Shown here piece by piece: positions 1-47,984 of a stretch of 47,984 nucleotides of DNA. A program made the position numbers and the translations under genes. The notes beneath the pieces were generated by a model. It was given only the letters and a program-made list of their open reading frames with translations, was not told where the DNA came from and did no database searches. The stretch is taken from NCBI GenBank assembly GCA_947589675.1, contig CANQCI010000008.1, positions 1 to 47,984 on the forward strand, in the 5' to 3' direction. The stretch's first letter is position 1; each line of letters starts with the position of its first letter. The stretch comes from an uncultured Bacilli bacterium. GTDB taxonomy: Bacteria > Bacillota_I > Bacilli_A > RF39 > UBA660.

Positions 1-1784
1 ACTGTTCCACCTGTAATATTTACGGTGACATTATATTCTAATTTAGGAATTGTAACTGTACAGGTTGTTGCCGCTGTTACATTACTGGCTGTCAAAGTTT
101 TATTGCTATTACTTAAAGCACAACCGGTTCCAGCCACTGTTGCCTTACTTAAATTATAGCCAGTCGTGGCTGCTATGGTAAAAGTTGTACTTTTACCATG
201 GTCGACTGTTGCTTGCGTAGGTGTAGCCGTTCCACCTGATACAGTTGCTTTGACTAAATAATTATTTAATGTCGTTCCTTTATAACTAGCATCTTCGAAT
301 ATTTTTTCACGATTGTTACTATCTGTTACTTTGATTTTAAATGTATATGGAGTTGCCTTGGTTAAACTTGTAAATAAATAAGAATATGTTTCACTTGTAT
401 TTGTTGCTAGATACCAATTAGCATCACCATTTTTTTGATACTCTACTTTAGTTACAGTGCCTGTGCCATTATTAAATGTTCCATTTACTTTTATAACACT
501 TGAGGTTATATCTGATACTGTAAAAGATTTAACACTGGGATAAACATAGGTTTCGGTACTTTCTGTTTTATCAAAACTTCCCACAGACTCTTTATCTAAC
601 TCATCTCTTACTTTAACTTGAATATTATATGTGCTTGTATCAACTAATCCAATAAATTCAAAGGTATCACTTGTTTGCCATGCACTCCAGCTTCCATAGG
701 TATCATGATTTTCTATTTTAAAAGCATATTCCTTTACATTCTTAGTTCCAGCAATAGCAGTTGCTTTTATTTTGATACTATTTAAAGTTCTACTTAAAAC
801 CGTAAAATCAGTCACTTGAACTCTTGTATATTTATCAGTTTTGATGATGGCTGTTTTGACACTACTTCTTATCCCCTGAGCATCTTCTTCATAAGCATAG
901 ATTTTATAATTTTGGTTATCATTTAATTCATTAAATGTATAACTATTTTTATCACTTGCGTGATAAGTTGGTTCTAACTTTTCAGCAATACTCATAATGC
1001 TAGCACTTTCCGGTTCTTCATCAGTTGCTTCAATTGCAAAATAATATTTATCAATTTTTGATGAATGTAATTCATTTTCAATTAAACTAACAGTTATACT
1101 TTCATAAGTTTTAGAGTCTTCTTTGATACTATTTATCTCAGGTACTACATATGTATCCTGTGTATCCGTAGTTATTAAAACTTTACCTGAAAATGACTTA
1201 CCTGCATTTAAAGCTTGATTAGTACTTAAATTCCTTAAGATAACTTCAAAGTTCCAAGTTTCCGTAGTTCCATCTTCACTAGTCGCATCAATTGCATCAG
1301 CAAGAGCTATTTTAAAAGAACCCTCACTTTTAGTGATATCAAAACCTTCTAATTCATCATGATAATTTAATCCCTCGATACTCTTTAAAGGATTACCATC
1401 AGGGTCTTTTACTTTTAATAAAACTTCAACTTCTTTATTTTCAGTTGTATAAATAAAATCATTGGCATCGATGATAAAATAAACATTATATTTTTCATGA
1501 GCTTCATTCGTGGTATTATTAGGTACTAATCTAGCTGTGGCTGTTGTTTTACCCGATTTATTATCCCCACCCTCATAAAAATCATCGGCTGATGCTTTAA
1601 TACTAATTGATTCACCGACAGCAAAAGTTAGCGAGTCTGTCGTATCAGAATTAATGTTGATAAAAGCACTAGCTCCTTGCCCTTTTTGGGCTTGAAAAAA
1701 AGCATAAGTTGCACTTATTACGACAAGTAAAAGTGTAAACAATGTAAACATAATTAAACCTTTTTCTTTTCTAGATTTATTCAT
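1..1784 (-). CDS. SipW-type signal surface protein, family member 1 (C-terminus beyond window)
   Basis: The frame is open from an ATG at 1784 to the window edge, giving at least 594 residues. The N-terminus has a short basic stretch, a hydrophobic segment and VVISATYAFFQAQKGQG, followed by a TTDSLTF segment. This is the SipW-cognate signal class also seen in the genes at 9464, 35766 and 40096. The middle carries fibronectin-like modules. The last visible part has glycine/threonine-rich repeats of the Listeria/Bacteroides type, with TVDHGKSTTFTIAATTGY and a second unit starting YNVTVNITGGT at the edge. The Shine-Dalgarno sequence GAGGGTG lies 8 nt before the ATG. It is presumably a secreted or cell-wall adhesin. 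The C-terminal anchor or variable domain is not visible. The promoter contains a T15 tract. Confidence 0.85.
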   Translation of the reverse strand, partial: MNKSRKEKGLIMFTLFTLLLVVISATYAFFQAQKGQGASAFININSDTTDSLTFAVGESISIKASADDFYEGGDNKSGKTTATARLVPNNTTNEAHEKYNVYFIIDANDFIYTTENKEVEVLLKVKDPDGNPLKSIEGLNYHDELEGFDITKSEGSFKIALADAIDATSEDGTTETWNFEVILRNLSTNQALNAGKSFSGKVLITTDTQDTYVVPEINSIKEDSKTYESITVSLIENELHSSKIDKYYFAIEATDEEPESASIMSIAEKLEPTYHASDKNSYTFNELNDNQNYKIYAYEEDAQGIRSSVKTAIIKTDKYTRVQVTDFTVLSRTLNSIKIKATAIAGTKNVKEYAFKIENHDTYGSWSAWQTSDTFEFIGLVDTSTYNIQVKVRDELDKESVGSFDKTESTETYVYPSVKSFTVSDITSSVIKVNGTFNNGTGTVTKVEYQKNGDANWYLATNTSETYSYLFTSLTKATPYTFKIKVTDSNNREKIFEDASYKGTTLNNYLVKATVSGGTATPTQATVDHGKSTTFTIAATTGYNLSKATVAGTGCALSNSNKTLTASNVTAATTCTVTIPKLEYNVTVNITGGT

Positions 1785-1809
1785 AAAATAGGCACCCTCA
1801 TTCTAAGGC

Positions 1810-1836
1810 ATTTTACTAAAAAAAAAAAAAAATCAA
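1810..1836 (-). promoter_or_regulatory. Promoter of family member 1 with T15 spacer
   Basis: On the minus strand TTGATT (1831-1836) is followed by TAAAAT (1810-1815) with a 15 nt spacer made almost wholly of a 15-base homopolymer (1818-1832). Spacer length would change with every slippage event. The same T run follows a hairpin-forming stretch at about 1833-1870 downstream of asnB, so it may also be the U-tract of the asnB terminator. Confidence 0.5.
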
Positions 1837-1878
1837 GTTGACAGTTGTTTTACAAACTTGACACTTTGATTTTTTTCT

Positions 1879-3696
1879 TTATAATTCATCAATAAAATAA
1901 ACTTTATACCAAACCAAGAAGCAATAGATTGTCCATATTTTACGGTAGTTGTCTTTTTTATTTTGATAATGTTTATCTAATAAATTCAGGATATATTTGG
2001 TATTAAAAAATTTTTTGGCATAATCACTTGTGAATACTTCCTTTACTTGGTTATATAAATCACTTTCTCTTAGCCAATCACGAACTGGGACAGGAAAACC
2101 TAATTTTTTCTTTTTGTAAGCTTCGGTAGGAATAACCTTTCTCGCGGCTTCTCTTAAAGCTACCTTAGTAGTTTCACTATTTACTTTATAAGCAAAGGGT
2201 AAAGAAGATGCTACTTTAAATACTTCTTTATCTATAAAAGGAACTCTTCCCTCAATGCTATTAGCCATAGTCATCCTATCAGCCTTAAGTAAAATATCTT
2301 TCATTAACCAAAAATCAATATCTATCGCTTGCATTTTTACAATATCACTACTATCTTTTTGTTCTTCATAAGTTTTTTTGGTAACATCAATAGCTTTTAA
2401 ATGATGGGGATTAGCTAAAACTTTTTTAATTTCTTTTTCCGAATAAACTCGATTAACGCCAATGTAATGGTCTTCTAGTTTTTGTCCTCGCCTGACTAAA
2501 AAGTTAATTCCTCTTACCTCAGGTAATAAACTACAAACTTTCGAAATAGCATGGCGAAGAAAATAAGGAACTTTATTATACCAATTTAATTCAATATAAC
2601 TTCGGTATGTATTATAACCTCCAAAAAATTCATCAGCCCCTTCTCCAGATAAAACGACCTTAACATCTTTAGCCGCTAAACGGGCAACAAAATAAAGGGC
2701 AACAGCCGCCGGGTCACTCGTCGGTTCATCTAAATAATACATAATTTTAGGAATTATATTAATATATTCTTCTTTAGTAATAATTTGGGAAGTATTATTA
2801 ATTTGTAATTTAGCCGCTAAATCCTTGGCATATTCAATTTCATTATATCTTTCTTGATTATAACCAACGGTATAAGTTTTATCAGGATGAGCTAGGCTTA
2901 CTAAGTAAGAAGAGTCAATCCCACTCGATAAGAACGAACCAACTTCTACATCACTAATTAAATGGTGGTCAACACTTTCTTGCATTACTTTCGCAATATC
3001 ATCTACTGCTTCCTTAAATTCTTGATCTTTAATTTTAAATTCTTTCTTAAAATATCTTTTAATTTCTATCTCATTATCTTGATAAGTAAGAGTACAACCC
3101 GCATCTAAGCGATAAACATTTTTAAAGAAAGTTTCATTCGTGGGGGTAAAACTAAATGCTAAATAAGTACCTATTATCTCTTCATTTAACTCTTTTTCGA
3201 AATTAGGATGAGCTAATAAAGCCTTAATCTCCGAAGCAAACATAAAGGTATCACCAAACTTGGCATAATAAAGCGGTTTAATTCCAAAATTATCCCGAGC
3301 TAAAAACAAAGTTTTATTTTTTATATCGTATATTGCAAAAGCAAACATACCTCGCAAATGCTTAGGCAATTCTTCCCCCCATTCTTCATAGCCATGGAGT
3401 AAAACTTCGGTATCACTATTAGTTTTAAAAGTATGGTCTTTTAATTCTTCTTTTAATTCTAAATAATTATAGATCTCCCCATTAAAAACAACCACTAAAG
3501 AGTCATCTTCATTAAACATCGGTTGTTTTCCCCCCTCGATATCAATTATCGAAAGTCTTCTTTGAGCAAGAGCCACTTCATCTTTTAGAAAGTAACCTTC
3601 CCCATCAGGCCCCCGATGTTTAATTTTCTCACTCATTTTTTTAATAATATCTTTTTTATTTTTACTTCCATCAATAAAACCAACTATTCCACACAT
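1879..3696 (-). CDS. asnB: Asparagine synthase, glutamine-hydrolysing
   Basis: This 605-residue protein transfers glutamine amide nitrogen to aspartate (or to a similar carboxylate) using ATP. The N-terminal class II glutaminase domain (about residues 2-205) begins MCGIVGF with the catalytic Cys2 exposed after Met removal, and has RGPDG and FNGEIYNY. The C-terminal synthetase domain has the PP-loop SGIDSS near residue 260 and LSGEGADEFFGGY. Length is normal for the family. It starts 3 nt after the stop of the LTA-synthase-like gene, so the two are co-transcribed. That cell-envelope neighbour leaves open a role in amidating cell-wall precursors, as known for some AsnB paralogues, but the sequence alone does not decide this. 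Confidence 0.93.
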   Translation of the reverse strand: MCGIVGFIDGSKNKKDIIKKMSEKIKHRGPDGEGYFLKDEVALAQRRLSIIDIEGGKQPMFNEDDSLVVVFNGEIYNYLELKEELKDHTFKTNSDTEVLLHGYEEWGEELPKHLRGMFAFAIYDIKNKTLFLARDNFGIKPLYYAKFGDTFMFASEIKALLAHPNFEKELNEEIIGTYLAFSFTPTNETFFKNVYRLDAGCTLTYQDNEIEIKRYFKKEFKIKDQEFKEAVDDIAKVMQESVDHHLISDVEVGSFLSSGIDSSYLVSLAHPDKTYTVGYNQERYNEIEYAKDLAAKLQINNTSQIITKEEYINIIPKIMYYLDEPTSDPAAVALYFVARLAAKDVKVVLSGEGADEFFGGYNTYRSYIELNWYNKVPYFLRHAISKVCSLLPEVRGINFLVRRGQKLEDHYIGVNRVYSEKEIKKVLANPHHLKAIDVTKKTYEEQKDSSDIVKMQAIDIDFWLMKDILLKADRMTMANSIEGRVPFIDKEVFKVASSLPFAYKVNSETTKVALREAARKVIPTEAYKKKKLGFPVPVRDWLRESDLYNQVKEVFTSDYAKKFFNTKYILNLLDKHYQNKKDNYRKIWTIYCFLVWYKVYFIDEL

Positions 3697-3699
3697 CTT

Positions 3700-5652
3700 T
3701 TATTCTCCTTCCGTAAAGTATTTATAATAATCATTTTCTAAAATAAGTCCACTCATATTCATTTTATTAGCCACAATCTTATTCATATTTTGAACATAAT
3801 CCTCAGAAACATTCACATTTTCTTTTGGCACAAATTTTTTACTACTAGCAAAATAAGTGCCATAATCACTAACCCAACTGCGATTACCAAATATTGCTAA
3901 GCCTGGTTCGGTACTTAAGATATCTTTGCCAATTAAAAGTCTTGAGTCATACTTAACCCCAAATAGATTATAAAGAGTTGGTAAAACATCAATTTGACTT
4001 CCGACTTTATCCACTGTTATCTTGGGCATTTTATTATTCCATAAGATAAAGTTACTATGATTTATTTCGACTACACTATCCTTTTCATAACTGGAAGCCT
4101 CATTTACCTCATCAAGGGATAAGTAATAAGGGTAGTGATCACCTACTAAAGCAATGACTGTATTATCTAACTTATTAGCATTAGTTAAATAATTAAGTAA
4201 GTTTTCTAAAGCTTTATCTAATTCAATTTGGGCGGCTATATAAGATAAGACTTTCTCGGAATAATTTAATCCAGCAACTTCCTCCTTATGTTTTCTTCCC
4301 ATCGCCGTATTTTTAAACCCATAATCACCATGCCCGGATACCGTTACATAATAAGTAAAGAATGGTTTATCACTTGTTAAATAATCATTCACGGTGGCAT
4401 CAATCATTTCGACATCACTCTCCGGCCATATATTACAATTAATCTTCTCTTCTAAGCCATTTTTACATCCTGTAAAATTCGTAAAACCTAAGGCTTTTAA
4501 ATATTTATTCCTTGATTGAAAACTATAATTATGGTCATGATAAGCATAAGTATTATACCCCATCTTTTGAAAGACAGTCGCAATCCCAAAGGGAAAACTA
4601 TTTTCCCCCTTCTTCCAAGGCTTTAAAAACCCAGAAGCGGCCACTAAACCGGTTAGCTCTTGAAACTCCCCGCCAATCGTACTACTAATTGTTGGCGTAT
4701 AAAAGTTGGGAAAGTAAAAACCATTATTAATTAATTTATATAATGTAGGCGTTAATTCTTCCGATACCGCAATCTCATTAAAGGATTCTGCCATAAACAA
4801 AATTAAATTCTTATCCTTAAAATAATTAGTATATTCATTTTGTAAAGTCCCAGCTTCATTCTTAAAATAATTGTGCATCTTTGTTAATTCACTACTATTT
4901 GAGGCATTAATTAATTCCTCAAAATTATAATCTAAATTATTATAATCATAGACTATTTCGACAGGCTTGTCTTCTTCCTTTTCTTTTTCTTCATTATCTT
5001 GTTTTTCCGTTATAAGTATTTCTTCATCAAACCCCATAATAGTTCTTTCTAAATCTAAGAAAAAAGCATTAACTACCCCCAGTCTTTTCATCATTAACTC
5101 AGTATTATTAACATGATGATATAACTCATATTCTTCTCCTTTTTTGATATTTAAACTTAAATTATAACCTAAAAATAATAGCACACTTAAAAATAAATAA
5201 AGAGTATTAACTTTAATTTCTTTATGGGGTATTTTAATAAAATTATGCATAATAAGAAGAATGATAAATGGTAAAAAGAATAACAAAATACTTCCGCTAT
5301 TCTTTAGGATTAACCGCATAGCATCCCCAGCAAAATCCGCCACCTGGTCAGTTGCCCATAAAAGAGAAAAATTAAAATAAAACCCAAATATTTTATATAT
5401 ACATAATTCCAAAGAATATAAAAAACCTAATAAAAAAGTAATTAGATAAAAAACTATTTTATTAAAACTACTATTAAATAGATAAGTTAAAAAACTTAAA
5501 GTAACACTCATAAATAAGCAAAAAAATATATTATATAAACTACTTATATTAAATAAAAAATCATTATTTATTATTTTAAAACATATTTCTAAATATAATA
5601 AGATAATAAAATAAATTACCGTTATTTTGGTATTCTTTAATTTATACTTCAT
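3700..5652 (-). CDS. LTA synthase-like sulfatase-family membrane protein
   Basis: This is a 650-residue polytopic protein. Five predicted N-terminal membrane segments (about residues 1-170) precede an acidic linker and an extracellular alkaline-phosphatase/sulfatase-fold domain. Catalytic landmarks are LILFMAESFNE (metal site), SSTIGGEF, where Thr matches the LtaS nucleophile, SGHGDYG and GDHYPYY. Enzymes of this family transfer glycerol-phosphate from phosphatidylglycerol to lipoteichoic acid or related glycans. I start at the ATG at 5652, preceded by GGTGAT. The longer frame opens with a TTG at 5664. It lies directly upstream of asnB as the first gene of a two-gene operon. A TATAAT box (5674-5679) lies just upstream. 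The exact polymer made is unknown. Confidence 0.85.
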   Translation of the reverse strand: MKYKLKNTKITVIYFIILLYLEICFKIINNDFLFNISSLYNIFFCLFMSVTLSFLTYLFNSSFNKIVFYLITFLLGFLYSLELCIYKIFGFYFNFSLLWATDQVADFAGDAMRLILKNSGSILLFFLPFIILLIMHNFIKIPHKEIKVNTLYLFLSVLLFLGYNLSLNIKKGEEYELYHHVNNTELMMKRLGVVNAFFLDLERTIMGFDEEILITEKQDNEEKEKEEDKPVEIVYDYNNLDYNFEELINASNSSELTKMHNYFKNEAGTLQNEYTNYFKDKNLILFMAESFNEIAVSEELTPTLYKLINNGFYFPNFYTPTISSTIGGEFQELTGLVAASGFLKPWKKGENSFPFGIATVFQKMGYNTYAYHDHNYSFQSRNKYLKALGFTNFTGCKNGLEEKINCNIWPESDVEMIDATVNDYLTSDKPFFTYYVTVSGHGDYGFKNTAMGRKHKEEVAGLNYSEKVLSYIAAQIELDKALENLLNYLTNANKLDNTVIALVGDHYPYYLSLDEVNEASSYEKDSVVEINHSNFILWNNKMPKITVDKVGSQIDVLPTLYNLFGVKYDSRLLIGKDILSTEPGLAIFGNRSWVSDYGTYFASSKKFVPKENVNVSEDYVQNMNKIVANKMNMSGLILENDYYKYFTEGE

Positions 5653-5726
5653 AATAATCACCAATATAAAATAATTATACCACTAACTAAAAGTAATTTT
5701 ATTATTTTTAAATTTATTTGACAAAT

Positions 5727-5753
5727 AAAAAGAATGATTACTCACTCTTTTTA
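5727..5753 (-). terminator. Terminator after the YihY/BrkB gene
   Basis: On the minus strand AAAAGAGTG and CATTCTTTT pair around a 6-nt loop and end in a T-rich run. It sits between the YihY/BrkB gene and the LTA-synthase-like gene. Confidence 0.6.
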
Positions 5754-5849
5754 GATATTACTTCTTAAATTCGTTAGTAAAAAATACTAGATTGAAATTA
5801 AGAATAATAATGTACATAAGTAATACCTGTTGTACATAAATATTATTAC

Positions 5850-6710
5850 CTAATTTACTTTTTTTATAGTACCAGTTTTTTCTAATTTTTCTTCTTCATT
5901 CCGGCAATTTAATGCCATACCGATTGTGAATACTAAAGCTAGTAAATAGAACCACAACATGAGAATGACGATATTAGCAAAGCCCCCATATAAAGTGGTA
6001 TAGTGAGCTATATGGTTGATATAAAAGGAATATAAGCCAGTTGCGATAATCCAACCAATACTCGTAAATATAGCCCCATAACCAACACTTTTAGATTTAA
6101 CTTCTCTGGTAGGAGCAATAGTATAAAGGATTTTGATAAAGAAATAAATGATTAGCCAATTAATTGGGCCTTGGAATACTTTAATAATGGTAACTACTTG
6201 ATTAGTAATACTTTCTTTTATTTCTACATACCGAAGTAAAGCAATTATTTTATCCCCAAAAACGGGCACCAGTAACATAAAGACAAATAAGATAACTAAT
6301 ATTAGAGTCATAATTAAAGACTTAACTCTTCGATTGATAAAACTTGATTGCTCTTCCCCATAGATTGTATTGGAAGTTAAGATAATGGATGCGGGGCCAT
6401 TCGAGGCGGTAAAATACCCCACAATAATAATGAATAATGTATTAAGATTTAACTCCGGACTAGTACTTGCCAAAAGCATGGTGGCTATTTCTTCCGAAAA
6501 AGCATTTTTTAAAAAGTTAAAAATAATATCGGTTGAAACATTTAGCAAGGCTGCCCCATAAGTAATGAGGGTAATTGTCGGCACAATCGCTAAAACGAAG
6601 AAAAAGGCGAGTTGCCCAGGCAAAATCGCCATTTCTGGAAGCATAATCACCTTTTTAAAGTTCTTAAAAAACTTCTTTAAATTATTTTTTACTTTGTTTT
6701 TCACTACCAT
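5850..6710 (-). CDS. YihY/BrkB family membrane protein
   Basis: The product is 286 residues with about six hydrophobic segments and the family pattern: an N-terminal basic amphipathic region, then PGQLAFFFVLAIVPTI, a long loop with NRRVKSL, and a C-terminal LYGGFANIVILMLWFYL. YihY/BrkB proteins are poorly understood integral membrane proteins once annotated as ribonuclease BN. No transport substrate can be read from the sequence. The ATG at 6710 is chosen over the GTG one codon earlier. Its start overlaps the end of the GGDEF-like gene by about 29 nt, so it is the last gene of that operon and probably translationally coupled. Confidence 0.85.
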   Translation of the reverse strand: MVVKNKVKNNLKKFFKNFKKVIMLPEMAILPGQLAFFFVLAIVPTITLITYGAALLNVSTDIIFNFLKNAFSEEIATMLLASTSPELNLNTLFIIIVGYFTASNGPASIILTSNTIYGEEQSSFINRRVKSLIMTLILVILFVFMLLVPVFGDKIIALLRYVEIKESITNQVVTIIKVFQGPINWLIIYFFIKILYTIAPTREVKSKSVGYGAIFTSIGWIIATGLYSFYINHIAHYTTLYGGFANIVILMLWFYLLALVFTIGMALNCRNEEEKLEKTGTIKKVN

Positions 6711-8712
6711 CACTCTTTTGTTTCTTCATATCATCAACCGCTTCATTTAGAGCATCTTCAATAGTTTTAATATCATCTAAAATCATACTATAACCATACT
6801 CAGCTCCATAATCATATGGTAATTTCTTAATCTCTTTATTTAACTTATGAATATAATTAGTTACTTGTTTTTGACTATACCCTACTAAATATATCACAAA
6901 TTCATTACCATCCGTGCGCATAATTTCACTATTATCAAGTTGGGTCTTAATTAAAGCATTAGCACAAGCTTTAATTTGCTTATCCCCCTCATTATATCCC
7001 TCAACATCATTTATCTCTTGAATCTTATTTAAATCAATCACAATAATGGTCTGAGGATAAATGGTATTATTATTCCAAACACTAATATTTTCATTTAAGA
7101 AATTCCGATTCTTTAAACTAGTAAGTTGATCAATAAACTTTAATTTATCTTCTTTCTTAATCTTTTTGGCAATAATAATCTTTTTACTTTTTCTAATAAT
7201 TAATAAAGCCACAATAATAAAGATTAAAACTAAATAAATAATATATTCAGCAATACTCGATAAAAATGATCCAGTTTTAACAGTTTCATAATGATTATTT
7301 AATCCTTCATTAATAACTTCTTTACTATCTACGACTTCCATATATGTATTAAGTAACTTATATAAAGCACTATTCGTTCTAACTTTAAATTGATATTCTT
7401 TATTAATATTATCTTCAAACCGAATATTATAATCTTTTAAAATACTATCTTTTTGATAATCAAAAATAAATTCATCAATAACTAAATAATATTCTTCATC
7501 TTTTAATTTCTTAGTTTTCTTTTTAAAATCTTTTAAATTTTCATAAGTTTCTATTTTAATATTCTTAACGTTTTTTATATAATCATATAATAAACTATTT
7601 TCTTCCACAAAAACTTTCTTACCATTTAAAGATTTTAAAGACATTATTACTTCATTATTATCTCTTTTGGTACTTATTACATAAGGTATAGCAATACCAT
7701 TAGTTTTATAATAATCATCGTTATTATTATAATAATTAAAATATAAATCGATATCTCCACTGGTAACTGCTTTTTTAAACCGAGCAAAAGACCGATATTT
7801 ATTAAAGTTAAATTCAATATTAGTTAATTCACTAAATTTTTGTAAATAAACCGCAATAATCCCGCCGTATTTGCCCCCCATAATTACTTCATAAGGACTA
7901 GTATTAACAAAGCCATAATTATAAGCAACACTTTGTAAACTATCCACTTCAGTATCACTTATTTTTAAAGATTCCGTAAATGTTTTAAATTCTTCTTCAT
8001 TATAATATTTATTAAAATTATCTAACCAATTAGCATAATATTTATTTAAAACTCTTGCTAAGATACTATCATCTTTTTGCATAGTATAATATACTTTCAT
8101 ATCACTTATATGATAAACAATATGATAATTACTAGCTAATATAACATCTAAATATTCCATTAAAGGTAAAGCTATATAATTAGTTTCATTATCTAAACTA
8201 CTTTTTAAACTATCAATATTTTCATATTCTTTATAAGTTAAATTACTACTATTTATATATTCACTTACATAACTAGTATTACCATTTAAAACACCAATAG
8301 TCTTCCCTCTTAAATTATCACTAGAAGGAATTATTTCATCATTCTTACTTACTAAGACATAATGATCTTCATAGATAACTAAATCTTGGTCACTTATTTC
8401 TTTTTTAACTCCAAAACTAATCCCACTGGGATTACTTCCTATATTAAAAGTAATATAATTTATTTCTAAACCATATTCTTTAGAAAAGTCTTTTAAAAAA
8501 TCATAAAAAACTCCGGAACCATTCTTCCCAAAAACATTAGCATTATTAACAATATTAATATTTTGAATCGTATTTATATTATCATTTATCCAATTTCTTT
8601 CTTCAACTGTTAATTTATTTTGGTCATTTAAAAGCGTAAATACCCCGAAAGTTACGCCACCTAAAATGAGAAGGAGGACAATGATAATAATTACTTTTCT
8701 TAATTTTTTCAT
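6682..8712 (-). CDS. Receptor with two solute-binding domains, TM and degenerate GGDEF
   Basis: This protein has 676 residues. An N-terminal signal-anchor (residues about 5-27) is followed by two tandem type-3 periplasmic-binding-like regions (about 45-250 and 260-480), a transmembrane helix near 490-515 and a GGDEF-like domain starting at DQLTSLKNRNFL. The active-site loop reads RTDGNEF instead of RxGGDEF. The first Gly is Asp and the catalytic/metal Asp is Asn, so diguanylate cyclase activity is doubtful. The domain may bind nucleotide or only signal. Its ATG overlaps the preceding stop codon (TAATG), showing translational coupling to the small membrane protein. I infer that it senses an extracellular amino-acid-like ligand. 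Confidence 0.8.
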   Translation of the reverse strand: MKKLRKVIIIIVLLLILGGVTFGVFTLLNDQNKLTVEERNWINDNINTIQNINIVNNANVFGKNGSGVFYDFLKDFSKEYGLEINYITFNIGSNPSGISFGVKKEISDQDLVIYEDHYVLVSKNDEIIPSSDNLRGKTIGVLNGNTSYVSEYINSSNLTYKEYENIDSLKSSLDNETNYIALPLMEYLDVILASNYHIVYHISDMKVYYTMQKDDSILARVLNKYYANWLDNFNKYYNEEEFKTFTESLKISDTEVDSLQSVAYNYGFVNTSPYEVIMGGKYGGIIAVYLQKFSELTNIEFNFNKYRSFARFKKAVTSGDIDLYFNYYNNNDDYYKTNGIAIPYVISTKRDNNEVIMSLKSLNGKKVFVEENSLLYDYIKNVKNIKIETYENLKDFKKKTKKLKDEEYYLVIDEFIFDYQKDSILKDYNIRFEDNINKEYQFKVRTNSALYKLLNTYMEVVDSKEVINEGLNNHYETVKTGSFLSSIAEYIIYLVLIFIIVALLIIRKSKKIIIAKKIKKEDKLKFIDQLTSLKNRNFLNENISVWNNNTIYPQTIIVIDLNKIQEINDVEGYNEGDKQIKACANALIKTQLDNSEIMRTDGNEFVIYLVGYSQKQVTNYIHKLNKEIKKLPYDYGAEYGYSMILDDIKTIEDALNEAVDDMKKQKSDGSEKQSKK

Positions 8713-9206
8713 TACTGTTCTTCGCTTTCTACTTTCGTATTATTATTCCAAACTACCCCAGAGCCACTGACATTCTTAGCCCCCATGATGGTGAAGCCTT
8801 CACTATTTTCCGAGCTATCACAAACCAAGGTGAAGTCAATATCATAATAGCTTAAAAGATCTTCACTAAACTTTTCTAATGATTGTGCCGCTTTACTTTC
8901 CGCTTCCACCAAAGTTGTATCATTTTCATAGGCAATCCGGATATAGATTACTCTTCCCCCTGAGGTTTTAAAAGTTACATCTTTAATTAAGGCATCGCTT
9001 TCTAAAGCATTAACATAATCATTTTGAAAACTTTCCGTAATTGGATACTTTTCAATATCTTCTAATCGGTCACCATAAGTAGTTTTACTTCCCCCTAAAA
9101 AGAATGTAAAACAAACAGTTAATATGGCAATAAAACAAATTAAAAGAATCAATAATAAACAGATTAATACTTTATTTTTAGCCCATAGTTCCTTAATTTT
9201 TCTCAA
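8712..9206 (-). CDS. Small membrane-anchored protein of unknown function
   Basis: The product has 164 residues with one N-terminal membrane segment (about residues 13-36), a GG turn and an extracellular alpha/beta domain of about 125 residues. I do not recognise the family. The start is a TTG at 9206, with GAGGTGAAATAA upstream. Its stop overlaps the next start in TAATG, so it is tightly linked to the solute-binding/GGDEF receptor and may be an accessory subunit. Confidence 0.7.
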   Translation of the reverse strand: MRKIKELWAKNKVLICLLLILLICFIAILTVCFTFFLGGSKTTYGDRLEDIEKYPITESFQNDYVNALESDALIKDVTFKTSGGRVIYIRIAYENDTTLVEAESKAAQSLEKFSEDLLSYYDIDFTLVCDSSENSEGFTIMGAKNVSGSGVVWNNNTKVESEEQ

Positions 9207-9233
9207 AATTATTTCACCTCTTTGGATAAATCA

Positions 9234-9262
9234 ATTATACTACATTATATTTCGAGAAGCAA
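9234..9262 (-). promoter_or_regulatory. Sigma-A promoter of the GGDEF-like/BrkB operon
   Basis: On the minus strand TTGCTT (9257-9262) and a perfect TATAAT (9234-9239) are separated by exactly 17 nt. The first start codon of the operon (9206) lies about 20 nt past the expected transcription start. Confidence 0.75.
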
Positions 9263-9307
9263 ATTTTTATCTTTTAAAATCCAAAAAGATGGTAAAGTAC
9301 GGTTCTT

Positions 9308-9455
9308 AACATTAAGGAGTGATAAGTTAAAACATCACTTTTTTTCGTATTTTTAAAAGAAATAACTTTCTATAAATTATTGTATCACGTTTGTTATTTA
9401 TGTCTTTTTTGGTAAATAAAAAAGCAATGAAAATTTATTTCATCACTTTAATCTT
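9308..9455 (+). repeat. MITE-like element, left inverted copy
   Basis: This ~148 bp stretch is, over nearly its whole length, the reverse complement of 11661-11813 with scattered mismatches. Its outer end reads GTTCTTAACATTAAGGAGTGAT (from 9302), split here as GTTCTTAACATT and AAGGAGTGAT. The other end lies about 8 bp past the stop codon of the gene at 9464-11551. Internal hairpins (GTGAT/ATCAC and ATGAAA/TTTCAT arms followed by T runs) could act as transcription terminators on both strands. No ORF is inside. Confidence 0.75.
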
Positions 9456-9463
9456 TATATCCT

Positions 9464-11551
9464 CTATCCTAATATTATCGGATTACTACTTGTTCCCTCA
9501 CCCCAGACATACATCACATTGGAGTTGAGATAGAAGGACGGGCGCGCGGCATAGCTAGCAGTAGTCGTCAAAGGCGCAGTCACACACCCAAACGTATTAG
9601 CACCGAAGGCGTGAGTAGGAGCACTTGTATTTGGCGTGATAAACCAAAAATCATCACCAATCCAAGTCCAGTTATCCCAGGCGGCTAACCGATAATCTTG
9701 CAAAGTTGATACATATCCGGGCAAGCTCCATCTATCTTTCGTAGCCCCATAGTAATAATCGGTAACATACATCAAACCAATTTTGGCTGAATGAGTTAAT
9801 GGGGTCTTGGAATCGCCAAGTTCATTTTCATAAGCGGTGCGTGCTCCTTGTTCATGACCTAAAGGATATGTCATGCCACCCACTTGCCATTCAGTCGTAG
9901 CAATCATGTTAGCCCAATCATTTAATTTTCCAAGATATGTTTCATTTAAATTATGCGTATTTAATTCACTATTGCTCCAAACATTTTGCCCATTTTTATC
10001 CCAAGTGTACCTTGGCCACTCATCATGATTGCCAAGATAGGTATTATATGGACCTCGAGAGCCAGAACTAGCAAAATCACCATCTTCACCGAGTAAATCT
10101 TTCCCCGCTTCATCGGCTTTCACTAATTTTATTTGATATTCATTTCCTATTTTAAAAGCTCCGATTATCCGATAGAGATTTTCGACATTTGAACAATCCC
10201 CACCAAAACAAACAAAGTTTTTAATGTTATTATCACTTATGTAACCAGCGGCAATAGCCTTGGTTAATGCTTGTTTTAATGATGTTAAATTTTCTATATT
10301 TGGATTATAACTTAATGTGTATTTAGGATTAGTTGCACAATAATCATTACTGTTTGTAGATAGAGTTCCATTACAATCTAATTTGATTATATCATTGATA
10401 GTACCATATTGAGCATCCTTGGCTCTTTGGGTTAATTGGTAGTCACCACCTGTAAAGCGATAGGATAAATCATTGGCATCTTGCTCAGTTATAGTTCCAT
10501 TATGATAATATAACTTAGTATCTTCGTACTTACTATTTTTATTATATAAGCCTATTACACATTCTGCTAAATTGCCTCCATTTGGACAAGCATCAGCCAA
10601 TGTCTTTTTCGGAGTTATACTTTCTTCAATTACTTTTACTATTTCTTCATCATTAAAGGATATCTTCGTACTTACTTCATATTTCTTACTTTCCGTTAAA
10701 TTATCAAATGTATAACTATAAACATTTGTATCTTCATTACTGGCTTCATGCCAATCTTTATCTTCATCAGCATTAATTTTAAATGACACATTATCAATCG
10801 TATCCTCATAATCAGATATTGTAGCTATTACTTTCATACTGTCATTAGTTATATTCGTTGTTTCAACTTTGACATTAGGTAAGGTTCCAGCTGTTATAAT
10901 GGCTTGAGCATTAAATGTTTTTCCGGTATTTACTTGTTGGTCATAATCATGATTGATTAATATTATTTTTATTTGCCATGTTTCATCTGCTTTACCATTA
11001 TTTTCATCATCACTTGGTTCAGCACTTATTTCTTCGGTTAATTTAATTGGAATTAAACCGGTGGCTGTTGTTATATCAAATCCTTTAAGAGGATTTTCTT
11101 CATCATCAACATCTGCAACTGATACATATTTTATTGATGTATCATCTAAAGTTTCTAAAGGCTTACCATCTGGATTAATTACTTGTAATATTAGTTCAGG
11201 AATACCTGCTTTGGTATAAACAAATGGATTATTTATTAAATTTAAGTAAACATTATAAGTTTCGGAAGCTGTATAATTACCATTGTTCGCTACCAAGTGG
11301 GCTGACACGGTAGTGTCTCCCTCTTGGTTTGGTTCTCCACTTTTAAAGTTATCACTATTGGCGTCAATAGTAATGGGATTTCCCTTGGTGAATGTCAGTG
11401 AGTCTGTTGTTCCTGCTTCAACATTAATATTAGCACTACCACCTGTTCCCTTTTGGGCGGCAAAGTAGGCATAAGTTGCTCCGATTGCCACCAAAAGAAA
11501 TGCAAGTAATGCTATGACAATTAACTTTTTATTTTTCTTAATTTTATCCAT
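9464..11551 (-). CDS. SipW-type signal surface protein, family member 2
   Basis: This is a 695-residue exported protein. After MDKIKKNKK comes a hydrophobic signal ending GATYAYFAAQKGTGGSA, then INVEAGTTDSLTF and a TasA/camelysin-like first domain, a fibronectin-like linker (about residues 240-330), and a C-terminal lectin-like domain (VCFGG, LYRIIGAF, IGLMYVTDYYYG, ARPSFYLN). This C-terminal pattern resembles DUF6273/C-type-lectin-like folds. I start at the ATG at 11551, with GAGGGTG upstream, because the longer frame runs through the promoter T tract. The 3' end (about 9500-9660) is richer in G and C than the rest. The gene with its promoter lies between two inverted MITE-like copies. It is probably a matrix or adhesion protein. 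Confidence 0.85.
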   Translation of the reverse strand: MDKIKKNKKLIVIALLAFLLVAIGATYAYFAAQKGTGGSANINVEAGTTDSLTFTKGNPITIDANSDNFKSGEPNQEGDTTVSAHLVANNGNYTASETYNVYLNLINNPFVYTKAGIPELILQVINPDGKPLETLDDTSIKYVSVADVDDEENPLKGFDITTATGLIPIKLTEEISAEPSDDENNGKADETWQIKIILINHDYDQQVNTGKTFNAQAIITAGTLPNVKVETTNITNDSMKVIATISDYEDTIDNVSFKINADEDKDWHEASNEDTNVYSYTFDNLTESKKYEVSTKISFNDEEIVKVIEESITPKKTLADACPNGGNLAECVIGLYNKNSKYEDTKLYYHNGTITEQDANDLSYRFTGGDYQLTQRAKDAQYGTINDIIKLDCNGTLSTNSNDYCATNPKYTLSYNPNIENLTSLKQALTKAIAAGYISDNNIKNFVCFGGDCSNVENLYRIIGAFKIGNEYQIKLVKADEAGKDLLGEDGDFASSGSRGPYNTYLGNHDEWPRYTWDKNGQNVWSNSELNTHNLNETYLGKLNDWANMIATTEWQVGGMTYPLGHEQGARTAYENELGDSKTPLTHSAKIGLMYVTDYYYGATKDRWSLPGYVSTLQDYRLAAWDNWTWIGDDFWFITPNTSAPTHAFGANTFGCVTAPLTTTASYAARPSFYLNSNVMYVWGEGTSSNPIILG

Positions 11552-11577
11552 TTTTTCATACACCCTCAATTTTACCC

Positions 11578-11605
11578 ATACTATCAAAAAAAAAAAAAAA
11601 GTCAA
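11578..11605 (-). promoter_or_regulatory. Promoter of family member 2 with T15 spacer
   Basis: TTGACT (11600-11605) and TAGTAT (11578-11583) on the minus strand are separated by 16 nt, nearly all of it a T15 homopolymer (11586-11600 on the other strand). The start codon at 11551 follows at a normal distance with a GAGGGTG ribosome-binding site. Slippage in the homopolymer would alter -35/-10 spacing. Confidence 0.7.
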
Positions 11606-11660
11606 GAGAACATTTGTTTGCATTTATTCAAAAAAAGATTTTTTTCTTTAATCAGTTCTT

Positions 11661-11813
11661 AAACATTATGGAGTGATGGAATAAATTTTCATTGCTTTTT
11701 AATTTACCAAAAAAGACATAAATAACAAGTATGGTTACAATAATTTATAGAAAGTTATTTCTTTTAAAAATGCAAAAAAAAGTGATGTTTTAACTTATCA
11801 CTCCTTAATGTTT
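11661..11813 (+). repeat. MITE-like element, right copy with terminal inverted repeats
   Basis: This 153 bp element has its own terminal inverted repeats: it begins AAACATTATGGAGTGAT and its end is the reverse complement of AAACATTAAGGAGTGAT. The body is the inverted counterpart of 9308-9455. It has no coding capacity. It lies between the promoter of the surface gene (11578-11605) and the 3' end of ligA, and its terminal GTGAT/ATCAC hairpin is followed by A/T runs, so it may insulate the two units. Confidence 0.8.
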
Positions 11814-11832
11814 AAAAAACTAAAGTAGCTTC

Positions 11833-13860
<2,028 letters not shown>

Positions 13861-14235
13861 TTAGTTAATATTATTTTTTATAGCCTACTTTTTCTTCAAT
13901 TAATTTTTCATTCTATTCATTTTCTAAATCGATACTAAATTAATGTTTGTTCCATATAACAAACTCTTTGAATATTATCTTTAATCTTGTCTAAAATAGA
14001 CATATTATGTGATAAGGAATTTGTGCAGACGATGTCTGCACTTTTTTACTTTTATAACATTCAATATAATAATTTTTCATATTTTTTAAATTTCGTCCAA
14101 AGAAACCATTCATATTTTTTCTTTAAGGTTAATCATACTAATTTGGCTTCATAAATTAGTACCAGCTCTTAACCTAGATTATTGGATTTGTTTATCTCCA
14201 ACTGTATTAATTAATGCTCGCTACCGCCTCATAAT
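13861..14235. other. Intergenic stretch with a hairpin and coding debris
   Basis: These 375 bp separate the nucleotidyltransferase gene from ligA. A perfect 8-bp hairpin (GTGCAGAC/GTCTGCAC, 14023-14041) followed by T6 reads as a plus-strand terminator with no intact gene before it. On the minus strand short interrupted reading frames remain, for example MNGFFGRNLKNMKNYY. They look like an eroded gene, but the family is not recognisable. Confidence 0.4.
14023..14047 (+). terminator. Orphan hairpin terminator
   Basis: GTGCAGAC and GTCTGCAC form an 8-bp stem with a 3-nt loop, followed by TTTTTT. No complete plus-strand gene precedes it, so it may be a relic of a lost gene or end a short transcript. 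Confidence 0.55.
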
Positions 14236-15126
14236 CTATTCCTCCAGATGTTTGGGATATTCTCCTAATTCTACTAATTTTTTTATACTATTTTTAACAA
14301 ATTCTAAATCTTCTCGGTAAGTCATACCAATCCATTTACTTTGACATATGCCACATTTAATTTTAATTTCTCCTGTTTTTAAATATTTTTTTAAAACCCC
14401 AGTTAAAATTAATTCCTTTTCTAAATCGATCTTATTTTGAAGAAACAAAGCTAACTCTTTTTCTAAAAGAGGAAATATGCTAGGCTTTAAAGCTAAGAAA
14501 TTCATTGAAACCGGATAATCAATTGGGAGCTTAGTAATTTTTTTAGTTTCTAAGCTTTCCGCCCAAGCTAAGTTATCTTTAATCATTATTTTACTTTCTT
14601 CCAGATCTTCAAGATAACCATTTTTCGCATAAACAACACCCCTTTTAACTTGTCCATAGGGACTTTGGGTCGCACAAAAAGGATAATTTACCGACAAATA
14701 TTCAAATGGGTCAGTACTTTTATCAAAAAATTCAGTTGCTTGCTTGTAGGCATCCACTCCATAAAAATCATCAGCATTAATTACCACAAAATTTTCGTTC
14801 ACTTTATCTTGAGAGCATAATAAAGCATGGGCTGTTCCTAGCATTTTTACACGGTCTTTGGGAATTTTATCACTCTTTGGTAATTCTTGAAATGCTAATT
14901 CTATTTTTATTTTATCCTGATATTTTTTAATTATCCGTTTTTCAAAATAATCTTTATTTTCTTCTCTAATTACTAAAACTATTTTGTTAAAATTAAAACG
15001 AATAGCATCATATATTGAATAATCAATAATAAATTCGCCATTTTCATCAATACTAGTAATTTGTTTTAAGCCTCCAAAACGACTCCCCATTCCGGCGGCT
15101 AAAATAACTAAAGTTTTTTCCATCAT
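14236..15126 (-). CDS. Sugar-nucleotidyltransferase-like protein
   Basis: The product has 296 residues with an N-terminal NTP-transferase signature, LVILAAGMGSRFGGLKQ, and a metal-binding VVINADDFYG near residue 115. Such enzymes activate sugar phosphates or choline/ethanolamine phosphates with NTPs. The substrate cannot be told here. Two ATGs are adjacent at 15126 and 15123. TAGGTGC precedes them closely, which slightly favours the second. It follows pcrA by 4 nt, so they share a transcript. Confidence 0.75.
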   Translation of the reverse strand: MMEKTLVILAAGMGSRFGGLKQITSIDENGEFIIDYSIYDAIRFNFNKIVLVIREENKDYFEKRIIKKYQDKIKIELAFQELPKSDKIPKDRVKMLGTAHALLCSQDKVNENFVVINADDFYGVDAYKQATEFFDKSTDPFEYLSVNYPFCATQSPYGQVKRGVVYAKNGYLEDLEESKIMIKDNLAWAESLETKKITKLPIDYPVSMNFLALKPSIFPLLEKELALFLQNKIDLEKELILTGVLKKYLKTGEIKIKCGICQSKWIGMTYREDLEFVKNSIKKLVELGEYPKHLEE

Positions 15127-15130
15127 GCAC

Positions 15131-17218
15131 CTACATTTTCTTTAAACCTTGATAATTACTCAAGAACTTCTTAACCCCAATTCTTTGGTTAAAGGCCACG
15201 GTTACAAATCTCTCATCAGTAGCAACTACTACCCCACGACCAAACGTGCTATGCATAACAATATCACCATGTTTAAAATCCGTATTTTCACTATTATAAA
15301 CATTGGTTTTATCAAATTTTCGTTCCCCAAATTCCCTAGTATGATCATCAATATCAATTAAACTAGAATCAATTTCTTCAATAAAGCGACTAGGAATATT
15401 CATCGTGGTATTGCCAAATAATAATCTTTTTTTGGCATTAGTTAAATAAAGCCGATCTTTAGCCCTAGTTATAGCTACATAACATAAACGTCTTTCTTCT
15501 TCTAAATCACTTGGGGATTGTAAGCTCATGGAATGCGGTAAAATATTTTCTTCCATTCCGGCTAAGAAAACACACCGAAACTCTAAGCCTTTCGCCGAGT
15601 GAATTGTCATCAAAGTAATTGCATCTTCATATTCTTTATGTTCGGAAATATCACTGATAATACTTATTTCATCTAAAAAGTCTTCCAAATTAATACTTCC
15701 TGTTTCTTTTTGAAAGTTTTCGGTAATACTCCGAAATTCTTGTAAATTTTCAAGCCTTAGTTCCGCTTCTAAAGACTTATCATTTTCTAATTCTTTCTTT
15801 ATCCCCGTTTTAATTAAAACTTGGTCAATTAATTCTGTTAAGTCGCAAGTTTTAGCATCCATGGTTAATTCTTCAATGATATGTTTAAACTCTAATTCTT
15901 TCGGCTTATTTAAAACATCAAACATGCTGACACCTAAACTTTCGGCTGCAGTACTTAAGCTATCAATCGACTTTGCCCCAATACCTCTTTTAGGTTCATT
16001 GATAACCCGTCTTAAGGAAACATCATCAGCATGATTGGAAATTAACCGTAAATAACATAATAAATCTTTTATTTCTTTGCGTTTATAAAAGTAATAACTT
16101 CCGACTACTTTATAAGGATAATTATTCTTAAGCATTCCATCTTCAAATGCTCTTGCTTGACCATTAGTGCGATAAAGAATGGCAAAATCTTTATAATCAT
16201 AACCCTCATCTAATAACCGATTAATTTCTTCTAAAATTAAATTTACTTCTTGTTTTTCATCGAATGCTCGAAGATATTTTATTTTTAAACCTTCCCCTAG
16301 TTCACTAAAAAGCTCCATATCTTTTCGTTCTTTATTATTTTTTATAACACAGTTAGCTGCATTTAAAATCGTATTAGTACTGCGATAATTTTGATTTAAA
16401 ATAATTGTTTTTGCATCAGGATAATCTTTTTCAAAATTTAAAATATTTTTATAATTAGCTAAACGAAAAGCATATATGGATTGATTAGCATCACCCACCA
16501 CAAATAAATTACGATATTTCTTAGCAAGTAAACTTACTAAGCGATATTGCACTTCATTTGTATCTTGATATTCATCTACCAAAATATATTGATATTTTTC
16601 TTGATATTTATCTAAAATATCGGGATTTTCCAAAAATAATAATACAGGTAATTCTAATAAATCATCAAAATCAACGGTATTATTTTTCCCTAAGTACTTT
16701 TGATATTCAAAATAAACTTGAGCCGCAATACGATCCAAGGGATCATTTAAATACTTATCAATTTCATTAGGTAATAACATTTCATTTTTAATAAAACTAA
16801 TTTTGTTTTTAATATAACTAGGGGAATATTCTTTCACATCATAATCTAAATCTTTCATGATTTTTTTAATAACACTTAAAACATCATCAGCATCAATTAT
16901 TGTAAAATTTCTTTTTAAACCTAAAGCTAAAAAATTCTCTTTAATAATTCTTAACCCTAAAGAATGAAATGTCCCCACAAAAGCCGCATTATCACTAATA
17001 ATATAATTTAATCTTTCTTTCATTTCTTTTGCCGCTTTATTGGTAAAAGTTATCGCTAATATATGATTAGAAGCAATATTATTACTAATTAAATTAGCAA
17101 TCCGGGTTGTTAAAACCTTAGTTTTCCCAGCCCCTGCTCCTGCTAAAACTAAACAAGGGCCACTGATATGTTCGACCGCTTGTAATTGCCGATTATTTAA
17201 TCCATCTAATATATTCAT
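15131..17218 (-). CDS. pcrA: UvrD/PcrA-type ATP-dependent DNA helicase
   Basis: This is a 695-residue superfamily 1A 3'-5' helicase acting in DNA repair and in clearing proteins from DNA. Motifs are LVLAGAGAGKTKVL (Walker A), VDEYQDTN (Walker B), GDANQSIYAFR (III), NYRST (IV), MTIHSAKGLEF (V) and EERRLCYVAITRA (VI). The C-terminal tail DIVMHSTFGRGVVV ... GVKKFLSNY is the PcrA RNA-polymerase-interaction (Tudor-like) module. The start MNILDGLNNRQLQAV is preceded by AGGAG. Length is near the usual 720. Confidence 0.94.
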   Translation of the reverse strand: MNILDGLNNRQLQAVEHISGPCLVLAGAGAGKTKVLTTRIANLISNNIASNHILAITFTNKAAKEMKERLNYIISDNAAFVGTFHSLGLRIIKENFLALGLKRNFTIIDADDVLSVIKKIMKDLDYDVKEYSPSYIKNKISFIKNEMLLPNEIDKYLNDPLDRIAAQVYFEYQKYLGKNNTVDFDDLLELPVLLFLENPDILDKYQEKYQYILVDEYQDTNEVQYRLVSLLAKKYRNLFVVGDANQSIYAFRLANYKNILNFEKDYPDAKTIILNQNYRSTNTILNAANCVIKNNKERKDMELFSELGEGLKIKYLRAFDEKQEVNLILEEINRLLDEGYDYKDFAILYRTNGQARAFEDGMLKNNYPYKVVGSYYFYKRKEIKDLLCYLRLISNHADDVSLRRVINEPKRGIGAKSIDSLSTAAESLGVSMFDVLNKPKELEFKHIIEELTMDAKTCDLTELIDQVLIKTGIKKELENDKSLEAELRLENLQEFRSITENFQKETGSINLEDFLDEISIISDISEHKEYEDAITLMTIHSAKGLEFRCVFLAGMEENILPHSMSLQSPSDLEEERRLCYVAITRAKDRLYLTNAKKRLLFGNTTMNIPSRFIEEIDSSLIDIDDHTREFGERKFDKTNVYNSENTDFKHGDIVMHSTFGRGVVVATDERFVTVAFNQRIGVKKFLSNYQGLKKM

Positions 17219-17304
17219 AAACTCCTCCTAATCCTTAACTCAATTATATCATATACTTTTCTTTTTACCCAAAGAAAAAACAATCAAAATTTACTTTTAA
17301 TAAA

Positions 17305-18525
17305 TTAAATTACTTTTACTTTCTTTCTTCTTTTTCCTCTTTTTATTTTTAAAATTAACCCAATTATAATAATTAAAACGATTCCTAAACCTATTAATAT
17401 TTCTATTTTATATTCTTCTACTATTTCTAAATAATCTATTTCTAACTCTTCTTTTAAAATAATATCAATATTCGCTAATACTTCATCTTCATAACTAATA
17501 GTTAATGTTCCTAATTTATTATTTAGCTTATTATCTTTTGTTATAGTTTCAATTCCTTCATAATTATAATTTAATTTTTCTTTGGTAAAATCATTGGGTA
17601 AATATTTTACTACATCAGCACCTGCGGTAAACGTAACTTCATCAGGTTTTAAATATTTAGTTGGTAATTTTAAAACAATTTCATTTTTAGTTAAAACACT
17701 TTGGTTATGAAAATTATTAATAAAATAATCATATATTGTTTTCGCATCAGTTATATTTTTAAAACCTTGCATGGGAGCCCTCGCGGTAACTAATAGATAG
17801 TTAGTCCCATTAAAGCTCGCAATGCTAGCTAGACACTTCCCGGCCTTTTTAGTAGTTCCCGTTTTTCCGCCCAATACATAAGTCATATTAACATGACTAT
17901 TATTAAGAGAACTTATAACTGTGGAGGAAAAACTTACTTTACCATCACTCGTTTGATATTTTTTAGTTGTTATTATTCTTTTAAAATCAGGATTGGCTAA
18001 AGCATATTTAAACATTGCAGCCACATCTTTAACCGTGGAATAAGCCCCGTCACTATCAAGTCCTGTTTCATTTTGAAAATGGGTATGAAGTAAACCAATT
18101 TCTTGGGCTTTTTCATTCATCATTTCCACAAATTTAGAACGGGAACCAGCAACAGAGCGAACTAAAGCTTGAGCCGCATCTGCCCCACTTGGTAAAAGTA
18201 ATGCATAAAGTAAATCATCATAAGTTAAAATTTGTCCGAGCTTTAACCCTGCCACCGAAGCACCCGCTTCTGCTAAGCCAAAAAAGTCGCTACTATTAAT
18301 TACTACTTTATCATTTAAATTAACATTATCAAGAACTACAAGCGATGTCATAATCTTGGTAAGGGAAGCAATAGCTATTTCTTCTTCACTATTATATTCG
18401 TATAAAATTTTATCTTCATCCAAATTATAAAGAATAGCATTTTTACTATCTAACGCCAAATCTATTCCTAAAACAGGACTAATATAAAAACAAAAACAAA
18501 ATATTAATAATACTACTTTCTTCAA
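17305..18525 (-). CDS. D-alanyl-D-alanine carboxypeptidase (PBP5/DacF family)
   Basis: This 406-residue exported enzyme trims the terminal D-Ala from peptidoglycan stem peptides. The signal peptide (MKKVVLLIFCFCFY) is followed by the S11 peptidase domain with SLTK (nucleophile Ser) and KTGT. The second motif reads SGAD where SGN or SAN is usual. A C-terminal beta domain and a true transmembrane helix with a basic tail (residues about 378-406) anchor it. A TTG at 18525 is chosen as start because AGGTG lies 6 nt before it. The upstream GTG at 18534 is itself part of that site. Confidence 0.88.
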   Translation of the reverse strand: MKKVVLLIFCFCFYISPVLGIDLALDSKNAILYNLDEDKILYEYNSEEEIAIASLTKIMTSLVVLDNVNLNDKVVINSSDFFGLAEAGASVAGLKLGQILTYDDLLYALLLPSGADAAQALVRSVAGSRSKFVEMMNEKAQEIGLLHTHFQNETGLDSDGAYSTVKDVAAMFKYALANPDFKRIITTKKYQTSDGKVSFSSTVISSLNNSHVNMTYVLGGKTGTTKKAGKCLASIASFNGTNYLLVTARAPMQGFKNITDAKTIYDYFINNFHNQSVLTKNEIVLKLPTKYLKPDEVTFTAGADVVKYLPNDFTKEKLNYNYEGIETITKDNKLNNKLGTLTISYEDEVLANIDIILKEELEIDYLEIVEEYKIEILIGLGIVLIIIIGLILKIKRGKRRKKVKVI

Positions 18526-18634
18526 ATTAAACACCTAATTTAATTATAATCTATCCCCTTAAAATAATCATTAAAAAATTGGTTATCCCCAACTTTTTAA
18601 ACTCAAACTTTGAACAGAACTTAAAATCAAAAAA

Positions 18635-18663
18635 TTGAAAAGGAATAAAATAAATGCTATTAT
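18635..18663 (+). promoter_or_regulatory. Promoter of the amidoligase/Fic island
   Basis: TTGAAA (18635-18640) and TATTAT (18658-18663) are 17 nt apart. The first gene starts at 18702 with GGTGG about 9 nt upstream. Confidence 0.6.
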
Positions 18664-18701
18664 ATTAAGCACTTTAGCAAATATTCGGGTGGTTTGTAAA
18701 T

Positions 18702-19532
18702 ATGGATAATAATAAAAGAGAAAATGAGAGAAAAAGACTAGAAAAGCAAAGACTTTTACAGCAAATGGAAAAAGAAATTGAAAGTTTAGAAAAAGAAATA
18801 AAACAACAAAAACTTAGAAATTTAAAAATTAATTCCGTAAAAAATTTAAAAATAACCGCTAGAGTACTACAACTTATTGCCCCTTATGTGGTATCTGCTA
18901 GCATTGTTACTTGGTTCTTTTTTTCAAATGGGATAATTCCCTTTCATCGTGATAAAAGAGAAATATACTCTCGAGTTATGACCGAATTTGATAATTTAGG
19001 TAATATTAGATACGAACAACAATATGCTGATTTTGATGACCAAAACAATGTTTTTAAATTTTATTCACAATGGCAATTACAAGCAGATGGTTTTTATACA
19101 AGAACAATAAAAACTTATAATATTGAAGAAAAAACTTATGAAGAATTAAGAGAATTATTTAATAAAGAAAACTTAACATTAGAAGATTTTTTAGGAAAGC
19201 CTATTTTAACCATTAAAGAAACTAAAAATAATTTAACAGATGATGAGTTAAATAAAGAACCATTTATGCAAGCAATTATCTATAATGTAGATGAAAATGA
19301 TTTTATTATTCAAGAAGAATCTTTTGCAGAAGATATGTATTCAACTATAGGATATTTTTTTCTTCTGGGTGGAGTTGAATTTGTATTAAGATTTTTAAGA
19401 AGTGAGTTTTCTTCATTTAATTTTCGTAAATATGTTGAAAGAGTAAAAGATAATTATCAACTGGCTGATACACAAGAATTAACTCATAAATTAGAAATTA
19501 GACGTGATAATTATAATAGATTGATGAGGTAA
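18702..19532 (+). CDS. Coiled-coil membrane protein of unknown function
   Basis: The product has 276 residues. Residues about 1-45 are a highly charged coiled coil rich in K, E, R and Q. A transmembrane helix follows (about 56-76), then a ~150-residue exposed domain with no recognised motif, and a second hydrophobic segment (STIGYFFLLGGVEFVLRFL), leaving a charged cytoplasmic tail. I do not recognise the family. It ends 6 nt before the amidoligase gene, so the two act together or are at least co-translated. A membrane platform for that enzyme is a possible role. Confidence 0.7.
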   Translation: MDNNKRENERKRLEKQRLLQQMEKEIESLEKEIKQQKLRNLKINSVKNLKITARVLQLIAPYVVSASIVTWFFFSNGIIPFHRDKREIYSRVMTEFDNLGNIRYEQQYADFDDQNNVFKFYSQWQLQADGFYTRTIKTYNIEEKTYEELRELFNKENLTLEDFLGKPILTIKETKNNLTDDELNKEPFMQAIIYNVDENDFIIQEESFAEDMYSTIGYFFLLGGVEFVLRFLRSEFSSFNFRKYVERVKDNYQLADTQELTHKLEIRRDNYNRLMR

Positions 19533-19538
19533 TATATT

Positions 19539-20573
19539 ATGTCTAAAAAAAATGAGTCTATAAATAATCCTTTGTTCCAATATCTTAAACCCCAAAATAA
19601 TGATTTATTTTCTTTAATGAGGGGTTATGATTTACAAGAATTACTTTATTATATAGAAAATTATTATTTAGAGTTAAGAAATTGTCTTGGATTTACTAAA
19701 TATATTACTTTTGGATTAGAGTTAGAATTTGAAAATGCAATGAAAAATCGGATTGAACAAAGATTACGAGAAGTTTCGTTATATAATTCTTGGTCAATTA
19801 AAAATGATTGCTCTTTAATTTCTGGGGCGGAAATTAATTCCCCCATTTTAATTGACAATAAGAATAATTGGCATAATTTAAAACAAGTTTGCTCTATTGT
19901 TAGTCAAAATGGTATTATTGGTACTTATTCGGGAGGCCATGTTCATATTGGAACCCAAGTTTTAGGCAATAATACTGAATCTTGGTTACGTTTTATTAAA
20001 ATATGGTCAGTTTATGAAAATATAATATATAGATTTTCTTTTGGCGAGTTTTTAACAGCAAGAGCAAATATTTTAAGATATGCTAAACCAATGACTACCT
20101 ATTTCTGGGATGATTATCAAAAATTAAAGGAATCATCTTATTTAGAGCTATGGGATATTCTTGAAAGAATATCTCACAGTAGATATCAAGCCGTAAATTT
20201 TGATAATGTAGATAATTTTAAAGAAATAGAAGATGGCAATACAATAGAATTTAGATGTCCTAATGGCACATTAAATCCCATAATTTGGCAAAATAATGTT
20301 AATACATTTGTTAATTTACTACTTTATTCCACAAGTTCTAGATATAATGATGATATAGTGGAAAGTAGAAGAAAAGAAAATAATAATAGATTTTCTAAGC
20401 TAAGTCTGTATGGAGAAATATATTTACAGCAAGCATTAGAATTTAGTGATATGATTTTTACCAATAATTTTGATAAAGTATACTTTTTAAGACAATATCT
20501 TAAATCATTTGAAATTGGTACAAAAGAATTAGTAAAGGCAAAAGAATTTACCCAAAATAGAAAAATTTCTTAA
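19539..20573 (+). CDS. Putative amidoligase enzyme
   Basis: This 344-residue protein has the residues of the Amidoligase_2 family (COOH-NH2 ligases related to glutamine synthetase): FGLELEFE with the metal-binding E-x-E, DCSLISGAEINSP, GGHVHIG with the H-x-H, and a C-terminal EFRCPNGT. Family members are predicted to form amide bonds on small molecules or peptides using ATP. The substrate here is unknown. There is no ATP-grasp or peptidase partner nearby. The flanking membrane and Fic genes suggest a small accessory system rather than core metabolism. Confidence 0.82.
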   Translation: MSKKNESINNPLFQYLKPQNNDLFSLMRGYDLQELLYYIENYYLELRNCLGFTKYITFGLELEFENAMKNRIEQRLREVSLYNSWSIKNDCSLISGAEINSPILIDNKNNWHNLKQVCSIVSQNGIIGTYSGGHVHIGTQVLGNNTESWLRFIKIWSVYENIIYRFSFGEFLTARANILRYAKPMTTYFWDDYQKLKESSYLELWDILERISHSRYQAVNFDNVDNFKEIEDGNTIEFRCPNGTLNPIIWQNNVNTFVNLLLYSTSSRYNDDIVESRRKENNNRFSKLSLYGEIYLQQALEFSDMIFTNNFDKVYFLRQYLKSFEIGTKELVKAKEFTQNRKIS

Positions 20574-20615
20574 TAAATGTTATAATTTAAATGTAGAAAA
20601 ATAGGAGTTATAACT

Positions 20616-21335
20616 ATGAAAATAAACCTAATTAAAAAAGCATTAAAAAACCAAGCTGATAATATATATCATAAAACGCAACTTGATTTTGCCTACAATA
20701 ACAATGCCCTTGAAGGTTCCTCGATTACACCAGATGAAACCACCAGTATTTATGAAGCAGGAACAATTAAAGCAAGAAGTAATAAGGTTATCGTTTTAAA
20801 AGATGCTACTGAAACTAAAAATCATTTTACTTTATTTAAATATATGTTAGATACGCTTGATGATGAGCTTTCTGAGGATATGATTAAAAAATTTCATTTT
20901 ATTTTAAAAAATGGTACTTTAACTGATAGCGAAAAAGAATGGTTTAATGTCGGTGAATATAAAAAGCTTAAAAATTTTGTTGGCAATGTTAGAACTTCTT
21001 CTCCAAGTAATGTTGCCAAAGACATGAAAAATTTGCTTGCTTGGTATCATAAAATAACTAAAAAGACTTTAGAAGATATTATTGAATTTCATGTTAGATT
21101 TGAAACTATTCACCCCTTTCAAGATGGAAATGGTCGGGTTGGAAGAATGATTATATTTCGGGAATGTTTAAATAATGATATAATGCCTTTTTATATTGAA
21201 GATAGAAACAAAGATTTTTATATCCGCGGTCTTAAAGAATATCAAAACCATGGCGAAAAAGGCTATTTAATAGATACTTGTCTAAATAGTCAGGATAATT
21301 ATACAAAACTAGTTAAATTCTTTTTAGAAGATTAA
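20616..21335 (+). CDS. Fic domain protein (AMPylase-like)
   Basis: This protein has 239 residues. The catalytic loop HPFQDGNGRVGR matches HxFx(D/E)GNGRxxR completely, so it should transfer AMP or a related group to a target protein. Near the N-terminus NNNALEGSSIT resembles the inhibitory-helix motif (S/T)xxxE(G/N) of self-inhibited class II Fic proteins, with Asn in place of Ser/Thr. A GGAG site precedes the ATG. It follows the amidoligase gene by 42 nt. No separate antitoxin gene is evident. Confidence 0.88.
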   Translation: MKINLIKKALKNQADNIYHKTQLDFAYNNNALEGSSITPDETTSIYEAGTIKARSNKVIVLKDATETKNHFTLFKYMLDTLDDELSEDMIKKFHFILKNGTLTDSEKEWFNVGEYKKLKNFVGNVRTSSPSNVAKDMKNLLAWYHKITKKTLEDIIEFHVRFETIHPFQDGNGRVGRMIIFRECLNNDIMPFYIEDRNKDFYIRGLKEYQNHGEKGYLIDTCLNSQDNYTKLVKFFLED

Positions 21336-21384
21336 TTAGTTAAATTATAATCTTTTTATATTTTATAAAATAATCTTAGCCAAT

Positions 21385-21427
21385 AAAAAAGAAACTATTA
21401 GCCTTTAAGAGCTAATGTTTCTTTTTT
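21385..21427. terminator. Bidirectional terminator between fic and cotJC
   Basis: AAAAAAGAAAC and ATTAGC arms pair with GCTAAT and GTTTCTTTTTT. A and T runs on the two sides let it serve both converging genes. Confidence 0.75.
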
Positions 21428-21428
21428 A

Positions 21429-21986
21429 TTAATAGCCTTTCTTTTGATAATATTCAGCTAATTCTTTAAAGCGATTAAAGTGAACTACTTCCCTTTGTCT
21501 TAAAAATAATAAGGGAGCAATAACATCAGGGTCAGTAGCTAAGTCTAATAAATTTTCATAAGTTGCCCTAGCTTTTTGTTCGGCAGCCATGTCTTCATAA
21601 ATATCGGCTAAAGGATCTCCAGTTACAGCAAAATATTTGGCATCCCATTGAACCCCATTAGCATCAACTGGATAAATACCTTTACTATGTTCAGTATAAT
21701 AACCATCTAAGCCCGCTTCTTTAATTTCGGCAATTGTGGCATCTTTCATTAGTTGATGAACTATTGCCGAAACCATTTCCATATGCCCAAGTTCTTCGGT
21801 AGCAATATCGTTTAATAAAGCCTTTCCTTTATCATCGGGCATATTAAATTTTTGAGAAAAATATCGCATTGATGCAGATAATTCTCCATTAGGACCGCCA
21901 AATTGAGTAATAATATTTTTAGCCATTTTTAAATCTTTTTTCGTTATACTAACAGGATAAGCTAAATGTTTAGTATATTTAAACAT
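21429..21986 (-). CDS. cotJC: Spore coat CotJC / manganese-catalase family protein
   Basis: This 185-residue ferritin-like four-helix protein has the di-metal ligands of Mn-catalases (E in GGPNGELSASMRYF, EELGHMEMV, E in DMAAEQKARATYE, REVVHFNRF). CotJC is a spore-coat protein of endospore formers that may detoxify peroxide. The ATG at 21986 has GGGAGGTG upstream and overlaps the cotJB stop by 8 nt. The frame could extend to 22028, but that part lacks a site. It forms an operon with the CotJA/CotJB-like gene. Confidence 0.9.
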   Translation of the reverse strand: MFKYTKHLAYPVSITKKDLKMAKNIITQFGGPNGELSASMRYFSQKFNMPDDKGKALLNDIATEELGHMEMVSAIVHQLMKDATIAEIKEAGLDGYYTEHSKGIYPVDANGVQWDAKYFAVTGDPLADIYEDMAAEQKARATYENLLDLATDPDVIAPLLFLRQREVVHFNRFKELAEYYQKKGY

Positions 21987-22425
21987 ATTTAGCACCTCCC
22001 TCATTTTGCCATGGCCATGGTTCTTCAATCCATTTAAACTTTTCTAAAGATTCATTATCAATTAATTCTAATGGTCCAAATTTTTTAACATATTCCATTT
22101 CTTTGGTACATAATTTTTCAACTAATTCATGAAACTTTTTTAATATTTCTTTATTTTCCGCATGTAAATCTAAATATAAATTAAGATCATTAATAGCAAA
22201 ACATAATTCCATAATTTCTAATAATAATTCTTCTCTTTTAGTTTTCGGTATTATTTTACTATAAGTCATATTTTTATATGGTTTATATTCTGATTCATAC
22301 ATATTACCTCTTAAGAAACCTTCTTTAACACTCGTTAAATCTGGACAATTTTGGTTATCTTTAGTAAATATTTCGGGATTGGTATTACCAAAGCTTATAA
22401 ATCCAAGTGCATCATCAAATAACAT
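21979..22425 (-). CDS. cotJB: Spore coat CotJB with fused CotJA-like N-terminus
   Basis: The protein has 148 residues. Its C-terminal ~85 residues are CotJB-like (ELLLEIMELCFAINDLNLYL, KFGPLELI, WIEEPWPWQNEGG). The first ~60 residues contain PDLTSVKEGFLRGNMYESEY and KPY, which resemble the GTLW-x-LY-x-PY core of CotJA, normally a separate small protein. I therefore read it as a CotJA-CotJB fusion. TAGGAGG lies before the ATG at 22425. Confidence 0.8.
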   Translation of the reverse strand: MLFDDALGFISFGNTNPEIFTKDNQNCPDLTSVKEGFLRGNMYESEYKPYKNMTYSKIIPKTKREELLLEIMELCFAINDLNLYLDLHAENKEILKKFHELVEKLCTKEMEYVKKFGPLELIDNESLEKFKWIEEPWPWQNEGGAKYV

Positions 22426-22450
22426 TTTTTTAACCTCCTAACATAAAGTA

Positions 22451-22485
22451 TGTACTTTTGTACATGTTGTCTGGGTATAATACCC
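22451..22485. promoter_or_regulatory. Two palindromes upstream of cotJAB
   Basis: TGTACTTTTGTACA (22451-22464) and GGGTATAATACCC (22473-22485) lie between the divergent cotJAB and spoIIIE/ftsK genes. They could be operators. A CATACTTT on the minus strand resembles a sporulation sigma-E -10 box but has no convincing -35. Confidence 0.35.
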
Positions 22486-22545
22486 GTTTTGAAAAAATTT
22501 TTAAATAATTAGAAATATTTGATATAATTAATAAAGGTGAAGTGT

Positions 22546-24837
22546 ATGGCAAAAAAGAAAAAATCAAAAGATGCAAAATCATCTTCCTTTGGATATAGTG
22601 TAGAATTAACAGGTATTATTTTTATTTTAATTGGGATTATTGGCTTTGGCTTTGGTGTTATTGGTTCCATTATTAAAAAGTTTGCGATGTTTTTAGCTGG
22701 AACTTGGTGGATTGTTATTTTAATTGCCCTAATTGTTTTAGGAACATATATGTTAATTAAAAGGAAAATGCCTAATTTTCATAATCAAAAACTAGTTGGT
22801 TTATATATCTTATTTTTAGTTTTATTAATTGCTAGTCATTATGAATTTTTAGCTAATCCTAAAGAAATTATTTCCGTTACTTATAATAATTTTATGGAAA
22901 GAATTACTTCTATTCCCGATAGTAATGCCATATCTACCACGGGAACAACTTCCATTGTCATTGGTGGGGGTATCATTGGGGCTCTTTTCTTAACTATTTT
23001 CTCTACCCTTTTTGCCAAAACAGGAACAACTATTGTTTTAGCTTTATTATTAGTATTAGGAACAATATTATGTTTTGATATTACTTTATCAGATTTAGTT
23101 AATAATATTTTTGGGGGTCTAAAAAATACCATTAGTAAAGAGGAAAAAGAAAAAAAGAAACCTAAAGAAGAAAAGGAAAGTAGTCCCGAAGTTGAAGGAC
23201 CTCTTCCTACTGTTAATGAAATAAAGCCACCAGCTTTAGAAAGTACCCCAAAAGAAGAAAAACCAAAAGTTATTATAACTAGTATGGATGAAATAAAACA
23301 AAGACCAGTTATTGAAGAAGCTTTAGAAATGGAAAAACCGGCTTCTTTAAGAGAAAATGAAGAAAATGAAAATGTACCAGTTAGTGATGCTAGTTATCGC
23401 TTACCAAAATTTAGTGAGATATTTGCTCCAGTTAAAGCCAAGAAAGTAAATTCAACAGAATTTACGAAAAGTAATAAAGATACATTAGAAAGAGTTTTAA
23501 AAGATTTTGGCATTAGTGCTAATGTGGTAGAAATTCATATTGGACCAGCTGTTACCGAATATGAGCTTACTGTTCCCCCAGGGACTAAAGTAAATAAAAT
23601 CCTGACTTTAAATAAAGAAATTGCTCTTGCCCTAGCGGCGAAAGATGTTATAATTCAAGCTCCAATTCCCGGCAAAAATACCATTGGGGTGGAAATTCCT
23701 AACCCAAGTATTAGTAGTGTTACTTTAAGAGAAGTTTTAGAGTCCCCACAAAATTTGAAGAGTGATGGCAAAATTTGTGCGGCCTTAGGTAAAGATATTA
23801 TGGGCGAAGCAAAAGTTTTTGACTTAACAAAGACCCCTCACCTTTTGGTCGCTGGGTCAACTGGTTCGGGGAAATCAGTTTGTATTAATAGTATAATTGC
23901 TTCAATATTAATGCGTTATAAACCAAGTGAAGTTAAATTAGTTTTAGTTGACCCCAAAAAAGTTGAATTAACTAATTATAATGGTATTCCGCATTTATTA
24001 TGTCCCGTGGTTTGTGATCCCAAAAAAGCTAGTTTAACTTTACAAAAAGTTTGTGTGGAAATGGATAATCGTTTCCAACTATTTAGTGAAAAAGAAGTTA
24101 AAAATATTACATCTTATAACGACTGGGTTGAAAAGGAAAATAAAAATAATCATGATATGCCTATCCCCAAAATGCCTTATATTGTGGTTATTATCGATGA
24201 ACTTGCCGATTTAATGCTTGTTGCTAGCAAAGAAGTTGAAGATTCAATTACCCGTATTACCCAACTAGCTAGAGCAGCTGGCATTCATTTAATTGTTGCT
24301 ACGCAAAGACCATCTACAGATGTCATTACGGGTTTAATTAAAAATAATATTCCATCACGGATTGCCTTTGCGGTTGCTAGTCAAATCGATTCGCGAACAA
24401 TTCTCGACCAACCAGGAGCCGAACGCTTACTTGGAAAAGGTGATATGTTATTCTTCCCAATGGGCGAAAGCCATCCAATTCGGATTCAAGGTTGTTTTGT
24501 TTCCGACGATGAAATTAAAAATTTAATTGATTTTTGTAAGAATCAAGCCGTGGCTAATTACAGTGAAGAATTTGTTAATGTTAGTCAAAATACATCCAGT
24601 GGTGTAGGTAATAGTGAAGTTAGTAGTAATGATGAAGAAGCTTACAATGAAGTTGTCGAATTTGCTATTCAAACTGGTAAAATTAGTACTTCTTTAATTC
24701 AACGCCGATTTCGCTTCGGTTATAACCGAGCCGCTCGTATGATTGATTTATTAGAAGAACGAGGAATTGTTGGACCCCAAAATGGATCAAAAGCTCGGGA
24801 AGTTTTAGTTAAGCTTCAAGAAAATGATCAGGAATAA
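22546..24837 (+). CDS. FtsK/SpoIIIE-type DNA translocase
   Basis: This 763-residue ATP-driven double-stranded DNA pump moves chromosome through a septum. Four N-terminal membrane segments (about residues 15-185) are followed by a charged linker with KEEK repeats, the alpha/beta motor with Walker A VAGSTGSGKSVC and Walker B VVIIDELADLM, and a C-terminal winged-helix gamma domain (RRFRFGYNRAARMID) that reads polarity sequences. The ATG at 22546 with AAAGGTGA upstream is used. An earlier GTG at 22537 lies inside that site. FtsK and SpoIIIE roles cannot be separated here. Confidence 0.93.
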   Translation: MAKKKKSKDAKSSSFGYSVELTGIIFILIGIIGFGFGVIGSIIKKFAMFLAGTWWIVILIALIVLGTYMLIKRKMPNFHNQKLVGLYILFLVLLIASHYEFLANPKEIISVTYNNFMERITSIPDSNAISTTGTTSIVIGGGIIGALFLTIFSTLFAKTGTTIVLALLLVLGTILCFDITLSDLVNNIFGGLKNTISKEEKEKKKPKEEKESSPEVEGPLPTVNEIKPPALESTPKEEKPKVIITSMDEIKQRPVIEEALEMEKPASLRENEENENVPVSDASYRLPKFSEIFAPVKAKKVNSTEFTKSNKDTLERVLKDFGISANVVEIHIGPAVTEYELTVPPGTKVNKILTLNKEIALALAAKDVIIQAPIPGKNTIGVEIPNPSISSVTLREVLESPQNLKSDGKICAALGKDIMGEAKVFDLTKTPHLLVAGSTGSGKSVCINSIIASILMRYKPSEVKLVLVDPKKVELTNYNGIPHLLCPVVCDPKKASLTLQKVCVEMDNRFQLFSEKEVKNITSYNDWVEKENKNNHDMPIPKMPYIVVIIDELADLMLVASKEVEDSITRITQLARAAGIHLIVATQRPSTDVITGLIKNNIPSRIAFAVASQIDSRTILDQPGAERLLGKGDMLFFPMGESHPIRIQGCFVSDDEIKNLIDFCKNQAVANYSEEFVNVSQNTSSGVGNSEVSSNDEEAYNEVVEFAIQTGKISTSLIQRRFRFGYNRAARMIDLLEERGIVGPQNGSKAREVLVKLQENDQE

Positions 24838-24878
24838 TTAAAAAATAATTTTAAAATTATAAAAATTATGATAAGATA

Positions 24879-25568
24879 ATGGTAAGAAAGGATATGAAAA
24901 AAAATATGGCAAATAACTCCAAAAAAGGAAACAAAAATAACAATAAAGGGAAAGGAAATAAACAAGAAGAAACCCCAATTTTAGAAATTCAAGATCAAAA
25001 ACCCGAAAAATTAGAAGTAACTATTAATGAACAAACCGAACCAAAAAAAGAAGCAACTGTTCCTCGTAAAGTAGCAATTATTGTCATCGTAGCAGTTATC
25101 GCTTTAGTTTTAATTGCCGTTTACATTTACTGGTGGGTTGACACGAAAAAAGAAGAACGGTTAATGAATAGTTATCTTCTATCAAGTGGCACAATTAGTT
25201 TAGAAATCAAAAATTTAGATGAAGTAGACCAAATTTTATCAGAAGCTCCAAGTGAATATTTCATACTCATTAATTTTACTGGGGATGAAGATGCTTATAA
25301 TTTAGAAGAAGGTTTAAAAACCATTATTGATAATTATAAATTAGCTGATTGCTTCTATTATCTAAATATCACTAATCTAAAAGAAGAAGATAATTATTTA
25401 GCTCGGTTAAATACGGCCTTTAATACAGACAAAATAACAACTACCCCAATTATTCTTTATTATCAAAATGGTAGTTTAGTTGATACTGTCAAAAGATTAG
25501 ATAATAATTATATTAATGCTGGCGATTTCCAACATTTACTAGATATTTATGATTATGAACAAGAGTAA
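24879..25568 (+). CDS. Membrane-anchored thioredoxin-fold-like protein without CxxC
   Basis: The product has up to 229 residues: a Lys/Asn-rich cytoplasmic N-terminus (about 1-65), one transmembrane helix (VAIIVIVAVIALVLIAVYIY) and an extracellular domain. That domain has a thioredoxin-like shape (YFILINFTGDEDAYNLEEGL, then TTTPIILYYQNGSLVDTV with the cis-Pro position), but no catalytic cysteines. Starts at 24879, 24894 and 24906 are possible; AAGAAAGG lies between the first and second. It follows the FtsK-like gene. Function is unknown. Confidence 0.65.
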   Translation: MVRKDMKKNMANNSKKGNKNNNKGKGNKQEETPILEIQDQKPEKLEVTINEQTEPKKEATVPRKVAIIVIVAVIALVLIAVYIYWWVDTKKEERLMNSYLLSSGTISLEIKNLDEVDQILSEAPSEYFILINFTGDEDAYNLEEGLKTIIDNYKLADCFYYLNITNLKEEDNYLARLNTAFNTDKITTTPIILYYQNGSLVDTVKRLDNNYINAGDFQHLLDIYDYEQE

Positions 25569-25625
25569 AATCTTGTTTTTCTTTTTTCCCAAAATGATAT
25601 ATAATATTTTTACGAGGTGAAAAGA

Positions 25626-26141
25626 ATGTTAAATGTTGTTTTACATGAACCCTTAATTCCCCAAAATACGGGGAATATTATGCGGACTTGTGTGGCATGC
25701 GGAGCAAAACTTCATATTATCGAACCTATTGGTTTTAGTCTTGATGCTAAAAGTGTCAAAAGAGCTGGAGTTAATTACCTAGATAAATTAGATTATAAAG
25801 TTTATAAAAATTATGAGGAATTTCTTAAAGAAAATACAGGAACATTTTATTATTTAACTAGATATGGTCATAAACCTCATTCTAGTTTTGATTATAGTAA
25901 TAAAGATGATAATATTTATTTTGTCTTTGGCAAAGAAACCACGGGTATTCCTAAAGATATTTTAAAAGCTAATTTAGAAACCTGTATTCGGATTCCTATG
26001 ACTAATAATGTTCGAGCTTTAAATTTATCTAATAGTGTGGCTATTGTCTTATATGAAGCTCTAAGACAACAGAATTATCCTAACTTGTATTTTGATGAAC
26101 CCCATAAAAGTGCAACTGAAATTGAAGATTATTCCATATAA
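25626..26141 (+). CDS. trmL: tRNA (cytidine(34)-2'-O)-methyltransferase
   Basis: This 171-residue SPOUT methyltransferase modifies the wobble base of tRNA-Leu. Characteristic segments are VVLHEPLIPQNTGNIMRTC, the knot region VFGKETTGIP and RIPMTNNVRALNLSNSVAIV. Length is usual. The ATG at 25626 is used. The GTG at 25617 belongs to the strong GAGGTGAAAAG ribosome-binding site. Confidence 0.93.
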   Translation: MLNVVLHEPLIPQNTGNIMRTCVACGAKLHIIEPIGFSLDAKSVKRAGVNYLDKLDYKVYKNYEEFLKENTGTFYYLTRYGHKPHSSFDYSNKDDNIYFVFGKETTGIPKDILKANLETCIRIPMTNNVRALNLSNSVAIVLYEALRQQNYPNLYFDEPHKSATEIEDYSI

Positions 26142-26166
26142 AAAAGTTCCTTAAAAGAACTTTTTT
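26141..26166. terminator. Bidirectional terminator after trmL
   Basis: AAAAAGTTC and GAACTTTTT arms form a stem with a 7-nt loop, and the T run overlaps the stop codon of the converging gene. Confidence 0.75.
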
Positions 26167-26701
26167 ATATGCCATTTTCAATTAGCCAATCTTTATATTC
26201 ACCTAAGCTTTTAACCCCCAAAATACCAGCTTTTTGTTTGTTATTATCAATAATTATAATGGTTGGGGTTACCCCTTTTTCATCAAGAATATTACCATAG
26301 GTATCCGTAATACTTTCATCATTTATATTGGCTGTTTCTTTAATATCTAGTTTTTCAACCAAATCTTGCCAAGCATCACTTTCCCGATTTATCTTGGTAA
26401 TATCTAAATAATTAGTTATAAAATTTAAATCACTTTGAGCTGTCTTAATATCTGGTAGAAATTCTTGACAAGCTTCACAATTATCTCGACCTATATATAA
26501 TACATGACTTCTTTCATCATTAAACATTGCTAAAACATCCGTGATTCCTACTTTTTTAAATTCACTAAAATCACTTTGTTTTTTATTACCCGAACAGGCA
26601 CTAACTAAACTTAAAATACATGCTACTAAAGATATAGCCATCACAATATAAGTTAATATTTGTTGTTTTTTTATTTGTTTAATTATTTTTTCATCTTTCA
26701 T
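26165..26701 (-). CDS. Membrane-anchored thioredoxin-like protein with CxxC
   Basis: The protein has 178 residues. An N-terminal hydrophobic segment ends LVSAC, which could be a lipobox (Cys for lipidation) or simply a signal-anchor. The outer domain has YIGRDNCEACQEF with a CxxC pair and a later VTPTIIIID with the cis-Pro, the two hallmarks of thioredoxin folds. It is probably an extracytoplasmic thiol-disulfide protein, of unknown partner. GGGGAT lies before the ATG. Confidence 0.72.
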   Translation of the reverse strand: MKDEKIIKQIKKQQILTYIVMAISLVACILSLVSACSGNKKQSDFSEFKKVGITDVLAMFNDERSHVLYIGRDNCEACQEFLPDIKTAQSDLNFITNYLDITKINRESDAWQDLVEKLDIKETANINDESITDTYGNILDEKGVTPTIIIIDNNKQKAGILGVKSLGEYKDWLIENGI

Positions 26702-26758
26702 CTATATCCCCACTTCTCTTAAATTATGGCATAAATTTATAATTTTCGCAATGATATA

Positions 26759-28582
26759 TTACTCAACTGTTACTGATTTAGCTAAATTTCTTGGTTTATC
26801 AATATTTTCTCCTCTTAATTTTGCCACTTCATAAGCCAAAAGTTGCAAAGGAATAATTGTAAGCAAAGCTTGAAAGAATTTATTAGTACTCGGTACTACT
26901 ATTTTTCGGTCATAAAAATCACTCTGAGCATATTTTTTATTTAAACTTTCGGTAGTTATAAATGTTACATCAGCTCCTCGAGCTTTTACTTCTTTAATAT
27001 TGCTAATGGTTTTTTCGGCAATTGTTTCATCGGTTACGATTGCAATAACTGGGGTTTTATTTTCAATAAGCGAAATTGTTCCGTGCTTAAGTTCTCCCGC
27101 CGCATATGCCTCCGCATGAATATAAGAAATTTCTTTTAATTTTAAAGCTCCTTCCCTACTAAGAGCATAATCGATACCCCTTCCTATAAAAAAGACATCA
27201 TTATTATGATATATTTGCTTAGCAATACTAGCAAATTCATCTTTGCGATTGATTAAACTAGTTATTTCCTGTGGTAATTTTTGCATATCTTCTAATAAAT
27301 CTTTTTCTTCTTTTGAAGATATATTACCATTAACAAAAGCTTTATTAATAGCAATCAATGCTAACATTAACACTTGCGATAAGTAAGCTTTCGTAGTTGC
27401 CACCGATATTTCGGCTCCAGCTTTAGTATATAAAACATTATCAGCTTCCCGAGCTATCGAAGAAGATACGACATTTATAATTCCCAAAGTGGCACTTTTT
27501 TCCTTTTTAGCTTTCCGAAGAGCTGCTAAAGTATCCGCAGTTTCACCCGATTGGGAAACTAAGATAGTTAAAGTTGAATCATTTCCAAAATTCTTTTTAT
27601 ATCTATATTCACTGGCTAGTTCAACCTTAACTGGAATATTTGCATACTCTTCTATTAAACTTTTGCCGACCAGTCCCGCATGATAGGCACTCCCACAAGC
27701 GACAATATCAATATTATTATATTTGGCTAAATCAGGCATATTATCAATCAATTCTTTTAAATTTTTATTAATAAATTGCTCATAAGTTGCCTTAATAACC
27801 ATTGGTTCATCATTAATTTCTTTTAACATAAAATGCTCATAACCATTTTTCATAGCCACTTCCCTACTTCCCTCATAAGTAAGAATTTGCTTCTTTATTT
27901 CTTTAAAATTATTATCATATACTTTAACATTTAGAGCATTAATAATCGCATATTCATTTTTTTCTAATAATATATATTTATCAGTAAATTGTAAAATGGC
28001 GGGAACATCTGATGCAAGATAATTTTCATCTTTACCTAAAGCAATAATTAAGGGACTGTCTTTACGCATCGCATATAAATTTTTTATATCATCGGCAAAT
28101 ATAATAGCCAAAGCATATGAGCCTTCAATCATTTCTTTAACTTTTTGCATCGTTAGCAATTTATCATTAGTTTCCTTATAAATTTTATCCATAAGAGCAC
28201 AGGCTACTTCGGTATCGGTATCCGTTTTAAATTTATATCCCTCATCTTGTAGAGATTTTTTTAGCTTTTCATAATTTTCAATAATCCCATTATGAACTAG
28301 AGTTACTTTACCCACTTGATGAGGATGAGCATTTTTAAGACATGGTTTTCCATGCGTAGCCCATCTCGTATGACCTATTCCCAAATTAGATAAAATTTTT
28401 TTATCTAATTTCCTTTCTAAATTGGCAATGTTCCCAACCGATTTAATAATTTTAATCCGTCCTTGATTATTTATCGCAATCCCAGCTGAATCATACCCCC
28501 GGTATTCTAAACTTTTTAATCCTTCGATTAAAACTGATAGTGAATTTTGATTTTTTCCCACATAACCCACTATTCCACACAT
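26759..28582 (-). CDS. glmS: Glutamine-fructose-6-phosphate aminotransferase
   Basis: This 607-residue enzyme makes glucosamine-6-phosphate, the first step to peptidoglycan amino sugars. The N-terminal glutaminase begins MCGIVGYVG (catalytic Cys2) and has YRGYDSAG and GHTRWATHG. Two SIS isomerase domains follow, with CGSAYHAG and SQSGETADT, and the C-terminus ends NLAKSVTVE as in the family. GGAGG precedes the start. A self-cleaving glmS ribozyme lies in its leader, so it is feedback-controlled by its product. Confidence 0.97.
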   Translation of the reverse strand: MCGIVGYVGKNQNSLSVLIEGLKSLEYRGYDSAGIAINNQGRIKIIKSVGNIANLERKLDKKILSNLGIGHTRWATHGKPCLKNAHPHQVGKVTLVHNGIIENYEKLKKSLQDEGYKFKTDTDTEVACALMDKIYKETNDKLLTMQKVKEMIEGSYALAIIFADDIKNLYAMRKDSPLIIALGKDENYLASDVPAILQFTDKYILLEKNEYAIINALNVKVYDNNFKEIKKQILTYEGSREVAMKNGYEHFMLKEINDEPMVIKATYEQFINKNLKELIDNMPDLAKYNNIDIVACGSAYHAGLVGKSLIEEYANIPVKVELASEYRYKKNFGNDSTLTILVSQSGETADTLAALRKAKKEKSATLGIINVVSSSIAREADNVLYTKAGAEISVATTKAYLSQVLMLALIAINKAFVNGNISSKEEKDLLEDMQKLPQEITSLINRKDEFASIAKQIYHNNDVFFIGRGIDYALSREGALKLKEISYIHAEAYAAGELKHGTISLIENKTPVIAIVTDETIAEKTISNIKEVKARGADVTFITTESLNKKYAQSDFYDRKIVVPSTNKFFQALLTIIPLQLLAYEVAKLRGENIDKPRNLAKSVTVE

Positions 28583-28652
28583 AAAAAATCCTCCTAATCT
28601 TGGATTTAATATATATCTTTGTAGTAAGAGAATATTTTACTTTTTAATTATA

Positions 28653-28738
28653 TATTTTACGAGTATCCAAACCCCGTAGTAGCATCCGCCGAAAAATTCG
28701 ATAACCACTATCCTCGTCAACTTAAAAGTTCAGGCGCT
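28653..28738 (-). ncRNA. glmS ribozyme-riboswitch
   Basis: In the glmS leader the minus strand reads AGCGCCTGAAC at the cleavage site (cut expected after the A at 28738). The conserved core blocks GTTGACGAGG, GGTTATCGA and TCGGCGGATGC follow, ending near CTCGTAAAATA. These match the glmS ribozyme, which cleaves the mRNA when glucosamine-6-phosphate binds. P1 is very short here (AACTTTTAAGTT). Boundaries are approximate. Confidence 0.93.
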
Positions 28739-28881
28739 CATTATAATTAACTTAAACTCCCCTCCTAAAGTTAATACTATAACTAATTAAATTATACAAA
28801 AAAAATAAATAAAAATCATTAACTTCCATATAAATTTATGTTAATATTTATACATATTAATTAAATAAAGAGGTCATAGTT

Positions 28882-29040
28882 ATGAAGAAAAAAGAAATTA
28901 CCAAATTTCCCCAAGGCTTTTTCCAATTAAAAAGACCCACAGTAAGTCTTGAAGAAGCTTTAAAAGATGTTATCCCCTTAAAATGGGTTGAAAACATAAA
29001 AATATCTTCTTCAAGGAGTGGTCAGATTACTAACAAATAG
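28882..29040 (+). CDS. Small unidentified protein, 52 residues
   Basis: An ATG at 28882, preceded by AAAGAGG, opens a 53-codon frame ending in TAG, and a strong terminator follows at once. The product is basic and soluble (begins MKKKEITKFPQGFFQLKRP, contains SLEEALKDVIPLKWVE). I do not recognise it. The ribosome-binding site, terminator and normal codon use argue that it is real. Confidence 0.6.
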   Translation: MKKKEITKFPQGFFQLKRPTVSLEEALKDVIPLKWVENIKISSSRSGQITNK

Positions 29041-29069
29041 GTTTAAAAATAAACTTATTTGTTTTTTAT
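29032..29069 (+). terminator. Terminator of the 52-residue ORF
   Basis: AACAAATA pairs with TATTTGTT, with an inner GTTTA/TAAAC stem, followed by TTTTTT. It overlaps the stop codon. Confidence 0.8.
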
Positions 29070-29177
29070 ATGATATTCTAAGACAATTTTTGACAAGTAT
29101 AGATTTTTTCTTTAATTAATTTATATTATTTATGATATTATTATATTGTAATAATAAAAAGGAAGTGAGTTTTGTAC

Positions 29178-31070
29178 ATGAATAATAATGTACCGACTGT
29201 GGATGATACAGTCAATAATGAAAATCAAAATTCTCTTAACAACGGGTTTTCAAGCGGACCAAATGCTGGAGCAAATGGAGGCACTCCTTTAAATGAAGTC
29301 CCTACTATGCCTAACCAAGCAAATCAAAATTCTCTTAACAACGGGTTTTCAAGCGAACCAAATGCTGGAGCAAATGGAGGCACTCCTTTAAATGAAGTCC
29401 CTACTATGCCTAACCAAGCAGGTCAAAATCCGGCGATAGATGCCAGTTTTCCTGCTACAACCCCACCTAATACAACAACCCTTGGCAATGCTCAAGCAAG
29501 CCAAATGCCTAATCAAAATAATGCTCCTAAAAACAAAGGAACCATTAAAATCGCTATTATTGTTATTGCTATTCTTTTAATTGGCGGATTAGCCTTTGGA
29601 GTTTATGCGTTGTTCTTTGCTCCTAGCAAAACTGATATGTTAAAAAGTGCTATCAATGATGTTTATGCAGGATTTAGTTCTAGTTTAGAAAAATTGGAAA
29701 AGCAAAAAGTAGACATAGATATTTTTAATGATTCCCTTAAATTAGAAGGTGATTTTCAAATTGCTGGTTCTACTTTTGCTAAATTAAAAGATGATAAAAT
29801 TGATTTTACCCTTGGTCTTGATTATAAAAATAAATTAATGGAAGCCAGTGGTAAACTAAGTGAAAAAAATAAAGATTTACTTGATGGAAAAATTATTTTA
29901 AAAAATAATCATTTATATTTAAAAAGTGATAGTCTTTTAAATAATGTTTATGATTTAGGTTCTTATAATTTTGATGACCATGTTGATTTAGGTGATTTAG
30001 AAAATGATTTAAATAGTGTTGATTTACCATCAGCTAGTGATATTGATTTTATCGTTAAAGAATTTAAAGATGCTCTTTTAAATTCTTTAGATGAAAAAAA
30101 CATGAAGCAAGAAAAAGTAGATTTAAGTATTAATAATACTAAAGTTAAAGCCACTAAAATAACTTATACTATTAATAAAGAAACAATGTTAAAGTTAGCT
30201 AAAAATTTAGCAACAGAATTAAATTCTAATGATAACTTAAAAGCTAAATTAGTAGATATATTTAAAATTAATAAAGATGATTATCAAGATGCTTTAGATG
30301 CTATGCAAGATGAAAAGGCATTTGATAGTTTTGAGGGTGAAGGTGAATTTTCTATCTATGCAACTGGTGTTACTCATCAATTCGCCGGGGCAGAATTAAT
30401 TGTCAAAGATGGAGGCAAATTAGCCTTTTATAACAGTGGTGATAATGCTTATTTCATCTTTAATGAAGAAGAAAGTAATGAAACATTAGAAATAACCTCC
30501 GTAAAGGAAAAAGATATTTATGATGTTCGCATCACTATGACTGAGGATAATAAAGCAATTGAAGTTGCTAAACTTACCATAAGAAAACTTACCAATGAAG
30601 AAATTGACCTAGATTATGATTTAAATATTGAAGATACTAAAGCTAGTGGTTCACTTAAATTAACTGGTAAACAAGATAATAAAAATATAACTGGAAAAGT
30701 TGAATTTTCAGTAAATTATACTGAGGACAAAGAAAAATATGATGTTAGCTTCACAGCTAATTATAAAGTAACAGCTGGGCAAAAAATAGCTACTGATAAT
30801 GTATCAACAGCCATATCATCTGAAAATATAACTGATGAAGATATGACTAAAGTTAAGGATAAATTAACAGATTTAGAAAGTTCAAATATATATGACTATT
30901 TAAAAGATGATTTTAATTTTACTAGTGAAATTATCGATTCTTTAGATGAAAGTTCTAATTATAGTTCAATTTATGATAATCAAGAATGTTGGGATAATTA
31001 TTGGGATGCTTTATATAATAAACAAACCTTTGATGGTACTTATGATGAATATTACAAGGCTTATTGTTAA
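29178..31070 (+). CDS. Large membrane-anchored extracellular protein with Asn-rich repeats
   Basis: The product has 630 residues. The N-terminal ~120 residues are cytoplasmic and low-complexity, with two near-identical 33-residue repeats (SLNNGFSS ... TPLNEVPTMPNQ). A transmembrane helix follows (TIKIAIIVIAILLIGGLAFG), then about 480 extracellular residues rich in K, D, E and N in a beta-rich pattern of alternating strands. No catalytic motif is seen. The ATG at 29178 has AGGAAGTGAG upstream. The earlier TTG at 29172 is too close to it. The family is not recognised; a lipoprotein-like or envelope role is possible. Confidence 0.72.
   Translation: MNNNVPTVDDTVNNENQNSLNNGFSSGPNAGANGGTPLNEVPTMPNQANQNSLNNGFSSEPNAGANGGTPLNEVPTMPNQAGQNPAIDASFPATTPPNTTTLGNAQASQMPNQNNAPKNKGTIKIAIIVIAILLIGGLAFGVYALFFAPSKTDMLKSAINDVYAGFSSSLEKLEKQKVDIDIFNDSLKLEGDFQIAGSTFAKLKDDKIDFTLGLDYKNKLMEASGKLSEKNKDLLDGKIILKNNHLYLKSDSLLNNVYDLGSYNFDDHVDLGDLENDLNSVDLPSASDIDFIVKEFKDALLNSLDEKNMKQEKVDLSINNTKVKATKITYTINKETMLKLAKNLATELNSNDNLKAKLVDIFKINKDDYQDALDAMQDEKAFDSFEGEGEFSIYATGVTHQFAGAELIVKDGGKLAFYNSGDNAYFIFNEEESNETLEITSVKEKDIYDVRITMTEDNKAIEVAKLTIRKLTNEEIDLDYDLNIEDTKASGSLKLTGKQDNKNITGKVEFSVNYTEDKEKYDVSFTANYKVTAGQKIATDNVSTAISSENITDEDMTKVKDKLTDLESSNIYDYLKDDFNFTSEIIDSLDESSNYSSIYDNQECWDNYWDALYNKQTFDGTYDEYYKAYC
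29223..29420 (+). repeat. 99-bp tandem repeat, two copies
   Basis: 29223-29321 and 29322-29420 are almost identical at the DNA level. A visible difference changes a Gly to a Glu codon. A third, degenerate unit begins GGTCAAAATCC. The repeat is in frame (33 codons). Confidence 0.9.
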
Positions 31071-31079
31071 AGAAATAAA

Positions 31080-31122
31080 GACACTAAAAAACCACTTCGA
31101 CTTGAAGAGGTTTTTTAGTGTC
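31080..31122. terminator. Bidirectional terminator at 31.1 kb
   Basis: GACACTAAAAAACC pairs with GGTTTTTTAGTGTC, with a short inner CTTC/GAAG stem. It separates two converging genes. Confidence 0.85.
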
Positions 31123-31124
31123 TT

Positions 31125-31442
31125 TTATAATAAATCTTCAATATATTTTTTTAATTGTTTAGCATTTTTCCCAAAGATTATTTTCAATTGATTATCAATT
31201 TCGACAATCCCTTTAGCTCCCAATTTTTGAATTGAATCTTTATCAGCTTTGGTTACATCCTTAAGGATTACTTTAAATCTAGACATATTACATTCTGCAT
31301 TAACAATATTATCTTTTCCCCCTAAGTAAGTAATTAGCTTATTAGCTTCAATATTAAAATTACGTTTATTTAATTTAACAATTACTAAGGAGATAATTAT
31401 TAAAACAATTGCAATAATAATATATTCTATTATTTGTCCCAT
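31125..31442 (-). CDS. Membrane-anchored orphan PTS EIIB-like protein
   Basis: The product has 105 residues: one transmembrane helix (about 5-23) and a C-terminal ~75-residue domain like glucose-class EIIB. It has LGGKDNIVNAECNMSRFKV with the phospho-accepting Cys position, and KLGAKGIVEIDNQLKIIFG. The usual C-x-TRLR is altered to CNMSRFK. There are no EIIA or EIIC genes nearby, so it is more likely a sensor or regulatory domain than a transport subunit. GGTGAAAG precedes the ATG. Confidence 0.7.
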   Translation of the reverse strand: MGQIIEYIIIAIVLIIISLVIVKLNKRNFNIEANKLITYLGGKDNIVNAECNMSRFKVILKDVTKADKDSIQKLGAKGIVEIDNQLKIIFGKNAKQLKKYIEDLL

Positions 31443-31732
31443 ATTTCTTTCACCATTATAATTATACTATATTTATATAATTTTGAAAACCTTGTAATTA
31501 GATATAATGAGAAGGAGCTCTAATAAATAGAGCTCCTTAAACTGCAAATAGACTAATATGTCCCTCGAATAAATTCTTCTCAATGCAGTCAATTACTACT
31601 TATAAGGATATATTAACAGTAACTTATTAGAAAATCAAGATAATTTTGTTCGTTAATATTTGATTAAATAGCAAGCACTATTTTTGGTAATATTCATAAA
31701 TTAATAATGAGAATACATGAAAGGGTGAAATT
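31443..31732. other. Intergenic region with hairpin and sporulation-like promoter
   Basis: It holds a perfect GGAGCTCT/AGAGCTCC hairpin (31514-31536) without a good T run, and the candidate late-sporulation promoter of the coat gene at 31677-31703. No ORF is seen. Confidence 0.45.
31677..31703 (+). promoter_or_regulatory. Candidate sigma-K promoter of the CotZ-like gene
   Basis: An AC (31677-31678) lies 16 nt before CATAAATTA (31695-31703), which fits the sigma-K pattern AC-N16-CATAnnnTA. A coat gene follows at 31733. The motif is short, so chance is possible. Confidence 0.4.
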
Positions 31733-32194
31733 ATGAATAATACAAATAACACAAATAATTCAAATAACAATCAAGGAAATTGCATTAATGAAATTTTGTG
31801 TGTCATTTTAGTTTTACAAGAAAATGCATGTCCAGATAATTGTTTACAAACTTGTGATCGTCCAGTTCTCGGTGGAGGAGCAAATTGTTTAATTTGTAAT
31901 ACTCGTCCAGTTATGCTTTATACTTGTTGTGGTAATGGTGTCCCATGGAGTGTGACTACCACCAAAGATTCCACAGAAAGTTGTGCGGGCGAAGGAACTA
32001 CCGGAACATGTTCATCAGTATTTAGAGTTGAAAAAATTGAGGGTAATTGTTGTACATTCCGAGTTTTAGCTGAAAATGATGATCCAACAAGTATATATCC
32101 ATATGTTGCGACCAATGTCTTTTTCACAATGGATTGTAGTTGTTTATGTAGTATAAGATGTTTATCAGATACATACGTTGATTGTGTTTGTTAA
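31733..32194 (+). CDS. CotY/CotZ-family spore outer-coat protein
   Basis: The product has 153 residues and about 20 cysteines. After an Asn/Thr-rich start come NCINEILCVILVLQENACP, VFRVEKIEGNCCTFRVL and FFTMDCSCLCSIRCLSD, which follow the order and spacing of Bacillus CotZ/CotY/ExsY (IFRVE ... ATLELL ... VDLSCFCAIQCL). These proteins self-assemble into disulfide-linked lattices of the spore crust or exosporium. AAGGGTG lies before the ATG, and a terminator follows the stop directly. It supports a spore-forming lifestyle. Confidence 0.8.
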   Translation: MNNTNNTNNSNNNQGNCINEILCVILVLQENACPDNCLQTCDRPVLGGGANCLICNTRPVMLYTCCGNGVPWSVTTTKDSTESCAGEGTTGTCSSVFRVEKIEGNCCTFRVLAENDDPTSIYPYVATNVFFTMDCSCLCSIRCLSDTYVDCVC

Positions 32195-32221
32195 AAAAGT
32201 TGGGAGCTCCCCAATTTTTTT
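32193..32221 (+). terminator. Terminator of the CotZ-like gene
   Basis: TTGGG and CCCCAA arms close around AGCT, flanked by A6 and T7 runs. Confidence 0.75.
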
Positions 32222-32228
32222 ATTAACT

Positions 32229-32254
32229 AAAAAATAAAGAAGCTTAAAGCTTCC
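32229..32254 (-). terminator. Terminator of the 95-residue ORF
   Basis: On the minus strand GAAGC-TTTAA-GCTTC is followed by a T-rich run. Confidence 0.65.
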
Positions 32255-32256
32255 AT

Positions 32257-32544
32257 TCATATTTTTTCAATATCCATAATATCAGTAATTTTAATAAGTT
32301 TACCATCTAAAGTTAATAAATTTAAATTAGTTTTTCCTACTATCTCTCTTATTTCTTCATGATCTTTATAAATTATTTTCACTTTGCTTTTATATACATG
32401 ATTAGGGGATGCAAATATTTCATTTATCTTTTTGGTTATATTAACAGGTTTATCATTTCTAATTTCATTATCTCGATACATAGTTTGAACATTATTTATT
32501 TCTTTATCAATAGGATTAGCAAATACTTTAGGTAATAAATCCAT
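32257..32544 (-). CDS. Small soluble protein of unknown function
   Basis: The product has 95 residues, charged, with no membrane segment. It begins MDLLPKVFANPIDKEINNVQ and its C-terminal half (VKIIYKDHEEIREIVGKTN ... DGKLIKITDIMDIEKI) has the beta pattern of a small barrel. GAGGTGG precedes the ATG, and a terminator follows. It is divergent from the FtsW/RodA-type gene. The family is not recognised. Confidence 0.65.
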   Translation of the reverse strand: MDLLPKVFANPIDKEINNVQTMYRDNEIRNDKPVNITKKINEIFASPNHVYKSKVKIIYKDHEEIREIVGKTNLNLLTLDGKLIKITDIMDIEKI

Positions 32545-32600
32545 ATAGCCACCTCAATATAAACTATGATAAAAAACTAATTTTGATACATACTATAAAT

Positions 32601-33710
32601 ATGAAAACAAATAAAAAACAAATATTTATTTTATTTATCCCTTTACTAATTATTATGTTAATTAGTTTTTTAAACATGTATAATGCTCCCTTGTTAGATA
32701 AAACTTATGAATATAATTTAGTTAAACAAATTATTTGGTATATAGTTGGTTTTATTATTCTTTTTATCTTAACCAAAATTAATTTAAAAAATATATTTAA
32801 TTATTCTTTATACTTTTATATTTTTACCTGTTTATTACTATTATTAGTCTTATTTATTGGGACTAACATTAATGGAGCTAGAGCTTGGTTTACTTTTAAG
32901 TTCTTTTCTTTTCAGCCTAGTGAACTAATGAAATTAAGTTTAGCTTTATATTTAACTAACATAGCTTATAATACCAAAATAACTAATTTAAAAGAGGAAT
33001 TTTATTTAATTATTAAATTCTTAATAATAACTTTAATTCCTTCTATTTTAGTATTTTTAGAACCAGATACAGGAGCTATTATATTTTATTTAGTTATTAG
33101 TTTAAGTATTTTATTTATAAAACATATCCATAAGTTTTGGTTCTTTATTTTATTATTTTTAATAATGGTTATCCTTTTAATATTTATATTATTTTATAAA
33201 TATAATCCTGATTTTTTAATTAAAGTTATTGGTACTTCATTTTTTTATCGAATCGAAAGACTTATAACCTTCCAAAATGCTAGTAGTTATCAATTAGAAA
33301 ATGCATTAATTGCCATTGGTTCTGCCTCATTGTGGGGGGTTGGATTAAAGAAAAGTAGTCTTTATATTCCAGAGGCACCCACTGACTTTATATTTGCTTT
33401 TACAATCAGTAATTATGGAATAATAACGGGTCTTATAGTTTTATTAAGTTATTTTATAATCGATATATATTTAATAAATACTTATTTTAAGATAAAGAAT
33501 AAAAAAATAAAATTATTTCTCTTTAGTTTTCTAAGTGTCTTTATCTTTCAACAAGTTATTAATTTAAGTATGAATTTAGGTCTTATCCCTATTATTGGTA
33601 TTCCTCTTCCCTTTTTAAGTTATGGAGGTTCAACAATTATTATTTATTTTATTTTTCTTGGTATAATTTTAAATTTTGTTAAGAAAGATAAAAAACAAAT
33701 ATTTACATGA
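32601..33710 (+). CDS. FtsW/RodA/SpoVE-family glycosyltransferase
   Basis: This 369-residue SEDS protein has about ten membrane helices. Members polymerise lipid II into glycan. Key features are ARAWFTF, FQPSELMKL, RIERLITF, YIPEAPTDFIFAF (containing the catalytic-type Asp) and IPLPFLSYGGS. Whether it serves division, elongation or spore cortex is unclear, although coat genes nearby would suit a sporulation paralogue. No convincing ribosome-binding site precedes the ATG at 32601. An in-frame TTG is at 32583. The stop is TGA, evidence for standard code. Confidence 0.88.
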   Translation: MKTNKKQIFILFIPLLIIMLISFLNMYNAPLLDKTYEYNLVKQIIWYIVGFIILFILTKINLKNIFNYSLYFYIFTCLLLLLVLFIGTNINGARAWFTFKFFSFQPSELMKLSLALYLTNIAYNTKITNLKEEFYLIIKFLIITLIPSILVFLEPDTGAIIFYLVISLSILFIKHIHKFWFFILLFLIMVILLIFILFYKYNPDFLIKVIGTSFFYRIERLITFQNASSYQLENALIAIGSASLWGVGLKKSSLYIPEAPTDFIFAFTISNYGIITGLIVLLSYFIIDIYLINTYFKIKNKKIKLFLFSFLSVFIFQQVINLSMNLGLIPIIGIPLPFLSYGGSTIIIYFIFLGIILNFVKKDKKQIFT

Positions 33711-33729
33711 ATGTTTAGTATTTAGTAAA

Positions 33730-33775
33730 AAAACAAGCATCACTCCCTTTGGTAAGGAAAAATGAGCTTGTTTTC
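33730..33775 (+). terminator. Terminator after the FtsW/RodA-type gene
   Basis: AAACAAGC pairs with GCTTGTTT across a loop that contains a small inner CC/GG stem. It is similar in layout to the hairpins at 35591 and 47838. Confidence 0.65.
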
Positions 33776-33893
33776 ATTTTGATTGATATTTGAACGAAAT
33801 TTTAGTTTAAATTTGCCTTACCTACGGACAGTTTTTTACAAAAAATAAAATAGATATAACATACCTGCTATATCTATTTGCTCTCTAAATTTG

Positions 33894-33956
33894 ATTAAAC
33901 AACCTTTTTTTGCTATTATTAAATTAACAATAAAAAATAAAGCGAGGTTGTTTAAT
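33894..33956 (+). promoter_or_regulatory. Hairpin hiding the transposase ribosome-binding site
   Basis: ATTAAACAACCT (33894-33905) and AGGTTGTTTAAT (33945-33956) are perfect 12-bp inverted repeats. The downstream arm covers the GAGG site and the first two bases of the ATG at 33955. Read-through transcripts would fold and block translation, while a transcript starting inside the loop would not. Insertion sequences such as IS10 and IS50 are known to use this protection. Confidence 0.7.
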
Positions 33957-35568
33957 GAATACATTATATAATAATGAAACACAAATTAAAAGTAGTTTTG
34001 ATAAATTTTTACAAAAATCTTAATTCTAATAGTAAATACAATTTTTATAACTTGAGTTGTATTTACTTTCAGAAATAGGATTGTATTTACTATTAGAATT
34101 ATGATAATTATAAAATAAAGAATGATAATATTTTACTATTTGCATTTACTTTGAGAATATATAAAATTAATAATTAAAATTCTTTGATTCTTTCTTATAA
34201 GAAAGAATGCCTAACCGGCGAGGTTATTCCTTAACCTTTCTCGGCTTCTTTGCTTACTTTCTTTTACGGAAAAGAAAGTAAGGCCTATTCGGCGAGGATT
34301 ATAATTTTCTCCCTTAAAAATAACTAATTTAAAATTGTATTTACTCTTAGAATTTATTAAAATAGTTAAAAAAATCGGCTTATAAATCTTGCCAATTTTT
34401 AATTGTATTTACTTTTAGACTTTATTTTCTTAATTTGTCAGTTGCATTTACTTTTAGAATTCACCAATTTTTACAAAAAATTCCTAATATGAGAAAAACT
34501 CAACTTAATTTTCTTCCATCATTAATGTATGGCATGATTGATGCTGAATCCTGTGCTTCTTCTGATATCGCCAAATGTTTAAATGAAGAAAAAAAATGGG
34601 CTCAGTATGAGTCTATTGTTAAGCGTATTAATCGCTTTTGGAATAATAAACATTTTAATGGTAAGGAATTTTTCAACAAAGCAATTAGTTCAGTTATTGA
34701 CCAATATAAACTTAAACATTCTGATAATAAAATACATATCTCCTTTGATCATATGTTTTCTCATGACAATTATACTGTTTTAATGTTTACTTTAAGAGTT
34801 GGTACTCAAGGTATTCCAATTTATTTTGAGTGTTTTAAAGGAAGTAACAATAATGATACTTTTGAATTTGAATCTATAAAAAAAGGCATTGATGCTGTCG
34901 ATGAATTATTTAAAGATAAAGGCTTCAAGCTTATTTTCTTAGCTGATAGATGGTTTGATTCTACCCAAATTTTTGATTATATTGATAAGTTAGGTCATAC
35001 TTATTGTATTAGATTAAAAGGTAATATTGTTGCTTATAAAGATAATAAAAAAATTATAGTAAAAAAACTTAAACATCGTAAATATCATGCTGTTGTTCAT
35101 AATGATGTTTATATTACTCATAAACGCTTTAAAACTAATATTGTTTACTCTAGTTCCATTGATACTTCTACCCCTTGGATTATTGCTACTAATGATGATG
35201 TTTTACATGCTGTTCAAAATTATAGCCATAGATTTGGTTCCATTGAATCTGTTTTTAAAAATCAAAAATCCAATGGATTTAATCTAAATAAAATCTCTAA
35301 TATGAGCCTTCGTACTTTCACTAACATGTATTCTGTTTTATGTATATGTGTGGTTTATCTTACTATTCTTGGCACTGATTTTTCTAAAAATTCTAAATGC
35401 TATAAAGATGTTTGTATTAATACTCATAAAAACTACAATATCAATGGGAAAAAAGTAAAAAGAAGAATTATGTCTTTATTTAATACTGGTCTTACTCTAT
35501 TTAAAATCGCTCATAATTCTTTAAAATATATTCGCTTACCGTTTAGTTTTAAGCTGTACGACATTTAA
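33955..35568 (+). pseudogene. IS4-family DDE transposase, split by an insertion
   Basis: The N-terminal 22 codons (33955-34020, MNTLYNNETQI ... FLQKS, stop) and the main part (from about 34466 to 35568) join cleanly in frame as ...DKFLQKIPNMRKTQ when the 448 bp insert and one copy of a 14-bp duplication are removed. The main part has the IS4 triad: ISFDHM (first Asp), FLADRWFDS (second Asp) and YSHRFGSIESVFKNQKS (Y-x2-R-x3-E-x6-K). A TTG at 34435, inside the insert, opens a 377-codon frame, so a shortened, possibly still active, protein could be made. Residual activity is uncertain. Confidence 0.85.
34018..34465 (+). mobile_element. Iteron-rich MITE inserted in the transposase gene
   Basis: This 448 bp non-coding insert is flanked by 14-bp direct copies of AATTTTTACAAAAA (34004-34017 and 34466-34479). 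Its ends carry inverted AATTCTAATAGTAAATACAA (34022-34041) and TTGCATTTACTTTTAGAATT (34442-34461). The ~20-bp motif recurs in direct orientation at 34057, 34081, 34140, 34335 and 34403. Between lie a perfect 22-bp palindrome (34187-34208), a hairpin with 12-bp stem (34254-34281) and two copies of GCCTANNCGGCGAGG (34209, 34283). Repeated end motifs suggest multiple transposase-binding sites, as in IS21- or Tn7-like elements. It is likely mobilised in trans. Confidence 0.8.
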
Positions 35569-35590
35569 GGTTACCAAGAATTTATAAAAG

Positions 35591-35661
35591 AACAGGCAAC
35601 ACTTTTTTGCGTGGAAAAATTTGCCTGTTTTCATGTTACTGTAAAAATTTTTATTTTTGTA
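35591..35661 (+). repeat. Stem-loop repeat at the IS right end
   Basis: ACAGGCAA and TTTGCCTGT arms form a terminator-like hairpin downstream of the transposase, followed by CTGTAAAAATTTTTATTTT. A close copy lies at 47838-47907, and a weaker relative at 33730-33775. Confidence 0.75.
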
Positions 35662-35765
35662 TTCCCTTAAGTCACATTTTGATTGACATTGGGACGAACT
35701 TTTTAGCCTAAAATTTGCCGTATTTTCTAGGCTAAATCAAAACTGTCCGTAGGTAAGGTAAACCC

Positions 35766-37913
35766 TTATACGACAATACGGAATGGATGGTCAACATCAC
35801 CTAGTGAATCATCAACTTTAATTTTTACATCTGTGTTAAGATAAAAGGACGGGCGAATCCCGATCGCAATGTCGTTGACGCCGTAGTAGTTAACCACATA
35901 CCCGTCGTTGTAGACAAGGAACGCATAGTTGGAATCGCTGGAGTTGCGCGATATTGTCCATTCATAAACATTATTATATAACCAGTTATTTGCTCGGTTA
36001 CTATTACCATTATTATCATAATTATCTAAAGTTGATATCCAATTTTTTTGTTCACTGGCAAATCCATAGTCCGAAGTATACATCAAACCGATTTGAGCCG
36101 ATACTGTTGGATTTGAAGCTATCTCGGCATCATACATTACTTTTGGTGTTACTTGATGTGAGTTATGTCCTCCGACATGCCACGTTGTTGTTGCTATTTT
36201 ATTTGTCCACGTTGTACCTAGAAAATTTAAGTAACCACTCTCTCCATTATTTAACGCTTGATATAATGTGCTACTTTCCCATGTATTATCAGCTGTTTTA
36301 TTCCAGTAAAACCCATCACTTGGAGCTACTTTTACTCTTTTCAAAGTATCGTAACTTCCTGTACTTGGCTTACCATCACTATCTATTCCTAATTCAGCAC
36401 TGGTTATGTATTCCGACTTGATTAATTTTATTTGGTTGCCAAATACACCAATTATTCGATATAAATTAGTATCAGGACAAGTATCTCCACCATTGTTATA
36501 ATCTTCACTACCATTTCCAAAACAAACAAAGTTATATGGATTATTTCCTGAATAACGATAACTATTATCACCAGCACTATTTTCTAAATCAGTTGTATGT
36601 TGTAATAAAGCTTCTGTTCCTTCTCCTACTTTTGTACCAACTTTACTTATAACAAAATCGGTTAAATTTTGCTCTTTTGGTAATTCGCTTGTTTTCACTT
36701 CTATTGTTTTAATATTCGAAAATACTCCCTCAGCATTTTTAGCTTGAATAATTATAGTATAAGTAGTACTATCCTTTAACCCTGTTATTGTATTTGTTGT
36801 ATTATTAAACTCTGTCCATTCTCCTCCTACAATTTTAGCTCGATATTCTAATGTATCATCTTGATAAGTTAAGGTTATTTTAGATGCAGTTGCACTTGTT
36901 GTTACCTCACCAACTTCTGGTAATACTCCATCCTTAGCTGTAACTACTGTTTCATAAATATTACTTTTATATCCTTGTTCATCGGTAGTATAAGTATATA
37001 TTTTATAATTTTGATTTTCTTCTATTTCTTCACTAAAAGTATGCGTGTTACTTGTTTCTTCTATATATTCTTTTCCTAAAGCATTAGCTATACTTGATAA
37101 CTTTATAGTTTCAGGACTTTCGCTTGTTTTTTCAATGGCAAAATAATAATTAGCTATTTTACTTGTTCCAGTTGTTATATCAGCAACAGCTTCAATACTA
37201 TTTGTTGTAGCTGTAGTTTTAAGAGTATTTACTTCACTTAATTTAAAATCTTCATCAGTTGTAATATAAATACTTCCTTCAAAAGTTTTGCCAGTATTAT
37301 TATTTTGGTCTTGGTCTAAATTAACTAATGTGGCTTCCACTTGCCATGTTTGTTCCGTACCCTCAGCTTCATTAGCATCTATTTCATAATCACTAACTAT
37401 TTTATAAACTTGATTACTACTTGTTGTTATATCATATCCCTTATAAGAAGCATTTTCTTTATCAGTTACATCTTCATAATATTTTAATCCTTCAACTGTT
37501 TCCGTATATTCTTCACTATTAGGATTAGTTATTTTTAAAAGTAATTCAGGTGAACTATTATCCTTGGTATAAACTAAATCATTATTTTCTACTACTAAAA
37601 AGATATTATATGTTTCATGAGCACTATTTGTATTATTGTTAGGAATTAATTTAGCTTTAACTGAGGCTGACTGGGTTATACTTTGATTACTTTTGCCAAA
37701 ATTATCTTGATTAGCAACAATAGTGATATCTCCCTCTTCATTATTAAAGGTAAGTGAGTCCGTTGTTCCAGCTCCGACTTCAATGTTAGCACTACCTCCA
37801 GCTCCCCTTTGGGCAGCAAAGTAAGCATAAGTCGCTCCAATCACTGTTATGAGGAGTAATAATAAAGCTATAATTGCTACCTTTTTATTTTTTATATTAT
37901 CACTTTTTTTCAT
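35766..37913 (-). CDS. SipW-type signal surface protein, family member 3, with atypical 3' segment
   Basis: This is a 715-residue exported protein. The signal ends GATYAYFAAQRGAGGSA, followed by IEVGAGTTDSLTF, a TasA-like domain, two fibronectin-like modules (about residues 225-410) and a C-terminal lectin-like domain (NFVCFGNGS, LYRIIGVFGNQIKLIKSEY, IGLMYTSDYG, NVYEWTISR, IGIRPSFYLN). The last ~35 codons before RPSFYLN (about 35846-35950) end in G or C in 28 of 35 cases, most being NNC, while the rest of the gene is AT-rich. This points to a variable cassette of different origin. The promoter carries a (TA)9 tract. Role: probably adhesion or biofilm matrix. Confidence 0.87.
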   Translation of the reverse strand: MKKSDNIKNKKVAIIALLLLLITVIGATYAYFAAQRGAGGSANIEVGAGTTDSLTFNNEEGDITIVANQDNFGKSNQSITQSASVKAKLIPNNNTNSAHETYNIFLVVENNDLVYTKDNSSPELLLKITNPNSEEYTETVEGLKYYEDVTDKENASYKGYDITTSSNQVYKIVSDYEIDANEAEGTEQTWQVEATLVNLDQDQNNNTGKTFEGSIYITTDEDFKLSEVNTLKTTATTNSIEAVADITTGTSKIANYYFAIEKTSESPETIKLSSIANALGKEYIEETSNTHTFSEEIEENQNYKIYTYTTDEQGYKSNIYETVVTAKDGVLPEVGEVTTSATASKITLTYQDDTLEYRAKIVGGEWTEFNNTTNTITGLKDSTTYTIIIQAKNAEGVFSNIKTIEVKTSELPKEQNLTDFVISKVGTKVGEGTEALLQHTTDLENSAGDNSYRYSGNNPYNFVCFGNGSEDYNNGGDTCPDTNLYRIIGVFGNQIKLIKSEYITSAELGIDSDGKPSTGSYDTLKRVKVAPSDGFYWNKTADNTWESSTLYQALNNGESGYLNFLGTTWTNKIATTTWHVGGHNSHQVTPKVMYDAEIASNPTVSAQIGLMYTSDYGFASEQKNWISTLDNYDNNGNSNRANNWLYNNVYEWTISRNSSDSNYAFLVYNDGYVVNYYGVNDIAIGIRPSFYLNTDVKIKVDDSLGDVDHPFRIVV
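35846..35950 (-). other. GC-rich, NNC-codon tract: candidate variable repeat
   Basis: Reading minus, the sequence changes abruptly after TGG ACA ATA to codons such as CGC, AAC, TCC, AGC, TTC, GTC, TAC, GAC and GGC, and returns to normal use after CGC CCG TCC. AAC-derived NNC codons next to a conserved GC-rich end are the signature of diversity-generating retroelement variable repeats. No template repeat or reverse transcriptase is in this window. Confidence 0.45.
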
Positions 37914-37938
37914 AACAGGAATCCCTACTTTCCCCCTT

Positions 37939-37966
37939 ATTATATATATATATATATATTAGTCAA
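37939..37966 (-). promoter_or_regulatory. Promoter of family member 3 with (TA)9 spacer
   Basis: On the minus strand TTGACT (37961-37966) and TATAAT (37939-37944) are 16 nt apart. The spacer and part of the -10 box form a (TA)9 run (37941-37958). Each gain or loss of one unit would change spacing by 2 nt. Confidence 0.75.
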
Positions 37967-38116
37967 GTTAAAATTTTTGAAAAACATCAATAAATTCAGG
38001 GTTTATTGAACTTTTAAATCACATAAATTCCTTAAAAAATAGGTGCGTTAGTAACACGTTAGTAACACTTTACACTTTACATAATTTATTACTTTAATCA
38101 CTTAAATTTTTACATA

Positions 38117-38155
38117 AAAAACCTAGGCTATTATTTCAAGCCTAGGTTATTTTAT
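38117..38155. terminator. Strong hairpin, probable terminator
   Basis: AACCTAGGCT (38120-38129) pairs perfectly with AGCCTAGGTT (38139-38148), flanked by A6 and a T-rich run. Confidence 0.65.
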
Positions 38156-38360
38156 TCTTTAATCTACTTAAAATTGAGATGCCCTAAAGTGAGGCGATGT
38201 CCTATGAGATTTATGGAATACTTAGTTATTCTCGTACCAAGACATTAAAAAATGAGCACCAAGTATCTCTTTTTTAGTCAGATAAAGAATTAGAACAAAG
38301 AAAATTATTTTTCATGTTCGATACTATTATATATTACTTATTAATAAAAATTCAATATTA

Positions 38361-38388
38361 AAAAAAGGAGCAATACTTAACTCCTTAA
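38361..38388 (-). terminator. Terminator of the Tyr-rich gene
   Basis: On the minus strand AAGGAG pairs with CTCCTT over a 10-nt loop, followed by TTTTT. Confidence 0.65.
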
Positions 38389-38394
38389 TCTATT

Positions 38395-38637
38395 TTAGTA
38401 ATATCTTGGATAGGGAACATAATAACTATAAGAATTATTATAAAATGGTGCTCCTGGATAATAATTTGGGCGACCATAGTTATTATTTGGAGCAACATTA
38501 TAAATTGGGCGTGGTCTAGTTAAACCAACCGCCGCACCTCCCACTAAAGCTCCAGTTAAAAAGGGAAAGAAAAATTGGCGATCTTCACCTTGAACTGGAT
38601 AATATACTGGTTGGTATGGTCTTATTCTTGGATTCAT
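38395..38637 (-). CDS. Tyr/Pro/Asn-rich small protein, probable spore coat
   Basis: The product has 80 residues with 14 tyrosines. It has a central Gly/Ala hydrophobic patch (FFPFLTGALVGGAAVGL) between Pro/Tyr-rich flanks. This composition and layout are common in small coat proteins of spore formers, but no specific family can be named. The AAAGGAG site lies inside the 3' arm of the hairpin at 38638-38681, directly after tyrS. Confidence 0.6.
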   Translation of the reverse strand: MNPRIRPYQPVYYPVQGEDRQFFFPFLTGALVGGAAVGLTRPRPIYNVAPNNNYGRPNYYPGAPFYNNSYSYYVPYPRYY

Positions 38638-38681
38638 AAAAAAGACTCCTTTCTTTTTTATGTTATGTAAAGAGTCTTTTT
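38638..38681 (-). promoter_or_regulatory. tyrS terminator-like hairpin that covers the next gene's RBS
   Basis: AAAAAGACTC and GAGTCTTTTTT pair on the minus strand and abut the ATG at 38637. The GAG of the ribosome-binding site is in the stem. It can end tyrS transcription and would also mask translation of read-through mRNA. Confidence 0.6.
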
Positions 38682-38698
38682 ATAATTAAGGAGATAGC

Positions 38699-39928
38699 CT
38701 AATTTTCCCAAATACCTAAATAATAATTCTTTTTACCTTTTTTAATTAATAAAACTTTATCTTCAATAGCATCTTGTTTAGTAATCATTTTATCAAGATT
38801 AGTTTCTTTTTCATTATTAATACTAATAGCATTGCCACTTACCATTTCCCGAGCTTCTCTTTTACTTTGACATATTTTATTTTCCACTAAAAAGTCAATA
38901 ATATTAGCTTCTTTAGAGATTGTAAAATTAGGAATACTTTTTAAATTAGTAATAATTTCTTCGGCTTTAAGTTCTTTGATACTTTGGGAAAATAATGATT
39001 CACTAATCTTTTTAGCATGAACATATTCATCATGACCATGTAAATCAGTAATTATTTCCTCCGCTAATCTTTTGTGAGCTTCTCTTAATTCCGGTTGATT
39101 CTTAACCTTTTTTTCATAACTAGCAATTTCTTCTTTATCTAAAAAGGTTAATTTCTTTAAATAATCAATAATCATACTATCTTCCAAATTAAGAATATAT
39201 TGATATAATTCATAACTAGAAGTTTTATTAATATCTAACCATAAAGCATTACCTTCGGTTTTGCCAAACTTTTTGCCATTACTATCGGTTATTAAAGGCA
39301 TAACCATCCCAAAAGCTTTCTTCCCTGTTACTTTTCTAATTAATTCAATCCCCGAGGTAATATTCCCCCATTGATCAGATCCTGCCACTTGTAAAAGGCA
39401 ATCACGGGTTTGAAATAAATGAAGAAAGTCTAAAGCTTGTAAAATCATATAAGAAAATTCCGCATAAGTAATGCCTACTTCTAAACGACTTTTAACTTTA
39501 TCTTTAGCTAACATATAATTGATATTAAAATGTTTACCATAATCTCTTAAAAAATCTATTACATTAATATCCTTAGTCCAATCATAATTATTAACTACTT
39601 CGAAGCCAAATATTTTTTCGGCTTGCTTTTTTAAGCCAATGAAATTTTTTTCCACTTCTTCTTTACTAATCATTGGTCTTTCACTGGTGGGTTTAGGATC
39701 ACCTATTAAACCAGTAGCCCCTCCCACCAGTAAAATAGGATGATGACCATATTTAGCTAACCTTTTAGAAATTAAGAATGATGAGTAATGCCCAATATGC
39801 ATTGAATCGGCAGTAGGATCTGTGCCTATATAAAATGTAAGTCCCCCTTCATTTAATTTCGTAATTAATTCAGGATCACTAATATCTTGAATTAACCCTC
39901 GCCATTTTAAATCTTCATATAATGTCAT
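38699..39928 (-). CDS. tyrS: Tyrosyl-tRNA synthetase
   Basis: This 409-residue class I enzyme charges tRNA-Tyr. It has FYIGTDPTADSMHIGHY (HIGH motif as HIGH), LVGGATGLIGDP, the tyrosine-pocket QVAGSDQWGNI and KFGKTEGNA (KMSKS equivalent). A C-terminal S4 RNA-binding domain (VENKICQSKREAREMV) completes it. The ATG at 39928 with GAGGAGG is used. The longer frame to 39982 reads through the T-box terminator. It is controlled by a T-box leader. Confidence 0.95.
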   Translation of the reverse strand: MTLYEDLKWRGLIQDISDPELITKLNEGGLTFYIGTDPTADSMHIGHYSSFLISKRLAKYGHHPILLVGGATGLIGDPKPTSERPMISKEEVEKNFIGLKKQAEKIFGFEVVNNYDWTKDINVIDFLRDYGKHFNINYMLAKDKVKSRLEVGITYAEFSYMILQALDFLHLFQTRDCLLQVAGSDQWGNITSGIELIRKVTGKKAFGMVMPLITDSNGKKFGKTEGNALWLDINKTSSYELYQYILNLEDSMIIDYLKKLTFLDKEEIASYEKKVKNQPELREAHKRLAEEIITDLHGHDEYVHAKKISESLFSQSIKELKAEEIITNLKSIPNFTISKEANIIDFLVENKICQSKREAREMVSGNAISINNEKETNLDKMITKQDAIEDKVLLIKKGKKNYYLGIWEN

Positions 39929-39941
39929 ATTTTTCCTCCTC

Positions 39942-40065
39942 AAAAATAAAAAGGATAATACCCAAGGAGTGCAAATTAGCACGGTACCATCCTTTTTTTA
40001 TCTTTTTATTTTAACGCAATTTTGCGATTCAACTCCAGAGTTGTAAGTTCCTTCCTCATTGAATA
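39942..40065 (-). promoter_or_regulatory. Compact tyrosine T-box leader
   Basis: The antiterminator is textbook: AAGGA, the 7-nt bulge TGGTACC, GTGC-loop-GCAC, TCCTT. The bulge base T in TGGT fits A73 of tRNA-Tyr. The competing terminator pairs AAGGATGGTACC (39983-39994) with GGTATTATCCTT (39951-39962), followed by a T run. Upstream, a short stem (ATTCAA/TTGAAT) encloses a TAC that could be the Tyr specifier. The whole leader is only ~135 nt, with a much reduced stem I. Confidence 0.88.
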
Positions 40066-40070
40066 ACTTA

Positions 40071-40099
40071 ATTATATAAAACTTTCTTTTTTAAATCAA
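40071..40099 (-). promoter_or_regulatory. Promoter of tyrS
   Basis: TTGATT (40094-40099) and TATAAT (40071-40076) on the minus strand with a 17-nt spacer set the leader start near 40065. Confidence 0.78.
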
Positions 40100-42036
40100 G
40101 CTATTTTAAATGGTTTTAACACACTTCCATCAGTTCCTGTGGTATTTAATTGTACGGTATCATTTAAATAAAATACGGGACGAACCCCAAGAGTATACAT
40201 CAAATGCCCAGTATTAATGGGGAATATACTACCACTGTAATTAATAGAATAAGCATGAACTGTCCCTGCTCCATCAGTATTAGTATATGGAGTTATTGTC
40301 CATTCATAAACAGCATTATATAGCCAATTATTTTCCCAGTTAGAACAACCAGTATTATTATATTCAGAAAGTTTTTTTGACCAAATTTCTGGAATGGTTG
40401 CATAAGCATAATCACTTACATACATAAGCCCCACATTAGCTGTAACTGTTTTAGTCGTTAAACTTTCGGCATCATACATGGCTTTGGGCGTTATTTCATA
40501 TTCAGTATGTCCTCCAACATTCCAATTGACATTGGCAATTTTACTTTGCCAATCAGCACCTAGTTTACTCCAGTAACCATCATCACCATTTAACTTTTTA
40601 TATAGTTCACTTTCTTCCCAATTATTACTATTAGTATTTATAACTCCTGACCAAGCAAAGCCATTTAAATTAAGTACATCCCCCTTTACTCTTTTTAACC
40701 CCTCATTTTCTTTTCTAGAATCAGGTTTACCTTGATCAGCTATTCCTAATTCATCACCCGTAAGATATTCGGATTTTATTAATTTAACTTGATTACCAAA
40801 TAAACCAATTATCCGATATAAATTGGTATCAGGACAAGTGGCATCTTTACCCTGATTATAGTTTTCACTACCTTCACCAAAACAAACAAAATTATTAGGA
40901 TTACTTCCCGCATAACGATAACTTCCATCTTGAGCACTATTATCAAGTTCTGCTGTATGATGATATAAATTAGTTTTGGTAGATGCATAATTATTTAATT
41001 TTTCAAGACAAGTATTAAGATTTCCGCCTGTTTCACAAACATCAGCTAAAGTATAACTATCACTTATTTTGACATTAAAGGAATTTAGTAATTCAGGATT
41101 ATTTTCATAAGTAACTTTGGTTTCAATTTCATACTTTTTATCAGGTTCTAAACTTTCAAAAGTATAACTATAAACTGGACTGGTTTCTAAATCTAAACCT
41201 TGAATAGGTTCTAACGCTCCTTGATGCCATTCAGCATCCCCTTCGATTTGAAAAGCAACACTATTAATATTACCTACATAATCATTTATGGTTGCCATGA
41301 CTTTTAAGCCAGTATCCCCAACTTCATTGGTTGTTAAATCAACATCAGGGATAGTAGTATGACTAACTATTGCTTGAGCTTTAAAAGTCTTCCCCGTATT
41401 TACTTGTTGATCTTGATCTAAATTAACTAAAATAACTTTAATTTTCCATGTATGATCAGTTTTACCATTTTTTTCTGGTTCCATTTCATTAGGATTAGCA
41501 CTAATCGGATGCATCTTTTTTATAGCCACTAAACCACTTGTCGTAGTAATATCAAAACCTTTAATTTGGGAACCATCTTCTTCCGTACTTTCAATAGTAA
41601 CGGGGGTTAAACCATCGATACTTTCTACTTCATTGCCATCAGGATCAATTACTTGTAAAACTAATTCGGGTGTGCCAGAACTCGTATAAACAAAAGGATT
41701 TTTTTCAATATTTAAATAAACATAATATTGTTCAGTTGCCGTATTATTAGTATTATTAGCCACCAAATGAGCTCTTACTTCGGTTTCGCCATCTCTATTA
41801 CCTTTGCCCTTGGCAAAGTTATCGCTGTTAGCATCAATGGTTATGGCATCACCATTATCAAAGGTAAGAGAATCCGTGGTACCCGCTTCCACATTAATTT
41901 CCGCACTTCCCCCACTACCTCTTTGAGCCGTGAAATAAGCATAAGTCGCACTTATAACGGTTATTAGTAATAGTAACAAAACAATAATACTAGTTTTTTG
42001 ATTTTTAGTCATTTTCTTTTCTTTATTCTCTTTCAT
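40096..42036 (-). CDS. SipW-type signal surface protein, family member 4
   Basis: This 646-residue exported protein has a signal ending SATYAYFTAQRGSGGSA, then INVEAGTTDSLTF, a TasA-like domain, one fibronectin-like region and the C-terminal lectin-like domain (NFVCFGEGS, LYRIIGLFGNQVKLIKSEYL, VGLMYVSDYAYA, AVYEWTITP, GVRPVFYLN). It is closest in layout to members 2 and 3, but its 3' end keeps the normal AT-rich codon use. AGGATAAATAA precedes the ATG. Its promoter has palindromes instead of simple repeats. Likely a cell-surface or matrix component. Confidence 0.87.
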   Translation of the reverse strand: MKENKEKKMTKNQKTSIIVLLLLLITVISATYAYFTAQRGSGGSAEINVEAGTTDSLTFDNGDAITIDANSDNFAKGKGNRDGETEVRAHLVANNTNNTATEQYYVYLNIEKNPFVYTSSGTPELVLQVIDPDGNEVESIDGLTPVTIESTEEDGSQIKGFDITTTSGLVAIKKMHPISANPNEMEPEKNGKTDHTWKIKVILVNLDQDQQVNTGKTFKAQAIVSHTTIPDVDLTTNEVGDTGLKVMATINDYVGNINSVAFQIEGDAEWHQGALEPIQGLDLETSPVYSYTFESLEPDKKYEIETKVTYENNPELLNSFNVKISDSYTLADVCETGGNLNTCLEKLNNYASTKTNLYHHTAELDNSAQDGSYRYAGSNPNNFVCFGEGSENYNQGKDATCPDTNLYRIIGLFGNQVKLIKSEYLTGDELGIADQGKPDSRKENEGLKRVKGDVLNLNGFAWSGVINTNSNNWEESELYKKLNGDDGYWSKLGADWQSKIANVNWNVGGHTEYEITPKAMYDAESLTTKTVTANVGLMYVSDYAYATIPEIWSKKLSEYNNTGCSNWENNWLYNAVYEWTITPYTNTDGAGTVHAYSINYSGSIFPINTGHLMYTLGVRPVFYLNDTVQLNTTGTDGSVLKPFKIA

Positions 42037-42063
42037 TATTTATTTATCCTACTTTCCATATTC

Positions 42064-42105
42064 ATTATATCTATATAGATATAATATTTGCAATAAGCAA
42101 ATATT
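42064..42105 (-). promoter_or_regulatory. Promoter of family member 4 with nested palindromes
   Basis: TTGCAA (42088-42093) and TATAAT (42064-42069) on the minus strand are 18 nt apart. A perfect 22-bp palindrome (42064-42085) covers the -10 and spacer, and AATATTTGC/GCAAATATT (42083-42105) covers the -35. These are candidate repressor sites. Confidence 0.6.
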
Positions 42106-42151
42106 AGGTTTACAAAAAATTTACCATTAAAAAAAGCCAAAACTTTGACTT

Positions 42152-42751
42152 TTATTTTTCTTCTTTAGGGAATAAAAACTTCCGACAATTGTAATAATAT
42201 TGACAACCAGATACAATGGAAAGAACTGTTGCTGCGATTAAAAATAAATCAGCAATCGGTAAATTAATTAATTCAAATGGTAAGTTATAAAATAATACTA
42301 AAGTTAAACCAATAAGCATACATATAGTCTTTAATTTTCCAAGAATACTAGCTCCCACAACTTTGCCTTTATTCCCCGAAATCATTTTACAAGAATCTAC
42401 GATAATATCTCTAGTAATAATAACTACGGGAATAACAACCGAAATAATTCTTTCATAAGCAAGGACTATTAATAACCCATTAACTAAAATTTTATCCGCA
42501 ATAGCATCAGCAACTTTCCCAAAATCAGTTACTAAATTATATTTTCGAGCAATCTTTCCATCGACACAATCAGAAACTGAGGCAATTAAAAATAAGATAC
42601 CAACAATTATATATTTTAAATCAATTACTATATCATTAATTAGATAAGTAGGCCAAGTTACTCCTAAAGCATACCAAGGAATTAATAAGATAACTAATAT
42701 TATTATTGATATTATAATTCTACCTATTGTAATTTTATTTGGCAAATTCAT
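42152..42751 (-). CDS. pgsA: CDP-diacylglycerol-glycerol-3-phosphate 3-phosphatidyltransferase
   Basis: The 199-residue membrane enzyme makes phosphatidylglycerol-phosphate. The CDP-alcohol phosphatidyltransferase signature DG-x2-AR-x8-G-x3-D-x3-D is complete (DGKIARKYNLVTDFG then KVADAIAD). About five or six hydrophobic segments are present. It follows rodZ by 5 nt, the arrangement known in Bacillus (rodZ-pgsA). Its product feeds LTA-type glycerol-phosphate transfer. GGAGG lies before the ATG. Confidence 0.94.
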   Translation of the reverse strand: MNLPNKITIGRIIISIIILVILLIPWYALGVTWPTYLINDIVIDLKYIIVGILFLIASVSDCVDGKIARKYNLVTDFGKVADAIADKILVNGLLIVLAYERIISVVIPVVIITRDIIVDSCKMISGNKGKVVGASILGKLKTICMLIGLTLVLFYNLPFELINLPIADLFLIAATVLSIVSGCQYYYNCRKFLFPKEEK

Positions 42752-42756
42752 TTTTA

Positions 42757-43227
42757 CTACCTCCGATAACTTATAGATGTGGTAACTATTTGATCAATTG
42801 TAACTTGTTTAACTGACCAAACAATCACTAAAACTAGCATTAAAAATATAAGAATATAAATCATTACATAAATAAAACTATTATGTTTTTTACTAGCCTT
42901 GGTATAAGGGGATGCCACTTTAGTTGTCTTATCTTCTTTTATTTTTATTTCAATGGTTTTTTCAATTTCTTTAATTGGAATCTTTGATGTATATTCAAAC
43001 ATATATTCATTAAATTCATCAATAATCTTTCCCACATCTAAACCTAAATATTTAGCATAAGCCGAGATATATTCTTTTAATTCATATATATCTTTAAAAG
43101 CTCCCGCTTTTCCCTCTTCAATATTCGTTATTATTTCCGCTTTAACACCTAAATCTTTACTAGCTTCTTCAATGCTAACCCCAGCTTTTTCTCGCGATGA
43201 CTGTAATATCTCACCAATCTCGTTCAA
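42757..43227 (-). CDS. rodZ: RodZ-like HTH membrane protein
   Basis: The product has 156 residues: an N-terminal helix-turn-helix of the HTH_25 type (IGEILQSSREKAGVSIEEAS), a charged linker and one transmembrane helix (about 120-143), with only a few residues outside. RodZ links MreB filaments to the elongation machinery. The external domain of longer homologues is missing. The start is a TTG at 43227 with GGAAGTG upstream. The gene order with pgsA supports the name. Confidence 0.8.
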   Translation of the reverse strand: MNEIGEILQSSREKAGVSIEEASKDLGVKAEIITNIEEGKAGAFKDIYELKEYISAYAKYLGLDVGKIIDEFNEYMFEYTSKIPIKEIEKTIEIKIKEDKTTKVASPYTKASKKHNSFIYVMIYILIFLMLVLVIVWSVKQVTIDQIVTTSISYRR

Positions 43228-43248
43228 AATTTTTCACTTCCTTTAAAA

Positions 43249-43603
43249 TAAATAATTTCTCATAAGCCATGTTCTGTCCTTAACAAGTAAGGGGCAAATA
43301 TTTATCTTCGCAAAATTGCGACCTAAGTCTAGTTTTTATTCCTATCCTTAAGCTCCCCGACCATAATTTGGGTTTCTCGCTCGTGGGGTTTACCACGTTC
43401 CACTATTTAGGTTTCCCTAAATACTCGTCTCTTTGGCACTTTTATATCTACTAAAACCCTTTAAGGTTTCCTCGAAGCCGTTAGTTAAAACTACCCTAAG
43501 TTATTTTTTCCTTAGGCACGAACACTACTATCAATTGCAGATAGTGCGAGCATGGACTTTCCTCTACATATTAATTTATGCAGCATTTGCCTCGAAATTA
43601 TTC
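43249..43603 (-). ncRNA. rnpB: RNase P RNA, type B
   Basis: The catalytic RNA that matures tRNA 5' ends. The minus strand has GAGGAAAGTCCATGCTCGC, GTGTTCGTGCCTA, AAAGTGCCA, GTGGTAAACCCC, GAGCGAGAAACCCAAAT and a 3' GAACATGGCTTAT. P1 is formed by AATAATTTC and GAAATTATT. It is about 355 nt, somewhat shorter than the Bacillus RNA (~400). The 5' end overlaps the last codons of gpsB, a gene neighbour conserved in Bacillus. Confidence 0.95.
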
Positions 43604-43930
43604 ATTATTACTTCCGTAAACTGTTCTTTCTAGGTTACTTATCCTCTTTAACAAATCAACATTATTTTGAGTCCGTGATGGAACTTCTTTAGGAGCTGTC
43701 GCTATTTCCCCTTGAAGTCTTCTAACTTCTTGTTTAAGTTTCATATTTTCATCACTTACTCTTTGTAAATCTGATTCTAATTTTTTGATGATATTATCAA
43801 ATTCTGTATAATCACTAATAACCATATCCAAAAACTTATCTACCTCTTGAGGTCGATACCCCCGCGCATCAATTTTAAAATCTTGATCAAAAATTGTTTG
43901 CGCTGTTAAATATAATCTGTCATTATACAA
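43598..43930 (-). CDS. gpsB: Cell-division protein GpsB (DivIVA family)
   Basis: This 110-residue coiled-coil adaptor has the DivIVA-type lipid-binding head (TAQTIFDQDFKIDARGYRPQ, VDKFLDMVISDY), a coiled coil and a C-terminal helical tail (NNVDLLKRISNLERTVYG). GpsB coordinates penicillin-binding proteins, in keeping with ponA nearby. A TTG at 43930 is chosen as start since GAAGGTGAT lies about 7 nt upstream. The GTG at 43939 is within that site. Confidence 0.9.
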   Translation of the reverse strand: MYNDRLYLTAQTIFDQDFKIDARGYRPQEVDKFLDMVISDYTEFDNIIKKLESDLQRVSDENMKLKQEVRRLQGEIATAPKEVPSRTQNNVDLLKRISNLERTVYGSNNE

Positions 43931-44039
43931 AAATATCACCTTCTAACAAGATAAATTATATCGTATTCTTTCCTTACTTGTCAACATACCCCAAACCCTC
44001 ATCAAGTAAAATAAAGGATATATATGCCAAAATAATACC

Positions 44040-44141
44040 TTAAATTTTCTTTTCTTCCTCTTCTTTTTCATAACTAAATAAATTTAATTCAGCTCTATTT
44101 ATTTTTTCTAACATTTCATTTAAAAAATATTCTATTTTCAT
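44040..44141 (-). CDS. Tiny ORF, 33 residues
   Basis: An ATG at 44141, preceded by GGTGAT, encodes MKIEYFLNEMLEKINRAEL followed by a Glu/Lys-rich tail. It is a predicted amphipathic helix. Nothing else is known; the ribosome-binding site is the only support. The rest of the gpsB-recU intergenic region holds no other gene. Confidence 0.4.
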   Translation of the reverse strand: MKIEYFLNEMLEKINRAELNLFSYEKEEEEKKI

Positions 44142-44304
44142 ATTATCACCAAATCTATCATATAATTATTTTTTTAATTATGCTTATTTTTCGACAAAAT
44201 TCTCCATATTTTTACTTTACTGTAAATTGACAATTCAAATTACTTTCCCAAGTATATTTTTTATAATCAAATAAAATTATGATATAATTAATATGGTGAG
44301 TGGT

Positions 44305-44880
44305 TTGCAATATCCTAATAATATCCAAAAAAATTATAGTAAAAATGTTAGTTATAGCAATCGCGGAATGGACTTAGAAAAAATAATTGAAGAAGCTAAT
44401 ATTTATTATCGGGAAAATGATATTGCTTATATTTTTAAAAAGCCCACGCCGATTGGGATTGTTAAAGTAGTTTATAATAATAAGGAAAGAAGAATCAAAG
44501 ATGCCTTTTATAAAACTCCTTCAACTTTAGACTTTAATGGTTTATATAAAGGTAAATATATTGAATTTGATGCCAAAGAAACCACTAATAAAACTTCTTT
44601 TCCTTTAAGTAATATTCATGAGCATCAAATAAAACATATAATTAATATTAATAACCATGGCGGAATAGTCTTTTTAATTATTTCTATTAATAGTGAATAT
44701 TATTTATTACCAGGACAAATATTAATTGATTTTCTAAATAGAGAAACAAGAAAAAGTATTCCCTATTTATTTATAAAAGAAAATGGTTATATTTTAAAAT
44801 ATAATTATCTAAAAGGGTTAGATTATATAAATGTTGTTGATAAATTAATTGGAGGAAGTTATGAAAAAAATGCGAATTAG
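44305..44880 (+). CDS. recU: Holliday junction resolvase RecU
   Basis: This 191-residue nuclease cuts four-way DNA junctions. It has YSNRGMDLEKIIEEAN, KKPTPIGIVKV, STLDFNGLYKGKYIEFDAKE (active-site D, E and K), TSFPLSNIHEHQI and the C-terminal YLKGLDYI. A TATAAT box (44283-44288) puts transcription start near 44295, beyond the ATG at 44293, so I prefer the TTG at 44305 with GGTGAG before it. This also matches the RecU start ...YPN. It overlaps ponA by 20 nt, as in Bacillus. Confidence 0.9.
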   Translation: MQYPNNIQKNYSKNVSYSNRGMDLEKIIEEANIYYRENDIAYIFKKPTPIGIVKVVYNNKERRIKDAFYKTPSTLDFNGLYKGKYIEFDAKETTNKTSFPLSNIHEHQIKHIININNHGGIVFLIISINSEYYLLPGQILIDFLNRETRKSIPYLFIKENGYILKYNYLKGLDYINVVDKLIGGSYEKNAN

Positions 44881-47431
44881 AAAAAATGAAAAAAAAGAAG
44901 CTAAACCAAAAAGACGAAAAGGAAAAATCTTTTCTATATTTTTATCATTATGTTTAATTGGGGGTATTGCCGTTGTTTCCCTCATTTTAGTTTTTGCCCT
45001 TTATGTTATTATAACATCTCCTGATTTTGATAAAGATAAATTATATTCCAAAGAAGCTTCGGTTATATATTATGCGGATGGAACAGAGTTAACCAGAATT
45101 GGGAATGAAAACCGAGTTTTAGTTACTTATGATCAACTTCCCCAAGTGTTAGTTGATGCGATTATAGCTACCGAAGACTCCCGTTTCTTTCAACACAGTG
45201 GTCTTGATATTGCTCGTTTTTCCAAAGCAACCATTGGGCAATTGTTAGGTCGCCCTGGAGCTGGGGGTGCTTCCACGATTACCATGCAAGTGGTTAAAAA
45301 AGTTTATACTAATAGTGAAGACGAAGGGCTTCCCGGATTAATTCGGAAAGCGACCGATATCTATATGTCCGTCTTTAAAATTGAAAGTAATTATACCAAA
45401 GAAGAAATTCTTGAGTTTTATGTTAATACTATGTGGTTTGCCCATGATGGTAATTTAAATTACACTGGCATAGCTGGGGTTGAACAAGGCTGCCAATATT
45501 ACTTTGGTAAATCTGTTTCCGACATCACTTTAGCTGAGGCCTCAATTATCGCCGGAATGTTCCAAAACCAAAGATTATATAATCCATATAAAAATCCTGT
45601 GGGGGTTCGCAACCGTCAAACTAAAGTTTTAACTTACATGGTAAACCATGGTTATATTACGGAACAAGAAAAAGAAGATGTCTTAAAAATTCCAATTGAA
45701 TCATTAGTAAGAGATCGTTCTAATGATGGAGATAGTTCAGTTAATCAAGCGGTTATTGACTATGTCCTTAATGAAGTTAGAGATAACACGGGTTTAGAAC
45801 CATTTGATACCCCATTAAAAATACATACCACTATTGTTCCTAATACCCAAAATGTTTTAAATCAATTAGAAAAAAATGAATTATTTGAATTTCCTAATGA
45901 TGTCATGCAAGAAGGTGTCGTTGTAACCAGTGTTAAAGATGGTTCAGTTATTGCTTTATCAGGGGGAAGAAATTATTTAGCTAAAGGTATTAACCGGGCT
46001 ACTGATGTCAAAAGACAACCAGGGTCAACTGCCAAAATCTTATTTGATTATGGTCCAGCTATTGAATATTTAAATTATTCGCCATCGACAATGTTATTAG
46101 ATGAACCTACAACTTATTCTAATGGCACCCCAATTAAAAACTCGGATGGCAAATACATGGGCGAAATTAACTTACGAACCGCTTTAGTTAATTCAAGAAA
46201 TATCCCAGCTCTTCGTACCTTTAAAGCGGTATATGCTAAAGATCCTAATTTAATTGTTAATTTTGTTCATTCCCTTGGCATAGATTATGGTAAAGATTTA
46301 TTTGAATCAGCTTCAATCGGAGGCTTTACCGGAGTTACTCCCCTTCAAATGAGTGCCGCTTATGGAGCATTTGCTCGAGGTGGTTACTACATTAAGCCTT
46401 ATGTCTATACCCAAATTGAAGTAGTTGAAACTGGGGAAGTTATTAATTACAAATATGAACAAACTCGAGTTATGAGTGCGGAAACAGCTTACATGATTAC
46501 TGATGTTTTAATTAGTGCCACCGAAGCTGGGGTTGGTGGTTGTAAAATAAGTGGTACCGACATTGCTTCCAAAGGGGGAACAAGTACCATTGATAGTGCA
46601 TCAGCTCAATCAATTGGTGTACCAACTTACACCACCATGGATGCTTGGAATATTACTTACGATCCTGAATATATAATTGCTCAGTGGATTGGTTATGATA
46701 TTACAACTAAAGATTATTACTTAACTAGTAAAGTTGGTAATAATGTCCGTAATGCGGTCATGAAAGCTATTGGTTCCCGAATTTATTCTCAAAATGTTCA
46801 ATTTGATAAACCAGAAGATGTTGTTCGAGTTGAAGTTGAAATTGGTACTTTCCCATCTCAATTAGCTAGTGAATTTACGCCAACTAACTTACGCCGCTAC
46901 GAATCATTTAAAGCTGGTACAGAACCAACGGAAGTATCAACTAGATTCTCTCAACTAGATGCTCCTACAAATGGCAACTATACTTTCAGTGGTAGTCAAT
47001 TAACCTTGACTTGGGATGGCATCCCTACTCCAGATGCTATTAATAATACTTATCTTCAAAATTTCTTTAATGAAAACTATCAAGAATATGCAAGTAAATA
47101 TTATGAACAACGTGTTAATTACAATCACTCTTATGTGGGAACATTAGGTTATAACATTTATCAAAAAGATGCCGCCGGCAATCTAACCTACTTAGGTCGG
47201 ACTGAGGGCACCAGTTATACAATTTCCAATGTTCCAAGTGGGGGAGCTACCTATGTTATCAAATCAGTTTACTCAATCTTTACAGCGAACATGAGTAATG
47301 GCTTAGAAATAAGTGTTAAAGCTATTGATAATAATGTCGATGATATGCTTGATAATAATGATGATAATACCCAAGATGATGATAACAACACCGAGCTACC
47401 AGATGAAAATGTTGATACAGGTTTAGACTAA
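44861..47431 (+). CDS. ponA: Class A penicillin-binding protein (PBP1)
   Basis: This 856-residue bifunctional peptidoglycan synthase has a cytoplasmic basic tail, a transmembrane helix (about 25-50), a GT51 glycosyltransferase domain (ATEDSRFFQHSGLD, GASTITMQVVKK, EFYVNTMWF), a transpeptidase domain with PGSTAK and NSRN, a fibronectin-like module and a Asp/Asn-rich C-terminal tail. The third active-site motif reads SKGGTS where K(T/S)G is normal. The ATG at 44861 has GGAGG upstream. It is co-transcribed with recU. Confidence 0.93.
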   Translation: MKKMRIRKNEKKEAKPKRRKGKIFSIFLSLCLIGGIAVVSLILVFALYVIITSPDFDKDKLYSKEASVIYYADGTELTRIGNENRVLVTYDQLPQVLVDAIIATEDSRFFQHSGLDIARFSKATIGQLLGRPGAGGASTITMQVVKKVYTNSEDEGLPGLIRKATDIYMSVFKIESNYTKEEILEFYVNTMWFAHDGNLNYTGIAGVEQGCQYYFGKSVSDITLAEASIIAGMFQNQRLYNPYKNPVGVRNRQTKVLTYMVNHGYITEQEKEDVLKIPIESLVRDRSNDGDSSVNQAVIDYVLNEVRDNTGLEPFDTPLKIHTTIVPNTQNVLNQLEKNELFEFPNDVMQEGVVVTSVKDGSVIALSGGRNYLAKGINRATDVKRQPGSTAKILFDYGPAIEYLNYSPSTMLLDEPTTYSNGTPIKNSDGKYMGEINLRTALVNSRNIPALRTFKAVYAKDPNLIVNFVHSLGIDYGKDLFESASIGGFTGVTPLQMSAAYGAFARGGYYIKPYVYTQIEVVETGEVINYKYEQTRVMSAETAYMITDVLISATEAGVGGCKISGTDIASKGGTSTIDSASAQSIGVPTYTTMDAWNITYDPEYIIAQWIGYDITTKDYYLTSKVGNNVRNAVMKAIGSRIYSQNVQFDKPEDVVRVEVEIGTFPSQLASEFTPTNLRRYESFKAGTEPTEVSTRFSQLDAPTNGNYTFSGSQLTLTWDGIPTPDAINNTYLQNFFNENYQEYASKYYEQRVNYNHSYVGTLGYNIYQKDAAGNLTYLGRTEGTSYTISNVPSGGATYVIKSVYSIFTANMSNGLEISVKAIDNNVDDMLDNNDDNTQDDDNNTELPDENVDTGLD

Positions 47432-47464
47432 AAGATGACAAGGAAATCCCTTGTCATCTTTTTC
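47431..47464 (+). terminator. Terminator of ponA
   Basis: GATGACAAGG pairs with CCTTGTCATC across a short loop, followed by TTTTT. Confidence 0.88.
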
Positions 47465-47710
47465 TAAAAATTTACGCTTGCAAAATCATCAATAATACGT
47501 TATTATATTAAGCGTTCCTTTAGGAATTATAGGAAACAGTAAGAAATTTATTATCTTTTCCTACCTTTCAAGACTATTATTCAAAAATTATCTTAATATA
47601 ATTATTATATCTTTATTTATAAAAGTTAACTAATCTCCTTTCATGACTGATAAATATATATAAAAATAGTCTTTAAAATAAATTATTAAATTTCTTACTA
47701 TTTTAAAAAC

Positions 47711-47749
47711 AAAAAAACTATCAATTCATCCCTTTTGATAGTTTTTTTA
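47711..47749 (+). terminator. Hairpin terminator without assigned gene
   Basis: ACTATCAA pairs with TTGATAGT around a loop with CATCCC, flanked by A7 and T7 runs. It could end a small RNA from the preceding 250 bp. Confidence 0.6.
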
Positions 47750-47837
47750 TTATGTTAAAAGAAGAATATCTCCCTTCTTGCCTAACATTATTATATACAA
47801 CTTATTAATAAAGATTCAATATTATAATTTATATTAA

Positions 47838-47907
47838 AACAGGCAACACTTTTTTGCGTGGAAAAATTTGCCTGTTTTAAGTTTCCGTAAAAATTTTTAT
47901 TTTCGTA
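47838..47907 (+). repeat. Solo copy of the IS right-end stem-loop
   Basis: Nearly identical to 35591-35661 (AACAGGCAACACTTTTTTGC and on), differing mainly in CATGTTACT versus AAGTTTCC. No transposase precedes it, so it is a remnant or a separately spread hairpin. Confidence 0.75.
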
Positions 47908-47984
47908 GTTACAGTTCAGTCAAGAGATAGATGAATAAATCTATCTTTTCCTTTAATTATATAACTTTTTTAAGAAAAATTTTA

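Follow-up and report, generated by a model that had tools for sequence, protein, structure and literature searches.

A T15 tract in the promoter spacer of a surface-protein gene of an uncultured Bacilli bacterium as a candidate phase-variable element

Anatomy and rarity of the T15 tract

The locus described here raises the question of why a run of 15 T residues lies between the -35 and -10 boxes of a gene for a surface-type protein, and whether changes in the length of this run could switch the gene. The window, the stretch of 47,984 nucleotides that was analysed, is the entire contig C8 of an assembly of 1.457 Mb in 60 contigs. The gene (9464-11551, minus strand), here called member 2 of a surface-protein family, is preceded on the minus strand by CAAACAAATGTTCTCTTGAC[T15]GATAGTATGGGTAAAATTGAGGGTGTATGAAAAAATGG. 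This region contains, on the same strand, the -35 box TTGACT (11600-11605), whose last T is the first T of the tract, the T15 tract itself (11586-11600), the -10 box TAGTAT (11578-11583) and a probable ribosome binding site, GAGGGTG, recognised by eye (11561-11567). The initial annotation had placed the two hexamers 16 nt apart with a spacer made almost only of T, and both statements proved exact on re-reading of the minus strand: the spacer of 16 nt consists of T14 and GA, drawn from the T15 run. An extended -10 element (TGn) is formed as well, by the final T of the tract together with the G that follows it, and may soften a switch by allowing some activity at any spacing and thus make it graded. 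The hexamer pair alone is unremarkable, with 4 such matches within 600 bp as opposed to 2.4 in shuffled sequences; the remarkable feature is the tract and its repetition throughout the family.

Exactly two A/T runs of 15 occur in the window, and both are found in promoters of the surface-protein family. The second (1818-1832, minus strand) belongs to member 1 (3-1784, minus strand, running off the contig), where TTGATT and TAAAAT (1810-1815) are separated by 15 nt. Besides these two T15 tracts, no A/T run longer than 8 is present in the window, and the two observed runs of at least 15 compare with 0.07 expected under a first-order Markov model. In a census of the genome with a threshold of at least 9, the T runs comprise 26 of 9-11 nt, none of 12-14 nt and 18 of 15-20 nt, the latter accounting for all 110 overlapping T12 matches. 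Since the first-order Markov expectation, based on the composition of the window, is about 29 runs of 12-14 nt and about 2 of at least 15 nt, long runs are generally avoided and one separate long class exists beside this avoidance. The tract of member 2 is not a product of chance. The downstream gene is known for 15 of the 18 long tracts, while the other three stop at a contig edge and no gene is seen. Fourteen of the 15, including that of member 2, belong to promoters of a single surface-protein family, and the remaining one (C30) precedes a different membrane protein. The simple repeat is therefore longer and commoner than chance and, judged by these 15 scorable tracts, nearly exclusive to one gene family.

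Other features of the window include a 99-nt tandem duplication with 99% identity within an ORF (29222-29419), and a 78-nt intergenic repeat (83%) with the look of a stem-loop at 35579-35656 and 47826-47903, of which C43 carries a partial copy. A class B RNase P RNA (43258-43598) and a glmS ribozyme (28599-28749) are both ordinary.

The surface-protein family and its diversification

The family is characterised by an N-terminus with a charged stretch and a hydrophobic segment, followed by the motif GATYAYFxAQKGxGGSANIxVxAGTTDSLTF. A search of the genome with the family alignment yielded 89 matches, corresponding to about 50 genes, and relatives of member 2 are present in all 30 genomes of the genus. 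Two further members are encoded in the window, both on the minus strand. Member 3 (35766-37913, 715 aa) has an (AT)9A repeat in its promoter (37941-37959, minus strand), where TTGACT (37961-37966) is followed after a spacer of 16 nt by a TATAAT that overlaps the repeat. Member 4 (40096-42012, 638 aa) has a promoter without a long simple repeat and serves as the contrast case.

Member 2 is a surface-type protein of 695 aa with an N-terminal signal or anchor, a beta-sandwich and a variable C-terminus. The predicted structure supports a beta-sandwich and a fibronectin type III (FnIII) domain at about residues 223-315; confidence is low for the C-terminal half of this model, in which only the FnIII region has backing. 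With TIGR04088, the model of a SipW-dependent signal peptide, the cut-off of 19 was not reached, the best score being 17.4 bits among the hits to two of seven members, and member 2 gave no hit. Elsewhere in the family, other C-termini were observed, namely a pretoxin HINT domain (L033, C12) and a glycine-rich domain of the ALK/LTK type (L043 and L044, C52 and C54). One T15 promoter (L040, C38) precedes a family gene whose frame is broken after 233 residues. Two members without a tract (L085, L088) are accompanied by a divergent XRE-like repressor gene, recognised by eye from its translation, and by palindromes of their own.

At their 3' ends, member 2 and a paralogue on C55 differ almost exclusively at the first two positions of NNT and NNC codons. 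When A was written at every variable position of this alignment, the resulting 36-mer, predicted as the template of a diversity-generating retroelement (DGR), was found exactly (36/36) and only once in the genome, on C55 behind the paralogue. Downstream of it follow a small MutS_I-like protein, an Avd-like ORF and a reverse transcriptase (RT), of which only the first part is present before the contig ends; the partial RT is clearly similar by eye, and the Avd assignment was likewise made by eye and not by a model. The variable repeat of member 2 (9539-9623, minus strand) is changed at 14 of 25 template adenines and at none of the 60 other bases. Member 2 is thus a DGR target, and the template by which it is diversified lies on a different contig. 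A T18 promoter precedes the C55 target, and the cassette lies directly behind that family gene. A second DGR, on C37, has an RT above the RVT_1 cut-off and an Avd-like ORF, and its template matches the variable repeat of member 3 (35849-35950, minus strand), with 13 of 34 adenines and 4 of 72 other bases changed. Both cassettes (G000 C55:2725-4136, L045, and C37, L100) share the arrangement of template, small MutS_I-like protein, Avd-like ORF and RT.

A LexA-like palindrome, CAAACAAATGTTCT (11607-11620, minus strand), abuts the -35 box of member 2. The family promoters on C12, C13, C20 (CGAACATATGTTCG) and C55 carry similar palindromes, as does lexA, so that the loci comprise five family promoters including that of the window, each with its palindrome directly next to the -35 box, together with lexA (L216, L217, L222, L231, L223). 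In the LexA-type motif search overall, 25 hits were obtained compared with 12 in the control, which is only a twofold excess. Control of the member 2 promoter by LexA is possible. On C48 (G000 C48:1979-1992, L229), the upstream part of a decayed member 2 promoter, cut after TTGACTTTTT, was observed beside a tyrosine-recombinase-like gene.

Spacer lengths, recurrence in the genus and rival explanations

The spacers of the 11 complete tract promoters measure 15, 15, 16, 16, 16, 18, 18, 18, 19, 20 and 20 nt. They straddle the range of 16-18 nt, with a mode of 17 nt, that prevails among the 24 perfect TTGACA/TATAAT pairs found in the genome, in which spacers of 16 (7), 17 (12), 18 (4) and 20 nt (1) were counted. 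None of the 11 complete tracts is at 17 nt, which counts against a switch. Three paralogues with interrupted tracts (L059, L087, L090) all have a spacer of exactly 17 nt, as if they were locked in the best register. The promoters on C52 and C54 are near-identical, yet carry T18, T19 and T20, and in a paralogue of member 2 on C20, the tract appears to have contracted to T8, leaving a spacer of 9 nt. Pure runs thus extend from T8 to T20 across paralogous promoters of a single genome.

The same architecture recurs in the genus. The pattern TTG-NN-T11 gave 114 matches, as opposed to 8 for the reversed control, in 24 of the 30 genus genomes, whereas 30 other genera of the taxonomic family gave 4 compared with 2 for the reversed pattern. 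In the relatives, tracts of T13 and longer stand before varied -10 boxes that keep T1, A2 and T6, mostly upstream of secreted or anchored proteins, some of which have a different N-terminus; the tract gene on G003 C10 also resembles the C-terminal half of member 2. In about one third of the relatives, a perfect stem, in many cases capped by a GNRA or UNCG loop, ends exactly at the TTGA of the -35 box before the tract. Stem-loops of this kind precede very long T tracts (L125, L166, L194, L204, L259-L263). Tracts of T30-75 in some relatives known from metagenome-assembled genomes (L240-L263, L194, L249) are too long for any promoter spacer; no simple spacing model accommodates them, and they may reflect faulty assembly.

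Three other explanations of the tract have to be weighed. The stems of the relatives look like terminators that share their U tract with the promoter spacer, and the tract of member 2 could accordingly be read as the U tract of an intrinsic terminator whose role is to stop or insulate transcription from upstream, here that of ligA, with the promoter match being incidental or secondary. A co-directional upstream ORF, found at all 15 scored tracts of this genome, is compatible with this reading, but as it is also found in 17 of 22 members without a tract, it does not separate the two groups and was discarded as a sign of a terminator. Member 2 itself has no hairpin (z scores of +0.2 and +0.8) and no terminator was found at its promoter, many relatives lack a hairpin as well, and a terminator leaves the conserved -10 box at a fixed distance, the restriction to one family and the length of 15-20 T unexplained. 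Termination as the purpose of the tract is thus unlikely; the reading was rejected for member 2 because the hairpin is absent, so that a terminator can at most serve some copies as an additional insulator.

The tract could instead be a fixed structural element, a stiff or curved stretch of A-tract DNA that determines promoter strength and does not slip; the stiffness of homopolymeric A/T DNA and the retention of the tract across the genus speak for this. Such an element needs no pure run, however, and neither the uniform 17 nt of the interrupted versions beside the wide range of the pure runs nor the use of TA repeats in member 3 instead agrees with it, which makes this explanation very unlikely. 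Assembly or sequencing artefacts are more improbable still. Contigs do end in or just after tracts (C13, C14, C15, C20, C26, C39, C40, C41, C43, C51, C52), and the T30-75 tracts of the relatives point in the same direction, but breaks at tracts are also expected from length heterogeneity or from leaders common to paralogues, an artefact would not pick one gene family, and the same oriented architecture is shared by 24 of the 30 genomes of the genus, which were assembled separately.

We therefore consider slippage-driven transcriptional switching the best reading, in view of the bimodal tract lengths, the restriction to one family, the spread around the working spacing, the 17-nt interrupted variants and the genus-wide use. 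It is highly likely, as far as promoter sequences can tell, that the T15 tract serves a sigma-A-type promoter as its hypermutable spacer and that slippage switches the family genes individually. The suggestion of the initial annotation that the spacer could slip and turn expression up or down is thereby partly borne out, namely at the level of anatomy, where the position of the tract, the length differences among paralogues and the repeat of member 3 also speak for it, and a phase-variable promoter is well supported. Replication slippage would alter the tract by single T residues and move the spacing of the -35 and -10 boxes in or out of the working range of about 16-18 nt, so that each family gene would flip reversibly and independently between a stronger and a weaker or silent state. 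With many genes carrying the device, the population would display changing subsets of the repertoire. We infer that slippage takes place in living cells and affects transcription, that the proteins are displayed at the surface and that a selecting force acts, be it host immunity, phages or adhesion. The genome has an intact MutS gene; MutS should slow slippage and could therefore slow the promoter switch. A pattern scan of viral_contigs for strain comparison found nothing. An inverted repeat of about 160 nt (9286-9447 and 11672-11834) flanks member 2 and its promoter; it was considered as a switch and rejected, as no other copy was present among the family loci fetched. Because the repeat encloses both gene and promoter, inversion alone would not alter the expression of member 2.

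Separately from this switching, DGRs would rewrite the C-terminal part of these proteins, and the reach of their templates extends to targets on other contigs. As a tentative picture, which falls somewhat short of probable, a repertoire with two layers can be drawn: the C-terminal tips in a family of about 50 surface proteins are hypermutated by DGRs whose templates act on scattered copies, spacer slippage picks the copies displayed, and the LexA-like box in one subgroup ties this choice to DNA damage or phage attack.

Relation to known systems

Slippage in promoter spacers is known in a few surface genes of mycoplasmas and Gram-negative bacteria. New here is that this promoter anatomy occurs genus-wide in uncultured Bacilli and is linked to a very large surface family. 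Since these genes are DGR targets as well, targeted mutation would converge with randomly chosen expression on a single protein. Existing metagenome reads make it testable whether DGR-bearing cells restrict the variants that they display, and by what means. A limited literature set was searched for RF39 and DGR in combination with phase variation and yielded no paper on the pairing of slippable promoter tracts with DGR targets.

The resemblance to phase-variable promoters of mycoplasma lipoproteins, proposed in the initial annotation, holds for the mechanism, with the poly-A tracts of Vlp and the dinucleotide repeat of Vmm, but not for the protein or the organism. Member 2 has no cysteine in its first 300 residues, which include the N-terminal signal region, and hence no lipobox. 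In-frame TGA is absent from most long ORFs of the window and TGA need not be read as Trp, so that the organism is not a code-4 mycoplasma. In the Vlp system, as outlined in PMC10502178, each variable surface gene has a homopolymeric A/T tract in its promoter region, and insertions and deletions in it switch transcription. The family described here shares such a promoter tract in a variable surface family, whereas it consists of about 50 non-lipoprotein members, belongs to uncultured Bacilli with the standard code, includes DGR targets and has a predicted switch. In Mycoplasma mycoides SC, a dinucleotide repeat is located in the promoter spacer of the single gene vmm (Persson et al., 2002, as described in PMC10502178). 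The dinucleotide spacer repeat of member 3 is similar, but mono- and dinucleotide spacers occur side by side within the one family described here. The retroelements correspond to known DGRs (PMC8144416; PMC3521204) in that template, Avd-like protein and RT lie beside the target and the C-terminal variable repeat is altered specifically at adenines. They differ in that the C55 template matches member 2 on another contig and in that the promoters of the targets carry slippable tracts.

Follow-up and report, generated by a model that had tools for sequence, protein, structure and literature searches.

Two diversity-generating retroelements probably rewrite dispersed lectin-like surface-protein genes in trans in an uncultured genus of gut Bacilli

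Two genes for predicted surface proteins in the stretch of DNA analyzed here (“the window,” 47,984 nt) carry variable repeats that have very probably been rewritten in trans by diversity-generating retroelements (DGRs) encoded elsewhere in the genome. The genus would thereby keep a set of variable surface lectins encoded at scattered loci. The window (contig C8) belongs to a draft genome of 1.46 Mb in 60 contigs (2.8% estimated contamination) from an uncultured gut Bacilli bacterium. The system is well supported as a cellular multi-target DGR of a known kind, with precedents in Treponema denticola, Trichodesmium and Thiohalocapsa; its setting here is an uncultured genus with many scattered targets.

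The first variable repeat (VR1) stands out by its codon composition. In the gene at 35766..37913 (minus strand), which encodes 715 amino acids, 28 of the 36 codons at positions 35846-35950 end in G or C (21 of them in C), compared with 98 of 679 in the remaining gene (Fisher p about 5e-16). The richest other 35-codon stretch of this gene has only 11 G/C-ending codons. When 35-codon tracts from all ORFs in the window were ranked by G/C at the third codon position, this tract came first, and the second (21/35, at about 9616) is also a DGR repeat (VR2, see below). Its edges are sharp: aligned to its template, VR1 proper spans 35849..35950 on the minus strand (34 codons), ends in CGCCCGT, and has the reading frame SRNSSDSNYAFLVYNDGYVVNYYGVNDIAIGIRPSFYLN. 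Thus, a remote variable repeat is detectable from the jump in codon composition alone. The preliminary description, made from the window by itself, had noted the sharp switch to G/C-ending, mostly NNC codons near the 3′ end of the gene, and had proposed a DGR variable repeat served by a reverse transcriptase (RT) and template outside the window. These points agree with what we found. VR1 is close to the end of the C-terminal domain (about 84 bp separate the end of the repeat from the last base of the stop codon), neither RT nor template occurs on this contig, and the donor is on contig C37.

The check proposed in that description, a genome search for a near-copy beside RT and Avd genes, recovered the copy on C37, where genes for an RT, Avd, an MSL protein and another version of the target lie next to it. 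The template repeat (TR1) is 99 bp long (C37:15239-15337), and no second TR1-like template was found across the genome. These neighbors in the cassette are the truncated paralogous target (C37:15561-16485), a 124 aa MutS_I (MSL-type) protein above the Pfam cut-off (C37:14660-15034), an Avd (C37:14323-14688; NF033474 at 4e-9, under the curated cut-off, and PHROG “Avd protein of DGR” at 2.5e-9), a 358 aa RT with YMDD and IGNMTSQ motifs (C37:13257-14333), joined by a 97 aa ORF (C37:13019-13312). A search of solved structures ranked 8ub7 first for this RT (E 9.5e-26), with group II maturases scoring lower. We take 8ub7 to be the RT of the BPP-1 DGR and read IGNMTSQ as a DGR-type motif. By its motifs and structure match, the C37 enzyme is a predicted DGR-type RT. 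The neighboring gene, named from its sequence, is presumably pyruvate phosphate dikinase-like, so the cassette is probably chromosomal rather than phage-borne. The MSL domain corresponds to PF01624 (PMC10053308). Four RVT_1 matches were detected in the genome. That on contig C5 (L001) was rejected as a DGR RT, being a group II intron RT with the motif QGGNLSP, and that on C9 (L004) was rejected as a decayed fragment with four stops.

Comparison of VR1 with TR1 revealed the signature of adenine mutagenesis. In the repeat body (last 20 bp excluded), mismatches occur at 13 of 33 template A positions and at 0 of 46 other positions (p 2e-6), and of the 20 mismatches between TR1 and the VR of the cassette's own target, 19 are at template A. 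As a control, the window gene and the cassette target were compared upstream of their repeats, and this homologous DNA showed no A bias (45/278 at A, 90/443 at others). The surplus of NNC codons follows from the template, since TR1 is a series of AAC/AAT codons set between others that end in G or C, and randomizing the adenines at codon positions 1 and 2 turns AAC into NNC. Judged by sequence, the genome holds a complete DGR cassette whose template equals VR1 at every non-A body position, and the tract at 35849-35950 is a DGR variable repeat; the lectin-like domain that carries it forms the C-terminus of a protein predicted to be secreted or surface-located. The expectation that the copy would differ only at A held for the aligned bases of the repeat body. 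Over the whole repeat, perfect non-A identity between VR1 and its template was not found: there is one in-frame 3-nt insertion (codon GTT), and three non-A changes fall within the 3′ 20 bp.

The main alternative raised initially was a horizontally acquired cassette; here we consider any G/C-rich cassette, acquired horizontally or by recombination, with no link to a retroelement. The sharp change of codon usage at the tract edges would fit such an event, but an AAC-rich template directly yields the G/C richness at third positions, a dozen paralogs contain this tract too, with A-biased differences, and the match to a template with A-restricted differences already refutes the idea. It is also superfluous, because the entire domain family, like the RT, is native to the genus. 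We regard it as extremely improbable. The target gene and its VR might instead be a plain duplicate of the cassette copy that was never rewritten in trans afterwards. Every target is indeed a paralog with an alignable domain, and a transposase adjoins the window target gene. However, window gene and cassette target have diverged by 19% in their flanks, whereas the non-A body positions of VR1 are 0% divergent from TR1, an outcome with a probability of about 6e-5 at the flank rate. Duplication alone is thus very unlikely, and the intact non-A body indicates that VR1 was recopied from a TR after the genes split.

Whether TR1 still acts on VR1 is a separate matter. From the insertion and the 3′-end differences, it seems that VR1 was last rewritten from a template close but not identical to today's TR1 (its ancestor or a sister TR); the version used may have differed from the present TR1 in having an additional AAY codon and a 3′ end like GCGATCGGGATTCGCCCGT. 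It is possible, though not the reading we favor, that VR1 is a fossil made by a template since lost or changed, and that TR1 on C37 no longer rewrites the tract. This overlaps with trans diversification as the explanation of VR1 and bears on present activity only. The insertion and the three 3′ non-A differences are incompatible with full-length copying from the present TR1, other remote repeats are off the TR1 length by −3, +3, +6 and +12 nt (whole codons), and in T. denticola a remote target is closer to the template of another strain type than to its own (PMC4891356). On the other hand, 0/46 non-A body changes despite 19% flank divergence implies a fairly recent copy, and current activity would be compatible with the mismatches if conversion tracts are partial and the 3′ IMH is distinct.

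Rewriting in trans is more directly apparent for VR2, a cleaner variable repeat at 9539..9623 (minus strand) that the preliminary description had overlooked. It lies in a second target gene (9464..11623, minus strand; 719 aa) with the same architecture as the gene at 35766-37913. The corresponding template, TR2, is on contig C55 (about 2730-2814), with a target, VR, MSL, Avd and the start of an RT alongside. It first surfaced as a weak match, and was recognized by its position beside the MSL, Avd and RT start. DGR2 on C55 runs to the contig edge within the RT start, and a fitting RT C-terminal part is at the end of C19; we infer that the two parts are one gene. VR2 is changed at 14 of 25 template A positions and at 0 of 60 non-A positions. 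This perfect non-A match identifies it as a trans target by the criterion used for Thiohalocapsa (PMC10907252), and it counts against loss of the template as a general explanation for the repeats of this window. It also argues against simple duplication: the 60 non-A positions are identical, whereas the flanks of the gene at 9464-11623 are 6% divergent locally (p 0.024) and 15% divergent over 1.2 kb (p 5e-5), and the two copies disagree at 17 of the 25 A sites.

The 715 aa protein encoded at 35766..37913 has a SipW-like N-terminus, a middle region with weak similarity to fibronectin-III (fn3), and a C-terminal DUF6273-like domain (35769..36680, minus strand). The hydrophobic start includes a predicted export/anchor segment, VAIIALLLLLITVIGATYAYFAAQRG (37794..37913, minus strand), that resembles SipW-dependent signal peptides, and paralogs match TIGR04088 slightly under its cut-off. 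DUF6273 was matched by 15 of 47 aligned relatives (best 1e-8), with no match for the window member itself. DUF6273 is a C-type-lectin domain and a DGR target in gut phages (PMC10743442, PMC11792537), and its lectin fold has been described (PMC10743442). Both profile and fold searches pointed weakly to the N-terminal domain of the IgA peptidase 9qa6, which was the sole match of the fold search (Foldseek E 0.29, VIA Z 5.5); the AlphaFold model of the domain, built from four sequences, has low confidence (pLDDT 49.5). Export, surface location and the lectin fold are predictions for this protein. A search of viral contigs with the domain alignment detected zero relatives of the C-terminal domain, and a search of viral contigs for the RT returned nothing closer than 31%-identical RTs. 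A gene at 3-1784 of the window (minus strand), truncated by the contig end, has the same SipW-like start along with repeated modules.

The C-terminal domain is encoded at about 30 loci in the genome, and a query with the VR1 tract DNA retrieved about a dozen further genomic copies. At about a dozen of these loci the VR resembles TR1 and shows A bias; at several others it resembles TR2. In seven repeats (TR1 and TR2 combined) there is at most one non-A body change, with p-values uncorrected for multiple tests. The remaining loci lack a VR. Among them is the paralog at 40096..42036 (minus strand), whose C-terminal domain is 52% identical; it was rejected as a target because it has no match to the TR of either DGR. 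Across the genus the domain was found in 29 of 30 genomes. The RT is present in 19 of 39 sampled genomes, all 19 within this genus (24 sampled), and was absent from the genomes sampled in 14 further genera. A Bacilli MAG labeled Lapin-027, presumably from rabbit gut, carries a relative. For 14 local TR/VR pairs from the relatives and the present genome, mismatches affect 218 of 417 A and 6 of 750 non-A positions, a ratio skewed upward because the pairs were seeded on A-biased windows. DGR RTs with in-frame stops occur in some relatives (G004, G005, G013, G018 and G019), and thus the cassettes are also undergoing loss in the genus.

G/C-rich stem-loops are located 9-11 nt past the stop codon in both cassette targets, whereas the window targets have only A/T-rich, terminator-like stems. 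One of these is an A/T-rich inverted repeat with a 12-bp stem (35702..35736, minus strand), 29 bp past the target stop codon; it is terminator-like, or could be a retrohoming stem-loop. We tentatively suggest, with somewhat less than even confidence, that this small-genome gut Bacilli genus maintains a hypermutable surface repertoire in which at least two DGRs act in trans on a dozen or more exported lectins encoded at scattered loci. Rewriting of the remote targets would proceed without a G/C-rich stem-loop, and the off-length repeats would record former templates.

Behind the TR, 140 nt are conserved across 12 cassettes and form three helices. In this spacer RNA 97% of cells are paired and 14 pairs have two-sided changes, values that 0 of 500 shuffles reach and that a register shift abolishes. 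Such strong covariation speaks for functional cassettes maintained by selection. A covarying spacer RNA locus is at L035:6116-6237 (minus strand; alignment A3). The DGR1 spacer matched Rfam RT-14 over its full length at 35.4 bits, under the gathering score of 48.1. No RT-14 match was found for the DGR2 spacer, and a genus-wide search gave zero matches over the cut-off. Sub-threshold matches occur at or near DGR cassettes in three genomes (G003, G012 and G014), and control genomes also give sub-cut-off matches. RT-14 may be a DGR template-RNA element.

In the proposed mechanism, the TR RNA with its structured 3′ spacer would be copied by an RT–Avd complex with errors at adenines, and the cDNA would take the place of the 3′ repeat of the VR1 gene in trans. 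Randomization of AAC-type codons would vary the residues that a C-type-lectin scaffold presents for binding, probably on the surface of the cell. DGR2 (C55/C19) would act likewise on the gene at 9464-11623, and jointly the two DGRs would sustain the dispersed variable surface lectins of this genus of gut Bacilli.

Several known systems come close to this one. T. denticola has one TR and RT serving up to seven dispersed target genes, and shares with the present system surface-protein targets (predicted here), VR differences mostly at template A, and a remote VR that fits another template better (PMC4891356). Unlike that spirochaete, which uses an HRDC accessory protein, the cassettes here have Avd and MSL, and the targets are DUF6273-like. 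Trichodesmium erythraeum and other cyanobacteria, with about 18 TR/VR loci, similarly have two DGRs per genome, remote lectin targets, and transposases near the remote targets (PMC7517822, PMC8867640); they belong to another phylum and their targets are mainly cytosolic or regulatory, whereas those reported here are predicted to be exported. In Thiohalocapsa PB-PSB1, remote targets that equal the template of another locus at all non-A sites were read as trans action, as for VR2, but those targets are proposed conflict-system sensors and diversification there is supported by reads (PMC10907252). Adenine mutagenesis, TR, VR, RT, Avd and a structured spacer RNA behind the TR are shared with the DGR of Bordetella phage BPP-1 (PMC3240598, PMC12875486), which differs in acting in cis on a phage tail target with an IMH and a G/C-rich hairpin close behind the VR, as opposed to the chromosomal, trans targets described here. 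Gut-phage DGR targets likewise carry the VR on a DUF6273 C-type-lectin domain (DUF6273-related here) (PMC10743442, PMC11792537), but they are phage proteins, in contrast to the domain of the window, which had no relatives on viral contigs.

In a large metagenome survey of DGRs, remote targets were invisible owing to short contigs (PMC8144416), and such repertoires are accordingly undercounted. In the present case two cassettes and many targets, predicted to be exported, are connected within one genome of uncultured gut Bacilli. With VR1 and VR2, diversification of surface proteins in trans by presumed commensals becomes a specific case that sequencing reads can test.

The surroundings of the window targets include features that could relate to their dispersal. 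The transposase that adjoins the VR1 gene is of the DDE type (PF01609; 34435..35568, plus strand), is present as a single copy in the genome, and is a possible agent of target dispersal. Between it and the target gene, a repeat (35569-35765) recurs at 47826-47907, at the far end of the window, and 3′ of the targets on C43 and C34; it is possibly a small mobile repeat spreading along with the targets. Just upstream of the transposase (34000-34480) are several copies of a TTGTATTTACTTTTAGA-like motif in both orientations, and similar sequence is also found behind the C23 target gene. Elsewhere in the window, an RNase P class B RNA (43258-43598) and a glmS ribozyme (28599-28749) were detected above the Rfam cut-off.

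Follow-up and report, generated by a model that had tools for sequence, protein, structure and literature searches.

A gene for a 715-residue protein in an uncultured Bacilli bacterium is preceded by a run of TA dinucleotides that fills the gap between its -35 and -10 boxes. The question raised by this locus is whether the run is a switch, in which changes of length alter the spacing of the promoter and with it transcription, or a fixed piece of AT-rich promoter DNA. The analysis covers the window, by which we mean the whole stretch of 47,984 nucleotides that was analyzed, the genome to which it belongs (G000, a 1.457-Mb assembly) and related genomes.

Anatomy of the locus and its protein family

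Reading of the minus strand bore out the position that the first-pass annotation had given to the TA run: TTGACT, a 16-nt spacer and TATAAT precede the 715-aa gene (Table 1). Apart from a single A adjoining the -35 box the spacer consists wholly of TA repeat, and the tract continues into the -10 hexamer with its last four bases. The leader between TATAAT and the start codon is short and contains a G-rich stretch; the genes next upstream are on the same strand. From the dinucleotide frequencies of the window itself, a TA run of 19 nt is expected 4e-5 times per window and 0.0012 times per 1.457 Mb, and a (TA)7 search of the whole genome returned this run as the only one of at least 14 nt. Chance AT-richness was rejected as an explanation on the basis of this expectation per genome and of the reversed-pattern controls given below, which were near zero. 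Elsewhere in the window, a transposase-like ORF (by reading of the sequence) is located at 34435-35568, directly past the 3' end of the 715-aa gene, and a 632-aa ORF has near its start, at 29222-29429, an in-frame tandem duplication of 99 nt (2.1 copies, 97%).

Table 1. Positions of promoter elements, genes and the variable repeat in the window
Feature	Position	Strand	Remarks
-35 hexamer TTGACT	37966-37961	-	+ strand reads AGTCAA at 37961-37966
-10 hexamer TATAAT	37944-37939	-	+ strand reads ATTATA at 37939-37944
Promoter spacer, 16 nt	37945-37960	-	between TTGACT and TATAAT
TA tract, 19 nt	37941-37959	-	9.5 units (copies), 100%
715-aa ORF	35766..37913	-	ATG at 37913, 25 nt past the -10 box; end at 35766
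DGR variable repeat (VR)	35842-35950	-	matches template repeat on contig C37, within C37:15150-15419
Second repeat-spaced promoter	11578..11605	-	TTGACT, 16-nt spacer T14GA, TAGTAT; T15 run 11586-11600
Third repeat-spaced promoter	1810..1836	-	TTGATT, 15-nt spacer T13AG, TAAAAT; T15 run 1818-1832
Family member without repeat spacer (comparison)	40096..42036	-	

The same annotation had counted the gene as member 3 of a family. Its membership stands, but the size of the family was understated: the protein has 89 matching segments in its own genome, and 48 family gene starts were collected from the stretches of the genome that were examined. Family proteins have a short basic N-terminus followed by a hydrophobic segment that closes with (I/V)(G/S)ATYA(Y/F)F, and many have a conserved C-terminal part. 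In the 715-aa protein the N-terminal hydrophobic segment ends in IGATYAYF and the C-terminal part is DUF6273-like. Twelve aligned family C-termini hardly vary before they reach a hypervariable stretch, which is followed by RPxFYL; identity to the window protein is 65-75% for nine of the 11 others and 51-53% for two. Pfam DUF6273 is matched by seven of these 12 C-termini (best E 1.2e-8), and the window protein itself is not among the seven. In profile searches the 715-aa protein showed no Pfam match at E 0.01 and no match to a pilin family, and none was found among the PDB sequences of solved structures. Its first 40 residues contain no cysteine, so a lipobox cysteine is lacking. A structural model of the C-terminal 300 residues has a mean pLDDT of 36.6 and is unusable for recognizing a C-type-lectin-like or Ig-like fold around the variable repeat. 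The N-terminal hydrophobic segment and the size of the family fit an exported protein, and location at the cell surface is inferred from these sequence features. No close named relative of the gene was obtained; the only locus found is 41% identical and belongs to an uncultured Bacilli MAG.

Repeat-spaced promoters in the genome and the genus

Two further promoters of the window, with poly-T spacers (Table 1), had been overlooked by the first-pass annotation, as had the recurrence of repeat-spaced promoters throughout the genome and the genus. The second promoter precedes a family gene with a likely ATG at 11551 (ORF 9464..11623) and the third a family gene that starts at 1784 and extends past the window edge. 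Many family promoters are of the design CTTGA(C/T)-poly(T)-(G/A)(A/G)TA(G/A)(T/A)AT. The genome contains 18 runs of 12 or more T, each of them located, on the coding strand, in a spacer of the -35/-10 type: 13 before a family gene, four at contig ends with the flank of a family promoter and one, on contig C30, before another ORF. Thus 17 of the 18 runs belong to promoters of this one extensive family of paralogues.

A count that weighs against a switch comes from the 40 family starts with enough upstream sequence, of which one has a TA spacer, eight have a pure poly-T spacer and 31 fall in a class of others that lack a pure repeat spacer within 100 nt upstream. Only these 100 nt were read, and the class of others includes interrupted, contracted and more distant tracts. 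The nearest relative of the window promoter in the genome, that of a paralogue on contig C19, has a non-repetitive spacer and homology that extends well upstream; the repeat is therefore not needed for a working promoter. Contigs C13, C14, C41 and C43 of the same assembly end in or beside poly-T promoter tracts, which may be due to repeated promoters or to mixtures of lengths in the population.

Within the genus, the TA promoter pattern CTTGN1-6(AT)7 occurs in eight of 30 genomes, and the reversed control pattern gave one match in all 30. Raw counts of the TA pattern, 2 in the window's genome and 7, 26, 32, 47, 23, 19 and 50 in the other positive genomes, include overlapping registers, and a pattern with (AT)7 is blind to short tracts. 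The poly-T promoter pattern was found in ten of the 30 genomes (control 0). In the wider bacterial family the TA pattern is present in 25 of 386 genomes, mostly once or twice. By hand tally, 67 of the 86 distinct long TA runs in genomes G019, G023 and G024 sit 1-6 nt after CTTG; 13 of the remaining 19 look like promoters whose -35 box resembles TTTACA or TTGCAA, two are located at contig starts and have a -10 side of the family type and no -35 box, and four are not family promoters. The search for TA runs outside the CTTG context misses runs that begin with T and end with A. For the most part, the genes downstream of TA promoters encode proteins of the ATYA(Y/F)F type or short proteins anchored in the membrane, and some read as acyltransferase-like and lipoprotein-like ORFs. 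In G051, a genome from another genus of the same bacterial family, a tandem array consists of five related genes, each with a TTGACA-(TA)n-TATAAT promoter.

Orthologous copies of the window promoter were sought by DNA search and not found: 22 of the 29 further genomes of the genus gave partial matches, none of which ran end to end. Several of them had their start within the TA tract and pointed to the TA-promoter families. Two contigs of G019, C25 (L332) and C46 (L333), share an upstream sequence at their very start (first 43 nt) that lacks a CTTG box ahead of the TA tract; either the upstream end takes an alternative form here or the assembly is responsible.

Spacer lengths and what may explain them

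The earlier proposal that the spacer is variable in length is supported by the family-wide use of repeat spacers and by the lengths that these spacers have. Pure poly-T spacers in the genome measure 15, 15, 16, 16, 16, 17, 18, 18, 18, 18, 19, 20 and 20 nt, with one of the 13 at 17, whereas T-tract spacers of the same design that are broken by substitutions measure 17, 17 and 17 nt (Fisher p 0.007). Two sites without a readable -35 box are omitted from this set, one at a contig end (L065) and one that is not a family promoter (L064), and the T-count filter that was used misses a promoter contracted to T8 (L057) and the C30 promoter. We read these lengths as canonical where slippage would be blocked and as wandering where it would be possible.

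The spacers of 84 TA promoters, a set which covers only part of the sites in G018, G022, G025 and G027, measure 13 (7), 15 (59), 16 (1, the window), 17 (13), 19 (2), 21 (1) and 23 nt (1). They step by two nucleotides, with the 16 nt of the window as sole exception. Support comes also from paralogues that differ only in tract length: in eight of the 16 within-genome pairs with at least 90% identical downstream sequence the spacer length differs, and the near-identical promoters of the five-gene array in G051 have spacers of 15, 17, 17, 21 and 17 nt. Of 17 plain TTGAC-TATAAT promoters in the sequence examined, 13 have spacers of 16-18 nt and not one has 15 nt, whereas the repeat promoters peak at 15 nt (13 of 21). 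The peak is compatible with a population whose switches are for the most part off or low, with some on; that 15 nt is simply the preferred length in TA promoters cannot be excluded. The 16-nt allele of the window is predicted to be in the active range; without expression data, the hints that transcription depends on tract length are only indirect, namely the 17 nt of the broken tracts and the 16-18 nt of most plain promoters.

A static promoter element is one thing to set against a switch, the TA and T tracts being a preferred AT-rich spacer (for flexibility, bending or strand opening) that is copied with duplications, and the length differences neutral noise. The dominance of one length, 15 nt, in 59 of the 84 TA promoters and the occurrence of the promoters as duplicated families speak for such an element. 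However, an AT-rich static spacer need not be a perfect repeat, and two unrelated repeat types fill the same gap in one family. Because the broken T tracts are at 17 nt while the pure ones scatter, and plain promoters avoid 15 nt, we consider a static element unlikely on balance.

It is also conceivable that promoter-plus-gene units spread by recombination or insertion with the repeat as boundary, any effect on expression being secondary. Two family genes on contig C10 of G019 (L336), which are recent duplicates, match between 2132-4105 and 7899-9908. The match begins exactly at the C of CTTG, at the -35 box, and ends just past the stop codon, and the flanks of this pair are unrelated and of housekeeping type, as if promoter plus gene had moved as a unit. 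Upstream identity is likewise low in the 16 within-genome pairs mentioned above, homology being lost upstream of the promoter. On the other side, the homology of the other pair on this G019 contig begins about 41 nt further upstream, homology starts before the tract and not inside it, the window promoter is homologous to that of the C19 paralogue well upstream, and no recombinase or target site was identified. A boundary role of the repeat thus seems quite improbable to us. That the scatter is no more than polymerase stutter or mis-assembly at repeats, with tract lengths in MAGs being unreliable, is very hard to maintain in spite of the four contigs ending in or beside poly-T tracts, since tracts with matching flanks recur in many independent MAGs of the genus, steps of two nucleotides and broken tracts of 17 nt are not products of stutter, and the array of G051 has clean length differences within a single contig.

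We regard as the best reading, and as quite probable, phase variation in which slipped-strand events alter promoter spacing, extended over a family of surface-type proteins and combined with diversification by a retroelement. Replication slippage would add or remove TA units and lengthen or shorten the gap of a sigma-70-type promoter by 2 bp at a time, by which transcription of the 715-aa surface-type protein would toggle between near-optimal and poor spacing. By the same logic TA or poly-T tracts may control many other family members in the genome and across the genus, and each cell would express a random subset of them. That spacing sets expression, and that lengths change within a population, are inferences; a change in TA number within the species at the window tract is inferred from relatives of the locus. 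A scan of viral contigs for strain variation at the window promoter gave no matches, and the genus set, with one genome per species and assemblies without reads, does not show variation between strains at the locus. Tract lengths in a short-read MAG are possibly off by one unit.

The retroelement layer and relation to known systems

A variable repeat had also been suspected in the gene, and it is real. It matches a template repeat that lies beside a reverse transcriptase on another contig, and the differences are adenine-specific, with 13 of 34 template adenines changed versus four of 72 other bases (Fisher p 5e-5). Ten variable repeats, on separate contigs or in separate places, have together 179 of 342 template adenines changed versus 58 of 715 other bases. 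The template repeat on C37 adjoins a 358-aa reverse transcriptase (RVT_1, E 2e-18), and the gene beside it is Avd-like (NF033474, E 4e-9, below the curated cut-off). The marks of a DGR target are thus present: a reverse transcriptase and an accessory gene next to the template repeat, and a variable repeat that differs from the template mainly at adenines. The DGR would, separately from the promoters, rewrite the C-terminal variable repeat of the 715-aa gene and of nine or more further family members at dispersed sites; its activity is inferred. Repeat-spaced promoters are found before DGR targets on C4, C7 and C29 as well as before the window gene, and a target on C43 has an interrupted tract. 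Relatives of the DGR reverse transcriptase occur in 23 of the 30 genus genomes. The search of these 30 gave no match in G023, G024 and G027, three of the TA-richest; therefore, repeat promoters and DGR can occur apart and their coupling is not general.

The comparison with the hif fimbriae of Haemophilus made by the first-pass annotation is apt, as a TA run occupies the -35/-10 gap in both systems. A (TA)9-11 tract in the hifA/hifB promoter of Haemophilus influenzae is reported to control expression, and some strains carry, upstream of hifA, an A17 or A12 tract in its place (PMC2651432). Whereas hif is a single divergent chaperone-usher fimbrial locus, the promoters described here belong to dozens of unlinked, singly transcribed genes in unrelated, Bacilli-like bacteria, there is no pilin or chaperone, and a DGR appears to act on some of the genes. 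At the window locus, a chaperone-usher pilin with the divergent hifA/hifB arrangement is not found.

Two switches of mycoplasmas offer further comparisons. In the Vlp lipoproteins of Mycoplasma hyorhinis the length of a homopolymer in each promoter sets the on or off state (PMC10502178, citing Citti and Wise 1995), and in Vmm of Mycoplasma mycoides subsp. mycoides SC insertions and deletions of dinucleotides in the promoter spacer switch transcription (PMC10502178, citing Persson 2002). Like Vlp, the present genes are a paralogous surface-type family with homopolymers in promoters. Vlp has poly-A tracts, coding repeats and a small lipoprotein cluster, whereas the tracts described here are poly-T and TA, the genes are dispersed over the genome, a lipobox cysteine is absent and C-terminal variation is ascribed to the DGR. 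Mechanistically, Vmm is by analogy the nearest case, but it is described as a single surface protein and not as a genus-wide set. The simple repeat between -35 and -10 that characterizes hif, Vlp and Vmm is present at the window locus; judged by analogy, the arrangement works like these three and belongs to none of their gene families. The window ORFs at 21429-22425 and 31733-32194 are presumably spore-coat type proteins, CotJ- and CotY/Z-like. Together with nearby cell-wall enzymes they point to a host that has a wall and may form spores, in contrast to the mycoplasmas with similar switches.

DGRs with DUF6273 target domains are described from Faecalibacterium prophages (PMC11792537), and DGRs with several targets are known (PMC6642488). 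The reverse transcriptase, the Avd-like gene, the template repeat and the adenine-directed variable repeats are shared with multi-target DGRs. The difference is that here at least ten targets are located on separate contigs or in separate places of a cellular genome, several of them under repeat-spaced promoters.

A wider interpretation, for and against which we find the case evenly balanced, is a two-layer antigenic variation in uncultured Bacilli-like bacteria, with dozens of dispersed promoter-plus-gene units switched at random by T or TA tracts and, in many of these species, with binding tips of family proteins edited by a retroelement. If it is true, both which protein is shown and what that protein binds would vary. 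With dozens of putatively switchable promoters per genome in several species, the spacer-repeat switch would be a dominant promoter design of large surface-type families in probably commensal uncultured bacteria; in the portions of the literature available, phase variation by spacer repeats is documented chiefly in a few pathogens, at single loci or in small clusters. Repeat-spaced promoters here meet targeted DGR mutagenesis in the same gene. A description of repeat-spaced promoters on such a scale, or of their combination with DGR targets, was not found in the literature consulted, which consisted mostly of titles and beginnings of abstracts. On and off states and binding-site variants could be read together from metagenome reads, which lets one ask whether antigenic variation is used, and whether against host immunity, phages or ligands.

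Other parts of the genome contain related genes in different settings. At about 46,000-53,500 of contig C5 (L034/L067) family-like ORFs are clustered with pilin-like ones (MNNKGFIFIETIITVVIL), and beyond them lies a second reverse transcriptase of 435 aa, which by reading resembles group II intron enzymes. Contigs C35 (L070) and C13 (L068) carry tandem arrays of short ATFAYF proteins (270-311 aa) with ordinary promoters.
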